Shown: positions 1 through 64,000 of the stretch, one piece after another
Layout: each line of letters begins with the position of its first letter
How positions within the stretch are numbered: position 1 is the stretch's first letter
DNA from: Tubiluchus corallicola
Taxonomy: Eukaryota > Priapulida > Priapulimorpha > Priapulimorphida > Tubiluchidae
Direction: 5' to 3'
NCBI GenBank assembly: GCA_030141605.1
Contig: JAQGDQ010000178.1
Location: 319,001-383,000, forward strand
DNA: 64,000 nt
Program-made: the position numbers and the translations under genes
Notes under the pieces: generated by a model
Seen by the model: the letters and a program-made list of their open reading frames with translations, nothing else
What the model was told of the DNA's origin: nothing
The model's database searches: none

Positions 1-173
1 ATTGTATACAGAGAAATAAAACAGTTTTATAGCTGAAATTTAGTAAGTACTTTGAATGACATTTTAATTAAATATTTTAGAAAAGAATGTAATAATACGG
101 CTGTCCAAAGGATAAATACTTGTACAATAATGCTATTGATAATTATGATTAATTATAACGAACTAATAATCAG

Positions 174-355
174 TTAACCAAATTGATGGAATTGGGAACT
201 TCACGACAGATTATGACGCACAATCATTATACCTGCACATTTGCCGCTGCCATGTTTTTGAGTATGACCACAACACGAAAGCACAAATTGCAGCATTCTC
301 GAACACACAGAAAAATGTTACCTCAAGTAATAGTTGCAACTTTGATGTGTACTAG
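174..355 (+). CDS. probable terminal exon of an unrecognised gene
   Basis: An open frame follows an acceptor-like CAG ending at 173 and runs, read with two leading bases, to a TAG stop at 353-355. It encodes about 59 residues, including the string HICRCHVFEYDHNTKAQIAA, which looks like ordinary protein rather than random translation. An AATAAA lies about 25 bases downstream, near 381, in TTAATAAAG, which fits the end of a gene. The longer ATG-initiated frame at 183-443 is a different frame and less protein-like. The rest of the gene would lie to the left of the window. I do not recognise the family. The splice acceptor has a poor pyrimidine tract, so the exon is tentative. Confidence 0.35.
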
Positions 356-639
356 AATGTGGAATGGTTTTGTCATTTTTGTTAATAAAGAAAGGAAAAA
401 ACTGAAACTTTTGTTATTAAAATTTTATGAAAAAATACTTTAAGAATATACATGTATTGTGTCCCTCTGCAAGAAGTGGCCCGGGTAAGATTTTCCGGAC
501 GCTAGATATTTTCTAAAAGTAGCCGGCAGTGGTGGGCATATTCGACCATTAGGAATCAGTTACTGTGGTTACTTAACCGCACGTCTCTGGCATTGGTTAC
601 TTTCCGGAGTAATCGAATACTAAATATTTTCTTTTACTA

Positions 640-850
640 TGTTCATCATTATCATCATAATCGTCATCATCATCATCATCATCAGATGCTCATTACATCT
701 ATTGTAGACATTGGGCAAGCAGAATTCTAAAATAAAACAAATCTGCCTTCAAACAGGTAAACACAGCAGTAATCCCGCAAAACAACTAGGCAATGTTATG
801 TCAGTGGCTTGTCAGCACCATTTCCATAGTGCCTTTGACACAAGTGACTT
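640..850 (+). repeat. dispersed CAT-headed repeat, copy 1
   Basis: A (CAT)n run is followed by a core with CATCTATTGTAGACATTGGG, then a stretch ending in GTGGCTTGTCAGCACCA. The same core occurs at about 3990-4135 and 4150-4295 (+) and at 11880-12065 (-). Length about 180 bp; no coding capacity. It lies about 630 bases upstream of the cadherin-like ORF. Probably a short non-autonomous interspersed repeat; class unknown. Confidence 0.7.
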
Positions 851-1471
851 TTTTGGTAATGAGTTTATAATAATTTGACATTTGAAAACTCCAGAAAGAG
901 TTCGAGTTTGAAAAGCCAAGTAAAGATGACAAAGTCGGAAATGCTCTTTGGGAACAAACAAACGTCTTATTTTAAGTATGTGAAGGAAAAATATTGAGTC
1001 AATTATGAGGAATTATTTGAGTTAAATACAGGCAATTTTTATGTACATTTGAGTAGAAGCGGCTATGCCATGCATTTTTGAATTAGTTAAGCGGTTGAAT
1101 CTATTAACCGTTAGCCTACTGTACAAATATACATATATATTCGATTCAATATAAGATTCCATGCTATAGCCCTATAGAAAATGTTAAACAATGTTATATT
1201 GTTGCTAATTGTGTGTAGGCTTATTGTTCTATACCTATACAGAATTGGAAGTCATTTTCACAGCATCGTGTGCTGTTAAACAATGCGAAGCAGCTGAACA
1301 GGAATGGAATGTCTCCCTGGGTAGCTTTCAACTAAGCACAAATTTGGAGGAGAATTAAAAAAGTGGGAAAAGGAGGATATCACAAGACGATGCAGAATGG
1401 ATCACTTGAGCTGGAATGCTGATTTGACATACTTTGCATTACTCAAAGCAGCATTCTTTATTTAAGACAAA
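850..1471. other. 5' flank of the cadherin-like gene
   Basis: No coding signal. The last 100 or so bases before the ATG (from about 1385) match the flank upstream of the inverted pseudogene copy at 11394-11500, so the duplication included the 5' flank. No clear TATA box or CpG-rich promoter was recognised. Confidence 0.5.
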
Positions 1472-3409
1472 ATGCATTTCATCGTTCATGATCGTGTTTG
1501 CCGTACTTTCACTGGCAAAGCTGTGGCCAGTATTTTGCACAATATTGTACTTATCACGATAGTTTTTCTTGGTTTTGTAGTCCTGGCTTCTTCAGCAATA
1601 GATATAACTCGGTGCAATGATATAATGAAATCGCAGTATTATTTAACTGTTATGGACAATCGTGAGCCTATGAAAGATGTTACTAAGTTCTACGGTATAA
1701 ATGATGGTATTGTTTTCTTCTTTGTAAGATTCGAATTAGTGGAAGACCCAGCACGACTGATTGGTTTGGGAAGCTCAGGGAATGACAATTTCACATACGC
1801 ATTCAATTTATATATTAAAAGGTCTGTAAAAGACTATCTCAGAGAACAAGATGACCAACCCTTAAACTGGACGGCAATAGTCAAATGCTCTTCAAAGTTT
1901 GCACACCGCGATCAATTGAACATAAAAATTAAAGTTACTATAGAATCAGCGAATGAACACAAACCAAGAGCAGCATCAGACACGCCAGATAGATATCCTG
2001 TTTCGGAAGAAACTAAGATTGGAACAATGTTAGCAAGTTTTGTGGTGCTAGATGATGATGATACTGCCCCAAACTATTATTTTTCAACGTGTTCCATCAA
2101 GGGCAATAATTCCAAATTTGCAGCGAAAGCAAAAAGCGGTACCAACAATTGTGAGATTTTCTTGAGCAAGAAACTAGATTATGAGCAGCAGTCGCTGTAT
2201 AAGGTCGAAGTTGCGATGCGTGATGCAGGTGTTGTTCCAAAAGAAGGCACACATGTATTCACTTTCGATGTAGCAGATGTCCATTTCAATCCTGTATTTG
2301 ATGCAGAAATGTATTACGCCACTATAAAAGACAATGACCCAGTAGGGACGATAATAAATGTCCAGCCAAACAGAATTTCTGCTGTCGACGGTGAATCGGG
2401 CAAAAGTGATGAACACATAAGATACAGCCTGGTAATTGGAGGTAAACCTTTTCAGTTTGTCAATGCAGACAATAAAGAAACGCCAGAGGAACGTGTAGGG
2501 GACATAAAAATAATAGGAAAGATAACAGAACTCGAGTATTTCATGCCAGTCAAAGCCACTTACGTGAAGGATGGCGAACCCGAGTACTACACTGCAATGA
2601 CAGGCATACACATTACAGTGCAAATTCAAGGCCCACCCCCTGGATTTACTCAAAATTTGTACAAAGCTACAGTTGTGGAAAGTGTTCCTGTAGGACGGAG
2701 CGTATTGGTTGTCCAAACCGAAGATTTATCCCGGACAAACATCCCGGAGTTTTCTTATAGTCTGAAGACGAAGACTGGCAAATCAGTAAGTGAGTTTACA
2801 GTGGACGGCTATGGTATAATAACAGTTACGGAAAACCTGACTCCAGGAGTCCATGTTTTTGTTGCAGTGGCTGCAAATGCTGATGGGTCGAGGGAGGCTG
2901 ACATTGAGGTGACCGTTTTGGCAGAAATTAATGAGAATCCAAAGTTCTCAAAGGACTTTTATGATTTCCAATTTGCGAAAAACGTTTCGGCCGATAATGA
3001 CATTACAAATGTAGTAAGAGCAACACCTGCAGATGTCGTTAAGTTTAGAATGCTTACTATGCACGAGTACTTTGTCATCGAGTCTCGAAAGCAGGGAATC
3101 GGCGTCATTACAGGCACGGATATGATAAAAACTTTGCCGTGGGGAAAGTACAGTTTAGTTGTCCTTGCCTGCATAGATGGAAATGTAGCAATTGGTGAGG
3201 ATGAGTTGTGCAGTGCAGTTGAAGTAGAGGCCAATATAATAAAAGAGATCGATAGTGGTTGGATAGAGGCACTGCGTGATGATTCAACGACTAGCTACAG
3301 CATGAACGAAGTTCTCATACTTGTAGCTTTTGCTTTGGTTCTGTTTGGCATCGTATGCATCCTAATCTACATGATTATTATGCAGCAGCGATACAAAATG
3401 GGAACCTGA
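1472..3409 (+). CDS. intronless cadherin-like single-pass membrane protein
   Basis: This 645-residue open frame has no introns. A hydrophobic stretch at about residues 22-42 should act as signal peptide. A second one at about 608-632 is a membrane anchor followed by only about 10 cytoplasmic residues, so no catenin-binding tail is possible. Between them are about four to five degenerate cadherin repeats. The pattern LDYEQQSLYKVEVAMRDAG followed by VADVHFNPVFDAEMYYATI is the cadherin LDRE...Y.L.V.A.DAG...DVNDNxPxF...Y signature with calcium ligands partly lost; further linkers read ANEHKP and INENPKF. It likely acts at the cell surface in adhesion or recognition; calcium dependence is doubtful. 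The ATG at 1472 is the first in frame and precedes the signal sequence. A polyadenylation signal AATAAA is at 3716-3721. A broken inverted copy lies at 10.1-11.4 kb. Cadherin assignment rests on motifs only. Confidence 0.75.
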   Translation: MHFIVHDRVCRTFTGKAVASILHNIVLITIVFLGFVVLASSAIDITRCNDIMKSQYYLTVMDNREPMKDVTKFYGINDGIVFFFVRFELVEDPARLIGLGSSGNDNFTYAFNLYIKRSVKDYLREQDDQPLNWTAIVKCSSKFAHRDQLNIKIKVTIESANEHKPRAASDTPDRYPVSEETKIGTMLASFVVLDDDDTAPNYYFSTCSIKGNNSKFAAKAKSGTNNCEIFLSKKLDYEQQSLYKVEVAMRDAGVVPKEGTHVFTFDVADVHFNPVFDAEMYYATIKDNDPVGTIINVQPNRISAVDGESGKSDEHIRYSLVIGGKPFQFVNADNKETPEERVGDIKIIGKITELEYFMPVKATYVKDGEPEYYTAMTGIHITVQIQGPPPGFTQNLYKATVVESVPVGRSVLVVQTEDLSRTNIPEFSYSLKTKTGKSVSEFTVDGYGIITVTENLTPGVHVFVAVAANADGSREADIEVTVLAEINENPKFSKDFYDFQFAKNVSADNDITNVVRATPADVVKFRMLTMHEYFVIESRKQGIGVITGTDMIKTLPWGKYSLVVLACIDGNVAIGEDELCSAVEVEANIIKEIDSGWIEALRDDSTTSYSMNEVLILVAFALVLFGIVCILIYMIIMQQRYKMGT

Positions 3410-3819
3410 CTCTAGTAGTCTATTGTTTGCTGCCAACTTCAATAATTGTTACCTTTGAATGTTATAATTATTTTTTTACTCACAATTTTCTTTCTGTTAC
3501 TTTTTTAAGAGAACGTTTTAATTTTTTTCTTGCACATTTTGCTATTTGTTTTCTTTTTTCAAAGGAATCTTATAATTTTTTCATGCATGCTTTTCTGTCA
3601 GTTATCTTTTTTTAAAGGAATGTTCTAATTTTTCTGCACAGTTTTTAGTCTTGTATCTTTTTTTAAAAAATGTTATGTTGCATTTTAAACTTGTACTGTA
3701 CTTGTACTGATACACAATAAAATTCTATAAAAGTATTTTTTATGGAAGAGTGTAATTTTTGACAAAGTTCCAGGTAGTCAGAATATGAACGAAATATAAG
3801 ATAACAAATTAAAGAAATT

Positions 3820-4410
3820 AAAGATAACAATACGTATCACTAACTATCGATTATCATATCAATACTAAAATTTTTTTATCGTTGTCGTATCTATATTTGT
3901 CTAGAATACCCTCATCACTTTGAATTTAGTACGAATCGCTTTCTTTTATAAAAGAGTTTTTCTTTGCTTGTCAGCATCACTTCTGTTTCAATATCGTCAT
4001 CATATGCCCATCACATCTATTGTAGACATTGGGCAGACAGGATTCTAAAATAAAAGAATTCTGTCCTAGACAGGTAAACGCAGCACTAATCCAGCAAGAA
4101 ACTAGACACTGCTATGCCATTGGCTTGTCAGCACCACTTCCATTTCAATATCATCATCATATGCCCAACACATCTATTGTAGACATTGGGCAGGCAGGAT
4201 TCTAAAATAAAAGAAACCTGCCCTAGACAGGTAAACGCAGCAGTAATCCAGCAAGAAACTAGACACTGTTAGACCAGTGGCTTATCAGCACCACTTCCGA
4301 TTAAGGACCACTACCGATTCCGTTTCAATAAAGACTCAGTCATTGTTGCTACAATAGCGTCAGTCTTCAGTCAGTTTAATAACATGCGTGCATGACAAGT
4401 GCCCTATTTT
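3820..4410 (+). repeat. composite dispersed repeat with two tandem CAT-headed cores
   Basis: The segment 3820-3975 (including TTTAGTACGAATCGCTTTC and a TATCGAT-rich part) recurs inverted at about 12120-12300. The two following cores, at about 3990-4135 and 4150-4295, are tandem copies of the repeat at 640-850. The tail 4290-4410 (TTCAGTCAGTTTAATAACAT) recurs inverted at about 11825-11900. The whole element therefore exists twice in the window in opposite orientation, with one core here and one lost or never gained there. No ORF. Class unknown. Confidence 0.7.
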
Positions 4411-4428
4411 AGAGGCATTTTCCCAGTT

Positions 4429-5137
4429 ATGCACTGACATAAATAAACTCACATGAATAGAAATGCATTAACTTCGCAAAACTCAAATCCAGCCGGACAG
4501 GAAAAACACTTTTGAGTTAGGCAATGTTGACCATTTCGCAGTATGAAACATCTAAAGTCTCCTCTAGATGAAAAGATAAATAGAAGGTGGAAAATCAACC
4601 CTTCTATACACAATCGAGAAGATTTGATGACAGTTGCATAAATAGTAACAAATTATGTAGTGAAACACGATTTTTGATGTTACAAAAGGACAAGTACACA
4701 ACACTGTTAAACAATATGACAGTGTGGCTACCAAAGTTTTGCAGTTTGTATGTAGTTCAATTATTCAATCAGCCGGAAGACGATACTGTTTTTGAGATGT
4801 AGTAAACTTTATTTTTCTAGAGTATAAATTGCATTTTTGAGTAGGGCAAGGTAAATTACATGTATTTTGATTAAATGGACCATATTTTTAATTCAAGTTA
4901 TATATTTTGAGTCTAGCGATGTTTTTTGTAGGAAAAATGAAAGATTTCTTCTTCTGTTCTGCTGAAATTCTTTGAGTTAGGAGAAAGAATGGGATATGCG
5001 ATTTTGAGTTATACTGAGTTTACTGTAGTCTTGAAATCTTGAATAACATACTTCTAAAAGTCTTTGGCAACATATTAGAAGGCCGAAAAATAGATAAGAT
5101 AAGTAGAAGGCAGAAAATCAACCCTTCTATACAAAAA
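4429..5137 (+). repeat. 0.7-kb direct repeat, copy 1
   Basis: About 709 bases nearly identical to 7257-7963, differing by a three-base indel and a few substitutions. It carries a 71-codon ORF (4587-4802) duplicated almost unchanged in copy 2; no known domain. Both ends of the inner part carry a shared sub-repeat (about 4585-4700 and 5105-5222 here), beginning with a small hairpin TAGAAGG...CCTTCTA. Looks like a recently moved or duplicated repeat unit; no terminal inverted repeats or target duplication were found. Confidence 0.8.
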
Positions 5138-5225
5138 TGACGAAATTTGATGACAATTACATAAATAATAACAAATTGTGTAGTGAAACACGAGTTTTTA
5201 ATGTCCAAAAGGACACTTGCTGTTG
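5100..5225 (+). repeat. sub-repeat related to 4580-4700
   Basis: About 120 bases (GAAAATCAACCCTTCTATAC, then a stretch with GTGTAGTGAAACACGA) repeat the segment at 4580-4700 at about 520 bases spacing with moderate divergence. Copy 2 of the 0.7-kb repeat stops just inside this sub-repeat, at 7963. Confidence 0.65.
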
Positions 5226-5274
5226 TTGTCATTGTTGCCGCCGTGTAGCAGCAAGTCAGCTAGTTTACGTACAA

Positions 5275-5550
5275 CTTGAAAGAAAAACACAACAAAGATG
5301 TCAAAAATGTCACAAGGTCATCAACTAAAGGTCACAAATTTTGCGAGGTCAATGTCGTCAACTGAACAACATCAAATGTACCAGGTAAAGGTTGCCAGCT
5401 AAAGGTTGTGAAATTTTACAAGCTCAGCATTGCGAACTAAAGGTCACGAAATTTTACGAGGTCAAAGTCATTAAATAATTTTCACAAAATTTTATCGGTC
5501 ATTTGCGAGGTCAAGGTCGTTAACTAAAGGTTATTCATTGATTTATTTTC
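5275..5550 (+). repeat. degenerate tandem repeat rich in AGGTCA hexamers
   Basis: About four degenerate units of roughly 60-70 bases with the consensus ACTAAAGGTCACGAAATTTT followed by GCGAGGTCAAGGTCG. AGGTCA occurs about six times on the plus strand. This hexamer is the nuclear-receptor half-site. The array directly precedes the exon at 5562. A regulatory role is only a possibility; the hexamers may just come with the repeat. Confidence 0.5.
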
Positions 5551-5561
5551 ATGTATTTCAG

Positions 5562-5743
5562 GAATGGATATGAAAACTCCGCTATCCTTCGACTTCTTTC
5601 AAGTCTTTCGTACGGCATTTACAATCGAGAAGACGCAAGTGTCCAGCTGAGTGCTGTTGACATGCACTCTCTTGTGATCAGTCATTCCTTATTTCTGCAT
5701 GTAATGCAAGACGGGTCAGAAGAAGTAAAATCAGATGTTAAAG
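5562..5743 (+). CDS. internal exon, possibly URB1-like nucleolar protein
   Basis: The exon has an acceptor TTTCAG at 5556-5561 and a donor AAAG|GTGATG after 5743. It enters in phase 2 and leaves in phase 1, with about 60 open codons. The peptide includes VDMHSLVISHSLFLHVMQ. From memory this resembles a stretch of the nucleolar pre-ribosomal protein URB1/Npa1 (helical-repeat scaffold for 60S ribosome assembly), but I cannot run the comparison. The exon at 9821 is on the same strand and may belong to the same gene. The phases do not join directly, so intermediate exons must exist or the gene is broken here. Confidence 0.4.
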
Positions 5744-5830
5744 GTGATGTGCCCATATATATTTTCTTTGTTTTTCTCTTCTCTCTTTTCTCTTTCTTCT
5801 TTTTTATTCTTTTCTGTTGGCGAAAATATA

Positions 5831-6491
5831 CAATAAGTCCTCGCTTAACGATGCTAATGCACTTCAGCAAAATGATACGTTAAGTGAAACATCGTTAAGC
5901 AAAACCAAGCCTTCCGTAGAAGGTAATGTAAAAGAATTTATATACCTTCCAGAAGGAAAAATCAATGCTGCTTAAATCATACGCATCAGACGTTTAATAC
6001 ATATTTCTACCTCTTACTTTCTTTCTATTTGCTTAAAACACTTTATCTTTCTTACAATGTGCATTGTGAAAGTCATGCCCTGCATAAAGTGACCTTGAGA
6101 CAATTTTAGGTAGTACTAATCGGTTGTTATAGCAAAAAGTTGCAGACAAAATTCCTTAGCATGAAGTTTAAACTCGCCTGGAAATGTATAAATCGGCAAA
6201 TAGATCTCATATGATACAAATGGCTAGAATTTAGTATGCAGTCAGTCAGGAAGCAGAAACATGCACGAGAATTGCACTGTTTAGGTTGCTAATGCATTTT
6301 TGAAACAAAATAATGCACTTTGTGCGACTTTTATGCTTTAAATTAGGAAAAAAGTTGTTGGTAAAATAAAAAATGGCTGTGAGTCAAGCAAAAATTGTCA
6401 TTAAAATGAAACGTGCATCGTAAAGTGAGAAAAAGGCGTCGTTAAAACGAAAAGTCGATAAATGGGGAAGTCGTTAAGCGAGGACTTACTG
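5831..6491 (+). mobile_element. Tc1/mariner-pogo-type MITE, full-length copy 1
   Basis: A 661-bp element bounded by TA dinucleotides. Left end CAATAAGTCCTCGCTTAACG; right end is the inverted complement (GTTAAGCGAGGACTTACTG). The interior has no ORF. The TA flanks and short TIRs fit the Tc1/mariner superfamily, likely a non-autonomous pogo/Tigger-like element. Related copies: 27627-28299 (full length) and 60092-60372 (half). Confidence 0.8.
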
Positions 6492-6982
6492 TATAGCTAT
6501 ACTGTATGGGACATTGCTAATGTGGTAATTAATGTTTATACCATTTTTATGGTGAATTTATGGTAATGATTTTATCAACACGTTTAGTGGTTTCTGGCAC
6601 TGTGTTTAAGTTGCTTGTTTTAAAGATAGTAAAGATAATTATTTTACCTCACATTTTATTTTTGGTTTTCCATTTTTTAATTTTGGTTATTTGCCCCAAA
6701 TATGCTAAACCATTGGAAACTTGATTTTTGGTTTGACCAGTTAATTTATGAAATTATCTGATCTATAATCATATTCATAACCGTAACCAATATGTTTTAT
6801 CTGTTAAACAAGCAAACAGAAATTTTTAGTTAAACAGGTTCAACATTAATTAACTTTAATTTTGCAAAAAATAAGAAAAACAAAGTAGTAAATAGGTGCA
6901 TCTTTGCCTCCTTGTCTGGCTAAGACCATTATGGATTCGCGATTTACATTTTTCACGGTGTAAACCTTAAAATTTAATCCAG

Positions 6983-7037
6983 CTCAAGTTTCTAGAGGAA
7001 TTTTTAACCAACAAACTCTTCACACCTGTACAGTCAG
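6983..7037 (+). CDS. candidate short exon
   Basis: Acceptor ATCCAG at 6977-6982 and an ideal donor CAG|GTAAGT after 7037. Read in phase 0 it gives LKFLEEFLTNKLFTPVQS. It lies between the 5562 and 9821 exons on the same strand and could belong to that gene. It is too short to assign, and its phase does not match the upstream exon directly. Confidence 0.25.
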
Positions 7038-7256
7038 GTAAGTCAGGTACCTTGGGTCATGTGACATTCAACCTGCTGGAGCAAGACATATTTCAAAGTA
7101 AGCTCCAAGAGATGGAGCCACGATTTAAAGAATTCGTTTTGCCTTACTTATCTTACTGTTGCGTAAATACTGTATTGATTAGAAATTAAAAAGTTTTTCT
7201 CCCTGTTGCTCAGTATCATAAAATTTGTGAATTATTTTCATTATAAACTCATTCAA

Positions 7257-7963
7257 ATGCACTGACATAAATAAACTCACATGAATAGAAATGCATTAAC
7301 TTCGCAAAACTCAAATCCAGCCGGACAGGAAAAACACTTTTGAGTTAGGCAATGTTGACCATTTTGCAGTATGAAACATCTAAAGTCTCCTCTAGATGAA
7401 AAGATAAATAGAAGGTGGAAAATCAACCCTTCTATACACAATCGAGAAGATTTGATGACAGTTGCATAAATAGTAACAAATTATGTAGTGAAACACGATT
7501 TTTGATGTTACAAAAGGACAAGTACACAACACTGTTAAACAATATGACAGTGTGGCTACCAAAGTTTTGCAGTTTGTATGTAGTTCAATTATTCAATCAG
7601 CCGGAAGACGATACTGTTTTTGAGTTGTAGTAAACTTTATTTTTCTAGAGTATAAATTGCATTTTTGAGTAGGGCAAGGTAAATTACATGTATTTTGATT
7701 AAATGGACCATATTTTTAATTCAAGTTATATATTTTGAGTCTAGCGATGTTTTTTGTAGGAAAAATGAAAGATTTCTTCTGTTCTGCTGAAATTCTTTGA
7801 GTTAGGAGAAAGAATGGGATATGCGATTTTGAGTTATACTGAGTTTACTGTAGTCTTGAAATCTTGAATAACATACTTCTAAAAGTCTTTGGCGACATAT
7901 TAGAAGGCCGAAAAATAGATAAGATAAATAGAAGGCAGAAAATCAACCCTTCTATACAAAAAA
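7257..7963 (+). repeat. 0.7-kb direct repeat, copy 2
   Basis: Nearly identical to 4429-5137, including the 71-codon ORF (7415-7630). It begins at ATGCACTGACATAAATAAAC and ends at TTCTATACAAAAA. The very high identity implies a recent event. Confidence 0.8.
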
Positions 7964-9820
7964 GTTCCAGCAATCAATGATGATTGGTCAAAGGTTAAGT
8001 GTACTAGACAACGCATTTGTGTACACCTGGCAACGCCTCACACCACATGCTTTTGTAATAGTAACAGTTTTAACTGCTAGCTAGAACCTTACCTAGTTCA
8101 TTTTTTCTTGTTCCCAAGCAAGATCTTGCTAGAAAGTCACTCTACGCACAGACTTATGCATAGTTAAGTCCATGTAAAACATCTGACGTTACTGAACTAG
8201 TCTGGCAGATGGCTGTGCTTTACCCACATATCACGTGAAGGTTGTAGTTAAGATGCGTTGCTTTGGTACACTTTGTCTTTGACCTACAGCAACTGTGTGT
8301 GCACACAAAGAAACTGTGAAAAGACTTATTAATGATAACAGTTTATAAAGTAGCCTTTTTATATAGGTCCTAGCTTTGCAGCTTTGAGCGCTAGGTGGCA
8401 GGCCGTCACTTTGTTTACATCCCGTACATCAGTGTAAACACGTGTATATCTCTATGTATAAAAATATAGAATCAATTGTGCGTAGTTATTTGAGTCATTT
8501 GCAGACAGTTTTTATATACTTTTGAGTAGGAGCGGCCAGTACTTAGGCGTTTTTGAGACAATTAGGTATCATGTATCCTTGATAGTTGGGTATTTTAAAT
8601 TATGCATGAAACAAGGTAATTGATATTTTAAGTACATTTAGAGGCTCTCTATGGTCACAAAATTGCAATTTGTTGCTGGCTCCAAGGGGGCTTTTCCCCT
8701 CAACCCCATTGGGAGCCTAGGTGGCCCCAAAACCCTCAGCCTGTTTCACAGTTTTTTGCAATTTGTCATTCTCATCCCTGAAAATGATTGCAAAATGAAG
8801 CATGTGTCATGAACTAACTACAACCGTTTCGTTCGTCTAGACTTTATTCTAGCAAAGTATTCTGTTACTTTGTTATTACTTAATTGACAGCACGCCCTAT
8901 ACTAGACATTCATGTGACAAGAATATATTATAATGATTTGATTTGGGGTAATTTGATTCTTAGTTCATATGGGCAATGGAATAGGTGGGAGAGCTGTTAC
9001 TGAATTAAACTTTGCCCCCACAATTATTAAGCCTGTTAGCTTTTTCAATCAAATAATCAAAAATTACAATCATTAACAAGTCACGAGGAATTATATTATA
9101 ACATCTATACTGGCAGGTACAATCACAGAATCAAATAACATAATTATTATCAATACTATAATTGCACTGTACTGAAACACAGCGGAACAATTAGCCTGGC
9201 TAGCCCACAGGTCTAAATGTTCAAGGTAGACCTGTCTTACACAGCTTAAATACAGAAAACTAGAACACTATTAATGTAAAAGGTCATTCAGAAGTAAATA
9301 AGTACAGTAAGATTAGAGGGAAATTTAAGCTTTATCAATGCTATAACAAGCCTAAAAAAGGGAGGGAATGAGATTAAAAAATTATGAAAGAGAGATGAGC
9401 AAGAAGACACAATATAATATCTAAAAGTCAAGTTAATCACTGCGAAGTAATTAAGGCGAACTTCGCGACTGTTCAGTCAGTCAACATTGACAAATGAATT
9501 GCAGAAATGCACGCTCATTTAAAAACGAGTGATGCAGGTTGATTCTGTAAAGACTCCATTGTTGGAAATTTTGAAAATCTGCTCCGTAGAGTGACTACTT
9601 TTCTTGTTCCTCCTTTATCGGCTCTGCCTCTGCTCTTTTCCACAACGGATAGCAGTAAAGTAGATTTATGCGTAGGACATTTTGCCTGTCGCTTAATTTT
9701 TTTTACAGTTTTGCAGTTTGCAGCAGGTTTTTGCAGCAGCAAATTGAAACAGTACAGGTTCACATACTAGGTACCATTTAGAATGTGATTGGAGAAACGT
9801 AACATTTATCTGTTCTGCAG
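7964..9820. other. non-coding stretch, probable intron
   Basis: No convincing exon. A 9515-9763 minus-strand frame is rich in Lys, Arg and Ser (KKIKRQAKCPTHKS), with no recognised domain; it was left unannotated. The region includes an AGGGGGC...CCCCATTGGG stretch at 8680-8710 and AT-rich sequence with no clear repeat. Confidence 0.3.
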
Positions 9821-9983
9821 GCCATTTGTTTGGGGCCCCGCGGCGGTGGAGCACTACTCGACAACGAAAACCCGAGAACCATCTGTTTTGACGTGGATGT
9901 GCATGGACGACGTGCTGGATCTGTTAGATGCCCACAAGTTGTTGGAATCGGCCATTAAATTTCCTCTACAGCGGCGACTGCTG
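9821..9983 (+). CDS. internal exon, possibly URB1-like
   Basis: Acceptor TTCTGCAG at 9813-9820 and donor CTG|GTATAA after 9983; 163 bases, entered in phase 2, left in phase 0. It is clearly richer in GC than its surroundings. The peptide starts PFVWGPAAVEHYSTTKT and ends KFPLQRRLL. The WGPAAVEHY...VLDLLD...FPLQRRL pattern recalls URB1/Npa1 from memory; this is not verified. The next exons are not visible: the truncated cadherin pseudogene starts about 130 bases downstream, in opposite orientation. Confidence 0.5.
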
Positions 9984-10124
9984 GTATAAACATTTTTATT
10001 GAAAATTGCAATCGAATTATTCTTACCTGGGAAATGACACCCTGCTACCTGCTTATGAGTTTTTTCTCCTGCTGCTTATCTGTGGAACGCTTGAGCATGG
10101 AAATCAGAAAACTGTTTTTTTTTG

Positions 10125-11393
10125 CAGCGCATGCAACATAAACTTGAACTCCTGGGGTCAGTTTTCTCATAACTTTTATCACACCTGTATGACGCTCCAC
10201 TGTAAACTCAGCTAGAGCGTTTTCGTTCTCTTTCTTATTCTTCAGACTATAAAAAAAGTATGGGATGTTTGTCCGGGATAAGTCGTCAACTTTCACAATC
10301 AATATCGGCCTTCTTATTGGAAGACTTTCCACAACTGTAGCTTTGTACAAATTTTGAGTAAATCCAGGGGGTGGTGCTTTGATTTTGCACTGTAACATGT
10401 ATGCCTGTCATTGGAGTGTAGTACTCGGGTTCGCCAGCCTTAACTTAAGTGCCTTTGACTGGCATGAAATACTCGCATTCTCTAATATTTCCTATTATTT
10501 TTATATCGCTACACTTTCCTCAGACGTTTCTTTATTGTCTGCATTGACAAACTGAAAAGGTTTACCTCCAATTACCAGGCTGTATCTTATGTGTTCATCA
10601 CTTTTTCCTGATTCGCCATCGATGGCAGAAATTCTGTTTGGCTGGACATTTATTATCGTCCCTACTAGGTCATTGTCTTTTATAGTGGTGTAATACATTT
10701 CTGCATCAAATACAGGATTGAAATGGACATCTGCTACATAGAAAGTGAATACATGTGTGCCTTCGTTTTGAATAATGCCTGCATCACGCATCGTAACAGT
10801 AACATTATACTGCGACTGCTGCTCATAATCTAGTTCCTCTCGCAAGAAAATGTCACAATTGTTGGTACCGCATCTTGCTTTTGCTTCACATTTGGAATTA
10901 CTGTCCCTGATGTAACACGTTGAAAAATAATAGTAGGGAGCCTTCTTATCATCATCTAGCACCACAAAATGTGCTAACATTGTTCCAATTTTAGTTTTTT
11001 CTGAAACAGGATATCTATCTCGCGTTTCTTATGCTGCTCTTGGTGGGTGTTCATTCTGTGATTTTATAGTAACATTCATATTTATGTGAAATTTTTCCTG
11101 GAACACCTCGATCAGATTACCTGGGCCTGACTTTAGTGTGAACAAGTTCGTAAGTAATACCTTTTACTTTACCGCTATAGTCAATAGTAGTGGTAGTATG
11201 AGGAAATCTGTCACTTATAGGCATATTATACGATGGTTTCATAACGTCCTCGCACCGACTTACATCTATTGTTGAAGTCAAGACTACAAAACCAAGAAAA
11301 ATCATCATGGTAAGTACAATATTGTGCAAAATACTTGCCACAGCCTTGCCAGTGAAAGTACGGCAAACATGATCACGCACGATGAAATGCATT
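10125..11393 (-). pseudogene. truncated, broken copy of the cadherin-like gene
   Basis: The minus strand repeats the 1472-3409 gene from the signal sequence (MHFIVRDHVCRTFTGK, start near 11393) through the third or fourth cadherin repeat (GPPPGFTQNLYKATVVES in the source versus PPPGFTQNLYKATVVES here). Stops and frame changes break it near 11115, 10500 and 10400. Homology ends near 10125, so the last repeat and the membrane anchor are missing. Open pieces lie at 11117-11431, 10501-10980 and 10045-10398. The copy includes about 100 bases of 5' flank, so it arose by DNA duplication with inversion, not from a processed mRNA alone. It cannot make an anchored protein. Confidence 0.9.
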
Positions 11394-11824
11394 TTTGTCT
11401 TGAATGAAGAATACCGCTTTGAGTAATGCAAAGTATGTCAAATCAACATTCCACTGTGTGCTACGACAGTAATACAAGAACAGCTCAAGTAATCAATTCT
11501 GCACCGTCACTGTATATGTATAGAACTATAATGCTGTATATAATTAGCAATACTGTGACATTGTAGATTACATTATTAAGAATGTAGGATTACATATTAA
11601 AAATAATTATGAACTGCAGTAACAAGTTTTTTTAACAGAATAATGTGCAGTGCTGCAAATGAACAAACCGAACACATCGAACAAGCGAACAGACACACAA
11701 ACACTGAAAATAATTCTGCTTTTCATAGATCATAGATGTAGATCTGCATTCAGGTGAAACCAGTTTTTGCATTGATTGGCAAAAAAAGAATAGAGAATGA
11801 TGTAAGATAAAAAGGTGACCTAAA

Positions 11825-12300
11825 ATAGGGCACTTGGCATCCACGCACGTTATTAAACCGACTGAAGACTGCCGCTATTGTAGGAAGAATGACCGCGTCT
11901 TTATTGAAATGGAAGTGGTGCTGACAAGCCACTGGCGTAGCAGTGTCTAATTTTTTGCTGGATTAACTCCTGTGTTTACCTGTCTTTGGGGGTAGATTTC
12001 AGAATTCTGCCTGCCCAATGTCAACAACTGACGTAACGGGCATATGATGACGATGGATGATGATGATGATGATGGTGATGATGTAAATAACTCTTTTTCA
12101 TTTTTTTTGCTTAATTGCCACGCACAAATGGAAAAGCCAAGAGAAACTCTTTTATAAAAGAAAGTGATTCGTACTAAATTCAATGTGATGATGATATTCT
12201 AGACTAATATAGGTATAATAACGATAAAAACACATTTTTGGTATCGATACGACAATCGATAGTTAATGATACATATCGTTATCGTTAACGTCCCTAATCC
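11825..12300 (-). repeat. inverted copy of the 3820-4410 composite repeat
   Basis: The minus strand carries, in order, the TATCGAT-rich part, the TTTAGTACGAATCACTTTC part, a (CAT)n run, one core with GTTGACATTGGGCAGGCAG, and the TTCAGTCGGTTTAATAACGT tail. It ends about 430 bases upstream of the cadherin pseudogene start. The (GAT)n run at about 12052-12083 is its microsatellite head. Confidence 0.7.
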
Positions 12301-12481
12301 TTATGTATTCAAAGTTTTACTGAGCAACTTGGTATTGAAACTCACAGATCACATTTGTTCTTATTGTCTTTATACGTAACAAAAGGCACTTTATATAAAA
12401 TGTAGTTTTATCTAACCAAAATAATTTTATTAAATAATACATTGATGGTGTTAAATAAGAAAATAATTTAAAAAAACGTAT

Positions 12482-12720
12482 ATGCACCAACCAATCATGA
12501 CCACTATGATGATCATAATCATAATCATGATAATCATTAACACCACCACTACAATCATCGTCACCCTCATCGTCATCATCACCATCATCATCACCATCGT
12601 TATCATTATCTTTATCATCACTGCTGCTGCTGCCGCTACCATTGCTACCAACACCACTACAACCGACACCAGCACGGATGCTGCCGCCGCCAATGCTGAT
12701 GCTGATGATACGTTGTCACA
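12482..12720 (+). repeat. imperfect trinucleotide (CAT/CAC/GCT) tract
   Basis: About 240 bases of CAT, CAC, ATC and GCT triplets read open in several frames on both strands. This gives low-complexity translations of Thr, Ile, Ala and Val. It is a microsatellite cluster, not a gene. Confidence 0.85.
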
Positions 12721-13186
12721 TTTTGAAGCTTTTCTTACATTGTAATGAACCATAACAACAGAAGTGTCGCTAAGCCAAGGTTTGAAACTGCAGTTTGAAA
12801 AGCGATTTTTGCCCCCCCCCCCTTAAAGCGTTTTGACACTGCAGTGCATGAGCAATTACTTAGCTAATAGCACGATTGCTCGGACAAACCTATAACCTAC
12901 TGAAAAGCGCAATTAACTCTAAATGTGTGTCGATGATTCGATTTTAATATTAATATGAAGTCACGGTCATTGACTATCAGAGCTGAAATACGTAGGAAGG
13001 CGATCGTATGCTAAGTGCTGTTATAGTGCAAGAATAATATTGTTTATATATGCCTTAAGTGGCTCCAGAAACAGACGGATGGAGCAAAATTAATCGGGAA
13101 TTTTTGTACTTGTGTCATTGGCGTTTCGACGTTGTGTTTACAAAATTATCGTTGTACATAGTACGCTGAACTACCTGAATTACGTC
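12721..13186. other. 5' flank of GYG-NGPP gene A
   Basis: No coding signal. Holds a C run at about 12812-12821 and a possible TATATA element near 13040, about 145 bases upstream of the gene A start codon. Promoter assignment is tentative. Confidence 0.3.
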
Positions 13187-14332
13187 ATGAAGTCACTAGC
13201 TCCGCTTATAACAGCATTTTTACCAGTTTTCGTAAGTAAAAGCTTATCAATTTTGTCACATTATAGTTAGAACGTAAATACACTACGCGTACTTTGAGTC
13301 ACCACTCAATGGTTTTAGTTGAAACTTTCCAGAGCTCTGATGTAATTTTGTTTCAGTTAGTGGAGTTCATTCTTCATAATGCAGTAGCCAGAATTGCTGT
13401 GGTTTTTGAGAAATTTTCTTGATTTTATCGCTTTGCAATATCAACCCAACTGCTACGGAAAAGGAAATGAGGTGGGGAAAGGGCTTTTTAGAGGAGAAGC
13501 TAAATGTGTCTGATGATGGCTTGGTCAATTTAATCTACCCCGTCATACTTTGACTAGTTGGAATGCTTCTGCAAGTTTCATTCCGAATTTTACAATCTGA
13601 GTAAATAAATAAACAACGCTTTTTGCAGTAATGGTGAAGTATTGATTAAATAAACAAAAAGTACCCCAGTTTTTATTATAGCAAACGAAGCGTGGTTTAT
13701 TTATTTGCGCTTAATACTCAATAAAGGACTTAATAACGGTCACTTAATATCAATCAAAATGGTGAGATACATTCTTAGCTACAACCATAACGACTGGTCA
13801 ACATGAGGCCAGGAGGTGAATCTGCAAATGACCTGGTCAAATGACCTCAATGAGCATGCAGTAAGCCGAATGATTTACAATTCCTCGTACAAACTCCTTG
13901 GTAACATTGCAGGTATCAATTGGAGGCGCACGATGTGGGAGTTTTGGAGCAAGGTCAGGTATAGGTCACATAACAAGTGACGCGGGGCGACCACAGTTTC
14001 AAAGTCACATATCAAAAAAAAATCCTGGACGAGGTCATCAGTACCCCATGAGGTCGTATACGGGAAATGAGGAGGAAAGGCAGGTGATACAAAGGATGAT
14101 GACGGCAGGAGAGCCAACGAGGAGAGCATTTGATGACCTTCCGGCTACAAATCCTGGATATGGGCTAGGTTTGTAACATCAGCCATTACTTTTTTGTATA
14201 AGCATATTTATTTATAAAAGGAACTGAAAATAAAGTATGTGCTGCATAACTTGCTTAATCTGAGTTTCTACAGCTACTATAATAATAATAACAATAATAA
14301 TAATAATAATAATAATGATGATCATGATCATG

Positions 14333-14395
<63 letters not shown>

Positions 14396-16553
14396 GTAAT
14401 AATAATAATTTATTTCGTATCAAAGATGTAGTACATCATAAAAAGGCTACAATAAAAAACAATAAAATTACAATACAGTTCAATTTACATCTAAAATGAA
14501 TTACAATATACACAAGTATGTTATTTCATAGAAGGCTTTCTGATGTTTAGGTCCTTATGAAATTCATTTTCTGCAAGATGTTTTATATTAATACAAGACA
14601 AGTTCAGCGGTGTCTTATATTTTGTACGGACGGATTGACCTGGTTTATTAATTTCACAGAGGACTCAGACAATGTAGCTATCTGGGTGAGACATGAAACT
14701 TTTATTAAATGGATTAAACAGCTCAGTGGCATCGTATTACAGAAGTACTGAAGCAATCTAATGCTCTCATTTCTTTTATAATTGAATATTCTCCTGAAAA
14801 CAATGTTCCATGCAACTTTGACAAACATAAGTCTCTACTTTTCACTGACCACACTTCTGAAGCATAAGTTATAATGGGTAGATAGTAGGTGTTCAATATA
14901 GTGACAATACCACGCCTACACATTCATATCCTACTACGCAAAATAAAAAAGAGATTCAAAACAGGAAATGCACACGTCCTGCAATAGACAAAAATACTAG
15001 ATAATCTTAACTGGCTGCGTAGGACTGACGAAACAAAACAAAAACGTTTTACTTTTAGCGGTTGCTAAACGTAATAAACCACCAGATTATGATACAAGAT
15101 AGAATTATACTGTTGCAAAATCGTAACAAGCAAAACAGTCATGTAGACCTAATCAGATGCATCTTAAACAAAACCGGTTGTTGATAGTTACAAATACCTA
15201 AATGGCATCTTTTGTCAATACCAAAAAGGAAAAAAGAGAAAAAATAGCTGTTTAAATCTGTCTTACAAATTTAGATAATAACATCAGAGTTTCATAAAGA
15301 ACTAATTTATTAACCTTGTCAGGAAATATACCCGACCCACACAATAATAAATCCATTGTTCATTTATACTAAGATTTTAAAAGTTAATGTGTGGCAACAA
15401 TGACACTACTTTGTTGTTGAACATTGAGAGCAGCCAAACAGGCCTGCACGTCTGTGACAAAATTGAACAACTATGTTTGTTATACCAACAAGAAATAGTA
15501 TAGGGTGCGTTGATATTCGTCCTGTTCAAGTAGATGTGGCAAAGGTGTGTGTGACGGCCAGTCGAGCAATCGTGAGGTGTTAACGTTCGCGTGGTTTCAA
15601 ACAGCCGTGCGTTAGGACAAATGAATAAAAAAATCTCAGAATTAAAAGTACAGTGAAAAAGAAAAAAGCACAACGTTTCGAACTACCTCGTAGCTCTTCT
15701 TAAGATGGACGTAAAAAGCCAAAAAAGATTTTAAAGACAGTAAATAAAGAAAATGATTTGTGGATTTCTTATATTAATTGTCACTATTCTTGTTATTGAG
15801 AACTAATCTGTGTTATTGGGACACTTTGACTATAGGTTTAGGTAGGTTTAGGTTAATTAAGCCACGTTACGTGCATATAAGCCAAGCAGACTGAACGGCT
15901 GTACGCCGTTTTTGACAAGCATTTTTGCTTAGCTGGGTTTGACTATTTTATTCATTGTAATAAGAACATACACAAAATGCACAGCAATAAATTGCAATGC
16001 ATATATAATAATTGTGTATGTAAAGTCTCTTAACTGATGTTATACAACAGCGTCAAATTGTTAGTAAAATACACAAGATGCAAGACATTTACACATTTAC
16101 GTACTTGTATTTTCTACTCCCGATAAGTTTAAAAATGGTAAAACCAACCACGTTACTGCACTTCCTAAATGTCAGCAGCAAAGAAGGATTTATTAGCTAT
16201 CTGTCAATACCTTAAAGCGTTTGTTAACGCGTTATTATTATTTTTACGCAGGTGCTAACGGACCTCCCACAGGCCGTGCGCCACAGAACTTGGCGACTCC
16301 TCCTCCCTCGGGCTTTCGCTCTCCTCCAGTGCTCAGCGGAGAACTCAGGCGGTTTGTAAGTCAAAATGTTGTCTTCAGTCCTGGAGCATCGAAGGACCAT
16401 CTACCGTCGTCGCAGGGAAATCGGGGCCCCTTCATCAACAAGCAAGGCATACCTGATGGGTCCTCTGCTCCGAATGGCCTAGGAATTGGCTATGATGGTC
16501 CCCCGTTGGTGTTCCGTCCACAGCCATACTGGCCATTTAGAGATCCCAACTGA
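13187..16553 (+). CDS. gene A: secreted Gly/Pro-rich protein with GYG-x-NGPP motif
   Basis: Three exons join to a 200-residue protein. Exon 1 is 13187-13231 (MKSLAPLITAFLPVF, donor GTAAGT, phase 0). Exon 2 is 13913-14168 (acceptor TTGCAG, donor GTTTGT, phase 1). Exon 3 is 16252-16553 (acceptor TTACGCAG, TGA stop). The lengths 45, 256 and 302 sum to a whole number of codons. The N-terminus is a signal peptide completed by exon 2 (VSIGGA). The second intron splits the glycine codon of PGYGLG|ANGPP, exactly as in gene B. A second weaker unit (LGIGYDGPP) lies near the C-terminus, which ends WPFRDPN. Pairs of basic residues (KK, RR) are present. A LINE remnant sits in intron 2. Function unknown; secretion is the only secure inference. 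Possible roles are structural matrix protein or peptide precursor. Confidence 0.7.
14278..14935 (-). mobile_element. degenerate 3' end of a LINE with (ATT)n tail
   Basis: On the minus strand, frame-shifted pieces read like the C-terminal end of a non-LTR reverse-transcriptase ORF: YLPIITYASEVWSVKS (within 14723-14923), then VAWNIVFRRIFNYKRNES (within 14604-14828). This matches the typical 'PILTYASEIW ... AWNxVFRRIF' pattern of CR1/RTE-like elements. A 3' UTR follows, then an (ATT)n microsatellite at 14278-14410, the usual tail of such elements. The copy is 5'-truncated, dead, and lies in intron 2 of gene A. Confidence 0.75.
14936..16251. other. rest of gene A intron 2
   Basis: AT-rich intronic sequence with no convincing exon. 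Nothing recognised apart from the LINE remnant to the left and the acceptor at 16244-16251. Confidence 0.5.
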
Positions 16554-19289
16554 TATGTGCCATTTTATAAAGTAAATGTGACTGTGACTCCATTTGTGTA
16601 AAGATCCTCTTTACAAAGGTCAATAATTGTAACGAATTTCTCTACACTTCTGCGGATTTCGCAACACTATTTGGAATTACTTCGTTTTTATTACAGGCAC
16701 TTGAAAACATAAACAGACTAGTAAAGAAATTGATACAGTAACTTAAGCACTAATTATGTATTTACAAAAGCCAACTACGTAATTTTTAAGCAGACCCGAA
16801 GAAAAGAAATTGATACAGTAAAAATAGCTAAGCGGTTGAAAATAAAGTTAAAGGAATTGAACTGCTTTGTGTAGCTTATTCTTACCTATTTTCTTCTATT
16901 AGCTAATTTCCGGAAAAGCCATTAGGATTATTTTATTTATAGTAACGATGTATTACTGTGCAAAATTGTGTACACAGATAAAAACAAGACTGCTTGGACC
17001 GCTGTTGCGAGCAGTGGAAAATGACGCACATCGTGTCTAGCCATTGTACTTCCATTTGTTCTATTGTTTTGTTTCATTATTGTGCTATAATTTTTCACTG
17101 AATGGAACAATATATTAGACTGTATAAATGAAATAATAGTTGTGCTGGTAAAGATATATAAAAATTTTCATACTTTCGTTATTTTAAGGTCATTTATTTC
17201 AAATACACTTGTACATAGTACATGAGAAGGTCAAATAGACGCAAGAAAAAGCTAAACAGCAAAGTAAATAATTGACTGTATATGGAACAATAAAAAAAAC
17301 ATGGATACAATTATTAGTAGTTATTTATATTGAATATAAACGATCACAAGCTTAAGATACGCAAAATTTAAATTCAAATAAGTCATCGTGCTCTAGCCCT
17401 TTTCTGAACTCACTCTCTTGTTAAAAAACTAAAGTTTCTGTTTTCAATGCAGCTGTTATATCACGTCTTTATCTGACCGAAAATAAGAAAAAACATCTAA
17501 ATATGGCGCTCAAATTTATATGAGTTTGATGGTGACTCTGCAATAAATTGAATTTTTCGTTAGATTTAAACCATGCTTAACTATAACACAAATTATAAAA
17601 TCTAAAATACAGCATTGCGGTGTTTTTTTTCTTCTTTTCCCTTGCACAAGATATAACCGAAGATATGTAATTAAGCGTTTTGTCTCTTAAAGTTTCTGCA
17701 CGTATGATTTTAAAACTTTAGTTTAATTATTATCACTGAATTTTTTCTGCATTAAAAATATTTAAAATCTACCTACCCCCTAAAACGTGAATGTAAAACT
17801 TTCATAAGAAACATGTTTACATTTTCACGCAAAATAACAACACCCAGTAAAGCCATAGTGTATCGCCATTGCGTTACTTTTGTAAAACCTTGAATTACAC
17901 TATTTGCTAGCAAATAGACGACTAAAGTTAAGCAACGCCAAAAATATACAATGTATTGATGGATGGACGACCATCAAGATTTCATCTGCCATACTACCAA
18001 CGAATGTTCTCCTAGTTGAAGAAGGATACACGACTAGAAAACATCTCTGCTATTACAGTTATCCTAGCGAATTATCCTTCATGGTGAGACACGTTCCTCT
18101 CCCGGAACAATAATCTACGTTTAGTTTGCTCTGCCAGTGAGTGCGGACCCAGACGAAGCAAAAAACACAAAAAATGTAATAAAAAAGAAAGCATTTAAAT
18201 ATTTTTGCTACTTGTCGACAACAACAATTATTCTCATCATATCTTCTGTGACGTGTGAACAAAATCAAATTGAAAATGTTGTAATTATCATGTAAATTTC
18301 GTAGAAAGCAATTTAAAAAGAAGCCAGCAACGCCTTCACCCTTTGCAAATAGGTGACGCCGCGCCTTTTGCACCTTAGATTATGCAATAAAAATGGCTTT
18401 GCAGTTTAAATATTTGTCTTAATTATTTTATATCACTTACACGCTGTCCTATTGCATACAGAGCTTTAATGAGCTACCGGTAACGCCGTATAAAGCCTAT
18501 AAACTTAAACTCCCGCGATGGCCGTTGACAATGCGTAAACTTTACAAAAAAATAATCAGAGTATTTGCTGCACACTCTTTTCTAACTAAGCAAAAGTTTA
18601 ATTACTTTATATTGTCAAGATTTTTCACAATTCAGGACTGTTTATTTCAAGGAGATCAATAAGGAGTTTTTTTGGTGAATCAGTGGTGCACGCTGGGATT
18701 GCGATGCAGTGCCGTTGTACCAGGTGGCACGAGCATTTTAAATTAATGAGAATGTTGTTTTTCAATTGACTAAGTTTTTCAAACAGCTATGTACAATGTA
18801 AAGTAATATGACTTAGCATGGTAAATTATTTGGGATACACGTTAAAATTCCCTTTTTTCCCTAGACACTTTTTACATTTTTGCACACAGCCATTCCCGCA
18901 CACGTTTGAAAGTGCCCGATGTTTTTTATTAAGTGAGACAAAGAAAATGCAGCAGTTAAAAATTTATTTCAAAAAAAATACTGCCGTAAAAATAATCACA
19001 AGATCACAAAAAATCACAAGGAGAAACATTTTAGCCCAGTACATTAATAAAAATGTCACTTTCTCTACTGAGAAAGTTCCGCGTGTGAGAAAGGCCAGTG
19101 GCAAAATGCTTAGTACTTGATGTGGCATGTAGTTTGATATTATGACCCAAATGTAATTGTTGCTGTTCTAGTGATAAAAATGGGTCGATTGTGTTCAGTT
19201 TTTTGCCGCCTACAAAATGTGAACTTTATAGGCTTTCGTTTAATATCGACTCAATAATAAATACTTTAACAAACACACAGCACCGCTCA
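16554..19289. other. 3' flank of gene A and intergenic sequence
   Basis: Contains an AATAAAG near 16840 that may serve gene A. Otherwise AT-rich; the ORFs at 17904, 18059 and 18818 lack any domain or splice context. No repeat was recognised. Confidence 0.4.
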
Positions 19290-19560
19290 ATGTAGACTAA
19301 TTGATGACGTGAAATATTGCTGCTTGTTAAAAGAGGTTGGGTTAATTAGATTCACCTGTATTGACAGGTGGGACTACAAGTGTGGTTGTCATAATGTCTT
19401 CTTGAATAATAAAATTAGTTGTCATGAATTGATGTAATGACATGAAATGCTATTGTTGTGTTGTTTGAAAGAGGTTGGTCAATTAGATTCACCTTTGCTG
19501 AGCCTACAGGTGTGACAAACAAACTTGTTATAGTGTCTTCTCGAAAAATCTTACTTTGTG
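19290..19560 (+). repeat. two diverged tandem copies of a ~130-bp unit
   Basis: The pairs GAGGTTGGGTTAATTAGATT / GAGGTTGGTCAATTAGATTC and CATAATGTCTTCTTGAA / TATAGTGTCTTCTCGAA recur in the same order about 130 bases apart. Two copies only; non-coding. Confidence 0.6.
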
Positions 19561-19768
19561 AACTCTATTGCCATGGGCGTTCGGTTTTCCTTTGAAAAAT
19601 GAGTGCTAAGCGTGAATCGATACCTTAAAATAATACCCGTGTCTAAAAATACACAGAACAAATAGTTAAGTACCACTTAGATTCAAATCAGACAGAAATT
19701 ACTAAAAATATATTTCAATTTAATAGAGAAACGTCTTGGCCAATCTAACAAAATATTAATATTAATAT

Positions 19769-20014
19769 ATAGGTTTTACACGTCAAATGTAGACACAGGA
19801 ATTTCGAATGTGTTTTGGTAACTCAAATGTGACTTGGGTAAGTCTTATGTAGATATAGGACATTTGACTTAACATGTGTCTACATTTGACTTACCAAAAA
19901 CGCTTAAGATTTGTTGAAAACCATTGTTAACACATTTGAACTGCCTAAGTCTACATTTGAGTTACCAAGACACATTTGAATTACCTAAATCTACATTTGA
20001 CATGTAAAACCTAT
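19769..20014. mobile_element. short MITE/foldback element
   Basis: A 246-bp element with nearly perfect terminal inverted repeats of about 25 bp (left ATAGGTTTTACACGTCAAAT; right end has GACATGTAAAACCTAT, its complement with one mismatch). The interior is built from repeated CTACATTTGA / TTGAGTTACC words in both orientations. The TATA-like flanks suggest TA insertion. No ORF. Confidence 0.8.
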
Positions 20015-20867
20015 AGTAACAAAATATAATTTTATTTTTCGCAAAGAAACAATGATAATCGAGTTATAATGCACTAGTGTTTCACTAGATTGGTAAATGA
20101 TCGCCACATTTTCTCTATCTTGACTAAAATTTAGTTTTAGTAATCACGATTTTCCATAATCTACTGTAAGAAAATAGTGTTGCGATTTAGTACATCCTCA
20201 TCGCTTAAACCAGTTGCCTCTCTTGTTAGTTTAATTTCTTCCAAGGGTTGTTCAAGTACTGAAATGGTCTAGGATCCCTTAACCAATTTCAATAAAACTA
20301 TCTTTAACCTCGAACACAGAGAACTACAGAATTAAAAACGTTATACTGTAAAAACTAAAAAAAAATGCACCTGACTATTTACATAATGAAAAATTTGATA
20401 AGTCTACTATAAAAAAGTTGTATTAATCAGTTTGCTAAGTTCAATTTTAAATTATTATCTTTTATGAATACATTACCCATGTCCTGGTTATTTCTGCATG
20501 TACTTGGTAAATTTTATTTCAGATACTGTAATTAGTAATCCAAACATTAACTGTTAAAATTGGCAAATTAAAAAAACTAGCGTTTTCTAATGCAAATAGA
20601 CCGCCCAAAGCACATTTCCGTTTTCTTATTAGTTTGTCATAATTGTGTTTTCAATCAGTAATTCCTTATTACCACTTAAATGAGCGGTTTATCATTGCGA
20701 TCACTGATGTTTTTATTTTAAATATGGACAGCAGCTTAGAAGACATTTTTGTCTTTTGACCCGTTCCTCATTATACTACCACACTTCGACACTTGCTTTT
20801 CATGACTTTTACTCCGTTTTTGCTATTGCTACAATATAGAACTAAAAATGAAACAAATGAACAAACG

Positions 20868-21032
20868 AATGATGGATGGATGGATGGATGGATGGAGGGA
20901 TGGATGGATGGATGGATGGATGGATGGATGGATGGATGGACGGACGGACGGACGGACGGACGGACGGACGGACGGACGGACGGACGGACGGATGGATGGA
21001 TGGACGGACGGATGGATGGGTGGGTGGATGAA
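20868..21032 (+). repeat. (GGAT)n-(GGAC)n-(GGAT)n microsatellite
   Basis: About 165 bases of tetranucleotides, ATGG units changing to ACGG units in one block at about 20939-20990 and back. The apparent WMDG/RTDG proteins in two frames are artefacts of the repeat. Confidence 0.95.
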
Positions 21033-21442
21033 TTAATTAACTAAAGAAGAAGTATTTTCTCACACAGCGCATCAAATGTAACTATCGGCACTACAACTGC
21101 CTTTCGTTTATTGCATAAGTTTTCGGCTAGTTTGTAAGTAATAATAACATATGACCTGCTTATTTTGTGCTAAAATTTAATGATATTTATAACCGCTTTC
21201 ACTTACAAATGCAAGAAGAATGACCAAAACTATGATTAATGGGCAGAGGTCCGTAGCATAACAATTTTATACCTGCTTCAAGTCGGACATATAAGGTATA
21301 ACATAGCCAGGTTAACTCATTCAACACGTGTATTTGTGTCAAGCTATATGACGTGTAAGGCAATTAGGTCAGACAAAAGTTTGACTTCTGTTTTCACTCT
21401 TAGATCACATATCGTCATGACTTAAGTAGTGTTAGTAACAGC

Positions 21443-24311
21443 ATGAATGAATCCCTATCGGTTCTGTTCACGTTTTTTGTGGTGAGTTTTTTAAATATAG
21501 AATAATTTTCAAGCAAGAATAACGTATTTGTTGTTTCTACGTTTACATATCTCTTTATAATTGCCGTTTCGATTTTAGTTAACGTCTTCAAAACGTCAGT
21601 GGTAATGATTAATCTTATTGTCCTTTTGCATGCAAACGTCTGGCAATGTGTGTTTAGATTTGTTAGATTAGAAAGGCAACGTAAGGTTCTAGATTATAAT
21701 AACAATTGTTTATTATATTATAATTTTTTATACAAGTTGTCCACTGTAAAGCTAGTGGCCATTTTGGACAAGAAGTTAGAATAGAAAAGTGGAAATCGCA
21801 ATATATGTCCTAGCCAGAAAAATAGTACTCTTCTAATCTGTTTCAGTTACTAACGATATGAGGTATCTTCTAATATTTTTCTTGAAATAGATGAGTTTGA
21901 AACAAACAGGAAACATTCTTTTTGTAAAAAAATCACAGCTATTAAAAAGATCCGAAGTAAAAACTACTAGTTTATAAGCAGTCATTCCGCATCTAGAATA
22001 TGAAATAAGCAAATTAACGTCTTACAAAATGCAAGTTTAGGTTTTTCACGCTTAACAACCATGGTGATCGAACTATTTACACCAGCCAATTATCAATTAC
22101 ATGTTATAGTCACATTTAGGTTGTACTTAGAAAACGTCTGCTTATCCGTCATTCTCTGTACGCTTCGTACCCAGATAAAAATGGCATTAGTTTATACATC
22201 TTTTTGACGGTTTTGTTTACGTAATCTCAGACCTTTATGTGTCAATCAATGGCTTTTTAACTGTTCATTTGTTAATTATTATAATTAAATATTTTTTACA
22301 AATTTTGCTTTACTTGTTACTTATTGTGAGAAGCTTTGTATGGGCTTAGCTAAAAAACGGTAAGTCTCATGGTCGGCTGTGGTTTTCATTTTTTCTTTCC
22401 TTTTTTGTACAGCGATCGTGATAAACATTATAATCAGATGGAGCTATAATAAATGTCTCTCTTATCATGTTTGTATATTGATTTTAGAGCATAGAGGTGA
22501 ACTTTTATTCAGTTATATTGTGCAAAACAACTTATACCTTTAAGGGCAATAATTATTATTTATTACACTTTCACTTTAACTTGTTTATTTCTCATAGTGC
22601 TTATTCGAAAGTGCCTTGACCGCCGGTTATAGCTACGATGATGGTTACGGATTAAAGGAAAACGGTCCACCTGAACTTGGCTTTGCCAAAAGGCTTGGAT
22701 TCCACTCATCAGGTAGTTTCCACCGTGATGGCTACGGTTTAGGCAAAAATGGTCCACCGGTGCCGGCTTTTGCCAAGAGAAAAGGCCTTATTCTTCGAGG
22801 TGGTGAAAGTCTAGACGGGTACGGGTTAGGATTCAACGGACCGCCCGACTTGGGTTTTAAAAACAAAATAGCAATATTCGGCAGAAACAATTACGGGAAA
22901 GGTGGTCCTGGCATTAGAGGTAACGGTCCCCCTCGCAATCTAGGATTTCCACGACCAAAAATCCAAAGACACTCAACTTTTGGTCGCATAAACCGTGACG
23001 GATACGGCATCGGAAGAAACGGACCTCCGCGCAAGAAGTTTGTTAAAAAGCAACCGTTTGTTACACGAGCCTCAAGAACAATACGAAAAGACGGGTATGG
23101 GTCGGGCAGCAACGGAGCGCCTCATTTGGATTTTATGAAGAAACTAGCGTTTGTTTCACACGCTGGAATAGGCCGTGATGGTTATGGTATTGGAAACAAT
23201 GGCCCGCCACGTTTGGGTTTTGCGGAACGGATGGGATTCTATTCATCAGGAGGGTTTACTGCTGATGGCTATGGATTAGGTAATAAGTATTAGCCAACAA
23301 ATATTTAAATACGTAAATGTAAAGTAGTCTGTTTAGTATGTATTAAATTAAGTATGTACTTTAATTAAGTATGTTCTAATAGTGTGAACAGATTTAGCTG
23401 AATAATCGCGGTTTGCACTCAATTACCAAAGTTCAACAATGGCCTGTTTATGAATGGTAGTGTGACCATAAATATGCCTCTGGGTAATTCTTCTGGTATG
23501 CTGCCCACAGCTCTTTCTTTCATTAAGGAAATCTCAACGTGGCGAAGACACTTCCAATAGAGAATAACAGATCCGTGCCAGTCCCACCACAACCATCAAT
23601 GTAATAACTACGCCAAGTCATTAAGAGTTGGATACGGGGTTATAGCGAGGTGAACTTTGTGAAAATGCACTGGCTGTATGTTCTGATCAATGTTTGAGTC
23701 AGTGCCATGAGGACAATGCTTATAGCGTACCGCATTTAAACACTAGCATTTCCATTACATAATGAATGAATAAATGAGTGAGTGAGTGAATGAGTGAATG
23801 AATAAATGAATGAAAAAATGAATGAATGAATGGGCGAGTGAATGAATGAATGAATGAATGAATGAATGAATGAATGAATGAATGAATGAATGAATGAATG
23901 AATGAATGAATGAATGAACGAACGAACGAATTAATTAATTAATGAACGAATGAATGATTTAATGAATGAATAAATGAGTGAGTGAGTGAATGAAGTTCTC
24001 TATTGCGTTTACTTACGTAGTGTTAATGGTATCACTACACTTACACTGTGTTCCAGAAAAATCTCGATAATTAAGAAGTGAAATCACAAACTTGAAAAAC
24101 TTCATTAAACTTCCTATCTGCTGTCATTATTGCAGGTAACAACGGACCACCAAGGCACTCTTTTCTCAATAACTTGTTACTTGTTCCAAGTCGTAAAGCA
24201 CGGATCAGAAGACAAGGGTATGGGCTCGGCAACAACGGACCACCATTAGGGTATGATCCCAATGCAAGACGCCGAAGAAATCCTTACAGAAGTAGAAGAT
24301 ATTATAGATAG
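21443..24311 (+). CDS. gene B: secreted repeat protein with nine GYG-x-NGPP units, likely processed precursor
   Basis: Three exons join to a 298-residue protein: 21443-21481 (MNESLSVLFTFFV, donor GTGAGT, phase 0), 22598-23279 (acceptor TCATAG, donor G|GTAATA, phase 1) and 24136-24311 (acceptor TTGCAG, TAG stop). The signal peptide spans the first intron. The body has eight to nine units of consensus DGYGxGxNGPPxxxF spaced about 25-40 residues apart, one degenerate (GGPGIRGNGPPRNLGF). Most units are preceded by a basic residue (HR, NR, RK, GR, RR) and followed by AKR, AKRK, VKK or MKK. That layout suits proprotein-convertase cleavage into ~15-residue peptides, as in neuropeptide or antimicrobial precursors; a matrix protein is the alternative. 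The C-terminus is Arg/Tyr-rich. Exon structure matches gene A. AATAAA near 24464. Not a family I recognise. Confidence 0.8.
21482..22597. other. gene B intron 1
   Basis: AT-rich, 1116 bases, GTGAGT...TCATAG. No exon or repeat recognised. Confidence 0.7.
23760..23995 (+). repeat. (AATG)n microsatellite in gene B intron 2
   Basis: About 235 bases of AATG/GAATG units with AGTG and AACG variants, including a TTAATTAATTAA interruption near 23932. Lies between exons 2 and 3 of gene B. Confidence 0.95.
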
Positions 24312-24980
24312 TGTTTTTAAATTAATAGATTCTTGTAGATATCGTTAATATGTGTTTGTGTGTTATAAGTGTGTAACTTCACCATTTCACTGAGCCTATC
24401 AGCCAAACAAGCTCAAAATGTATACATGTATAGTTTTGAGTTGCTGTTGGTGTGATTTCTTTCAATAAAACTCATCAATTTTTCATTTGTTATTTTTGTT
24501 CAGATATTTTAGTGATTACAGGAACGTACTACAAACGTGTCCTGATACCTAATGACTGGTAGCACTGTACCGAACTATAAATCGTATCATATCTTGCCTC
24601 GCATTGCCACACCACGCCATGCTATAAGTAACATACTACACCAAGCCAGACCAGCCCACACCATCATATTACCACAGGCACTACTATTAAATCTCATATT
24701 AAGACTGGTAGAGGTTAATTGGGAGAACTTATTATAATTTAAGCCATGGAAACGAATCAATCTGATTCTAGGCTTGTAGATTTCCAAAGGTATCCCTGGT
24801 TTTGCTCTGACTTACCAGGGCAAACATTTTATCTCTTCTTATGTCAGCTATAAAACGTATAATTTTGCAAGTATTCGTCAATATTCTCCTATATGTCTTC
24901 ACAAATTTGTAAGTCAACACTTTCTTAGTATTTCTTTAGATTTATGATACTTCCTCGATCTATATATTCAATTATCGTGT
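24312..24980. other. 3' flank of gene B
   Basis: Holds the gene B polyadenylation signal (CAATAAAAC near 24464). Nothing else recognised. Confidence 0.5.
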
Positions 24981-24982
24981 TA

Positions 24983-25255
24983 GGGGTGAGCATTATCTAG
25001 CAGAAAGCAAATTCGAATTGAATCGAATTTATGACCTTCGGACTCAAATCAAACAGAATTTCAGCATTTTCGAATCGAAATCGAATTCGAATAAGTTTTG
25101 AATCACTAATAAAAAGAAATTTCACCAAGGTCATGCACACTATTTGATTTCGTTCTGATGTAAAAATACTGATGTTAAAAAACTGAGAACAGTTACATTG
25201 TGCTGTTTGCTTCAACAGCACACTATATTCGTTCGAATACTCGATGTTCACCCAT
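24983..25255. mobile_element. possible hAT-type MITE remnant
   Basis: Left end TAGGGGTGAGCATTATCTAG and right end, complemented, GATGGGTGAACATCGAGTAT form short imperfect TIRs. The interior is rich in TTCGAAT/GAATCGAA words. The left half also resembles the complement of about 51645-51765 and 55265-55375 inside the polycystin duplication (GAGAATGCTCACCGC end). Hence a dispersed family; hAT assignment rests on the TIR look only. Confidence 0.45.
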
Positions 25256-26265
25256 CATTCCATCTGTACATCTTTCCTATAAAATTCATTACAATACACA
25301 AATTTTGGTCTACGCTTTCATGATAATAATTAACATTCTTGATATAAAATGCCTATTGCCTAACAATTTTCGTAACTGGTTTGATTAACACTCTTCAACA
25401 CACCAGCCCACTATTATGCCACGTTCAGCTTTCAGGTCATCCGCAGTTGCTTAATCCGATTCTTCTCTAACCAGTTAAAATGTAAGAAGAAAACAAAAAT
25501 TTATGTAGTAACTATAACTTATACTAAAATTAAGATTGTGCTACTGGTTTAGTTTGACCAACTAATTGGTCGTAATTCAATCAATTGGTTATAATAACGC
25601 CACATCCAGGGTCTCATTGTTAAAAGAGTTTAAACCACGGTTAGTGACAAAATAATTTTGATATCAATGACAATCAGTGCAGTATATTAAATTGCAATTA
25701 TAGAAGTACTATAATATAATATCATATATACAGTGCCGTGTTATTTATAGGCAACGAATTAGAAAGTACTAGTAACTAATAAGTAACTGAGCTGTTACTG
25801 TATTCATCACGGTCGTTACACATTGGTCGTGGATATACGGCCGTTGCAACTAAGAAAGTGCTATTGAAAGGTAGAAAGCCTATAATTCAAGATACCCTGT
25901 TATGCGAGACTTCATAGTTTTGTCATCGTGAATTATTTTAAGTGAAAATAATTAGAGTTAGTCTAATGTAAGTTACGTAACATCGTTCACTGCGCTAGCC
26001 GTGTTGCATAGAAAAAAGACGTGATAAAAGTCTAAACCTCTTATTTTGTGAATATTTTAGCTTTTCAAACTATACTATACTCGTTTACTTTTGCAGTAGG
26101 GGAATTCAGTAAACGTACAGTCGACTTTGATTTCACAGGTTGTCTTCGAAATAATAAAAAGCCATTATCACTCTTTGAATAATTGCGATTGCGATTGCGA
26201 TACTCGACTCTCCACCTATCAGAGGCGGGCACCTTTATAGGGTGCAAAGTCTATTCTTCTTTAAC
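25256..26265. other. intergenic, nothing recognised
   Basis: AT-rich sequence without a supported gene or repeat. Confidence 0.5.
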
Positions 26266-26630
26266 GCTGATCTTTTATTTGTATTTTCCAAGTTTAATGT
26301 CTTTATTTGTCTTTATCCTGTATTCCATACATTCGTTCACTAGATTTCTAATTTCTAGCAGTCCTTCCTTTTCACTGTTCATTAATACATCTGAGTTCGA
26401 ATTTTTTTTCCATTCTCCATATCTGTAACATCTATCTAAGCATATGTTCAGTAGTGTCATCATCTTCCTCACACACTGGGCATAATAACTGATCCTTAAA
26501 CTCATTCTTGTATTTCCCTTTAACTTTAATCATATTCAGTCTTATTTTCAATATATCTTTGACCTCTTCTGGCTTGCATGTGTCTATGTAATTTTGTCGT
26601 TTCCACTCAGTATGCCTTAAAAATTTAATT
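26266..26630 (-). mobile_element. LINE ORF2 C-terminal fragment
   Basis: The minus strand reads KIRLNMIKVKGKYKNEFKDQ then LCPVCEEDDDTTEHML. This is the usual end of non-LTR retrotransposon ORF2 (CPxC...EEDTTEHxLxC-type zinc knuckle), followed by a stop and frame breaks. A short dead fragment. Confidence 0.65.
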
Positions 26631-27626
26631 TAGTGCTGCTCCTGCATTTTTCTGTGCATTCACTATTTATACAACATTCAAATGATGATGATGTAAAAAA
26701 CGTTGTCTGGCAAAACGTCCTTCTGGCTAACCGTTACTCGTTAGGCATTGAAAACACGCTGATTTACTTAACTGGGTGTGGTAAAAAATGGCAGACGTGG
26801 AAAGTAGGTAAAAATGGCACAAATGGAAAGTATGAAAAAATGTCACCTATATTATTCTGATGCATCTGATTTCTATAATAAAACTAGAATGTGTTCAGTT
26901 GGAAGCAGACCTCCCCCAAAGCCGAACAAGCTTAAACTTATTTGTCTGATTCTTTTGATTCAAAAATGTAAACCAAAGGTAAACAGTCAGACATACAAAA
27001 ATGCATTTGTATTAGTATCATCTAGCCTAGCAAAAAACTCGCAAAATAGTTTTATTCATTAAATAGGTTTATAATCAATAATCCGGAACATTCCACATTT
27101 GGTTTATATCTACTTTTCTAACCATTAATCTTGGCGATGGTAATAGACTGTCAAATATCTGTGCATTCAGATAACGTCAGCTTATAAGGCTATACACATT
27201 AATGAGCAAAGGTTATAGACAGCGTTACACAGTTTTACAAGTGAGAATTTCTCGAAATGGAACCTGGAACTAACTCGTAGTTGTTTGTCCAGCTGGAAAT
27301 AATAGAAAAGAAGTACTAAACATTCCATCTGAGACCTTCATGAAGTGCTTCACGAGTGTTTTTTTTGTATGTGTTCGGTCAAGCTTTGTTTGTGCGAAAA
27401 AAGAACCGGCAAAAAGATTCCGGTTTTGGCACACCCTGTAGGAAGTTTAAAAAAAAACTTGTGAGTGTGAGTCTTAGTGCACAACTTCAAGATCTGTACT
27501 TAATTTTCATGATTATAGTGTATATAAAACTCTTGCAAGTCAGCTGTTTCTTTTCCGTCTAACAGAGTGTGTGAGTGAGCTGTTCTATAGAACTTTAACC
27601 TTATTGCACTAGCATCTTTCAATGTA
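26631..27626. other. intergenic, nothing recognised
   Basis: Several short ORFs without domain or splice context; no repeat identified. Confidence 0.4.
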
Positions 27627-28299
27627 CAGTAAGTCCTTACTTAACGACACTAATGCTTTCCAGCGAAACATCATCAAACGAAACCAAGACTTCCATAAAA
27701 GGTAACGTAAAAGACTTGAAATACGTCCCAGAGACAAAAATCAATGCTGCTTTAAACATATAAATTAAATGTTTTGTGGGTTAACTTATATTTCTGCTGA
27801 CTAAGTTCTTTCAGCTTGAAACCACCGATCTTTCTTATCAATATTTAGTAGTTAGACACTGCATAGTGAAAGCCAAGCTCTGAGGCGACCTTGAAACAAT
27901 TTCATCTAGATACTCAGTTGGGTTGCTATAAGAACAGGTTGTGGGCAAAATTCCTTCAGATATAGTTTGCATACAGATGCTTGGAGGCGTATCAATGGCA
28001 AATAGATTGTATTGTCCTCGATATAAATGTCTAGCATTTAGTAATCAGTCGGAAAGCAAAAACATGTAATAATTGTACTGTTTTACATTACTAGTATGTT
28101 TTTAGAATAGAATAATGCAGTATGTACTGTTTTAATGCTTGAAAATAAAAATGCTGTTGATCAAATATAAAATAACGCTGAGAAAAGTAAAAAAACGTCG
28201 TTGACATGAAGGCCTCTAAGTGAGGAAGAGGTGTCAAATGTTTAGCGTCGTTGAAACGAAATGTCGCTAAGTGGGGAGTCGTTAAGCGAAGACTCGCTG
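27627..28299 (+). mobile_element. Tc1/mariner-pogo-type MITE, full-length copy 2
   Basis: A 673-bp relative of 5831-6491 in the same orientation. Left end CAGTAAGTCCTTACTTAACG after TA; right end GTTAAGCGAAGACTCGCTG followed by TT. Internal words such as CAAAAATCAATGCTGCTT are shared with copy 1. No ORF. Confidence 0.8.
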
Positions 28300-28621
28300 T
28301 TTTCAGAATACAAAGCTTTGTACTAAAGAGTTAAGTATTGAGTAGTTAAAGTGCTGAACTATCTCAAGATAGTTTTTGCCCAGTAAGGTTATTTAATGCT
28401 TGAACACTTGCGGCACTACATGTTATCAATAATATTAATAACTTGAAGGTCATTTTTGAGAATATGATGAGAAAAATCCTTGCAAAATAGGCTTCTCAGA
28501 AACCAAGTCAGAAAAACTAGCTAGCAGCTATGTTTAATATTATCCCCCAGGCTTGACATGTTCTTTGTTCATTAGTTACAGAAACAGATACCATCAAAAG
28601 AAACCAAAGAACCTTGACAGC

Positions 28622-29476
28622 ATGGGATCGGAAGCCATTATCTACTACAAGTGCACGGCTTGCTGTGAGTGTTTCGCAGCTGAGGAAACATTTTTCATTC
28701 ACACAAGAATGTGGCACTGCAAGTTACTGGTGTCAGAAGGACATGATTCTCCACACATGGAAGATAGTGTTCCAGGTGAAAAAGCAGCTGTTGACAGTTA
28801 TTCATTAAATGCTGATGCTGAAATACACCAAAATTCAATGGCATCATGTCGAGGACTTCCATCTCCTGGAGAAAAACCTAAAACCGTAAACTTCGAAGAA
28901 AGTGATTCTGGCCCTCTAGAGGATATGGTTACAGATATTATTATTAAGCAAGAGTGTAGTTTAGATGCTGTGACAGAATCGCATGATAGTAACTCAGATA
29001 TTGTTTACAAAAAACAAGATTGTTTGAACTTCAATAGTCAACAGGATTCAGTACTAAACTCTATGTCAAACAGTCATCAGCAAGGTTCCTTTAACTTTTC
29101 CCAAACAACTTTAACAGAGCATGTTGACTTTAATCAAGCAAACACACCATATGATGTGGAATGTCATCTTAGAAAGGATAAAGAGGCCTTAATGGCAGGA
29201 TTGCTAAACATTACAGCTTTTAGTGATAACGAACCATCAGTATCTAGAAATCTGGTTCAAAGAAGACGCCCGCCTAGTTTACCGCAGCAGTGCAAGTGGT
29301 GTAAAAAACTGTTTTCAAGCAAATCAAGCCTTAAACGACATGAACTTGTTCACAATGGCAGGCGACCTTACCAGTGTAAACTTTGCCATAAACGCTTTCA
29401 GTATCCCTGGGTATTGAAAAGACATGGAATTGTTCATGGTTTTAATGAATTGCATCCAAAAAATCCACAGCTCTAG
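28622..29476 (+). CDS. C2H2 zinc-finger protein 1 of a tandem pair
   Basis: 284 residues from the ATG at 28622, chosen because the same position is used in the paralogue at 30376. The upstream frame to 28553 runs through an acceptor-like TTACAG at 28569-28574. One C2H2 finger lies near the N-terminus (CTAC-x12-H-x4-H, about residues 12-32). An acidic, Ser/Asn-rich middle follows, with a SUMO-type motif IKQE. Two adjacent C2H2 fingers lie near residues 222-270 (CKWCKKLFSSKSSLKRH and CKLCHKRFQYPWVLKRH). Probably a nuclear DNA-binding regulator; targets unknown. AATAAA lies just after the stop, near 29494. The split arrangement of one N-terminal and two C-terminal fingers is shared with its neighbour, so the two are tandem duplicates. 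Confidence 0.85.
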   Translation: MGSEAIIYYKCTACCECFAAEETFFIHTRMWHCKLLVSEGHDSPHMEDSVPGEKAAVDSYSLNADAEIHQNSMASCRGLPSPGEKPKTVNFEESDSGPLEDMVTDIIIKQECSLDAVTESHDSNSDIVYKKQDCLNFNSQQDSVLNSMSNSHQQGSFNFSQTTLTEHVDFNQANTPYDVECHLRKDKEALMAGLLNITAFSDNEPSVSRNLVQRRRPPSLPQQCKWCKKLFSSKSSLKRHELVHNGRRPYQCKLCHKRFQYPWVLKRHGIVHGFNELHPKNPQL

Positions 29477-30375
29477 TTGACTGAACTCTTAAAATAAACT
29501 TCGAAATATCAGTACATACAAATATGCCATTTTAAGATACAACTATGCAGTGCCACAGTAACAGTGGCCTGTCACTGAATATGCAACGTTGAATTGTTGC
29601 TCATACATGTATACAATAATGCCAGTGTATATAATTATTATACCCAGTGTGAGCCGCATTAGAGATTTATGCTAGGGAAACACTTCATTTAAGTAACAAT
29701 TAACTGCAAAATGATATTATGTGAATATACCGTTACGTCAATCATAATCACTACTGTTTTAATTTATTTTACGATTTGTGCTCTGCTTTGTGTGTACGTG
29801 AGGTTTTTAAAGCACAAGTTTTGGTCGTTTTATGATTTTACAAATCCAGGTTGATATTTTCTCGCAATTTCTCTTACTCGTACATGGCGTATAGAAAGTG
29901 ATAAAAACAGATGGTCTATTCTGCTAGTATAGAACTCTAAGAGATTTTGCCAGTAATTATGTATATAATTATTAGTTGGAACTCTAACAGATATTCAGCC
30001 ACTGTTATTTATTAATTGTCTTAAGACATTTAGCACATATGACATTGTACATTCTATAATTTTTGTGGCATATTTAATTAATTTACTAGACATGTAGCTT
30101 GAATAGAAAGAAATCAGACTATCTTGTTTTAGGCTTGGTCGGCTTATGTAAGAAATTGTAGCCTGTCTTTTATAGCTCATTGAAATTAATATAGCAAATG
30201 AAACTACATCTTAGTCTTGCAGACTGCTTGGACCTTGGTCATTGATGGGCATTACGGTGGGCTTGGACTAATGCACCCATTAGGTTACAGGTTTACTGCA
30301 ATCTTCACAAGTGATTTTGATATCTCCTTCTTGTTTACAGGAATGGAATAGAAGTGGATTTCTACTAGTAAAACA
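29477..30375. other. intergenic between the zinc-finger pair
   Basis: Holds the 3' end of zinc-finger 1 and the presumed promoter and 5' UTR intron of zinc-finger 2 (acceptor TTTACAG near 30334-30340). No other feature seen. Confidence 0.5.
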
Positions 30376-31266
30376 ATGGAAGCAGAAACTCTCGTTTACT
30401 TTAAATGCACGGCATGCTCGGAGTGTTTCATGGCTGAAGAAATATTCTTCGCTCACACGCGAACTTGGCATTGCAAGATACTAATCAGTCAAGGGCAGGA
30501 TGTGAGTGGTGAGAGTCCACCAATGGACGCATTGGTGAAGGAGGAACCTGAGGACATAACCAACACAGTCGTTCGAGGCAATGACGTTATCAGTAATAGT
30601 GCAGCCTTGCCATCAAGGTCATCTGAAGATGGTTATCCAAATGCTGTAAAAGATGAATACTCAAGTCAAGCAGTTATTGACAGTGATGTTGAGATAATGG
30701 GGGAATGGATGGATAACATTGTTTGTGAAGAGGCACCACCAAACCAAATATCAAAGACCAACATGTTTTCTGAGACAAATTTACAATCAGCCATTGACCC
30801 TTCTACTGTCCTCACCAGGCAGCCTAGTCCAGGTATATCACAAAATTCTGGCATGCCGTCCTCCAGTTTTCAAGGAACCTTAACGTATGGTGCTAACAGC
30901 AATAATGAAATGCAAAATTCTACATTCATAAATCTGTCACCTCGACAAAGGCAACCTTCATTTCAAACTAAACAAAGGCGGCAGAACACGCCCATCAAAG
31001 GATCTTCCGCAAAGGTCACATATTCCAGTTTTGCACAGAGGAAGAAACCTAATACGACTCCAGATGGCAGTGGTGGTACAATCGAACGGGTTACAGGATT
31101 TGCATGTCGATGGTGCAAGAAAGTCTGCCCTACACCATATCATGTGAAACGTCATGAGAGAGTACACACTGGAGAACGACCTTTCGTATGTGAAATTTGC
31201 TTGAAAAACTTCCAACATAGATGGCAACTCACGAATCATCTTGTTAATAAACACAATCAAACCTGA
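30376..31266 (+). CDS. C2H2 zinc-finger protein 2 of a tandem pair
   Basis: 296 residues. N-terminal finger CTACSECFMAEEIFFAH...WH at about residues 11-31; a long Ser/Asn/Gln-rich, acidic middle with SUMO-type motifs VKEE and VKDE; and two C-terminal C2H2 fingers at about 240-293, the first CRWCKKVCPTPYHVKRHERVH joined by the canonical TGERPF linker to CEICLKNFQHRWQLTNH. The start ATG follows a 5' UTR acceptor. Paralogous to 28622-29476 with much divergence in the middle. Likely a nuclear DNA-binding factor. AATAAA near 31854 could be its poly(A) signal. Confidence 0.87.
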   Translation: MEAETLVYFKCTACSECFMAEEIFFAHTRTWHCKILISQGQDVSGESPPMDALVKEEPEDITNTVVRGNDVISNSAALPSRSSEDGYPNAVKDEYSSQAVIDSDVEIMGEWMDNIVCEEAPPNQISKTNMFSETNLQSAIDPSTVLTRQPSPGISQNSGMPSSSFQGTLTYGANSNNEMQNSTFINLSPRQRQPSFQTKQRRQNTPIKGSSAKVTYSSFAQRKKPNTTPDGSGGTIERVTGFACRWCKKVCPTPYHVKRHERVHTGERPFVCEICLKNFQHRWQLTNHLVNKHNQT

Positions 31267-31529
31267 CAACTGCAGAAAGATTTTCACTCATAAACTGGTT
31301 GCTATTTAATTAGAGATGGACACCATTTCTAAAGTTGGGCAACAATTCTAGTTATTGTAATTCATCACACATTCATTACACATAGTTGAGTGCCATTTTA
31401 ATGGCATTGGTGCTCAGTACTTTAGCTGAATAGCAGCCGAGTTTCTTAACCTTTTTCCTAGCCGTTCTCCTTAGTTAGTTAATAATTTCATGTACTTTGT
31501 TTACATTATGAAGGTAAAAACATAAGTTT

Positions 31530-31742
31530 GCAAACCGGGTGGTTAATGCTTGGGAAATTTGAGGCTCATGCTTGCAGACTGGATGGTTCATGCTTGCAAA
31601 CTGGGCGATTCATGCTTGCAAACTGGGCGGTTCATGCTTGCAAACTGGGCAGTTCATGCTTGCAGACTTGATGGTTCATGCTTGCAAACTGGGCGGTTCA
31701 TGCTTGCAAACTGGGCAGTTCATGCTTGCAAACTGGGAGTTT
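31530..31742 (+). repeat. 22-bp minisatellite, about nine to ten units
   Basis: Unit AAACTGGGCGGTTCATGCTTGC with single-base variants, in the 3' flank of zinc-finger 2. Three units (66 bp) make 22 codons, which explains the repetitive ORFs seen in two frames. Confidence 0.9.
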
Positions 31743-32871
31743 CACCTCCAAATGCTTATTCATAAGTTTGAATTACCCACTTTTGGGATCAGGCCAAGTT
31801 ATATATTAGACTTAATTTAATGTTTACTGATTATTTTTTGTAAATATATTTTAAATAAATAACAATGTGCAGTGCACAAAAAAGAAAAAAATAATTATAA
31901 TATTTGAGAGGTTTTTTCAGAATTGCATACTTTTCATTGTTGTGTTATCAAGTTAATTTCTTTGAAATAATTTGTAACAATATTGAGACTTCTCACATAC
32001 ATGTAAATATTAAATAATAATGATTTACTTTCTTTGAATGTTTACTGACCAGTGCTATTTTTAGAAAGTTGACAATAAAAGTTTTGTTGATAATTTTGAT
32101 AGTTTTGTTACAACTGCTTCTATATTTTCCTGTTTGTTCAGACATTGCAACCCCTGTTCCATTCTAGTGTAGTATTACTAGTGCAAGAACTATTCTTCAT
32201 AAGAATGACTGTTTTTGACTCCTTAGGAAAATGAGCTAAATCGACAATTGGAAAAAATTTGATAATTGTGTACATGCTTTAATTAATGCATGATCATAAG
32301 GAGTACACCATAGGATATAATGTTAGTTATGTGCCTCAAATAGCGAAACAAGACAGTGTCAAAGTGCTGAATCATTGTTTTCCCCCAAAGAGTATTCAAC
32401 TTGAACTTCTACTGGCAGCAAGCATATCCAAGCAACTAATACATGCAAGGCCAGGTTATGACCTTTTGGGGCCCCTTTGCAATAATATGGGCCCCCTAAT
32501 ATGGAGCCACCCTCTAGCTTGCCTGCACCTTGAACATTTTTTACTTGTGATACATTTTAGCGACAGTTACATATAGCGTGACGTAAACTTATTGCAAATT
32601 TTTTAAACTAAAATGGTTATGTTTTGTTTGTTGATAAAAATATTCCTCAAGAAATAACACTATTTTACTATTTATTGCAAAACAAATTAGCACATATTTC
32701 AACACAACCGTGGTGTCAATACAGACTTTTTACCAAATGTTACCAAAACTTGAGGGCCCTAAGCTGCAGGCTATATGACATCTTGGCTCTGAAATACATG
32801 AAAGGCTGTCATTGCAAAATTATGAAAACAATATAAAAGCATAAAACATTGCAATAAAAGCAGCACATTAG
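31743..32871. other. convergent intergenic region
   Basis: Lies between zinc-finger 2 (+) and the eight-finger gene (-). Its right part (from about 32320) is the 3' flank copied into the intron of that gene at about 35930-36060. No gene supported. Confidence 0.5.
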
Positions 32872-35800
32872 CTATCTTGCATCCAGACAACCTAGAACGC
32901 TATGCAGATGCCGTGTAATACTTTCATGCAAATCTTTAATGATGCTCAACAATGTGAAAATGTTCTGCTTATCAGCCATTAAACATTTTTGCTCAGCTAG
33001 TGCATCTGCTAGAGTCTTGTACAAATGTGTGACATCTAAATAAACATCACTACATATGGGTGGAGAAACTGACTTCACATTCTCCACATATTTTATTAAC
33101 CAAGTGTAATAATCCTCACTCTGAAAATCTGGATTCTTTATGAAGTCATTTTGCATGTCAACCACTATATTACCACTTGATATAATGTCAGTTTCTGATA
33201 CAATGTCATTACTGGCAGCATCTAAAACAGTGTTCATTCTTTTGGTCCTCATAGATTCCATACTTTTTTTGGAACATGGTGTGCTATTTGGCAAATCTGA
33301 GCACGTAAATGCATCATTTTGATCTCCATTACGTTTGCTTGCTTGAGTAGCAGTGGAGAACGTAAGATTAGCCTGAACTTCAGCTACAGTTTGAACCTGG
33401 TGTTCATTTGCTTCTTTATTGTTCATCGACTTGTCCAAATTGTCATTGTCCAAAGGCACTATGGTTTCTGTTAGGATGTTTTTACAGTCCTCAGTTTGAA
33501 TAGCTTGAGTTGTACGAGACAAATTGTTGGAATCTGCTTCTGTCTCAGGTAACTTGATGATTGTTATTAATTCATCACCAGATGCACCTGTAGCCGTAGA
33601 TGTCTCGACTTCGAAGTTTTCTGATACCTGAACAAGAACTTGTTCACCCTGGCCACTGGTTACGTGCATCACTTCATCTGGTCTTTCACTGGTCAGTAAA
33701 GCTACAACTTCTCCTTCTGCCACCTGGTGTAACACGTTGGAAACACTCTCTGCTGACAACATGTTGCCATGTCGTGTTTTAGCTTCGGCATCTTTAAAAA
33801 CAAACTGCAATGCATTGTTCGCATCCTTGTAAATGGAAACATCATCGTGTGGGTGTTTTCGTAGCACATGAGACCGCAGAGCTTCTGCACGTTTGAACGA
33901 TTCCGAACAAAGTAAACAGCTATATTTTTTGAGAGAGTTGTGCTCTCGCACGTGGCGGTGACAACTGGATTGATCGGCAAATGAAACACCACACACTCCG
34001 CACACATACGGCTTAGATCCCGAATGCAGGATCAAATGACGGTTCAAGTCCGATTTCCGTTTAAAAGCTTTTGCACAGCGGTTGCAGGGAAACGGTTTAT
34101 AATCCATGTGCACACGCATGTGAGACTGCACTAGTTCTGGCCGTCTGAAAACTCTACTACAGATGCCACAAGAAAACTTACATCGTTTTGCATGTGAAAA
34201 CATGTGCCGTCTCATCGTGGACTCGCAATTAAATGTCTGACCGCACATTTCACACGAACGTTTGTCATTGTCAGTATGAATTTTCATGTGTTGGACAAAT
34301 CGAAAAGCAGTTTCGCACGCCTTGCCACATACAGTGCAGGTATAACAATCATTACCTGCATGTGCTAAGACATGCTGGTCTAATGTCAGTTTCCGTTTGA
34401 ACCTTTTTCCGCACACACTACACTTATATGGCTTTTTGTCAGAATGGACAACTCGATGCGACTTTAATCTGCGTGCACTTTTAAACTGCATCTTACATAC
34501 GTCACACATGTACAAATTACCTCCTGTGTCAGTGCTACCTGGGAATCGTTTAACATTGTTGCAATCTACGATGGTCAGGCTGCCGTCTTCGCCAAACAAG
34601 TACTTAGATGGCCGACCTACTCTTCTGTTTGCACACGAACTAGTACAAACAGAAATTGTAGGCTTTAAAAGTTTGTCATCTGGCAACATTATTGCATTTT
34701 CAGATGGGTAATGTTTGCGTGGACGACCTCGTTTTGTCTTCCCAAACTTTTTACTGTCGACAAAAGTACTTTTGTCGAGCCTTTCTGTTTTTTCCACCAA
34801 ATGCACTGATAGATTATTGTTTTCATTCTTAGGATCATCTGGTGCTTTGCCATATTTTTCTACGTGTTGGAATTTTTTGGTGCTACTTTTCACCGCTCCT
34901 CCATTTTCATTAATGACCAGCATAGCTGAGATATCTTTGTACTGACTGAAGCAACCACCTGTGCTGGCTGAATCCGTGTTACTTGACTCAAGGCTGATAC
35001 CTTCATTTTCATTTCCTTTTGCTTCATCTCCTTTACCTTCACCTGTTTGCAGAAAAATATGAGACTTTTTGACTTTCACATAAGCAGCTAGGCCAAGTAT
35101 TCTTTACTTAAACACAGTCATCAATGTTATCACAGTTAAAGACAGAAACAAAGGGATATAATTAGTTTAAAATGCAAACCTGCCTATTTGAATGCAATTC
35201 TTACCATGACCAATATCTCAAAGATCCCAAGCTGATCTGAAGTACCTTTAAACTTCATTTGTAAAACAAGCAACATGCTTATGTAAATGCTTCATGATAA
35301 CAAAAGAGATATGACAGAATAAACCTTAAAGCAAAACCGAATCCAATGTATGTCAAAACAATCTACTCTTTAAAATATTGAAAGGAAACATACTATTTTT
35401 TTCAAAAACGACTTACATGAAAGAATTATTACCACACAAACACAGTTTTTGCATTCACGTTCTTAACTGTTACATGCATTATGCAATTCGCTAGTTAGAT
35501 GGGCACTAGTGCCTGCATTTTGGAAATGCATTACACAAAAAAGGTGCTGTATTTCTCAGTTCAGATGTGTTAGTTTCTGATGAACTACACACATTTGACA
35601 GCTCACGCGTGAGGACAGCGGTAAATTTGAATTTGTGAATTTTTATCTTAAAACTTGCCCGTACAAAACACTGAATGTCTTACAGTAGCACTGTACTTCA
35701 ATTTTCGCTTTCGCAAACACGTGCAACACGCTCGTAGAACATTTTTGTTGTTGAAAATTATGTTAGTTTGTGATGTCATCAATAGTTGGGCTTGCCTGCC

Positions 35801-36821
35801 ATTAATTAAGATTTTAATCAATTATTTATTTAGTAGAAATGCTTTTGCAGTATTAATTGTGTTAAAGTGTATACTTTTATTGGACTTGAAAGTGGCGCAG
35901 TATATGAAAAATTGTTTAACACTGAAAAATCTTCCCTTAACTATGTACCTAGCTCGAACATTGCCAAATGCTGAAACATTGTTTTTTTTTCAAAAAAAAA
36001 GTGGAGACACTATACAGCTCGAACTTGTTCTTCCAGCAAACAACTAATACACAACAGCTAGCAGGCAGAAGTATAAGACACTGATAAAGGACTAAAAATG
36101 TAGCACCTTCATTACCTTGTATCGAGACAGTCTAGAACACTTAGACCATTTTGTGCTGGGTAATACTTTCATACAAATCTTTAATAACGTTTAGCAAGGT
36201 GAGAAATTTCTGCTTATTAGCTGTTAAACCTTTTGGCACAGATAGTGCATCAGCTAAAGTCATGTACAAATCTGTGACTTCTAAATAAATGTCACTGCCT
36301 AAGGGTGGAGAAATTGACTTCACATTCTCCATGTAGTTTGTTAACCAAGTGTAATAATTCTGCTCTGAAAATCCAGATTTCTTACAAAGTAATTTTGCAC
36401 ATCAGTCACTGTATTATCACATTATATAGTCTTTCAGCTACAATATCATTACTGGCAGCGTATATAAAACAGCATTTATTTTCTTGGTCCGCATAGCAAG
36501 TGTTTACTAACGAATATAATTATTATTAATGCCATCTTAATGAGCCAATGACTTGAAAATATCATTCTTGATGCAGTGTTAATTGCAGAGTACGATAACG
36601 TAAAAATTACCTTGTTCAGCAGCAGTAGTCTTGTCAGCAACAAACTGCTGTTCTGGTGTTGTTATGTAAAAGACCATATGACTGTCCACAGTCTCTCTAT
36701 GGTCCTCATCTAAAACAATAATGACTGTTTCGTTTTCTTCATTGCCATCCATTGCAGCTATTTCTTCCTCGAGTATATGCGCATAAGGAATTTTCTTCTC
36801 AGTAGCAATGTCGTTCAACAT
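32872..36821 (-). CDS. eight-finger C2H2 protein with AT-hook-like motifs
   Basis: Two coding exons on the minus strand give 793 residues: exon 1 36821-36611 (starts MLNDIATEKK; donor G|GTAATT, phase 1) and exon 2 35042-32872 (acceptor CAAACAG; reads on as GEGKGDEAKGN). The lengths 211 and 2171 sum to whole codons. Two AT-hook-like motifs (KRGRPRKHYP near residue 175, RRVGRPSKYL near 210) precede eight tandem C2H2 fingers at about 247-467, from YMCDVCKMQF to CLLCSESF. After that comes a long acidic/Thr-rich region and a conserved-looking C-terminal helix-rich segment (ISPP/VSPP...YLDVTHLYKTLADAL). Likely a DNA-binding transcription regulator. A longer 5' frame at 35079 begins at a GTG inside the intron and is not the start. 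The intron contains a decayed copy of the gene's own 3' end. Confidence 0.85.
35930..36495 (-). pseudogene. decayed copy of the eight-finger gene 3' end, inside its own intron
   Basis: The minus-strand frame 36332-36141 (VKSISPPLGSDIYLEVTDLY) repeats the last ~70 residues of the gene (VKSVSPPICSDVYLDVTHLY). Homology continues past the stop into the 3' flank (35930-36060 against about 32320-32460) and upstream to about 36495. No splice sites or intact stop context; diverged and partly deleted. A partial segmental duplication, same orientation as the host gene. Confidence 0.8.
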
Positions 36822-36829
36822 TGCAATTA

Positions 36830-38961
36830 CTTTTTTCTATTCCTACAATGTATAAAAAAAACAGTTAATAAATCATTTACAGTGTGTGCGTTCAGGGCAT
36901 TTCCTAGCATTTTAGAATCCAGATCAAGTGCAAATGTTCTTACAGGGCAAAAAGTAGCGATCTATCCTAACCGTTCCATAATTACAGTAGTGGTAGTATT
37001 TATTTAACAAATACTATCATTAAAATTTGCCTAAACTTGTAATTTAACTACTTAAATTAACGAATAATTAAAATTTAGTTGTAAGTAAAGAACCTTAGCA
37101 CGCATGTCGATGTTGCCAAATTTTGCCCAAAGCCACATAAAAATGGCACAGTGAGATGCAGTTCTACAAAATCCAATATTCATTTAACTTCCAGTACAAA
37201 CATAGTGCGCAAAGTAGTACAAAGAACCATATCAAAACATAATAGCAAGAATACTTATGCATAATACAAAACATCAACATTTTTAAATTAATTTCAGAGT
37301 TTTAATTATCTTGAGGATGAAAGAATTCATTAATATCAACATTTTTTTGAAAACATTGAGAAAACAATGTTTTGAAATATGCAAATATCAGTGTTGGAAA
37401 AACCAAAGTTAATAACAGAGATTAGTATGGGTGTAACAACCTTACAATTGAAACAAACAAAAGTGATTCAACATGATAATCATAGAAAATAAATACAGAC
37501 AGACTTAGTAATTCCAAAACTATGTTAAGAGCTTTAGTAAAATGCATATATATTTTGCAAACTGTGTTTAAAAAGACAATGATGAAGCTATGTTTTATAA
37601 AGCATTTATGCCACAGTAATTTCTGTACAGCAAACAAACTTTGATATCATTATTATAAATTTACACAAAAATACAGCTTACAGTTAATTGTATATAATTA
37701 TATAAAATATAATAAACATATAAACTTTCAAAACATGCAAACTCTATAGGAATCTGTAAAGCTTATTAAAGCTGTTGAAAACTTACAACATAACAGAGTT
37801 ATAGAACCCGCAATCTTAATAGTATTCTGCTTTTAAATTATTACCAAAGAAACAGCAACTACATGAAAGAAGTTAAAATTACCCGATTAAGCAGAAAAGA
37901 TATAATATTTTGAGGTAGTGGAATAGTGACAATTTTTTAAAAAAACGTAATTAAAAGCCATGTGCCGGCACAGCTACATATATAATCATTTAGTTTTACT
38001 ATAAAACTCACATAATTCTTGTACAACTTTTACTTCAACACATAAAATAAATTTTAAAATTCCATTAAACCCTGAAACTACTACAAAAAAACAGACCTTA
38101 CACATTAATTAATTAATAAAACAAACTAATTCAGATCTATCCTACACATAATTCAAATTTACAAATAAACAAACTTGAATTTTGATTCAATCTTAACACA
38201 TTGCATGATACATGCTGTAGTCACAGAAACACTGTCAACAGAGGTTAATACCACTGAATGCTTTATTGTAACATAATCAGTACATAAATGTCCAACAGAT
38301 CCAATAAAGTGGATTAACTGACTGTTCAGAGCACAGGTGAGTAAAACAGACAGGTGACTACCAGGTAACAAACTGAAAAACTGACCAAAACCAAAGCTTT
38401 ACATTCCCGCCACAGATGGCGCCTCGTGCACAAATTTGTAAGTAAGATTAACAAAAAAAAGCTAAGTCTGCTACACATGCAATAAATACAAATGGACATA
38501 AATGTAACAGAACATGTAACAAACCATTTATAAAACCTATAAAATTCAAATGTTAATTTCTTTGTACACTTGTATATAAAAAATATTATAATTACATAAA
38601 ATTATTGTTATAAAATAGTTGAATAGTATCCATTTAAAATAGTAAGTGTTTTAAAACATTCTGAGCAATAACAATGGCTATGGATAAAATATCACAATTC
38701 TGATATGAACTTTTGCAAGTTACAATTTATACTTGCTGAGGCTGATGTTTACAGAAATGGTATTATGGGACTTTATAATACACAAGTTTTCTAACACATT
38801 CTGTTAATCACCAAAACAGTGTCGCTGATAAAAATAGATCTGTTATGTAAAATATTGTCTCTGCCAATTAGCGATGTAAAAAATCAGTAAATATGATTTT
38901 CGTAGTAGGCTCTATGCACAATAAACGTGCATAGTACTTCATTGCACTCCTTTAGTTTAAT
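36830..38961. other. AT-rich intergenic, nothing recognised
   Basis: Upstream of the eight-finger gene. Would contain its promoter and any 5' UTR exon; an acceptor-like TTGTAG lies near 36846 on the minus strand. No gene or repeat identified. Confidence 0.4.
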
Positions 38962-39179
38962 GGCACACACAGACTAGCGAGTTGAATCTCGTGACTTTTT
39001 TCTTTGAGAGTAAATTCAAAAGTGCGAACAGTTACATCGACAAGTTTTTGCAAACTCTCTGAGAATTGCTGCGAGTTCTCTCCGATAGAAGGCACGAGCT
39101 GACAGCCAGCAAAACTCGCCAAGTTTAACTTTCAGAGAGAACTCACGACAGAAAACTTGCTAGTCTGAATGGACGTGCC
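38962..39179. mobile_element. MITE with long imperfect inverted ends
   Basis: About 218 bp. The left end GGCACACACAGACTAGCGAG and the complement of the right end, GGCACGTCCATTCAGACTAG, align with one gap and continue with GAGTT..TCGTGA and CTCTCTGA words for about 50 bases. Essentially a long palindrome; no ORF. It lies in the 3' flank of the ankyrin/Mab-21 gene. Confidence 0.75.
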
Positions 39180-39616
39180 GTAACTGAAGCTGAAAGATGA
39201 CGGCTTAACAAAAAAATTTATTCTTTTCAGAATATTGTGAATGAAATTTGAATCAGCTATTTGGAAATCCGATTCATAATAATTCATAATATATGGAATT
39301 TCTAGTGTTGCATAATAAAACAAAAAGACTTAGTTTTTATCAGGTAGCATTTGTATTTAACACCTGGGAATTGTTACCAGCAACACTATTCCCCAAACCA
39401 GGGCCTTGCGTCATTAAGGCCATAAGCCTTGGGGAAAAGCGCTGATGGTGACAATCTCAAGAGTAATAAATGCTCTATTGTCCTCAAACTAGGCATTATT
39501 TGTATATTATTTCAGTTACACATCATCCAAAAGCATATAAAAACATAAAACACAGGTTAGTTTACATATGTATGAGGTAGAGAAATGCTCCAAAAGCTAT
39601 GTCCGTAGAACTTTTG

Positions 39617-42600
39617 TCATTGACAAATGCACTTATTAGGTGGGCAGCACTCTGTGTTCTCCGACACTTCCCCAGGCTCTTCTTTTACCATATCAACAAA
39701 CTGGTGGCTGTCACTTTCCTGAAGATCAAACTTGTGAAAACTGTTGTTCGTCTCATTATCATTACCATCCTCTAGCTTTCTTCTAACGTGCTGAACGTAA
39801 CATATCGACTTTTTATAAGACTGAAAAAAGCAGAAATTTTTATTTTGGCTAATAAAATATCTAATAGTTTCAGGTAATCAGAAAATCAATGAAGAAAAAA
39901 GCAGTCAGGTGAAAATGATCAATAATGTGTAAAAAATTAATGATGGTAGATTTATAGTAGGTCACCCCACTCAAATTTACAGAGCTTTAAGTAATGCTAC
40001 AGTCACACAGTTCTTACAGTGTCTTATGCATTGCCACAGTCACACTGGCATGATAGAGTTCTTATAGCATCTTATGCATTGCCACGGTCACACTGGTGTG
40101 ATATAGTTCTTACAGTGTCTTATGCATTGCCACAGTCACACTGGCATGATATAGTTCTTACAGTGTCTTATGCATTGCCACGGTCACACTGGCATGATAT
40201 AGTTCTTACAGTGTCTTATGCATTGCCACAGTCACATTGGCATGATATAACTCTTACAGTGTTTTATGCATTGCCACGGTCACACTGGCATGATATAACT
40301 CTTACAGTGTTTTATGCATTGCCACGGTCACACTGGCATGATATAACTCTTACAGTGTTTTATGCATTGCCACAGTCACATTGGCATGATATAACTCTTA
40401 CAGTGTCTTATGCATTGCCACAGTCACACTGGCATGATATAGCTCTTACAGTGTCTTATGCATTGCCACAGTCACATTGGCATGATATAACTCTTACAGT
40501 GTTTTATGCATTGCCACGGTCACACTGGCATGATATAACTCTTACAGTGTCTTATGCATTGCCACAGTCACGCTGGCATGATATAGTTCTTACAGTGTCT
40601 TATGCATTGCCACAGTCACGCTGGTATGATATAGTTCTTACAGTGTCTTATGCACTGCCACAGTCATGCTGGTATGATATAGTTCTTACAGTGTCATATG
40701 CATTGCCACAATAATGCTGGCATGATATAGTTCTCACAGAGCCTTATGCACTGCTATGCTCACACTGGCATGATATCCTTTTTACAGTGCCTTATGCATT
40801 GCCACAGTCACAGTAGTATGACATAGTTCTTACAGTGCCTTATGCATTGCCACAGTCACACTAGTATGACATAGTTCTTACAGTGTCTTATGCATTGCCA
40901 CTATCATGCAGACATGATATAGTTTTGTACAATTGAGCTAAACAGTGGTACCAATGCACAGCATCAATGATGTAACTTACCCTTCACCTACTGCATTTAG
41001 GGTGCAAAAACTGCAAACTGCAAACACACCTCAAGTTTATTAATTGATAACATTTTGCTTTAAAGCTGACAGTAACTAAGCACTTCTCCCGTTTAATGTG
41101 TTGCCTACATATAGCTAAAGAGCTTTGTCTGATTTTTTGTGTATTAGTTGCGCTGATTACAATATTGATAAAAAATATTACAGTGGGTATGGCCTCACTA
41201 TGCTAGTAAAAAGAACGAATTGATACTCTTGATTGTTAAACAAACAATGTCTCTGTACTCAACGTTAGTAAGCTGTGCAACTAACTACATTATGAAAAAC
41301 AAACCCATTCAATATAGGCCTAGTGGGTCTAAATAGGATTCAACTAGGATACAGTGACGTGGCTTTTGCCAATTGTTTTTAATACAATGTATTTTTCCAG
41401 GGAAATGCCAAAACTCTTGCAAAATTTCAAACTAAAATATCGTATGGATAGTGCAAAGTATGAAAATGCAAATGTAGGAGTAAATGATGTTAGCAATTAA
41501 AAGGGTTCAATTTTACCTCTTCAACAGAATTCCACAGATCAGCAATATCATCCATCCAAATTTCACTCAGCTGACTTTTCTTCACTAAATCTATGATTTG
41601 CTCTCTTGTCAGCGTCATCACGCCCTCTTTAGTCGGCAGAGTGTTGTTCTTAATGTGTGTCGAGATCGCTTCCGCGCTCAATGCTATCAAGTGAGGCAGA
41701 GAGAGGATGCTTTTGCGAATATGGTCACTAAGCACATTTACATTAGTAAGAATGTAGTGAGGCATGTATCCTTGCTTACAACAATCACTGATATAACTCA
41801 GTATGCTTAACACCCGTTCAATGACTCTATCTGCTGCCCAAAACTCATCAGCAGCAAACTTCTGAGATTCATGAAGAAAAGCTGTTTTCAAGAGATATGA
41901 ATCGATTAATTTACCAGGTTGAAATTTTGTCACACAAAACAAGCTCACAATGTCGATGCGATACTTGTCTATCAGATGCTTCCTCACATACAATTTTTCG
42001 CCTTCCAAGTGCTCTTTAATATCTACGTCTGGACTAGCACAGTACAAATGTCCACTCATTAATGATTTCAGTAAAATCATCACCTGTTTCTTACAAACTG
42101 GCATCTCCTTTATTCTCTGACTTTCCATCACTGCCGCTGACATAGTCCAGATGGTTAAATCGGACACATCTGTGTATGGTTTACAGACAACATGGCAGGG
42201 AATTTCCGAACAAAGTGATTCTACTGATGCATCGGCTCCAAGTTTTTCCGGCATTTCCAATACAGGGGAAACATCCAGAGAAATACAGAGTGCTTTGTAA
42301 TGATTGCCATGATAGATAAACTTGAAAGTTGTGCAGACTTTGTTCCACTCTATATTAATTAAGCAAAGTGATTCCTCAAACTGTGATTCGTTAAGAGCGG
42401 CATCCATTGCCTTACATATCAACATAACAAACAAATCTTTTATTTCGATAGTGAGAAACTCTTTATCAAGAAACTCAGCATAGAGTTTTTGTTTATTTTC
42501 ATCACGCACATGCACCTTTACAAAACCGGATGGAAGGCCATCAACTAAGGTGCAGTCACATAAATTTTTCAACACAACGAAAAAATCAAACTCATCTGGC

Positions 42601-43358
42601 AGACCGCACTTAATGCCACATGAGCTACTGCCAACGAGAATAGGACTTGCATCAAATCTGACATCAGTTTCCCTCATCTTTCTGCAGACATGGTTTAACA
42701 GAGCCGTAATTCTTTCTAAAATGACTTCATTTTCTTCGGTACAAGGAAGACGACCAACTGAAGGAATCGTTACGATGTCTTCAATGCATTTACATTCTTT
42801 AATACCCCGACTTCGTTCTGACAAAAACAAATCTTTACTAGGTGAATAATCATCAAGCTTTCTTGTCACATATAAAGATCTTAACAAAAACCCAATCAGC
42901 TCTCTTAAACCTTTGTTGAACCCTGTGTTATTTGCCTGGTTAATAAAAATTTCTACAGCGGTTTTTCCGTCATCATTCTTTTTGGCAATATCAATACCAT
43001 GTTTCACTAACTCAAGTACAGTGCAGCGCTTCTCTTCAAATATGTCACTTTCAGCATTGTGTAAAACAGTAGCACTGTATTTGCAGGCAGCTTCATGTAA
43101 TGCTGTGTTGCCAACATCATTTACCGCTGTAACATCAGCACCATTATCTAATAGCACACCAAGGATTTTGGAATAACCACGAGCAGCAGCACAAATTAGT
43201 GCAGTATTTCCGCGCTTTTTGTCTTTGATTTCTGTATTGGCACCCTTTTCCAGAAGTTCCTTAACATCACAGATTCGATTTAGAAAAACAGCCCGATGGA
43301 GCTGTGTACAACCACTAGAATTCTTCTTATTAATGAAAAAGTTTTGAAAAGCGCTCAT
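39617..43358 (-). CDS. ankyrin-repeat plus Mab-21/cGAS-like nucleotidyltransferase
   Basis: Two coding exons on the minus strand, 681 residues: 43358-41517 (614 codons, donor GAAGAG|GTAAAA, phase 0) and 39820-39617 (acceptor TTTTTTCAG, 67 codons to TGA). Start MSAFQNFF is chosen because an acceptor (TTTATCCAG) lies three bases before its ATG; a farther in-frame ATG would be intronic. Residues ~15-145 hold about three ankyrin repeats (GNTALICAAARGYSKILGVL). Residues ~205-560 form a Mab-21 domain: nucleotidyltransferase motif GSSSCG...LPDEFDFF (acidic pair near 255/257), a third acidic residue in SLDVSPVLE (near 367), then SYLLKTAFLHE and MPHYILTNVN, typical of Mab-21. The apparent triad suggests an active cGAS-like receptor making a nucleotide second messenger; ankyrin repeats may sense or scaffold. 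No cGAS-type zinc ribbon was seen. The last exon has a SUMO-type VKEEP and a Cys-rich tail. Confidence 0.85.
39990..40925 (+). repeat. 48-bp minisatellite, about 19 units, in the ankyrin/Mab-21 intron
   Basis: The unit contains TCTTATGCATTGCCACAGTC, then ACTGGCATGATATAGTTCTT and ACAGTG. Identity is high in the middle and falls at the right end. Because 48 is a multiple of three and the unit lacks a stop in one frame, it reads as 231 codons of SYALPQSHWHDIVLTV; this is not a gene. It lies wholly within the intron 41516-39821. Confidence 0.95.
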
Positions 43359-43399
43359 AATCTGGATAAAAACAATTGAAACATCACTGAGCATAATGA

Positions 43400-46270
43400 C
43401 ATTAGTTCATATAGTCTCAAGCATAACTCCCTCAGGACCGCACCATTCAAAATAGGTTTTATAGGACCTGACTTCTCTGCTACTGTGCACTTGATTGGAT
43501 AAAATTAAGAAAAACATGCCCTATTCACACACTCCAACTTAGCCTATCGAGTACCTTAGTGTGGTATACATTTGCGTGATTGTATACACTGCTTTATTGA
43601 TCGCTTATTTGCGGCAGCCCAAGAGAGCAGTATGCTGTACAGAGTTCCAGGTAAACTTAACCGATCAGCCAGGAGAAATTAAGGTTGTATCTTCTTTTAA
43701 CAGAAATTTCTCCTTAAAAATAACGTAGACATGAGGCCAAAGTGTGTCAGAGTGTTGTGCATTTGCCAATTTCACACAAGTGATACCCTACATTGTTATA
43801 GTACAAAATCTGCAGCTAATGAAAGCTTTTCCAATTTTTTTGGAAAAAATAGATTTTTAATTTGTCTAAGGTAAGCAAATGTATTTCATATATAATTTTG
43901 CATGAAAATCCATTGTGCAAGGAGTAGGAATCTAAAAAATTATCAAATATAACATAATCGCTGCTAGTCAGAGCAGTTTTTTATGAACCTGTGCAAAATA
44001 CAGCAAATGCTTACAGTCCTGATGGAGATAAAGAGTCACGTTACTAATATTAAACATGTCAGGTATTAAACCATAGAACTTATAAGGAAACATTTACCAT
44101 ACTTGAGTTGAAAAAGAATCAAAACTGTTCAAGTGTACGATAGCGGGGCTAGAACGATACAACCAGGTCACGAAACGATACTAACATTACAATACGATAT
44201 ATGTCACGATACACCTGAGTTAGCATTTGGAAATTTTTACACTAAAAAACAGATGGAGCCGTTGATAATAAATGCTAAACTTATTTTACCATCTACAGTT
44301 TTAGGATAACTAAATGCTAAAATAACTCCACAAACTATTTGAATTTTTATCTAATATGTCAAGATACAATAATTTTATGTAATGTTTACTCAGTACATGG
44401 ACTATTGTAGACATTTCTTGTACAACGTACAGGCTAAGGCCGAAATACCAAACTCAAAAAATTCAACAGTTTTTGGAAGACCAAAATGTTCAAGGCTAAG
44501 TGACAGTTCTTTTGACATAATTTTGTTAGTTTTAATAGCTTTCATTTACATATTAGAATTTGGTGCCTACATGCTGACTTGGAGTTTACAGTAACAAAAA
44601 GTGACTTTAAATTAATGATTCAAAGCTGCAAAAGTGGATTATCTGTTAAGTTTCAAAGCAGCTGTAATATATTATTGTTGGAAGTTTGGGGTTGTTAATG
44701 TCAAATTTTCTAAGCAAGTTCCAAAGCCTTCATCAACAGTTACACCATTACTATTCATAGGCAGCTGCATGTCAGACCAGATGAACATTTATATGCAGCA
44801 AAGAAAATGGGCAAAACATGCATTTATTATTTAAAATAGTCAGATAGAAAAAATTGATCGGTCAAAACACTGTAGAAATTTGTTCAACAGTATGGCAACA
44901 AAGTTAAATCTGCAACAGAAGCAGTAAGAAAGCACTTTTAGCTGCTGAAAAATTGTGCTGTATTCAATAACTGTAATGTTTCTACTGTAACAATTTGCTG
45001 TAATGTTGTAATTGTATTATTATTACTGTTAATAAATATTTATTATGTCACACTTCATTCTTTTTAAAAAGCCCGCTCTTTGACTGAAACTGTTATCAAT
45101 GACTTTACGAAGCAATGTATCTAGACTAAGATACAAGCTGACATATTCTGCAATATTAGATGTTAATTTAACATGTCAATTGTGTGCAACAATCATGACT
45201 GGAATGGATGCAACTTACTGTCACACTAAACACGTTACATATCATTTATACAGTGTGTTCAAAAATAGGGATGCAGTACTGCATCTCATTTTTAAACACA
45301 TGTTCCTATTGATACATGGTGGCAGAATGATCTTACTCTCACACTCAAATCAAATCATTTAATTTTCATCCCAAAAATAATACATAGAAAAATAGGTATA
45401 AATTAAAAAAACAAATGGGAAGGAGTGGTGATGAACATTACTTATCGAATCAGCCACTCAAGACACTGATAGAGTACATGACAATGCTTAACAAATCTGC
45501 GCAAAATTTTGTTAATGCATCAAGTCGTAAAAAGGATGTTATGTTTAAAACACACAAGGGTCATATAAGACCACTGTCATTCAATCATTAGACGTGCAAG
45601 AATAAAAATTTTAACAGCATGCCAACAGCTACCTGGCCTGGATGTTTGAAACAGCAAGCGCTTGTCTACAGTACAAAATATAGAATACACAGAAATGCTG
45701 TTAATAATCGCAGATGATTGACAGCACCATCTCCACAAACTACAGCATCTGTATTTTGCTAACCATGCAGAATGCGGACGTGGAATGCATGTTACATCTA
45801 ACACTATATATAGCCTAGTACTTTAACTGCCTGTCATTTCAAAACTATTTAATTATTCGAAATGTGTTTTTTTAAATATATGCTTATAGTGCTATTAAAT
45901 GAGCACACTTGCAGCTGTGGTGGCGCACTCTATAATTTTTGTTCAACCACCCTAAGTTATAAAGTGCAAAGCCTAACATAACATTAACCCGTACCGTATT
46001 GAGATCTAAAGGATTAGACTTAAGTACTCTCACAACATGCACTCCTACACGCCAGACATTGTATTTTCATTTGATAACTGACAAACTTAATGTGCAATGA
46101 ATTCAACTATTCGTGAGACACTAATAAGTAATTCATACGCTTTGGTGAGGTCAATATTACAGCAAACTACCAATTCCGGGCAACTCGTGCTCAACTTCTA
46201 CAATATCAGAAATCTTTGAAATAAAATTTAGAACAAGGAATTTAGCTAAACCAAGGATCTAGAGTCTAGA
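43400..46270. other. intergenic, mostly unrecognised
   Basis: Upstream of the ankyrin/Mab-21 gene. Contains an ACGATAC-rich patch at about 44130-44215 similar in style to dispersed CGATA repeats, and several domain-free ORFs (44382, 44634, 45099). Its promoter should lie in the first few hundred bases. Confidence 0.4.
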
Positions 46271-46271
46271 C

Positions 46272-47357
46272 TTAAATATAATATAGGAAGTGTAACGAAA
46301 ATTTCTGCCTGTTACAAAAACAGCAGATAAGTATTGCTCCACCACTTAAGAATCTAACCTGTGTTGGTTTTGCCAAAGTTTTATTAGGGACAGTTTTATT
46401 AAGAGAACATACCGATTCTTGTACGTTGCTTAAAACTTGTCCCTGTTTAAGTAATGAATCTGCAAACAGCTGCAATGTATGGGGAGTCATGTCTGAGGGG
46501 TCTTCATGAAGTTCTTCATGAAATTAGATCAACTTCCATAGGTTCTGAATTATCTGGAAAGCACGATCTAAGATATTGGCACATCTCCACGGGAGCTCCC
46601 CTGTTAGCGGCTTCTGTGATTGCCAAAGTTAGAGTTCGGGGGGCTCTCTGAGTAAGTATTGACGCGCCTGGTCCCCTCGTATACCCAGTGTAAATAATTG
46701 TACCAAAAATGATTGAAAGGCTGGGTTTACAATTTCATCTTCTGACGTTTTTGCTATTCTTGCTAATTTGAGTATCCTGTCGCCAAAAGCCTGTATGGTC
46801 TCCCCCTTCTGTTGCCTAGCTCGAGTTAATCCAATGAAAGCCTTATTGATTTCTAGTCGGTCTGCGTATAGGTCTCTTAGGGCGTTTCGTAATTCGTGTG
46901 CTGTTCTCGTCTCAAGATTTGGGTATTTACTCACAAAGTTTGCGGCTGCCCCTGTAATAGTGCCCAAAATCAAATGCTTGTAGGCGGTGTCCCTTGATGT
47001 CAATAATGTAGGGGTTAAGTTTAGAGACTGCTCTATATTATCAATCCAATCTCTATATTTGAGAGTGCAGGGTTCTCCTGAAAATTTCGGTAAGTGTTGA
47101 ATTTGGCGAATTAATGTTTGTTGTACTTTAGTGTCTTTTAGATGAGTGCCCAATTCATATAAAAATTGGGTCTGATCACTAGCCCGTTTCAAATCACCTA
47201 TTTTTTCTCCTTGTTTTAAAATCTGAGCAGCTTGGGTTTGTAAGATTTTATCACTATTCTCGCATCTTTGACTCAACTCATGAAATTGATTTGCTAAAGC
47301 ATTATAGGTATCAATACACACATGCTGAGCTTCAGGTGCTGGAGATTTAGTCGCCAT
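46272..47357 (-). pseudogene. decayed LTR-retrotransposon gag
   Basis: The minus-strand frame 47357-46629 (242 codons) has a coiled-coil-like N-terminus and a retrotransposon capsid-type region: LPKFSGEP...KYRDWIDNIEQ and FIGLTRARQQKGETIQAFGDRI. The frame breaks near 46645, continues in another frame (TLTLAITEAANRGAPVEMC), then stops again. A third piece (46490-46350) resembles a gag tail. No protease, reverse transcriptase or integrase follows, so the copy is truncated and inactive. Ty3-like or BEL-like lineage cannot be told from gag alone. Part of an ancient mobile element, not a host gene. Confidence 0.7.
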
Positions 47358-48190
47358 TGAGAAAGTTTAATAGAGGTTAAATTTAAGAAGTCTATTTGCG
47401 CTGCGCAATTTACAGTGCATTATAGAATTAATCTTTACAACCCTCCAATATCTTGATATTCAAGTTAGTGTTACAACCCTCCAAAATGTTTGATATACAA
47501 GTTAGAGTTTATCTACAACCCTCCTTGACTTTAGAATACAAGCAACCGTTATCTCTTACACTCACTGACACAACCAGGAAAGGTACATAAGTAAAATATT
47601 AGGGTGGAGAAAGAACGTGCATGTACTCGCGACAAATTTGTAGACGTCAAGATGTGTGGCAGATCAATTACAGCTTTATTCATGTCTGCTTGGATTAGCG
47701 TTGTTTGTGAAAACGCAATGAAGCCAGGTTACTAGAATCTCTCTCTGTGTAGAATAAATCGGAACTAGTCACAAGTACCAGTAAAATTTATGAGTGATGT
47801 TTATGAGCTGTGTCGTATAGTGGTAGTACTTGTTGGTGGATTATTGAGGAGGCCGCAGCCATTTATTGATGTGAGGTGGTGACAAAGCTATAAGATCTGG
47901 ATTGATGAGCGACTAACACATTTATTTCACAATAATATATTACATGGTAAAATACATATCATAGCTCTGCCAAACCGCCCATGACCTGTTCTTGCTTCTT
48001 CGAGATCCCCACGTGATCTGACCGTCTCATTCCACTTGGCTTCCTTCAGCTTTTTGGACTCACAGTGCATGCGTTATAATTGTTGCCAGTCTGACAGTTC
48101 AGACGAGCAATGTCCATATTTGGAACTCTCAGCAGATCTAGTCACATGACAGCCGCACCTAAAATCATGGCTTCATTTCTACATATCTCT
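47358..48190 (-). other. leader and possible 5' LTR of the gag element
   Basis: Upstream of gag on the minus strand lie three repeats of GGAGGGTTGTA at 47450-47535. Farther up, a stretch with a polyadenylation-type GAAATAAATG near 47925 could be LTR. No second LTR copy exists in the window to prove it, and no clear primer-binding site was identified. Confidence 0.25.
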
Positions 48191-48536
48191 CATATCCCCT
48201 TATAGAGTCGTTTCATTACTGAACTACTAATACTAATCATACAATTAGCATCTTCTCTTTACTTAAGGAGTGCTGTTCAAAAACTTTTCCATATTACGAG
48301 GGATGGGAACTGACCTTCTTAAGCTCTCGCCCAGACAAAACGAGTACACATTAAACGGTGCTGAAGAGTCGCCGTTGATGAAAACTTTTCCACACAGATA
48401 AATATTTTAATCTTCCCTTACAGTAAAGAAAATTTTCTCATTAATCCAATTTCCTTTCTACTGAACCACATTCCCTCTACCAACCTCTGCTATAAATTGA
48501 AAGAGATTTGCCCTTGTGTCCAAAACCACTCCCCTC

Positions 48537-48728
48537 CTAGTCATTTCTTTGAAAACATTTTGGCAGTTTTTCTAATAATTTGAAAGGTTTTACGTTGCCT
48601 TTATGCACAAACGATGATATATGGTGCGATCCCACGATAGCGTGAAATGCTGAAAGTGCAGTATGAAGATTTGGTCCTAGCTCTTTACATACTGTTGTCA
48701 CACTATTGTACCTGCGGTTGTTTTTCAT
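48537..48728 (-). pseudogene. fragment of a transposon-associated invertebrate repeat protein
   Basis: The frame reads LHTALSAFHAIVGSHHISSF then VHKGNVKPFKLLEKLPKCF. This matches in style the 'LPAFHAFTGCDxxSxFxGKGKxKxWxxL' segment found in many repeat-borne ORFs of marine invertebrates. The GCD motif is altered and the frame ends at once on both sides, so it is a short dead piece. Assignment from memory. Confidence 0.4.
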
Positions 48729-48729
48729 G

Positions 48730-50100
48730 GAATTGACAAGGAGTGGAGTGGTTTTTCACACAACAAAGGAAAGCATCTTTCAGTTTATAGCAGAGGTCTA
48801 TGGAGCCAAGGATACAATCAGTCTAAGTCACTGCAGGTACCAAAAATTCATGTAAACATATGGACCGAAGGGCAATGGAAACAATTTGCTGTCCAATTTG
48901 ATTTAAATTGATTTTGGGGAGAGCAACTGATCTTTATTTAGTAGGGAGAAACGAAAATATTTGCAAAGTGTCACTAACGTACTGAAAGTGTGATTTAAAC
49001 TGATTTAGAGGTACTTTAATTAGTGGTGTCATTACATAGCGCAGCAATTTGAATACTTAAGAATCACAAATAAGCGATTTCCCTAGCAAAATTCATCATT
49101 TAAGAACTACTAATCTTTATTCAGTAAGGTTTAAAGATGTCATTGCAAAGTTTATGCTTGAACATTATCCTGCAGTCTAGAATGACAAAGCTAACATGTG
49201 CATCACTGTAATAGTTGTCAAAACACATAAAGACTTGCTCACCATAGATGTATTTTAAAATAAAATTAATAAATGTTTTAATATAATTTAATATGTAATT
49301 AATATTATAAATAATAATAGATAGATTCTAATGATAGCTTTTAATAACATACTTTTAAACTCACATTCTAAAACCACTACTTCTAAAGTCACATTCACCG
49401 ACATATTTACGTGGTGCAAACAAGACTTGTTTATCTGGACACATTTACATCTGCCACAGAACCATTTGCTTTGTGGTAGCAACATTTAATAAGTTGTTGA
49501 AACTCCTTTGATTCTTTAGAATACAAAATCCAGTGTGATTTCCTTCCTAGTTCAGTAAAACTTTTCTAGCCAGAGTCAAATGGTGATAGTAAAGTTTAGA
49601 GCAGCATCAGTACCTGGTTCGAACAATTCTGCCTAATGTGCAACCTGTTTGGTGTGCTCCAATATAGCATCCTTGTGGACAAGTCTTTAAGTGCTTCGTC
49701 ATCTGTCGCAGTGATGCACGTGTTGGCTTTGTCATACTAGAGTGCAGGAAAAAGAGACACCAAATTCTGCAGTTAACTCTTCAAACACTTACCATTGCAG
49801 ACCGGGCTATCCTTTTCCACTCCACGAAAATCTGATCGCAGCTAGTAAAAGCTGGCATAACCGATTCTTTTCGGGGCAAACGGCATTCACAATTTCACAA
49901 AAAGTTATATACCTAAAGTATTTGCCTGTTTCAGACATTAAGCAGAGTGTAGCAATTAATGTTCCTAACACATTATATTATACTGTACGTGTAATATTCA
50001 TTCGAAGAAAAATACCAGCATTCATGCATAACTTTGCCATAGTGTGCCTGTATATTAGTTGACAATTGAGCATATTAGTTGATAAAACAGGTAGATTGCT
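48730..50100. other. intergenic, nothing recognised
   Basis: AT-rich; a tRNA box-B-like GGTTCGAAC at 49616 has no matching box A or cloverleaf. No gene supported. Confidence 0.4.
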
Positions 50101-50104
50101 CACA

Positions 50105-50740
50105 ATTTCCAAAAGATATGGCTCCTATGAGCAGGCAACATTCATCTTGTTGGCCATTTTGAATGCTGTGGCCACATTGGGTAATTTTCGATTGACTCAA
50201 CATCTAAAATTAATCAACGATGGGTTTTAGCATTGTGTAAAGTTTCATGCTTTTAAGGCAAAATAAGTAATTGCGTCATCTTTGTGGAACACTTGCAGGC
50301 ATCTTGAAATGGGGTGACATTATAAAGGCAATTAAGCATCAGATGTGGATTCTTTGACCTTAAAAACTTATATCAAGATGTCAAAATCATAATCCTGTAT
50401 GCTCTTTTTAAACTGTGCTTAAATTACGTTATGCAATGTATGTGAAACGAACTGATTAAAATTGAAATTGACAAAACTCTGATATCTAGCCCTTATCAGT
50501 TAGCAACAACCATGTTGTCAGCCATCTCGAAAATTGCGGTCATATTGGACAAATTTCTATTGGCTCCATTATCAAAATTAATTACCTTAACGAGCTCTAG
50601 CACTATGCAAACTTTCATGCTTTTGAATCAAAAGGAGCATCTTTTTCACCACTCTGATAGACCAAATACCCATTCCCAGGTCAAATGGTGGCCATCTTTT
50701 TCGCAGCGCTCAAATTTCAGCTTAATTTGGATATGTTATT
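50105..50740 (+). repeat. two diverged tandem copies of a ~385-bp repeat
   Basis: The series CATCTTGTTGGCCATTTTGA...TTTCATGCTTTTAAGGCAAA (50141-50265) recurs as CATGTTGTCAGCCATCTCGA...TTTCATGCTTTTGAATCAAA (50510-50635). Such GGCCATTTTG...TTTCATGCTTTT units are common dispersed repeats in marine invertebrates. Non-coding. Confidence 0.55.
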
Positions 50741-51177
50741 CACCGGACCAAATGTACTGCACTGATAGGCCCCATTGATTCACACATATTACAAGACATT
50801 CAAAAAGATATAAAGACTTTGGACACATTTAGCAAACAACACAACTTTACATTCCAAGCGTTATGTTATATAATCTCATTAACAGTGCCCTTTCTGTGTT
50901 GAGGGTTTGAATATCGTCCACAAATTAGTAAAATTAAACTCCAATAACGATCCAACTAATGCACATAGGGCTCCTCGATTATCCTTTTTGAAAAAAAGTA
51001 AAAGGTGACTGTAAACGAATTACAAAACAAAAAGCAAATGAACAGAAAAAAACCATTGAAACATAGGTACAAGGTCAGACTGAGAACTTCCATAACGGAA
51101 GCTGCTGTCAAAGCTGCTCCTTATTTATTCCTAAACACAGTTTGTTAGCAATCTTTTGCTGATATTTTTTCATCAAT

Positions 51178-54100
51178 AGATACTGTCGATGAATGTATAA
51201 TACTGTAAACTAAATTTATCTGGACAATCATATTTTTTGTCTTCTTACTGTGTCATTGTAGCCTCTTATCTTGATTAGGAATAATCATCAAATGTTCAAG
51301 TTATCATGCTTATAATCGTTCAACTGTTAAAGCTATGCTTTGTCTTTACAATTCGACCAGTCAACCTTACATGCAATGCAGCAGTCATTACTGTGTGTTA
51401 CCTTATTGCAAGCAATTTTTTAATCTGAGTTAGATTCAAACCTAAAATTGTAGATTAGTATAGTTCGGCAATTCAACTACAAGAGTTCTCTATTATTAAA
51501 ACGCCTGAAACATGGTACAATCAGTATGATTTCTGCTCACAATTTTTAAACAAATATGTGTTTTTCTGCAGAACTAAATCAAGGGATATGCTTGTTCTTC
51601 ATGAGGCTTGTCTTTTATTAATGATTTGAAAATTTGTTTGAAAATTTTAAAAAATAATATCGATTCAGATTCCAAATCTTGAAAATTTTGCTTGGTTAGA
51701 GTTCTAAGGTCAAAAGTTCGATTACATTTGAATTCGCTTTCTGATAGAGAATGCTCACCGCAAATTTAGATTGGCCGATGACTTTGTTCTGGTCACATTT
51801 GTATAAAAAAATAAGTGGAAATGATGTAATGATTTCGTTTTACCAGAAGTTTTTTATTTGAAAATAGATAGAAAAAATCTTGATACACTAACATAGCAAA
51901 AGACATGCAGTTACGAGGTGATGTTTTCCCTACTGAAGCTAAGTAAGAATAAATTTACAAGTTTGTGCATTTAAAATTTTGCTCAATGACTTACATAGTA
52001 TAAGACTCATGGGCATTAGCTACAAACATACATTATAATAATTCATTATACAGTTGTGAAAAATTTACACATTAAATAATTTCAGCATAAAAACAAAACA
52101 AACTCCTTGCATCACACAATGTGGTCAAATTGTTTGAATGATGTTAGGTATTCATTAACTAATAATGTTTCTTGTCTTTGCTTCTGTTAAATACCAAGGA
52201 ATGCCTTTCGCTTTAAAGCAGTTGTACTTGGTTCTTCGGCGAGAGAACTTGGTGTATGATCTGAAACTAGCTTATCTCTCCTTAATGCAGCTGCTCTTTG
52301 CCGTTTAACTGTGCGAGCCTGAACTAACTTATCTCGCCTTAATGCAGCTGCTCTTTGCTTGCTTTCTTCAGCCATTTTACAACTTCGTAAAATGTCCTCT
52401 AGGCACTCTGTCTCTGTGGATTTTTTAATCTCTCTCAGGTGTGTGTTTTCATAGATGTCTTTTGCTCTAGTTATGAGTTTAACTGTGTAATCAACTACCT
52501 CATAGTCATTGGCTCTTTCACCCAAGTTTTTTACAGCCATATGAAATGCTCTCATGACGATCATTCGAAACATATTCAGCAGGTAAATTGCCGCAGAAAA
52601 ATTGAAACTGAAGAAAAATGCAGGTCCAAACAGAGAGTGCGCATTTTCATAATTTTCAAATCTGCCGCCACTCAGTAACATGCCCACTAGTGATGCCATA
52701 GATATTAAAAACGTATTGAGCTCATAGAGAATGTAGCTAAACACAAGCATGCCAAACAATGCAAACAGCAACCGTACTAATGACAAAATAATCGTGTAGT
52801 TAAATAGGGCATCTACAGAAAAAGCAATTGTATCCGGAAAGAGAAACATCATCTTATTAAATGACAGTATCTTCCACAGTTTGATAGTTACCAAGACGAC
52901 CAGAAAACCCAGAACATACGTTAGTGTAAAATCCCAAAATGCAGCTGTGTAAAAACTCAAGAATTTTGATTGTTCTGCCCGCTTGTTTTCTTCTAACAAA
53001 TTGTCAGTGAGTTTTGCCTTTTTCACAAACAGGATGAATCCCGTTAGGGAAAGGACAATAATGCTAAACTCGACACAATTCCAGGTCTTTTTAAAATAGC
53101 TGAACTTCAGTTTGTTAAGTTGTTTTCCTTCTCTATAGATAAACACTCCAAGTAGGACAAGGTAAAAAAGTTTGCTTAATATTATTGTCCCATCTACTGC
53201 ACTTGCAAATGTAACCAGGTTCAAAGTAAAAATCTGATAAAATGGAAAAATGCCGCCGGTATTACTAAATTCCAAAATCATTAGCACAATGCTGAACAAG
53301 TTTGTGTTGGAGTTGAATAGAGTCATCTCGATCATCATGGCTCGAGTGCGATCATCAATCCAACGCGAATCAATCAATGAATCAATAATCAATTCATTCT
53401 GTGAGCGATTGCGAGTCAATTCCATCACATAGCCACCACCACTGTAGAAAGCTAAATGTCCTGTAATAAAAAATGTAAATTCAGAGGACTTATTACAATG
53501 CAAAACAACTAACTTTATGCCAGTGTACAGAAAACTTTGTATACCAGTGTAGAGTAAGTTTTGCCAATTATCAGTACTAGTAATGAACACACATCGACAA
53601 ACTGATGAATGCAGACCAACTACTACAAGCACTCGTACAGCGGATTAACCAAAATTCAGCTGACCACAATGTTCCACTAATTAAGCGCTCAGTTGTAAAT
53701 CAACATGATCGTGATTGCTTAATATAATAAGAGTAACATTTTGTATGTTTCGTCATTAATATCTGCCGTTTAATTACTCAGGGCAAAAAACCTGCAATGG
53801 CATGTAGAGGTAAAACAACATAAGAGCTTAATGTTCTGAAGTCATACTGATGCAACACAACCAAATATTACGTTCGCATTTTAAGAGAATTATAAGCCTG
53901 TGCGTTTGAGAATCTAGCAAGAAGAAGTTACAACAGAAACTTTTGAGTGAGTAAACAGGAGAACTGATTGTACCATTAAGTTTAGTAAATCAATGATGTG
54001 ACATCCCTCCATTTTAATTAACCTCTTCAATCCTGTATTCCAGCTGGTGCTCTGGAATATTTTATAGAAAATGAAAAGTTGCTGCTGCTTCTGTCACTGC

Positions 54101-54770
54101 TGTGTTATCGTGCTGCTGTTTCCCACCCTACAGCCACTGCCACCGCTGTCACGAACTACTGCTTTTTTGTAAAATATGTAAGCCCAGTGATTCATATTCA
54201 AATTGTGTCATTTATCAACCACACAATGTTGAACCAGCCACATCATATTATATGCACGAACTGGCTTGACCTATTATCTACTGTTGCCTGATGACATGAC
54301 TAAAAATCTGGCAAGATAGTTTCTAATTTGTTCTACACTGTTCTATTTCTGAGCCATTTGAATAGACAAACATTGATAAAAAGCAGAAAACAGCTTCACA
54401 GAAGGCAGCAGTCACAATTTAGGCAGACGATACAGCAATAACAGCAATCTTTTTTGCAAGTTTATCCAACTGAGTAAACAGAAGAAATGATCATTGCAGC
54501 ATTAAATTTATTGGATAAAAGATGGCTGCTATTTCAAGCTTCAGCTAATGATAACTTTTGCAGGTACCTGCATAAGGTAGTGTTCGCAATTCCAATGTTG
54601 AGCGAAATGTCCAGTGGTCAGTAGGAAAAGAAGGAAATTGACGTTCACGCCATCCAGGCGAATACGGGGCAATATCCTCCCAGGGCCAAGAATAAGCAGA
54701 GACACACTTCCTTCCAAATGGTTCCATAAGATGATGTATTGAACACAAACCTAAAATGTTAAAAAAACAG
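51178..54770 (-). repeat. 3.6-kb tandem duplication, distal unit
   Basis: Begins on the plus strand at GATACTGTCGATGAATGTAT and ends near 54770 (TTAAAAAAACAGGCA). It is adjacent to and highly similar (by eye over 90%) to 54783-58350. Contains one copy of the last two polycystin exons and the intron between them. Small indels separate the copies, for example about 40 bases absent from one near 52000-52080 against 55610. Confidence 0.9.
52187..54750 (-). CDS. polycystin-1-like gene: second (distal) channel cassette
   Basis: Copy of the two terminal exons, 54750-54568 (183 bases) and 53460-52187 (423 codons and stop). The first enters in phase 1 and carries the TOP-domain end (YSPGW...WTFRSTLEL); the second reads AGHLAFYSGGGYVMEL across the splice and holds all channel-domain helices. 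Both are open, with intact splice sites (TTTTAG, AG|GTACCT, TTACAG). Splicing from exon 58641-58476 straight to 54750 would keep phase, skipping the proximal pair. It lacks its own upstream exons or start, so alone it is not a complete gene. Differences from the proximal copy sit in the pore-proximal part (LVRLLFALFG versus LVLLPFALFG; SLVGMLLSGGRFENYE versus SLMDMLLSGGKFYNYE) and in the basic C-tail, which has one repeat fewer. Confidence 0.8.
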
Positions 54771-54782
54771 GCATATTTATTA

Positions 54783-57700
54783 TTATACTGTCGATGAATG
54801 TATAATACTGTAAATTTAATTACACAAATTAAATTTATCTGGACAATCATATTTTTTGTCTTCTTACTGTCTCATTGCAGCCTCTTATCTTGATTAGGCA
54901 TGATCATCAAATGTTCAAGTTATCATGCTCATATTCATTCAACTGTTAAAGCTATGCTTTATCTTTACAATGCGACCAGTGAACCTTACATGGAATGCAG
55001 CAGGCATTACTGTGTTACCTAATTGCAAACAATTTTTTAATCTGAGTTAGATTCAAACCTAAAATTGTAGAGTCGTATAATTTGGCAATTAAACAACAAG
55101 CGTTCTCTATTATTATAACGTCTGAGACATGGTGCAATCAGCATGATTTCTGCGCACAATTTTTAAACAAAAATGTGTTTTTCTGCAGAACTAAATCAAG
55201 GGATATGCTTGTTCTTAATGAGGCTGTCTTTTATTAATGATTTGAAAATTTGTTTGATTATTTTTAAAAATAATTTCGATTCAGATTCCAAATCTTGAAA
55301 ATTTGTTTGATTAGAGTTCTAAAGTTAAAAGTTCGATTAGATTTGAGTTTGCTTTCTGATAGAGAATGCTTACCACAAATTTAGATTGGCCAATGACTTT
55401 GTTCTGGTCACATTTGTATAAAAAAATAAGTGGAAATGATGTAATGATTTCGTTTTACCAGAAGTTTTTTATTTGAAAATAGAAGGAAAAAAATCTTGAT
55501 ACACTAACATAGCAACAGACATGCAGTTACGAGGTGATGTTTTCCCTACTGAAGCTAAGTAAGAATAAATTTACAAGTTTGTGCACTTTAAATTTTGCTC
55601 AATGACTTACATCACACAATGTGGTCAAATTGTTTGAATGATGTTACGTATTCATTACCTAATAATGTTTCTTGTCTTTGCTTCTGTTAAATACCAAGAA
55701 ATGCCTTTCGCTTTAAAGCAGATGTACTTGGTTCTTTGGCGAGAGAACTTGGCGTATGATCTGAAACTAACTCATCCTGTTTTAAAGCAGCTGCTCTTTG
55801 CCGTTTAACTGTGCGAGCCTGAACTAACTTATCTCGCCTTAATGCAGCTGCTCTTTGCCGTCTAACTGTGCGAGAACTTCGCTTGCTTTCTTCAGCCATT
55901 TTACAACTTCGTAAAATGTCCTCTAGGCACTCCGCCTCTGTGGATTTTTTAATCTCTCTCAGGTCTGTGTTTTCATAGATGTCTTTTGCTCTAGTTATGA
56001 GTTTAACTGTGTGGTCAAGTACCTCATAGTCATTGGCTCTTTCATCCAAGTTTTTTACAGCCATATGAAATGCTCTCATGATGATCATTCGAAACATATT
56101 CAGCAGGTAAATTGCTGCGGAAAAATTGAAAATGAAGAAAAATGCAGGTCCAAACAGAGAGTGCGCATTTTCATAATTATAAAACTTGCCTCCACTCAGT
56201 AACATGTCCATCAGTGATCCCATAGATATTAAAAACGTATTGAACTCGTAGAGAATGTAGCTAAACACAAGCATGCCAAACAATGCAAACGGCAACAGTA
56301 CTAATAACAAAATAATCGTGTAGTTAAATAGGGCATCTACAGAAAAAGCAATTGTATCCGGAAAGAGAAACATCATCTTATTAAATGACAGTATCTTCCA
56401 CAGTTTGATAGTTACCAAGACGACCAGAAAACCCAAAACATACGTTAGTGTAAAATCCCAAAATGCAGCTGTGTAAAAACTCAAGAATTTTGATTGTTCT
56501 GCCCGCTTGTTTTCTTCTAACAAATTGTCAGTGAGTTTTGCCTTTTTCACAAACAGGATGAATCCCGTTAGGGAAAGGACAATAATGCTAAACTCGACAC
56601 AATTCCAGGTCTTTTTAAAATAGCTGAACTTCAGTTTGTTAAGTTGTTTTCCTTCTCTATAGATAAACACTCCAAGTAGCACAAGGTAAAAAATTTGGCT
56701 TGATATTATTGTTCCATCTACTGCACTTGCAAATGTAACCAGGTTCAAAGTAAAAATCTGATACAATGGAAAAATGCCGCCGGTATTACTAAATTCCAAA
56801 ATCATTAGCACAATGCTGAACAAGTTTGTGTTGGAATTGAATAGAGTCATCTCGATCATCACGGCTCGAGTGCGATCATCAATCCAACGCGAATCAATCA
56901 ATGAATCTATAATCAATTCATTCTGTGAGCGATTGCGAGTCAATTCCATCACATAGCCACCACCGCTGTAGAAAGCTAAATGTCCTGTAATAAAAAATGT
57001 AAATTCAGAGGACTTATTACAATGCAAAACAACTAACTTTATGCCAGTGTACAGAAAACTTTGTATACCAGTGTAGAGTAAGTTTTACCAATTATCAGTA
57101 CTAGTAATGAACACACATCGACAAACTGATGAATGCAGACCAACTACTACAAGCGCTCATACAGCGGATTAACCAAAATTCAGCCGACCACAACGTTCCA
57201 CTAATTAAGCGCTCAGTTATAAATCAAAATGATCGTGATTGCTTAATATAATAAGAGTAACATTTTGTATGTTTCGTCATTAATATCTGCCGTTTAATTA
57301 CTCAGGGCAAAAAACCTGCAATGCCATGTAGAGGTAAAACAACATAAGAGCTTAATGTTCTAAAGTCACTCAACACAACCAAATATTACGTTCGCATTTT
57401 AAGAGAATTATAAGCCTGTGACTGGGGTAGTCACATAAACATTAACAATGGCATTGTTCGTTTGAGAAACTAGCAAGAAGAAGCCGTGTGCACGAGTGCT
57501 ATGTTTTTACAACAGAAACTTTTGAGTGAGTAAACAGGAGAACTGGTTGCACCATTAAGTTTAGTAGATCAATGACGTGATGTCCCTCCATTTTAATTAA
57601 CCTCTTTATTGCTGTATTCCAGCTGATGCTCTGGAATATTTTATAGAAAATGAAAAGTTGCTGCTGCTTCTGTCACTGCTGTGTTATCGTGCTGCTGTTT

Positions 57701-58350
57701 CCCACCCTACAGCCACTGCCACCGCTGTCACGAACTACTGCTTTTTTGTAAAATATGTAAGCCCAGTGATTCATATTCAAATTGTGTCATTTATCAACCA
57801 CACAATGTTGAACCAGCCACATCATATTATATGCACGAACTGGCTTGACCTATTATCTACTGTTGCCTGATGACATGACTAAAAATCTGGCAAGATAGTT
57901 TCTAATTTGTTCTACACTGTTCTATTTCTGAGCCATTTGAATAGACAAACATTGATAAAAAGCAGAAAAAAGCTACACAGAAGGCAGCAGTCACAATTTA
58001 GGCAGACGATACAGCAATAACAGCAATCTTTTTTGCAACTTTATCCAACTGAGTAAACAGAAGAAATGATCATTGCAGCATTAAATTCATTGGATAAAAG
58101 ATGGCTGCTATTTCAAGCTTCAGCTAAATATAACTTTCGCAAGTACCTGCATAAGGTAATGTCCGCAATTCCAATGTTGAGCGAAATGTCCAGTGGTCAG
58201 TAGGAAAAGAAGGAAACTGACGTTCACGCCATCCTGGCGAATACGGGGCGATATCCTCCCAGGGCCAAGAATAAGCAGAGACACACTTCCTTCCAAATGG
58301 TTCCATAAGATGATGTATTGAACACAAACCTAAAATGTTAAAAAAACAGG
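54783..58350 (-). repeat. 3.6-kb tandem duplication, proximal unit
   Basis: Starts at TACTGTCGATGAATGTATAA directly after the distal unit and ends near 58350. Holds the first copy of the last two polycystin exons. Contains a 61-base insertion (57424-57484) absent from the distal unit. Confidence 0.9.
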
Positions 58351-61300
58351 CAGTGCAAGTCAATGGAATGCATGGAAGTCACCAAGACAAACTTTTCAAA
58401 TCACACAGAGAATTTATCAAGCCCTGAACAGTACAAAGCTGTGCCTAGCTTCCACCTAGTTTTGACATTACCAACCTGGCTTTATGCGTAATTGTCTCAG
58501 TCTCACAACACCAACTAACATCGTAGTCATATCTGCAGCATATCCGTATGGTGCCTCTTCTCCATTGTACAGTGTATCTGGATGTAAGCTAGGTTGCAAA
58601 GTGTTCCGGATGTAATCCCACATGGAACTCACAGTTGATATCTATAAACAAAAGAGTATGACGGTGTGATATACAAACCAAAACGAAACTAAAGTTTATT
58701 TGAATCAAAGAAGAGCTCTCAACAAGAAAACAACAACAATCAAACAAAATTACAAACTGCTTTTTGTAATTTTTTGACCAATTTGAGCTTAATAACTTAT
58801 GACTGGTACCTAAATAATTATTATTATTAATTATAATAATTATTAACAATTTATACTGCCATAAACCATATGACAGGTTGAATGTTGAAGCAAATTCCTC
58901 TCACTTTACCTTGCAGCATAGGAGAAATTAGGTACAACATTCAATCTGTCACAGAAAAAGTTGCATTTGCAGGAATAGGTTTACATATTGTCTCAATGTA
59001 TAAGGATAGAAACAAACACGGAAAATTATCGCCAAAATCATAGCAAAACTATTAGGCATTTTTTAAAAGAAATGTACTTGCCAAGAAAAAGTTATACTTA
59101 TAAACTGCTAATTAAAAACGCATATATTGTCAACTGAAACAATATTTCAGATGGCATAGGAAAACATAAATAAATATTGTTCTGCAGTAAGGTTTTTACT
59201 GCCAGCGATGTCACTCGCAGGGACTCACATCTCATCCTGGAGGTTAGCAGAACCAGGAGAGAAATCGATTAGCACACAAATTCACGAAAGAGAAAGTTTG
59301 GCTCAAACCAGCAGAAGTAGGAGAGGCATGGATTCACACACAAATTCACAAAAGAGAAAAGTTTGCCTCAAACTAGCAGAAGCAGGAGAGGCATGGATTC
59401 ACACACAAATTCACAAAAGAGAAACTTTGGCTCAACTAGCAGAATCAGGAGAGGCACTCGCTAAACTTAGTTAACCAGTTAAATCACATGCAAATTCACA
59501 ACAATTAGTCCAAGATTGTTTTTAAAAAGACAGGAAGACCGCATTTCGGCTGAACGGGCATCTCGCTAACACAAAACACGAAGAAGTTACCCTTGAAAGG
59601 TTACTGGACTGTCATATGAATGCCTAAAACAAATGAACTCTAAAACCTTTGATGATCTGGACAGACTTATGCTGTTTTGTGTTCAACTAGCAACTACCAT
59701 ACTCAAGGATTCAACTGTAGCACATGTATTTATCAACTTTGTAGTTTTAGACAGGCAAGAATTCGAATTTGACCAATCACAGAGTTCAGGATATGTGAAT
59801 TACAAGTAGGTAGGTTAAGGGGCCTTAAATTAGAAAGGGTGATTTATTTTGTTGTAGTACTAAAGTAACCTACAGAACAGTCACTGTAGCATTGATCACG
59901 AAGGTAGAGGGACTAGAAAAGAGATGTCAAATGCAGATTGGCCGAAACACCTCCCTCCAACATTTATTTATGTAAAAGCTTAATGAAAGATACCTACATC
60001 GGTAAAGTTCGTACTTCTCACATAAGATGCATTGATGACTACATCCTCTACAGTTCTAGTCACCATGTACGACCTAGAAAATGTAAAAGTACAGTGAATC
60101 CTCGCTTTATGCCCCCCAAATTAGCGACGTTTCATTTTAACAATACTAAACATTTGAATGACTTAACAACTCTTGTTTCATTTTAACGACAACTTTTTTA
60201 CTTTGCTCACATCCATTTTTTACCTTATCAACAACATTACTACCTAATTTATAGCAATACAACGGTACACATTGCATTATTATGTTCTAAAAATGCACTA
60301 ATAATAGAAAACAGAACAATTATTGTTATTATGTCTTTGCTTTGCGACTGACTGCTAAATGCTAGCCATATGTATAAAACGTTTTTTAACATTTTATTAC
60401 AAAGTTTTAATAAAAGTTGAATCTGTTAAGTTTTTTGGTATTTCAAAGTATTGGTCTTCTCATATGCCAATAAAACTTCAAAGAAGCCTATGAAATGTAT
60501 TATCAAAAGACTGTTTGTCATAAACTGCTTAAAGAAGTGTATGACTTGTGAAGGGTCAGTTTAAATCACAATTACAAAATAACTTCCAAAAGAAGTTGTA
60601 TCGTGTTTTATGAAACACCGTTCAACACATTTTTATTTTTGTGAACAGATTAAACCTTCATATTAGGCAGGTGTAATTAAAAAAAGTTTAAAAACGACAC
60701 TACATCTGTTGCATCTCTATTATCATAAAGGCCAAGTAGGGGTACTTTGCCAGAATTATTTACCCACCTTGCATCACGGAAATTATAGACAATAACAGAC
60801 AAACTTGCTATGAAACATAGGAAGAGAATAATCTCTTTAAGAATCGCATTAATTTCGTTGGTGTAATTCTTATTCTCCCGTGCAACCACTACAAACTTTT
60901 TATCAGGAGGCATGTACATGTAATGCTTTTGTCTGTATCTCGAGTTCCTATGCAAAAAATATGTTTGAATTAGGCTAATTAACAAAACCATTATAATCTA
61001 GTCTGTTACCAAAAATGGGGGACTGACTGGACATAGCTGCCAAACTTTCAAGAAGGCCTGATTCTTAGCCCTTTCTTACAGCATTTTGGACATGGACAGT
61101 TTTATAAAATTTCGCATTTTGGCCCGCTGTCCCGGGACACTAAAAAGTAAAAAAATGATCCTGCACTTTGGAGGTTTATAACTCCAAAACGTTCACAGAT
61201 AGACACTTGGTTGCTATTAGGGACGAATAGGAGCTTACATGTGAGCTGTTCTTTAGTAATATTATTAGTGTTTTGGAACACACAAAGTGGCCAGATTACA

Positions 61301-63639
61301 TCATCAATGCCCTTGAATCCATTTCACAAAATCAATAGTCCGGTCTGTTACCCAAAAAACGAGCTCTTAGCTTCGTACTAGATGACAAAATGCTATATAT
61401 TAGGTATGTTGCATGAATAGTGGCTCACAGATAATTAACTACATTGACATTCCAGAAGTTTAAACATGGGCACTCTCACTCATGTTTAACACGGGATGGA
61501 CAGGAACGATTAAGACAACGCCGGCCCTAACTCTAATTCAGCACACCTCAAAAATATAAAGAAAAATACCATGATGGAAAAACTACTCATTGGAAAACTT
61601 TGTCCCGGAGGTCAATCTGCTCCCGGATCGGGGAATGAGCCCCAGCCATGGCAGGGATGACAGGCAAGTTTTACAATAAATACAAATTATACAATTTTGT
61701 TAAACTAAACTGCAGTGCTTACATAAATATGATACTGCCCAAGTTTGAAATGAAAATAGCTTTACAAACCTTTTATAAGCATCAAGCCATTCTTTTTGCA
61801 GATAAGTATTTAAATTCAATAGTGATGTGTCAAAATGTCTTTCCTCAACCTCAACTGATGGCTTTTTGAAAATAAGTGCCGTTAAAGCAGCAACAACAAG
61901 AACTTTACCAGGTTGAAGTACAAAAATACTTTGAAATATCCCAGTTATCATAGAGATCAGCCAGTCTACACTTTTCCTGTATCCGTACTTCAGACCATAG
62001 AGCATAACCAGGTATGAACAGATAAGACAGGTGCTAATTACAAGAAACCATCCAATGTATAAACACCACCAGGGGAGTTGAAATGTTCTCTGGGGCTTTG
62101 GCTGAAGTTCAGAACGAGCTTTTCCCACATCTTGATAACTTATATGTGAAAAACTTTTCATCATTGAAGCAAATTGTTTAGAATTGACTTCCGAATTTTT
62201 CAGGTTACTCGCACAGTCTTTTATGCTTGTTACCTAAATTATACCAACAAATATTTGAATAAATTACACCAATCTCCCATTTTCTGGAAACAGATAGTAA
62301 CTCCACTTCACCTAGCTTTAAAAAAAACGATAAATGCCAAGAAGCAACGGTTTAATTCTTACAGTACCTAGTTGACTTTTTGGCTGGGCCGTATTGTGTT
62401 TTTCACATTTCACAATAGCTTTTTGTTGTGTGTTACTAAAACAGAATCTTGTAAATAAACAAATAGTCATATTAATCAAATAGTGTTAATAAACACTAAT
62501 ATTGAATATGAGTTTTATTTGTATGCGCGCACACACATACGTGCACATCTGCATGCACTCAAGAACCTTGACAAATAAGCAAGGTTATATTTAGAAACCA
62601 ATTTTCACAGCAGTCATAATATTAATCCATGTTATGTGATCATTTTATATGAAATGCAGAACAAGCTGCTAAACATACGTTTCACCATGCCTGGTGAATG
62701 TTACTTGTTGCAAAGCCATTGGAATCCCAAGGCTGTTAAACATTTCTACATGTTTTTGCACGGCTGTAGCAGCAAAATAAACAGACCTGAGTGACTGCGC
62801 TTAGAGCTGAGCTGAGCTTTGGCAGCAGTCTACTGCCTTCCGTCCCTTATACGAAAAATATAGGCAGCAGTGTGCCACCTTCTGTAGTGAAAGGGTTAAC
62901 GAAGTACCTTTAAATGTGAAATGAATACCCACTAAAAGGTATCTCATTAATTTGTAAAAATAAATAAATAAATATTTAAAGTAATTTTCAAATTGCAGAC
63001 TTGCTAGGTCGCATTTGCAAATAGCGTACTGCACATGTTGCTTGTTTTCAAAAAGCGGGAAATGCTAGCTTCCCTCATGCGCTCAAGCGAGACAGGGTTG
63101 TCAAACGCCGCAGATATGCAGCATTGCAAACATTTCCGATCTGTCGTGATTAACCCTCTAAAGGGTTGAACAGCCTAGCCATTAACCTGGTGCATGATTG
63201 CAAAGCGTGTTGTGATTGGCTGAAATGGATGCTTCTGTGGAGTTAGCCAGTGCCCGATTTACAGGGGACATAGAGGGCAATTGCCCCGGTGGTAACATGC
63301 AAAAACTTGTATGTGGTGTGGTTAAATTGCGTTTGCTCTCGCTTTTATTGAGGTGCGATATATAAACGTATCTGCTAGGTTGCTAGTTAGGTACCGACTA
63401 CGTTGGCATCTCAGGTCAGACGGCTAGTTTTGATAATGAACTAAATTCCAGATCTAGTGCAAGTGCAAAACTGTAAAAAATCTTAATTAACCATTTTCGT
63501 TGGTTTTTAATCATACGCAAAAGGTCATCGCAAGTTTACCTGCATCACATACTTCAGTCCAAACATTTTTTCTAGGAACGTCTCTTCTTTCTGTTTAAAT
63601 ATGCGCCTATACGTTCTAACGATTGTCCTTATAATATCG
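55687..63639 (-). CDS. polycystin-1-like (PKD1/PKD1L family) channel protein, 3' half
   Basis: Six in-phase minus-strand exons: 63639-63540, 62233-61770, 60947-60764, 58641-58476, 58329-58147 and 56984-55687. All phases match (2, 0, 2, 0, 1, 1). The order is typical of polycystin-1-type proteins: LPWWCLYIGWFLVISTCLIC with a long transmembrane region ending QPGKVLVVAALTALIFKKP; next helix ILFLCFIASLSVIVYNFRDA; TOP domain with RLRQLRIKPG, a CxxxYSxxxEDxxPYSPGW segment and FYSGGGYVMEL; then the channel domain from TRAVMIEMTLFNSNTNLFSI through FKKTWNCVEF, the pore region and SFNFSAAIYLLNM-type last helix. It should be a membrane cation-channel subunit or receptor partner of a polycystin-2. REJ/GAIN/PLAT parts would lie beyond the right edge. 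The C-tail carries tandem QRAAALRRDKLV repeats. The 63.6-kb exon is the least certain. Confidence 0.85.
58865..58970. repeat. short foldback
   Basis: GACAGGTTGAATGTTG at about 58872 and CAACATTCAATCTGTC at about 58937 are complementary with one mismatch, across a ~50-base loop. Lies in a polycystin intron. Possibly a tiny MITE. Confidence 0.5.
59225..59460 (+). repeat. ~65-bp tandem repeat, about 3.5 units
   Basis: Units carry AATTCACAAAAGAGAAA, CTAGCAGAAGCAGGAGAGGC and ATGGATTCACACAC. The frame at 59208-59474 is open because of the unit and is not a gene. Lies in the polycystin intron 58642-60763. Confidence 0.85.
60092..60372 (-). mobile_element. Tc1/mariner-pogo-type MITE, half copy 3
   Basis: Begins CAGTGAATCCTCGCTTTATG after a TA and follows the complement of the right half of 5831-6491 (CGTTTCATTTTAA, AAAATGCAcTAaTA, GACTGACTGC words) for about 280 bases. 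Left half missing. Lies in a polycystin intron. Confidence 0.75.
60948..61769. other. polycystin intron
   Basis: Between the exons 61770-62233 and 60764-60947. Two related stretches begin TAGTCTGTTACCAAAAA (about 60999) and GTCCGGTCTGTTACCCAAAA (about 61338), suggesting a diverged repeat. No exon seen. Confidence 0.5.
62234..63539. other. polycystin intron with GC-richer flank
   Basis: Holds a (CA)n-like patch near 62525 and no convincing exon. The intron would run from the donor CAG|GTAAAC at 63539 to the acceptor TTTAG at 62238-62234. Confidence 0.45.
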
Positions 63640-63714
63640 CTAAATGTAAAAAAATCAGATATCAATGTTACTCGCAATCGAATTCAGACTACAAAACTTG
63701 CCTGACAATTTTAA

Positions 63715-63895
63715 TTTATAGCAGTGGTGACAAAATATGTTTTAAGTGAAGCAGGATGGTTTTGACACACATGAAAAAGGCCACTGAACTGATTAGAATC
63801 CCCAAATCCAAATATGAAATTTCTTCGTACTTCTTAAAATAGACTTGAAATATTAACGACACAGCGACAATTATCGTCAAAAGTCTACCACTTCA
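63715..63895 (-). CDS. possible upstream polycystin exon or relic
   Basis: The minus strand has about 56 open codons rich in hydrophobic residues: LLTIIVAVSLIFQVYFKKYE and YLDLGILISSVAFFMCVKTI, then a TAA at about 63718. It looks like one or two membrane helices of a channel or polycystin-type protein and sits just upstream of the 63.6-kb exon. However, no donor of the required phase was found before the stop and the acceptor is weak. It may be a decayed exon or the end of another copy. Confidence 0.25.
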
Positions 63896-64000
63896 ATGAT
63901 TATTTATCCTACAGTCAAATTCCTGTAACACGATTTGGCTTATGACGAAACTCTCAGCAGTATGATAATTTTATTATGCCCCAAGGTTATAATAAAACCT

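Follow-up and report, generated by a model that had tools for sequence, protein, structure and literature searches.

Two tandem channel-domain cassettes at the 3' end of a polycystin gene in Tubiluchus corallicola

The 64,000-nucleotide stretch of Tubiluchus corallicola DNA analyzed here (hereafter the window; contig C2157 positions 319001-383000, from an assembly of 343.5 Mb in 2344 contigs) contains a polycystin gene on the minus strand, reading toward low coordinates, that ends in two complete 3' cassettes, a proximal copy A followed by a distal copy B. The duplicated arrangement is absent from the other version of the locus in the same assembly, where contig C1409 possesses one cassette (hereafter C). 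On balance, we lean toward a recent partial 3' tandem duplication on one version of the locus, with A as the working end of the gene and B as a copy that is decaying or rarely used; the duplication appears young and is probably haplotype-specific. A two-way channel switch, in which the gene would alternate between the two modules, is only formally possible and is not favored.

The joined exon model places upstream exons of the gene at 62233-61770, 60947-60768, and 60073-59998 (span 59998..62233, minus strand) and the final shared exon ahead of the cassettes at 58476..58641 (minus strand, donor phase 1). Both terminal exons match the Pfam families Polycystin_dom (PF20519) and PKD_channel (PF08016) far over the cut-off, with E-values of 2.5e-22 and 1.2e-36, respectively, for copy A and of 1.4e-21 and 2e-35 for copy B, and both match the PDB sequences of polycystin-2, PKD2L1, PKD1L3, and polycystin-1. 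On the minus strand ~10 kb upstream of the exon at 58476-58641, a PLAT domain (PF01477) match is sub-threshold (L012; 22.6 bits, cut-off 23), and a REJ domain (PF02010) match, likewise on the strand of the polycystin gene but ~40 kb upstream, reaches 25.2 bits (L027; cut-off 25), with the C1409 counterpart of the latter region scoring 32.5 bits against the same cut-off of 25. Based on these PLAT (sub-threshold) and REJ matches upstream on the same strand, the gene probably belongs to the polycystin-1 class. As in that class (PKD1, PKD1L3, PKDREJ), the cassette contains a polycystin domain and a PKD channel, and the PLAT and REJ matches would be a further, putative resemblance if they belonged to the same transcript; unlike in that class, one version of the locus has the last two exons doubled, and a coding repeat of variable number is present in the C-tail.

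Self-comparison of the window identified three pairs of direct repeats, 51207-51996/54826-55612 (93.2%), 52106-53902/55606-57420 (95.1%), and 53928-54773/57507-58352 (97.3%), and therefore a unit of ~3.6 kb is present twice, head to tail, which bears out the proposal of an earlier note on this DNA that such a unit, with the last two exons, occurs twice in direct order. Based on self-comparison and comparison with C, copy A extends over 54785..58352 and copy B over 51180..54773 (both minus strand), and between the end of B and the start of A lies an 11-base, AT-rich filler (54774..54784) absent from both flanks of C. In copy A, exon 2 is located at 58147..58329 (183 nt, phase 1-1) and the terminal exon at 55687..56984, encoding the end of the TOP domain, the channel domain, and the C-tail (431 aa after a split codon), while in copy B exon 2 is located at 54568..54750 (183 nt) and the terminal exon at 52187..53460 (423 aa), all on the minus strand. 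All junctions are AG/GT, and the joined models of A and B are open from the exon at 62233 to the stop without a frame break; the exon models thus uphold the further suggestion that both copies are open and share an entry phase. The two cassettes consist of adjacent homologous exons with equal phases, as in tandem duplicated exon substitutions. An AATAAA is present in each copy on the minus strand, at 55468..55473 in A (213 nt past the stop) and at 51853..51858 in B (328 nt past the stop); of the poly(A) sites that had been anticipated near 55.6 and 52.1 kb, the signals were found, though the two anticipated positions fall between the signals and the stops.

Substitutions separate A from B at 48 of 1274 aligned positions in the terminal exon (3.8%), 30 of 1101 in the intron (2.7%), and 51 of 872 in the 3' flank (5.9%). 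All five differences in the 183 nt of exon 2 are synonymous, and the same five set A apart from C, such that the protein encoded by exon 2 is identical between A and B over 60 whole codons. The terminal-exon proteins differ by 26 replacements among 423 aligned residues and, within the C-tail repeat, by a gap of 8 residues; this alignment confirms the expectation that the modules have different pore-region residues and C-tails; 12 of the 27.5 non-synonymous nucleotide changes between A and B fall within a 95-codon stretch covering S5, the pore, and S6. Copy A scores higher than copy B against Pfam Ion_trans (35.1 and 27.0 bits, respectively) and against all 20 PDB polycystin sequences matched by both.

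Synteny of contig C1409 (221 kb) with C2157, scored on matches >300 nt and >85% only, extends over C2157 from 369.5 to at least 421.5 kb, past which the matches are weaker. Outside the cassettes, the two contigs are ~90–97% identical, with insertions up to several kb. Its single cassette C is present with both flanks and consists of an exon at 16848-16666 and an open terminal exon at 15558-14213 (447 aa). The earlier note had set a single copy against its own reading, and in this respect the assembly goes half of the way, with one cassette on C1409 and two on C2157. The assembly contains two near copies of the upstream exon at 61770-62233 (C2157, 100%; C1409, 98%), the next matches being paralogs at 86% and 81%, and it follows that there are two gene bodies, yet three different cassettes. 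C1409 is most likely the other haplotype of the C2157 locus, though it could possibly be a segmental duplication of at least 50 kb. Substitutions between the window and C1409 amount to 3.2% in the left flank, 5.7% in the right flank, and 3.7–3.8% in three upstream stretches and, as these five stretches cover a range of 3.2 to 5.7%, the distance between A and B is approximately the distance between the contigs. Compared to C, the body of A differs by 2.7% and the body of B by 1.45% without a gap (35 of 2413 positions), while the 3' flanks differ by 1.6% for A and 6.0% for B.

The region around the cassettes includes several other differences and repeats. C1409 has one further copy of 263 nt from the 3' flank of the unit (12228-12490), which covers most of a dispersed repeat; within the window, a dispersed repeat at 51416-51760, inside the 3' flank of the unit, takes 36 of 42 matches, on other contigs at 70–78% identity. 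An intronic minisatellite with a 65-nt unit at 59229-59456 is longer in C1409 (17576-18329). Two neighboring genes were compared with the assembly to ask whether the second contig is the other haplotype. An Ank-Mab21 gene (41490-43406) has a second copy at 97% on C478, with homology ending at window position 45803 (12 kb compared), and a zinc-finger gene neighboring the locus (33300-35103) is single in the assembly. Based on the end of the Ank-Mab21 homology and the single zinc-finger gene, either the assembly would be only partly haplotype-separated or the C478 copy of the Ank-Mab21 gene would be a duplication. C478 and C1409 both lose their homology to the window in repeat-rich DNA between 45803 and 50508, representing a structural difference or a misjoin, and a frame within this interval (46629-47366), without a Pfam match, presumably resembles gag.

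The relationships among A, B, and C form a mosaic. A is the C-like copy in the 3' flank, where 43 sites are B-unique and 6 are A-unique, and B is the C-like copy across the intron and exon 2, with 31 A-unique and 4 B-unique sites; exon 3 is mixed (20 A-unique, 16 B-unique, and 6 C-unique sites). The C-like stretch extends from ~52.2 to ~55.6 kb, about one unit long, and crosses the junction because the body of B and the 3' flank of A adjoin there, while the flanks are at ordinary distance. Copy B switches from C-unlike to C-like near 52222-52270, in the C-tail repeat (52222..52360, minus strand), for which the repeat number differs in A, B, and C, and the switch in A is at roughly the corresponding place. 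The window is free of N, as is the adjoining 30 kb to its right. As the C-like parts meet at the junction, together with the 11-base filler, the arrangement suggests a real tandem duplication derived from a C-like haplotype and, based on the mosaic, the absence of the filler from the flanks of C, and the lack of N, a real molecule is favored over an artificial juxtaposition of two haplotypes.

A possible route begins with a break through which the end of a cassette, located 23 nt before the exon-2 acceptor, would have been joined to sequence past the poly(A) region, with the 11-base filler added at that join. The new unit, closest to haplotype C, probably reached a diverged haplotype by copying or recombination, and we infer that an exchange near the C-tail repeat would carry the C-like tandem to the other haplotype and give the mosaic. 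The origin of C as a deletion derivative of the window haplotype, through recombination between A and B, was considered and rejected because such a deletion predicts B-like sequence at low coordinates and A-like sequence elsewhere, opposite to the pattern in the mosaic.

That two haplotypes of one cassette were set side by side in C2157 through a fault of assembly is improbable, though several observations point in this direction: the A-B distance approximates the distance between the contigs, the assembly keeps the second version of the locus on a separate contig, and C1409 itself opens (L009, 1-3559) with a 1.6-kb palindrome of 99% identity that is likely a contig-end artefact. Heterotype false duplications (PMC9516828) similarly have copies that differ by about the haplotype distance; here, unlike in those cases, the junction is free of an assembly gap and a third cassette, distinct from A and B, exists. 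Further, the three distinct cassettes stand against two near-identical copies of the upstream exon, a haplotype count that a pooled sample would weaken, the 35 gapless substitutions between the body of B and C indicate that the two are not simply the same molecule with errors, and the filler at the junction is missing from the flanks of C. Judged on the sequence, a fault appears less likely than a real duplication.

Coding changes were assigned by three-way parsimony, excluding the part of the C-tail repeat for which there is no gapless alignment, and the non-synonymous to synonymous counts (N:S) were 10N:17S in A, 14N:5S in B, and 3N:4S in C. The counts for A and B differ over both exons (Fisher p 0.019), and for the terminal exon alone they are 10N:12S and 14N:5S (p 0.11). 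Compared to the neutral ratio, A is constrained (p 5e-6), while B is indistinguishable from neutral (p 0.41); exon 2 of B has zero B-unique changes and encodes the same protein as A and C. Using three paralogous exons as outgroups (one from C110 with 91% protein identity and two in C1862 with 77%), which polarize codons 1-328, the firmly derived changes are 1N:5S in A and 8N:1S in B (p 0.011), with mixed-outgroup sites (10 in A, 4 in B) and sites at which the odd state was ancestral (3 in A, 1 in B) set aside. Seven replacements private to B (V41M, S94L, L229R, P231L, F247L, H324Y, and D340H) affect residues that A, C, and all three paralogous exons share, and over codons 1-367 such shared positions account for 7 of 13 private replacements in B and 1 of 8 (position 350) in A (p 0.085). 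Two of these seven lie in S5; based on alignment to polycystin-2, we place positions 226-247 in S5 and 284-301 in S6. At other B-private residues, 97 and 322 match the C1862 exons and 73 matches C110.

Between C2157 and C1409, the upstream exons differ at 13 N and 6 S codons, a ratio indistinguishable from that of B (p 1.0), and the N:S of B may therefore be ordinary for the locus. The private changes of B are more frequent in exon 3 (16 of 1100 positions) than in the intron and exon 2 (4 of 1290; p 0.003), an excess that is not predicted by simple neutral decay and that could be the result of conversion from other polycystin exons or of selection. In the pore of A, D259 and I301 agree with all three paralogous exons and M258 agrees with one, and K266 and Y268 recur in decayed sequence near 88.9 kb of C1409. 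The interpretation of the pore differences as a specialization of A was rejected, as several of its pore residues have the paralog-like state.

The duplicated unit starts 23 nt before the exon-2 acceptor, such that B keeps the pyrimidine tract without the rest of the upstream intron. Both A and C have a branch-point motif, TTGAC, at -31 that is missing ahead of B, though this loss is weak evidence because the motif occurs by chance at 47% of random positions and the modeled exon at 58641 is likewise without one. To be used, B must lie in a transcript that passes the AATAAA of A at 55473 and skips at least the terminal exon of A. The proposal that one gene body could splice to either copy is in keeping with the in-frame joining of both from the 58.5-kb exon, while the single cassette on C1409 and the lack of a synonymous excess in B speak against it.

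The full form of that proposal, in which transcripts end in A or read through to B and one gene provides two channel modules, is doubtful. It can draw on two open copies with the same phase, the same splice signals, and separate AATAAA signals, on the concentration of non-synonymous changes in the S5-pore-S6 stretch, on the unchanged protein of exon 2, and on the enrichment of substitute tandem duplicated exons in ion channels that is described in PMC9741552. The same paper reports that 77 of 236 human tandem duplicated exon substitutions swap the C-terminus and that most functional human cases are ancient and have predominantly conservative substitutions. The cassettes resemble such substitutions in being homologous, equal-phase tandem exons in an ion channel gene; unlike them, the duplication here is young and missing from the other contig, one terminal exon is without visible constraint and has private changes at shared positions, and use of both exons is putative. 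The A-B divergence, at about the level of the divergence between the contigs, likewise counts against two established modules. Less likely still is a newborn alternative end, whereby a segregating duplication would give a polycystin-1-class gene two terminal channel modules and the distal one would be diverging fast in S5, the pore, and S6, perhaps due to selection or conversion from the many polycystin paralogs; if true, a single species would offer a view of how a duplication becomes an isoform switch. Under the favored reading of a working A and a decaying or rarely used B, A, which keeps the native intron, would serve as the usual end of the mRNA, while B, past the poly(A) signals of A and without the native upstream intron, would be losing constraint, although the open state of both B exons, with AG and GT intact, counts against decay.

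Partial tandem duplications of terminal exons are raw material for alternative C-termini. An ion channel gene with a young duplication of this kind, and with the unduplicated version in the same assembly, offers a view of the starting state and of the divergence of the copies before their use settles. It also provides a warning that copies with different pore residues need not be specialized, as the A-B differences are about as large as the differences between the contigs of the locus. Among the titles listed in literature searches, none concerned this polycystin locus, and absence from print is not claimed.

The polycystin expansion in the assembly is large, with 60 matches to the terminal exon of copy A, six of them close, and 29 further matches of >300 residues at 36–46% identity on 25 contigs, some of which may be haplotype pairs. 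Five of these 29 (C1882, C2172, C1930, C198, and C1923) are in open frames of 2437–2748 aa, as if intronless. A paralog at 3444-4870 of L033 (C110:240501-250000) has a terminal exon and ~330 nt of intron that are ~95% identical to the polycystin locus, while exon 2 (~85%) and an upstream exon (86%) are less so and, based on this difference, conversion between paralogs is likely. The homologous block at L033 ends next to a pair of 66-nt inverted repeats, spaced ~2.4 kb apart, that may represent a transposon. Polycystin terminal exons in a decayed, fragmentary state are present at about 88500-89150 on C1409 and at 7054-7199 of L033, one with stops, and their occurrence suggests that polycystin terminal exons have been repeatedly born and lost.

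Elsewhere in the window, direct repeats of ~709 nt (4429-5137 and 7257-7962) with 99% identity, 2.8 kb apart, are possibly long terminal repeats. Segments of a cadherin gene form an inverted pair with 87% identity (1920-2877 and 11087-10121), and a similar frame is present at 4129-6066 of L032. A 48-nt tandem repeat of ~19 units extends over 40009-40931, with one frame mostly open (39995-40714). An open frame at 22598-23293, without a Pfam match, possesses repeated NGPPxLGF-like units and dibasic sites, and presumably resembles a neuropeptide precursor.
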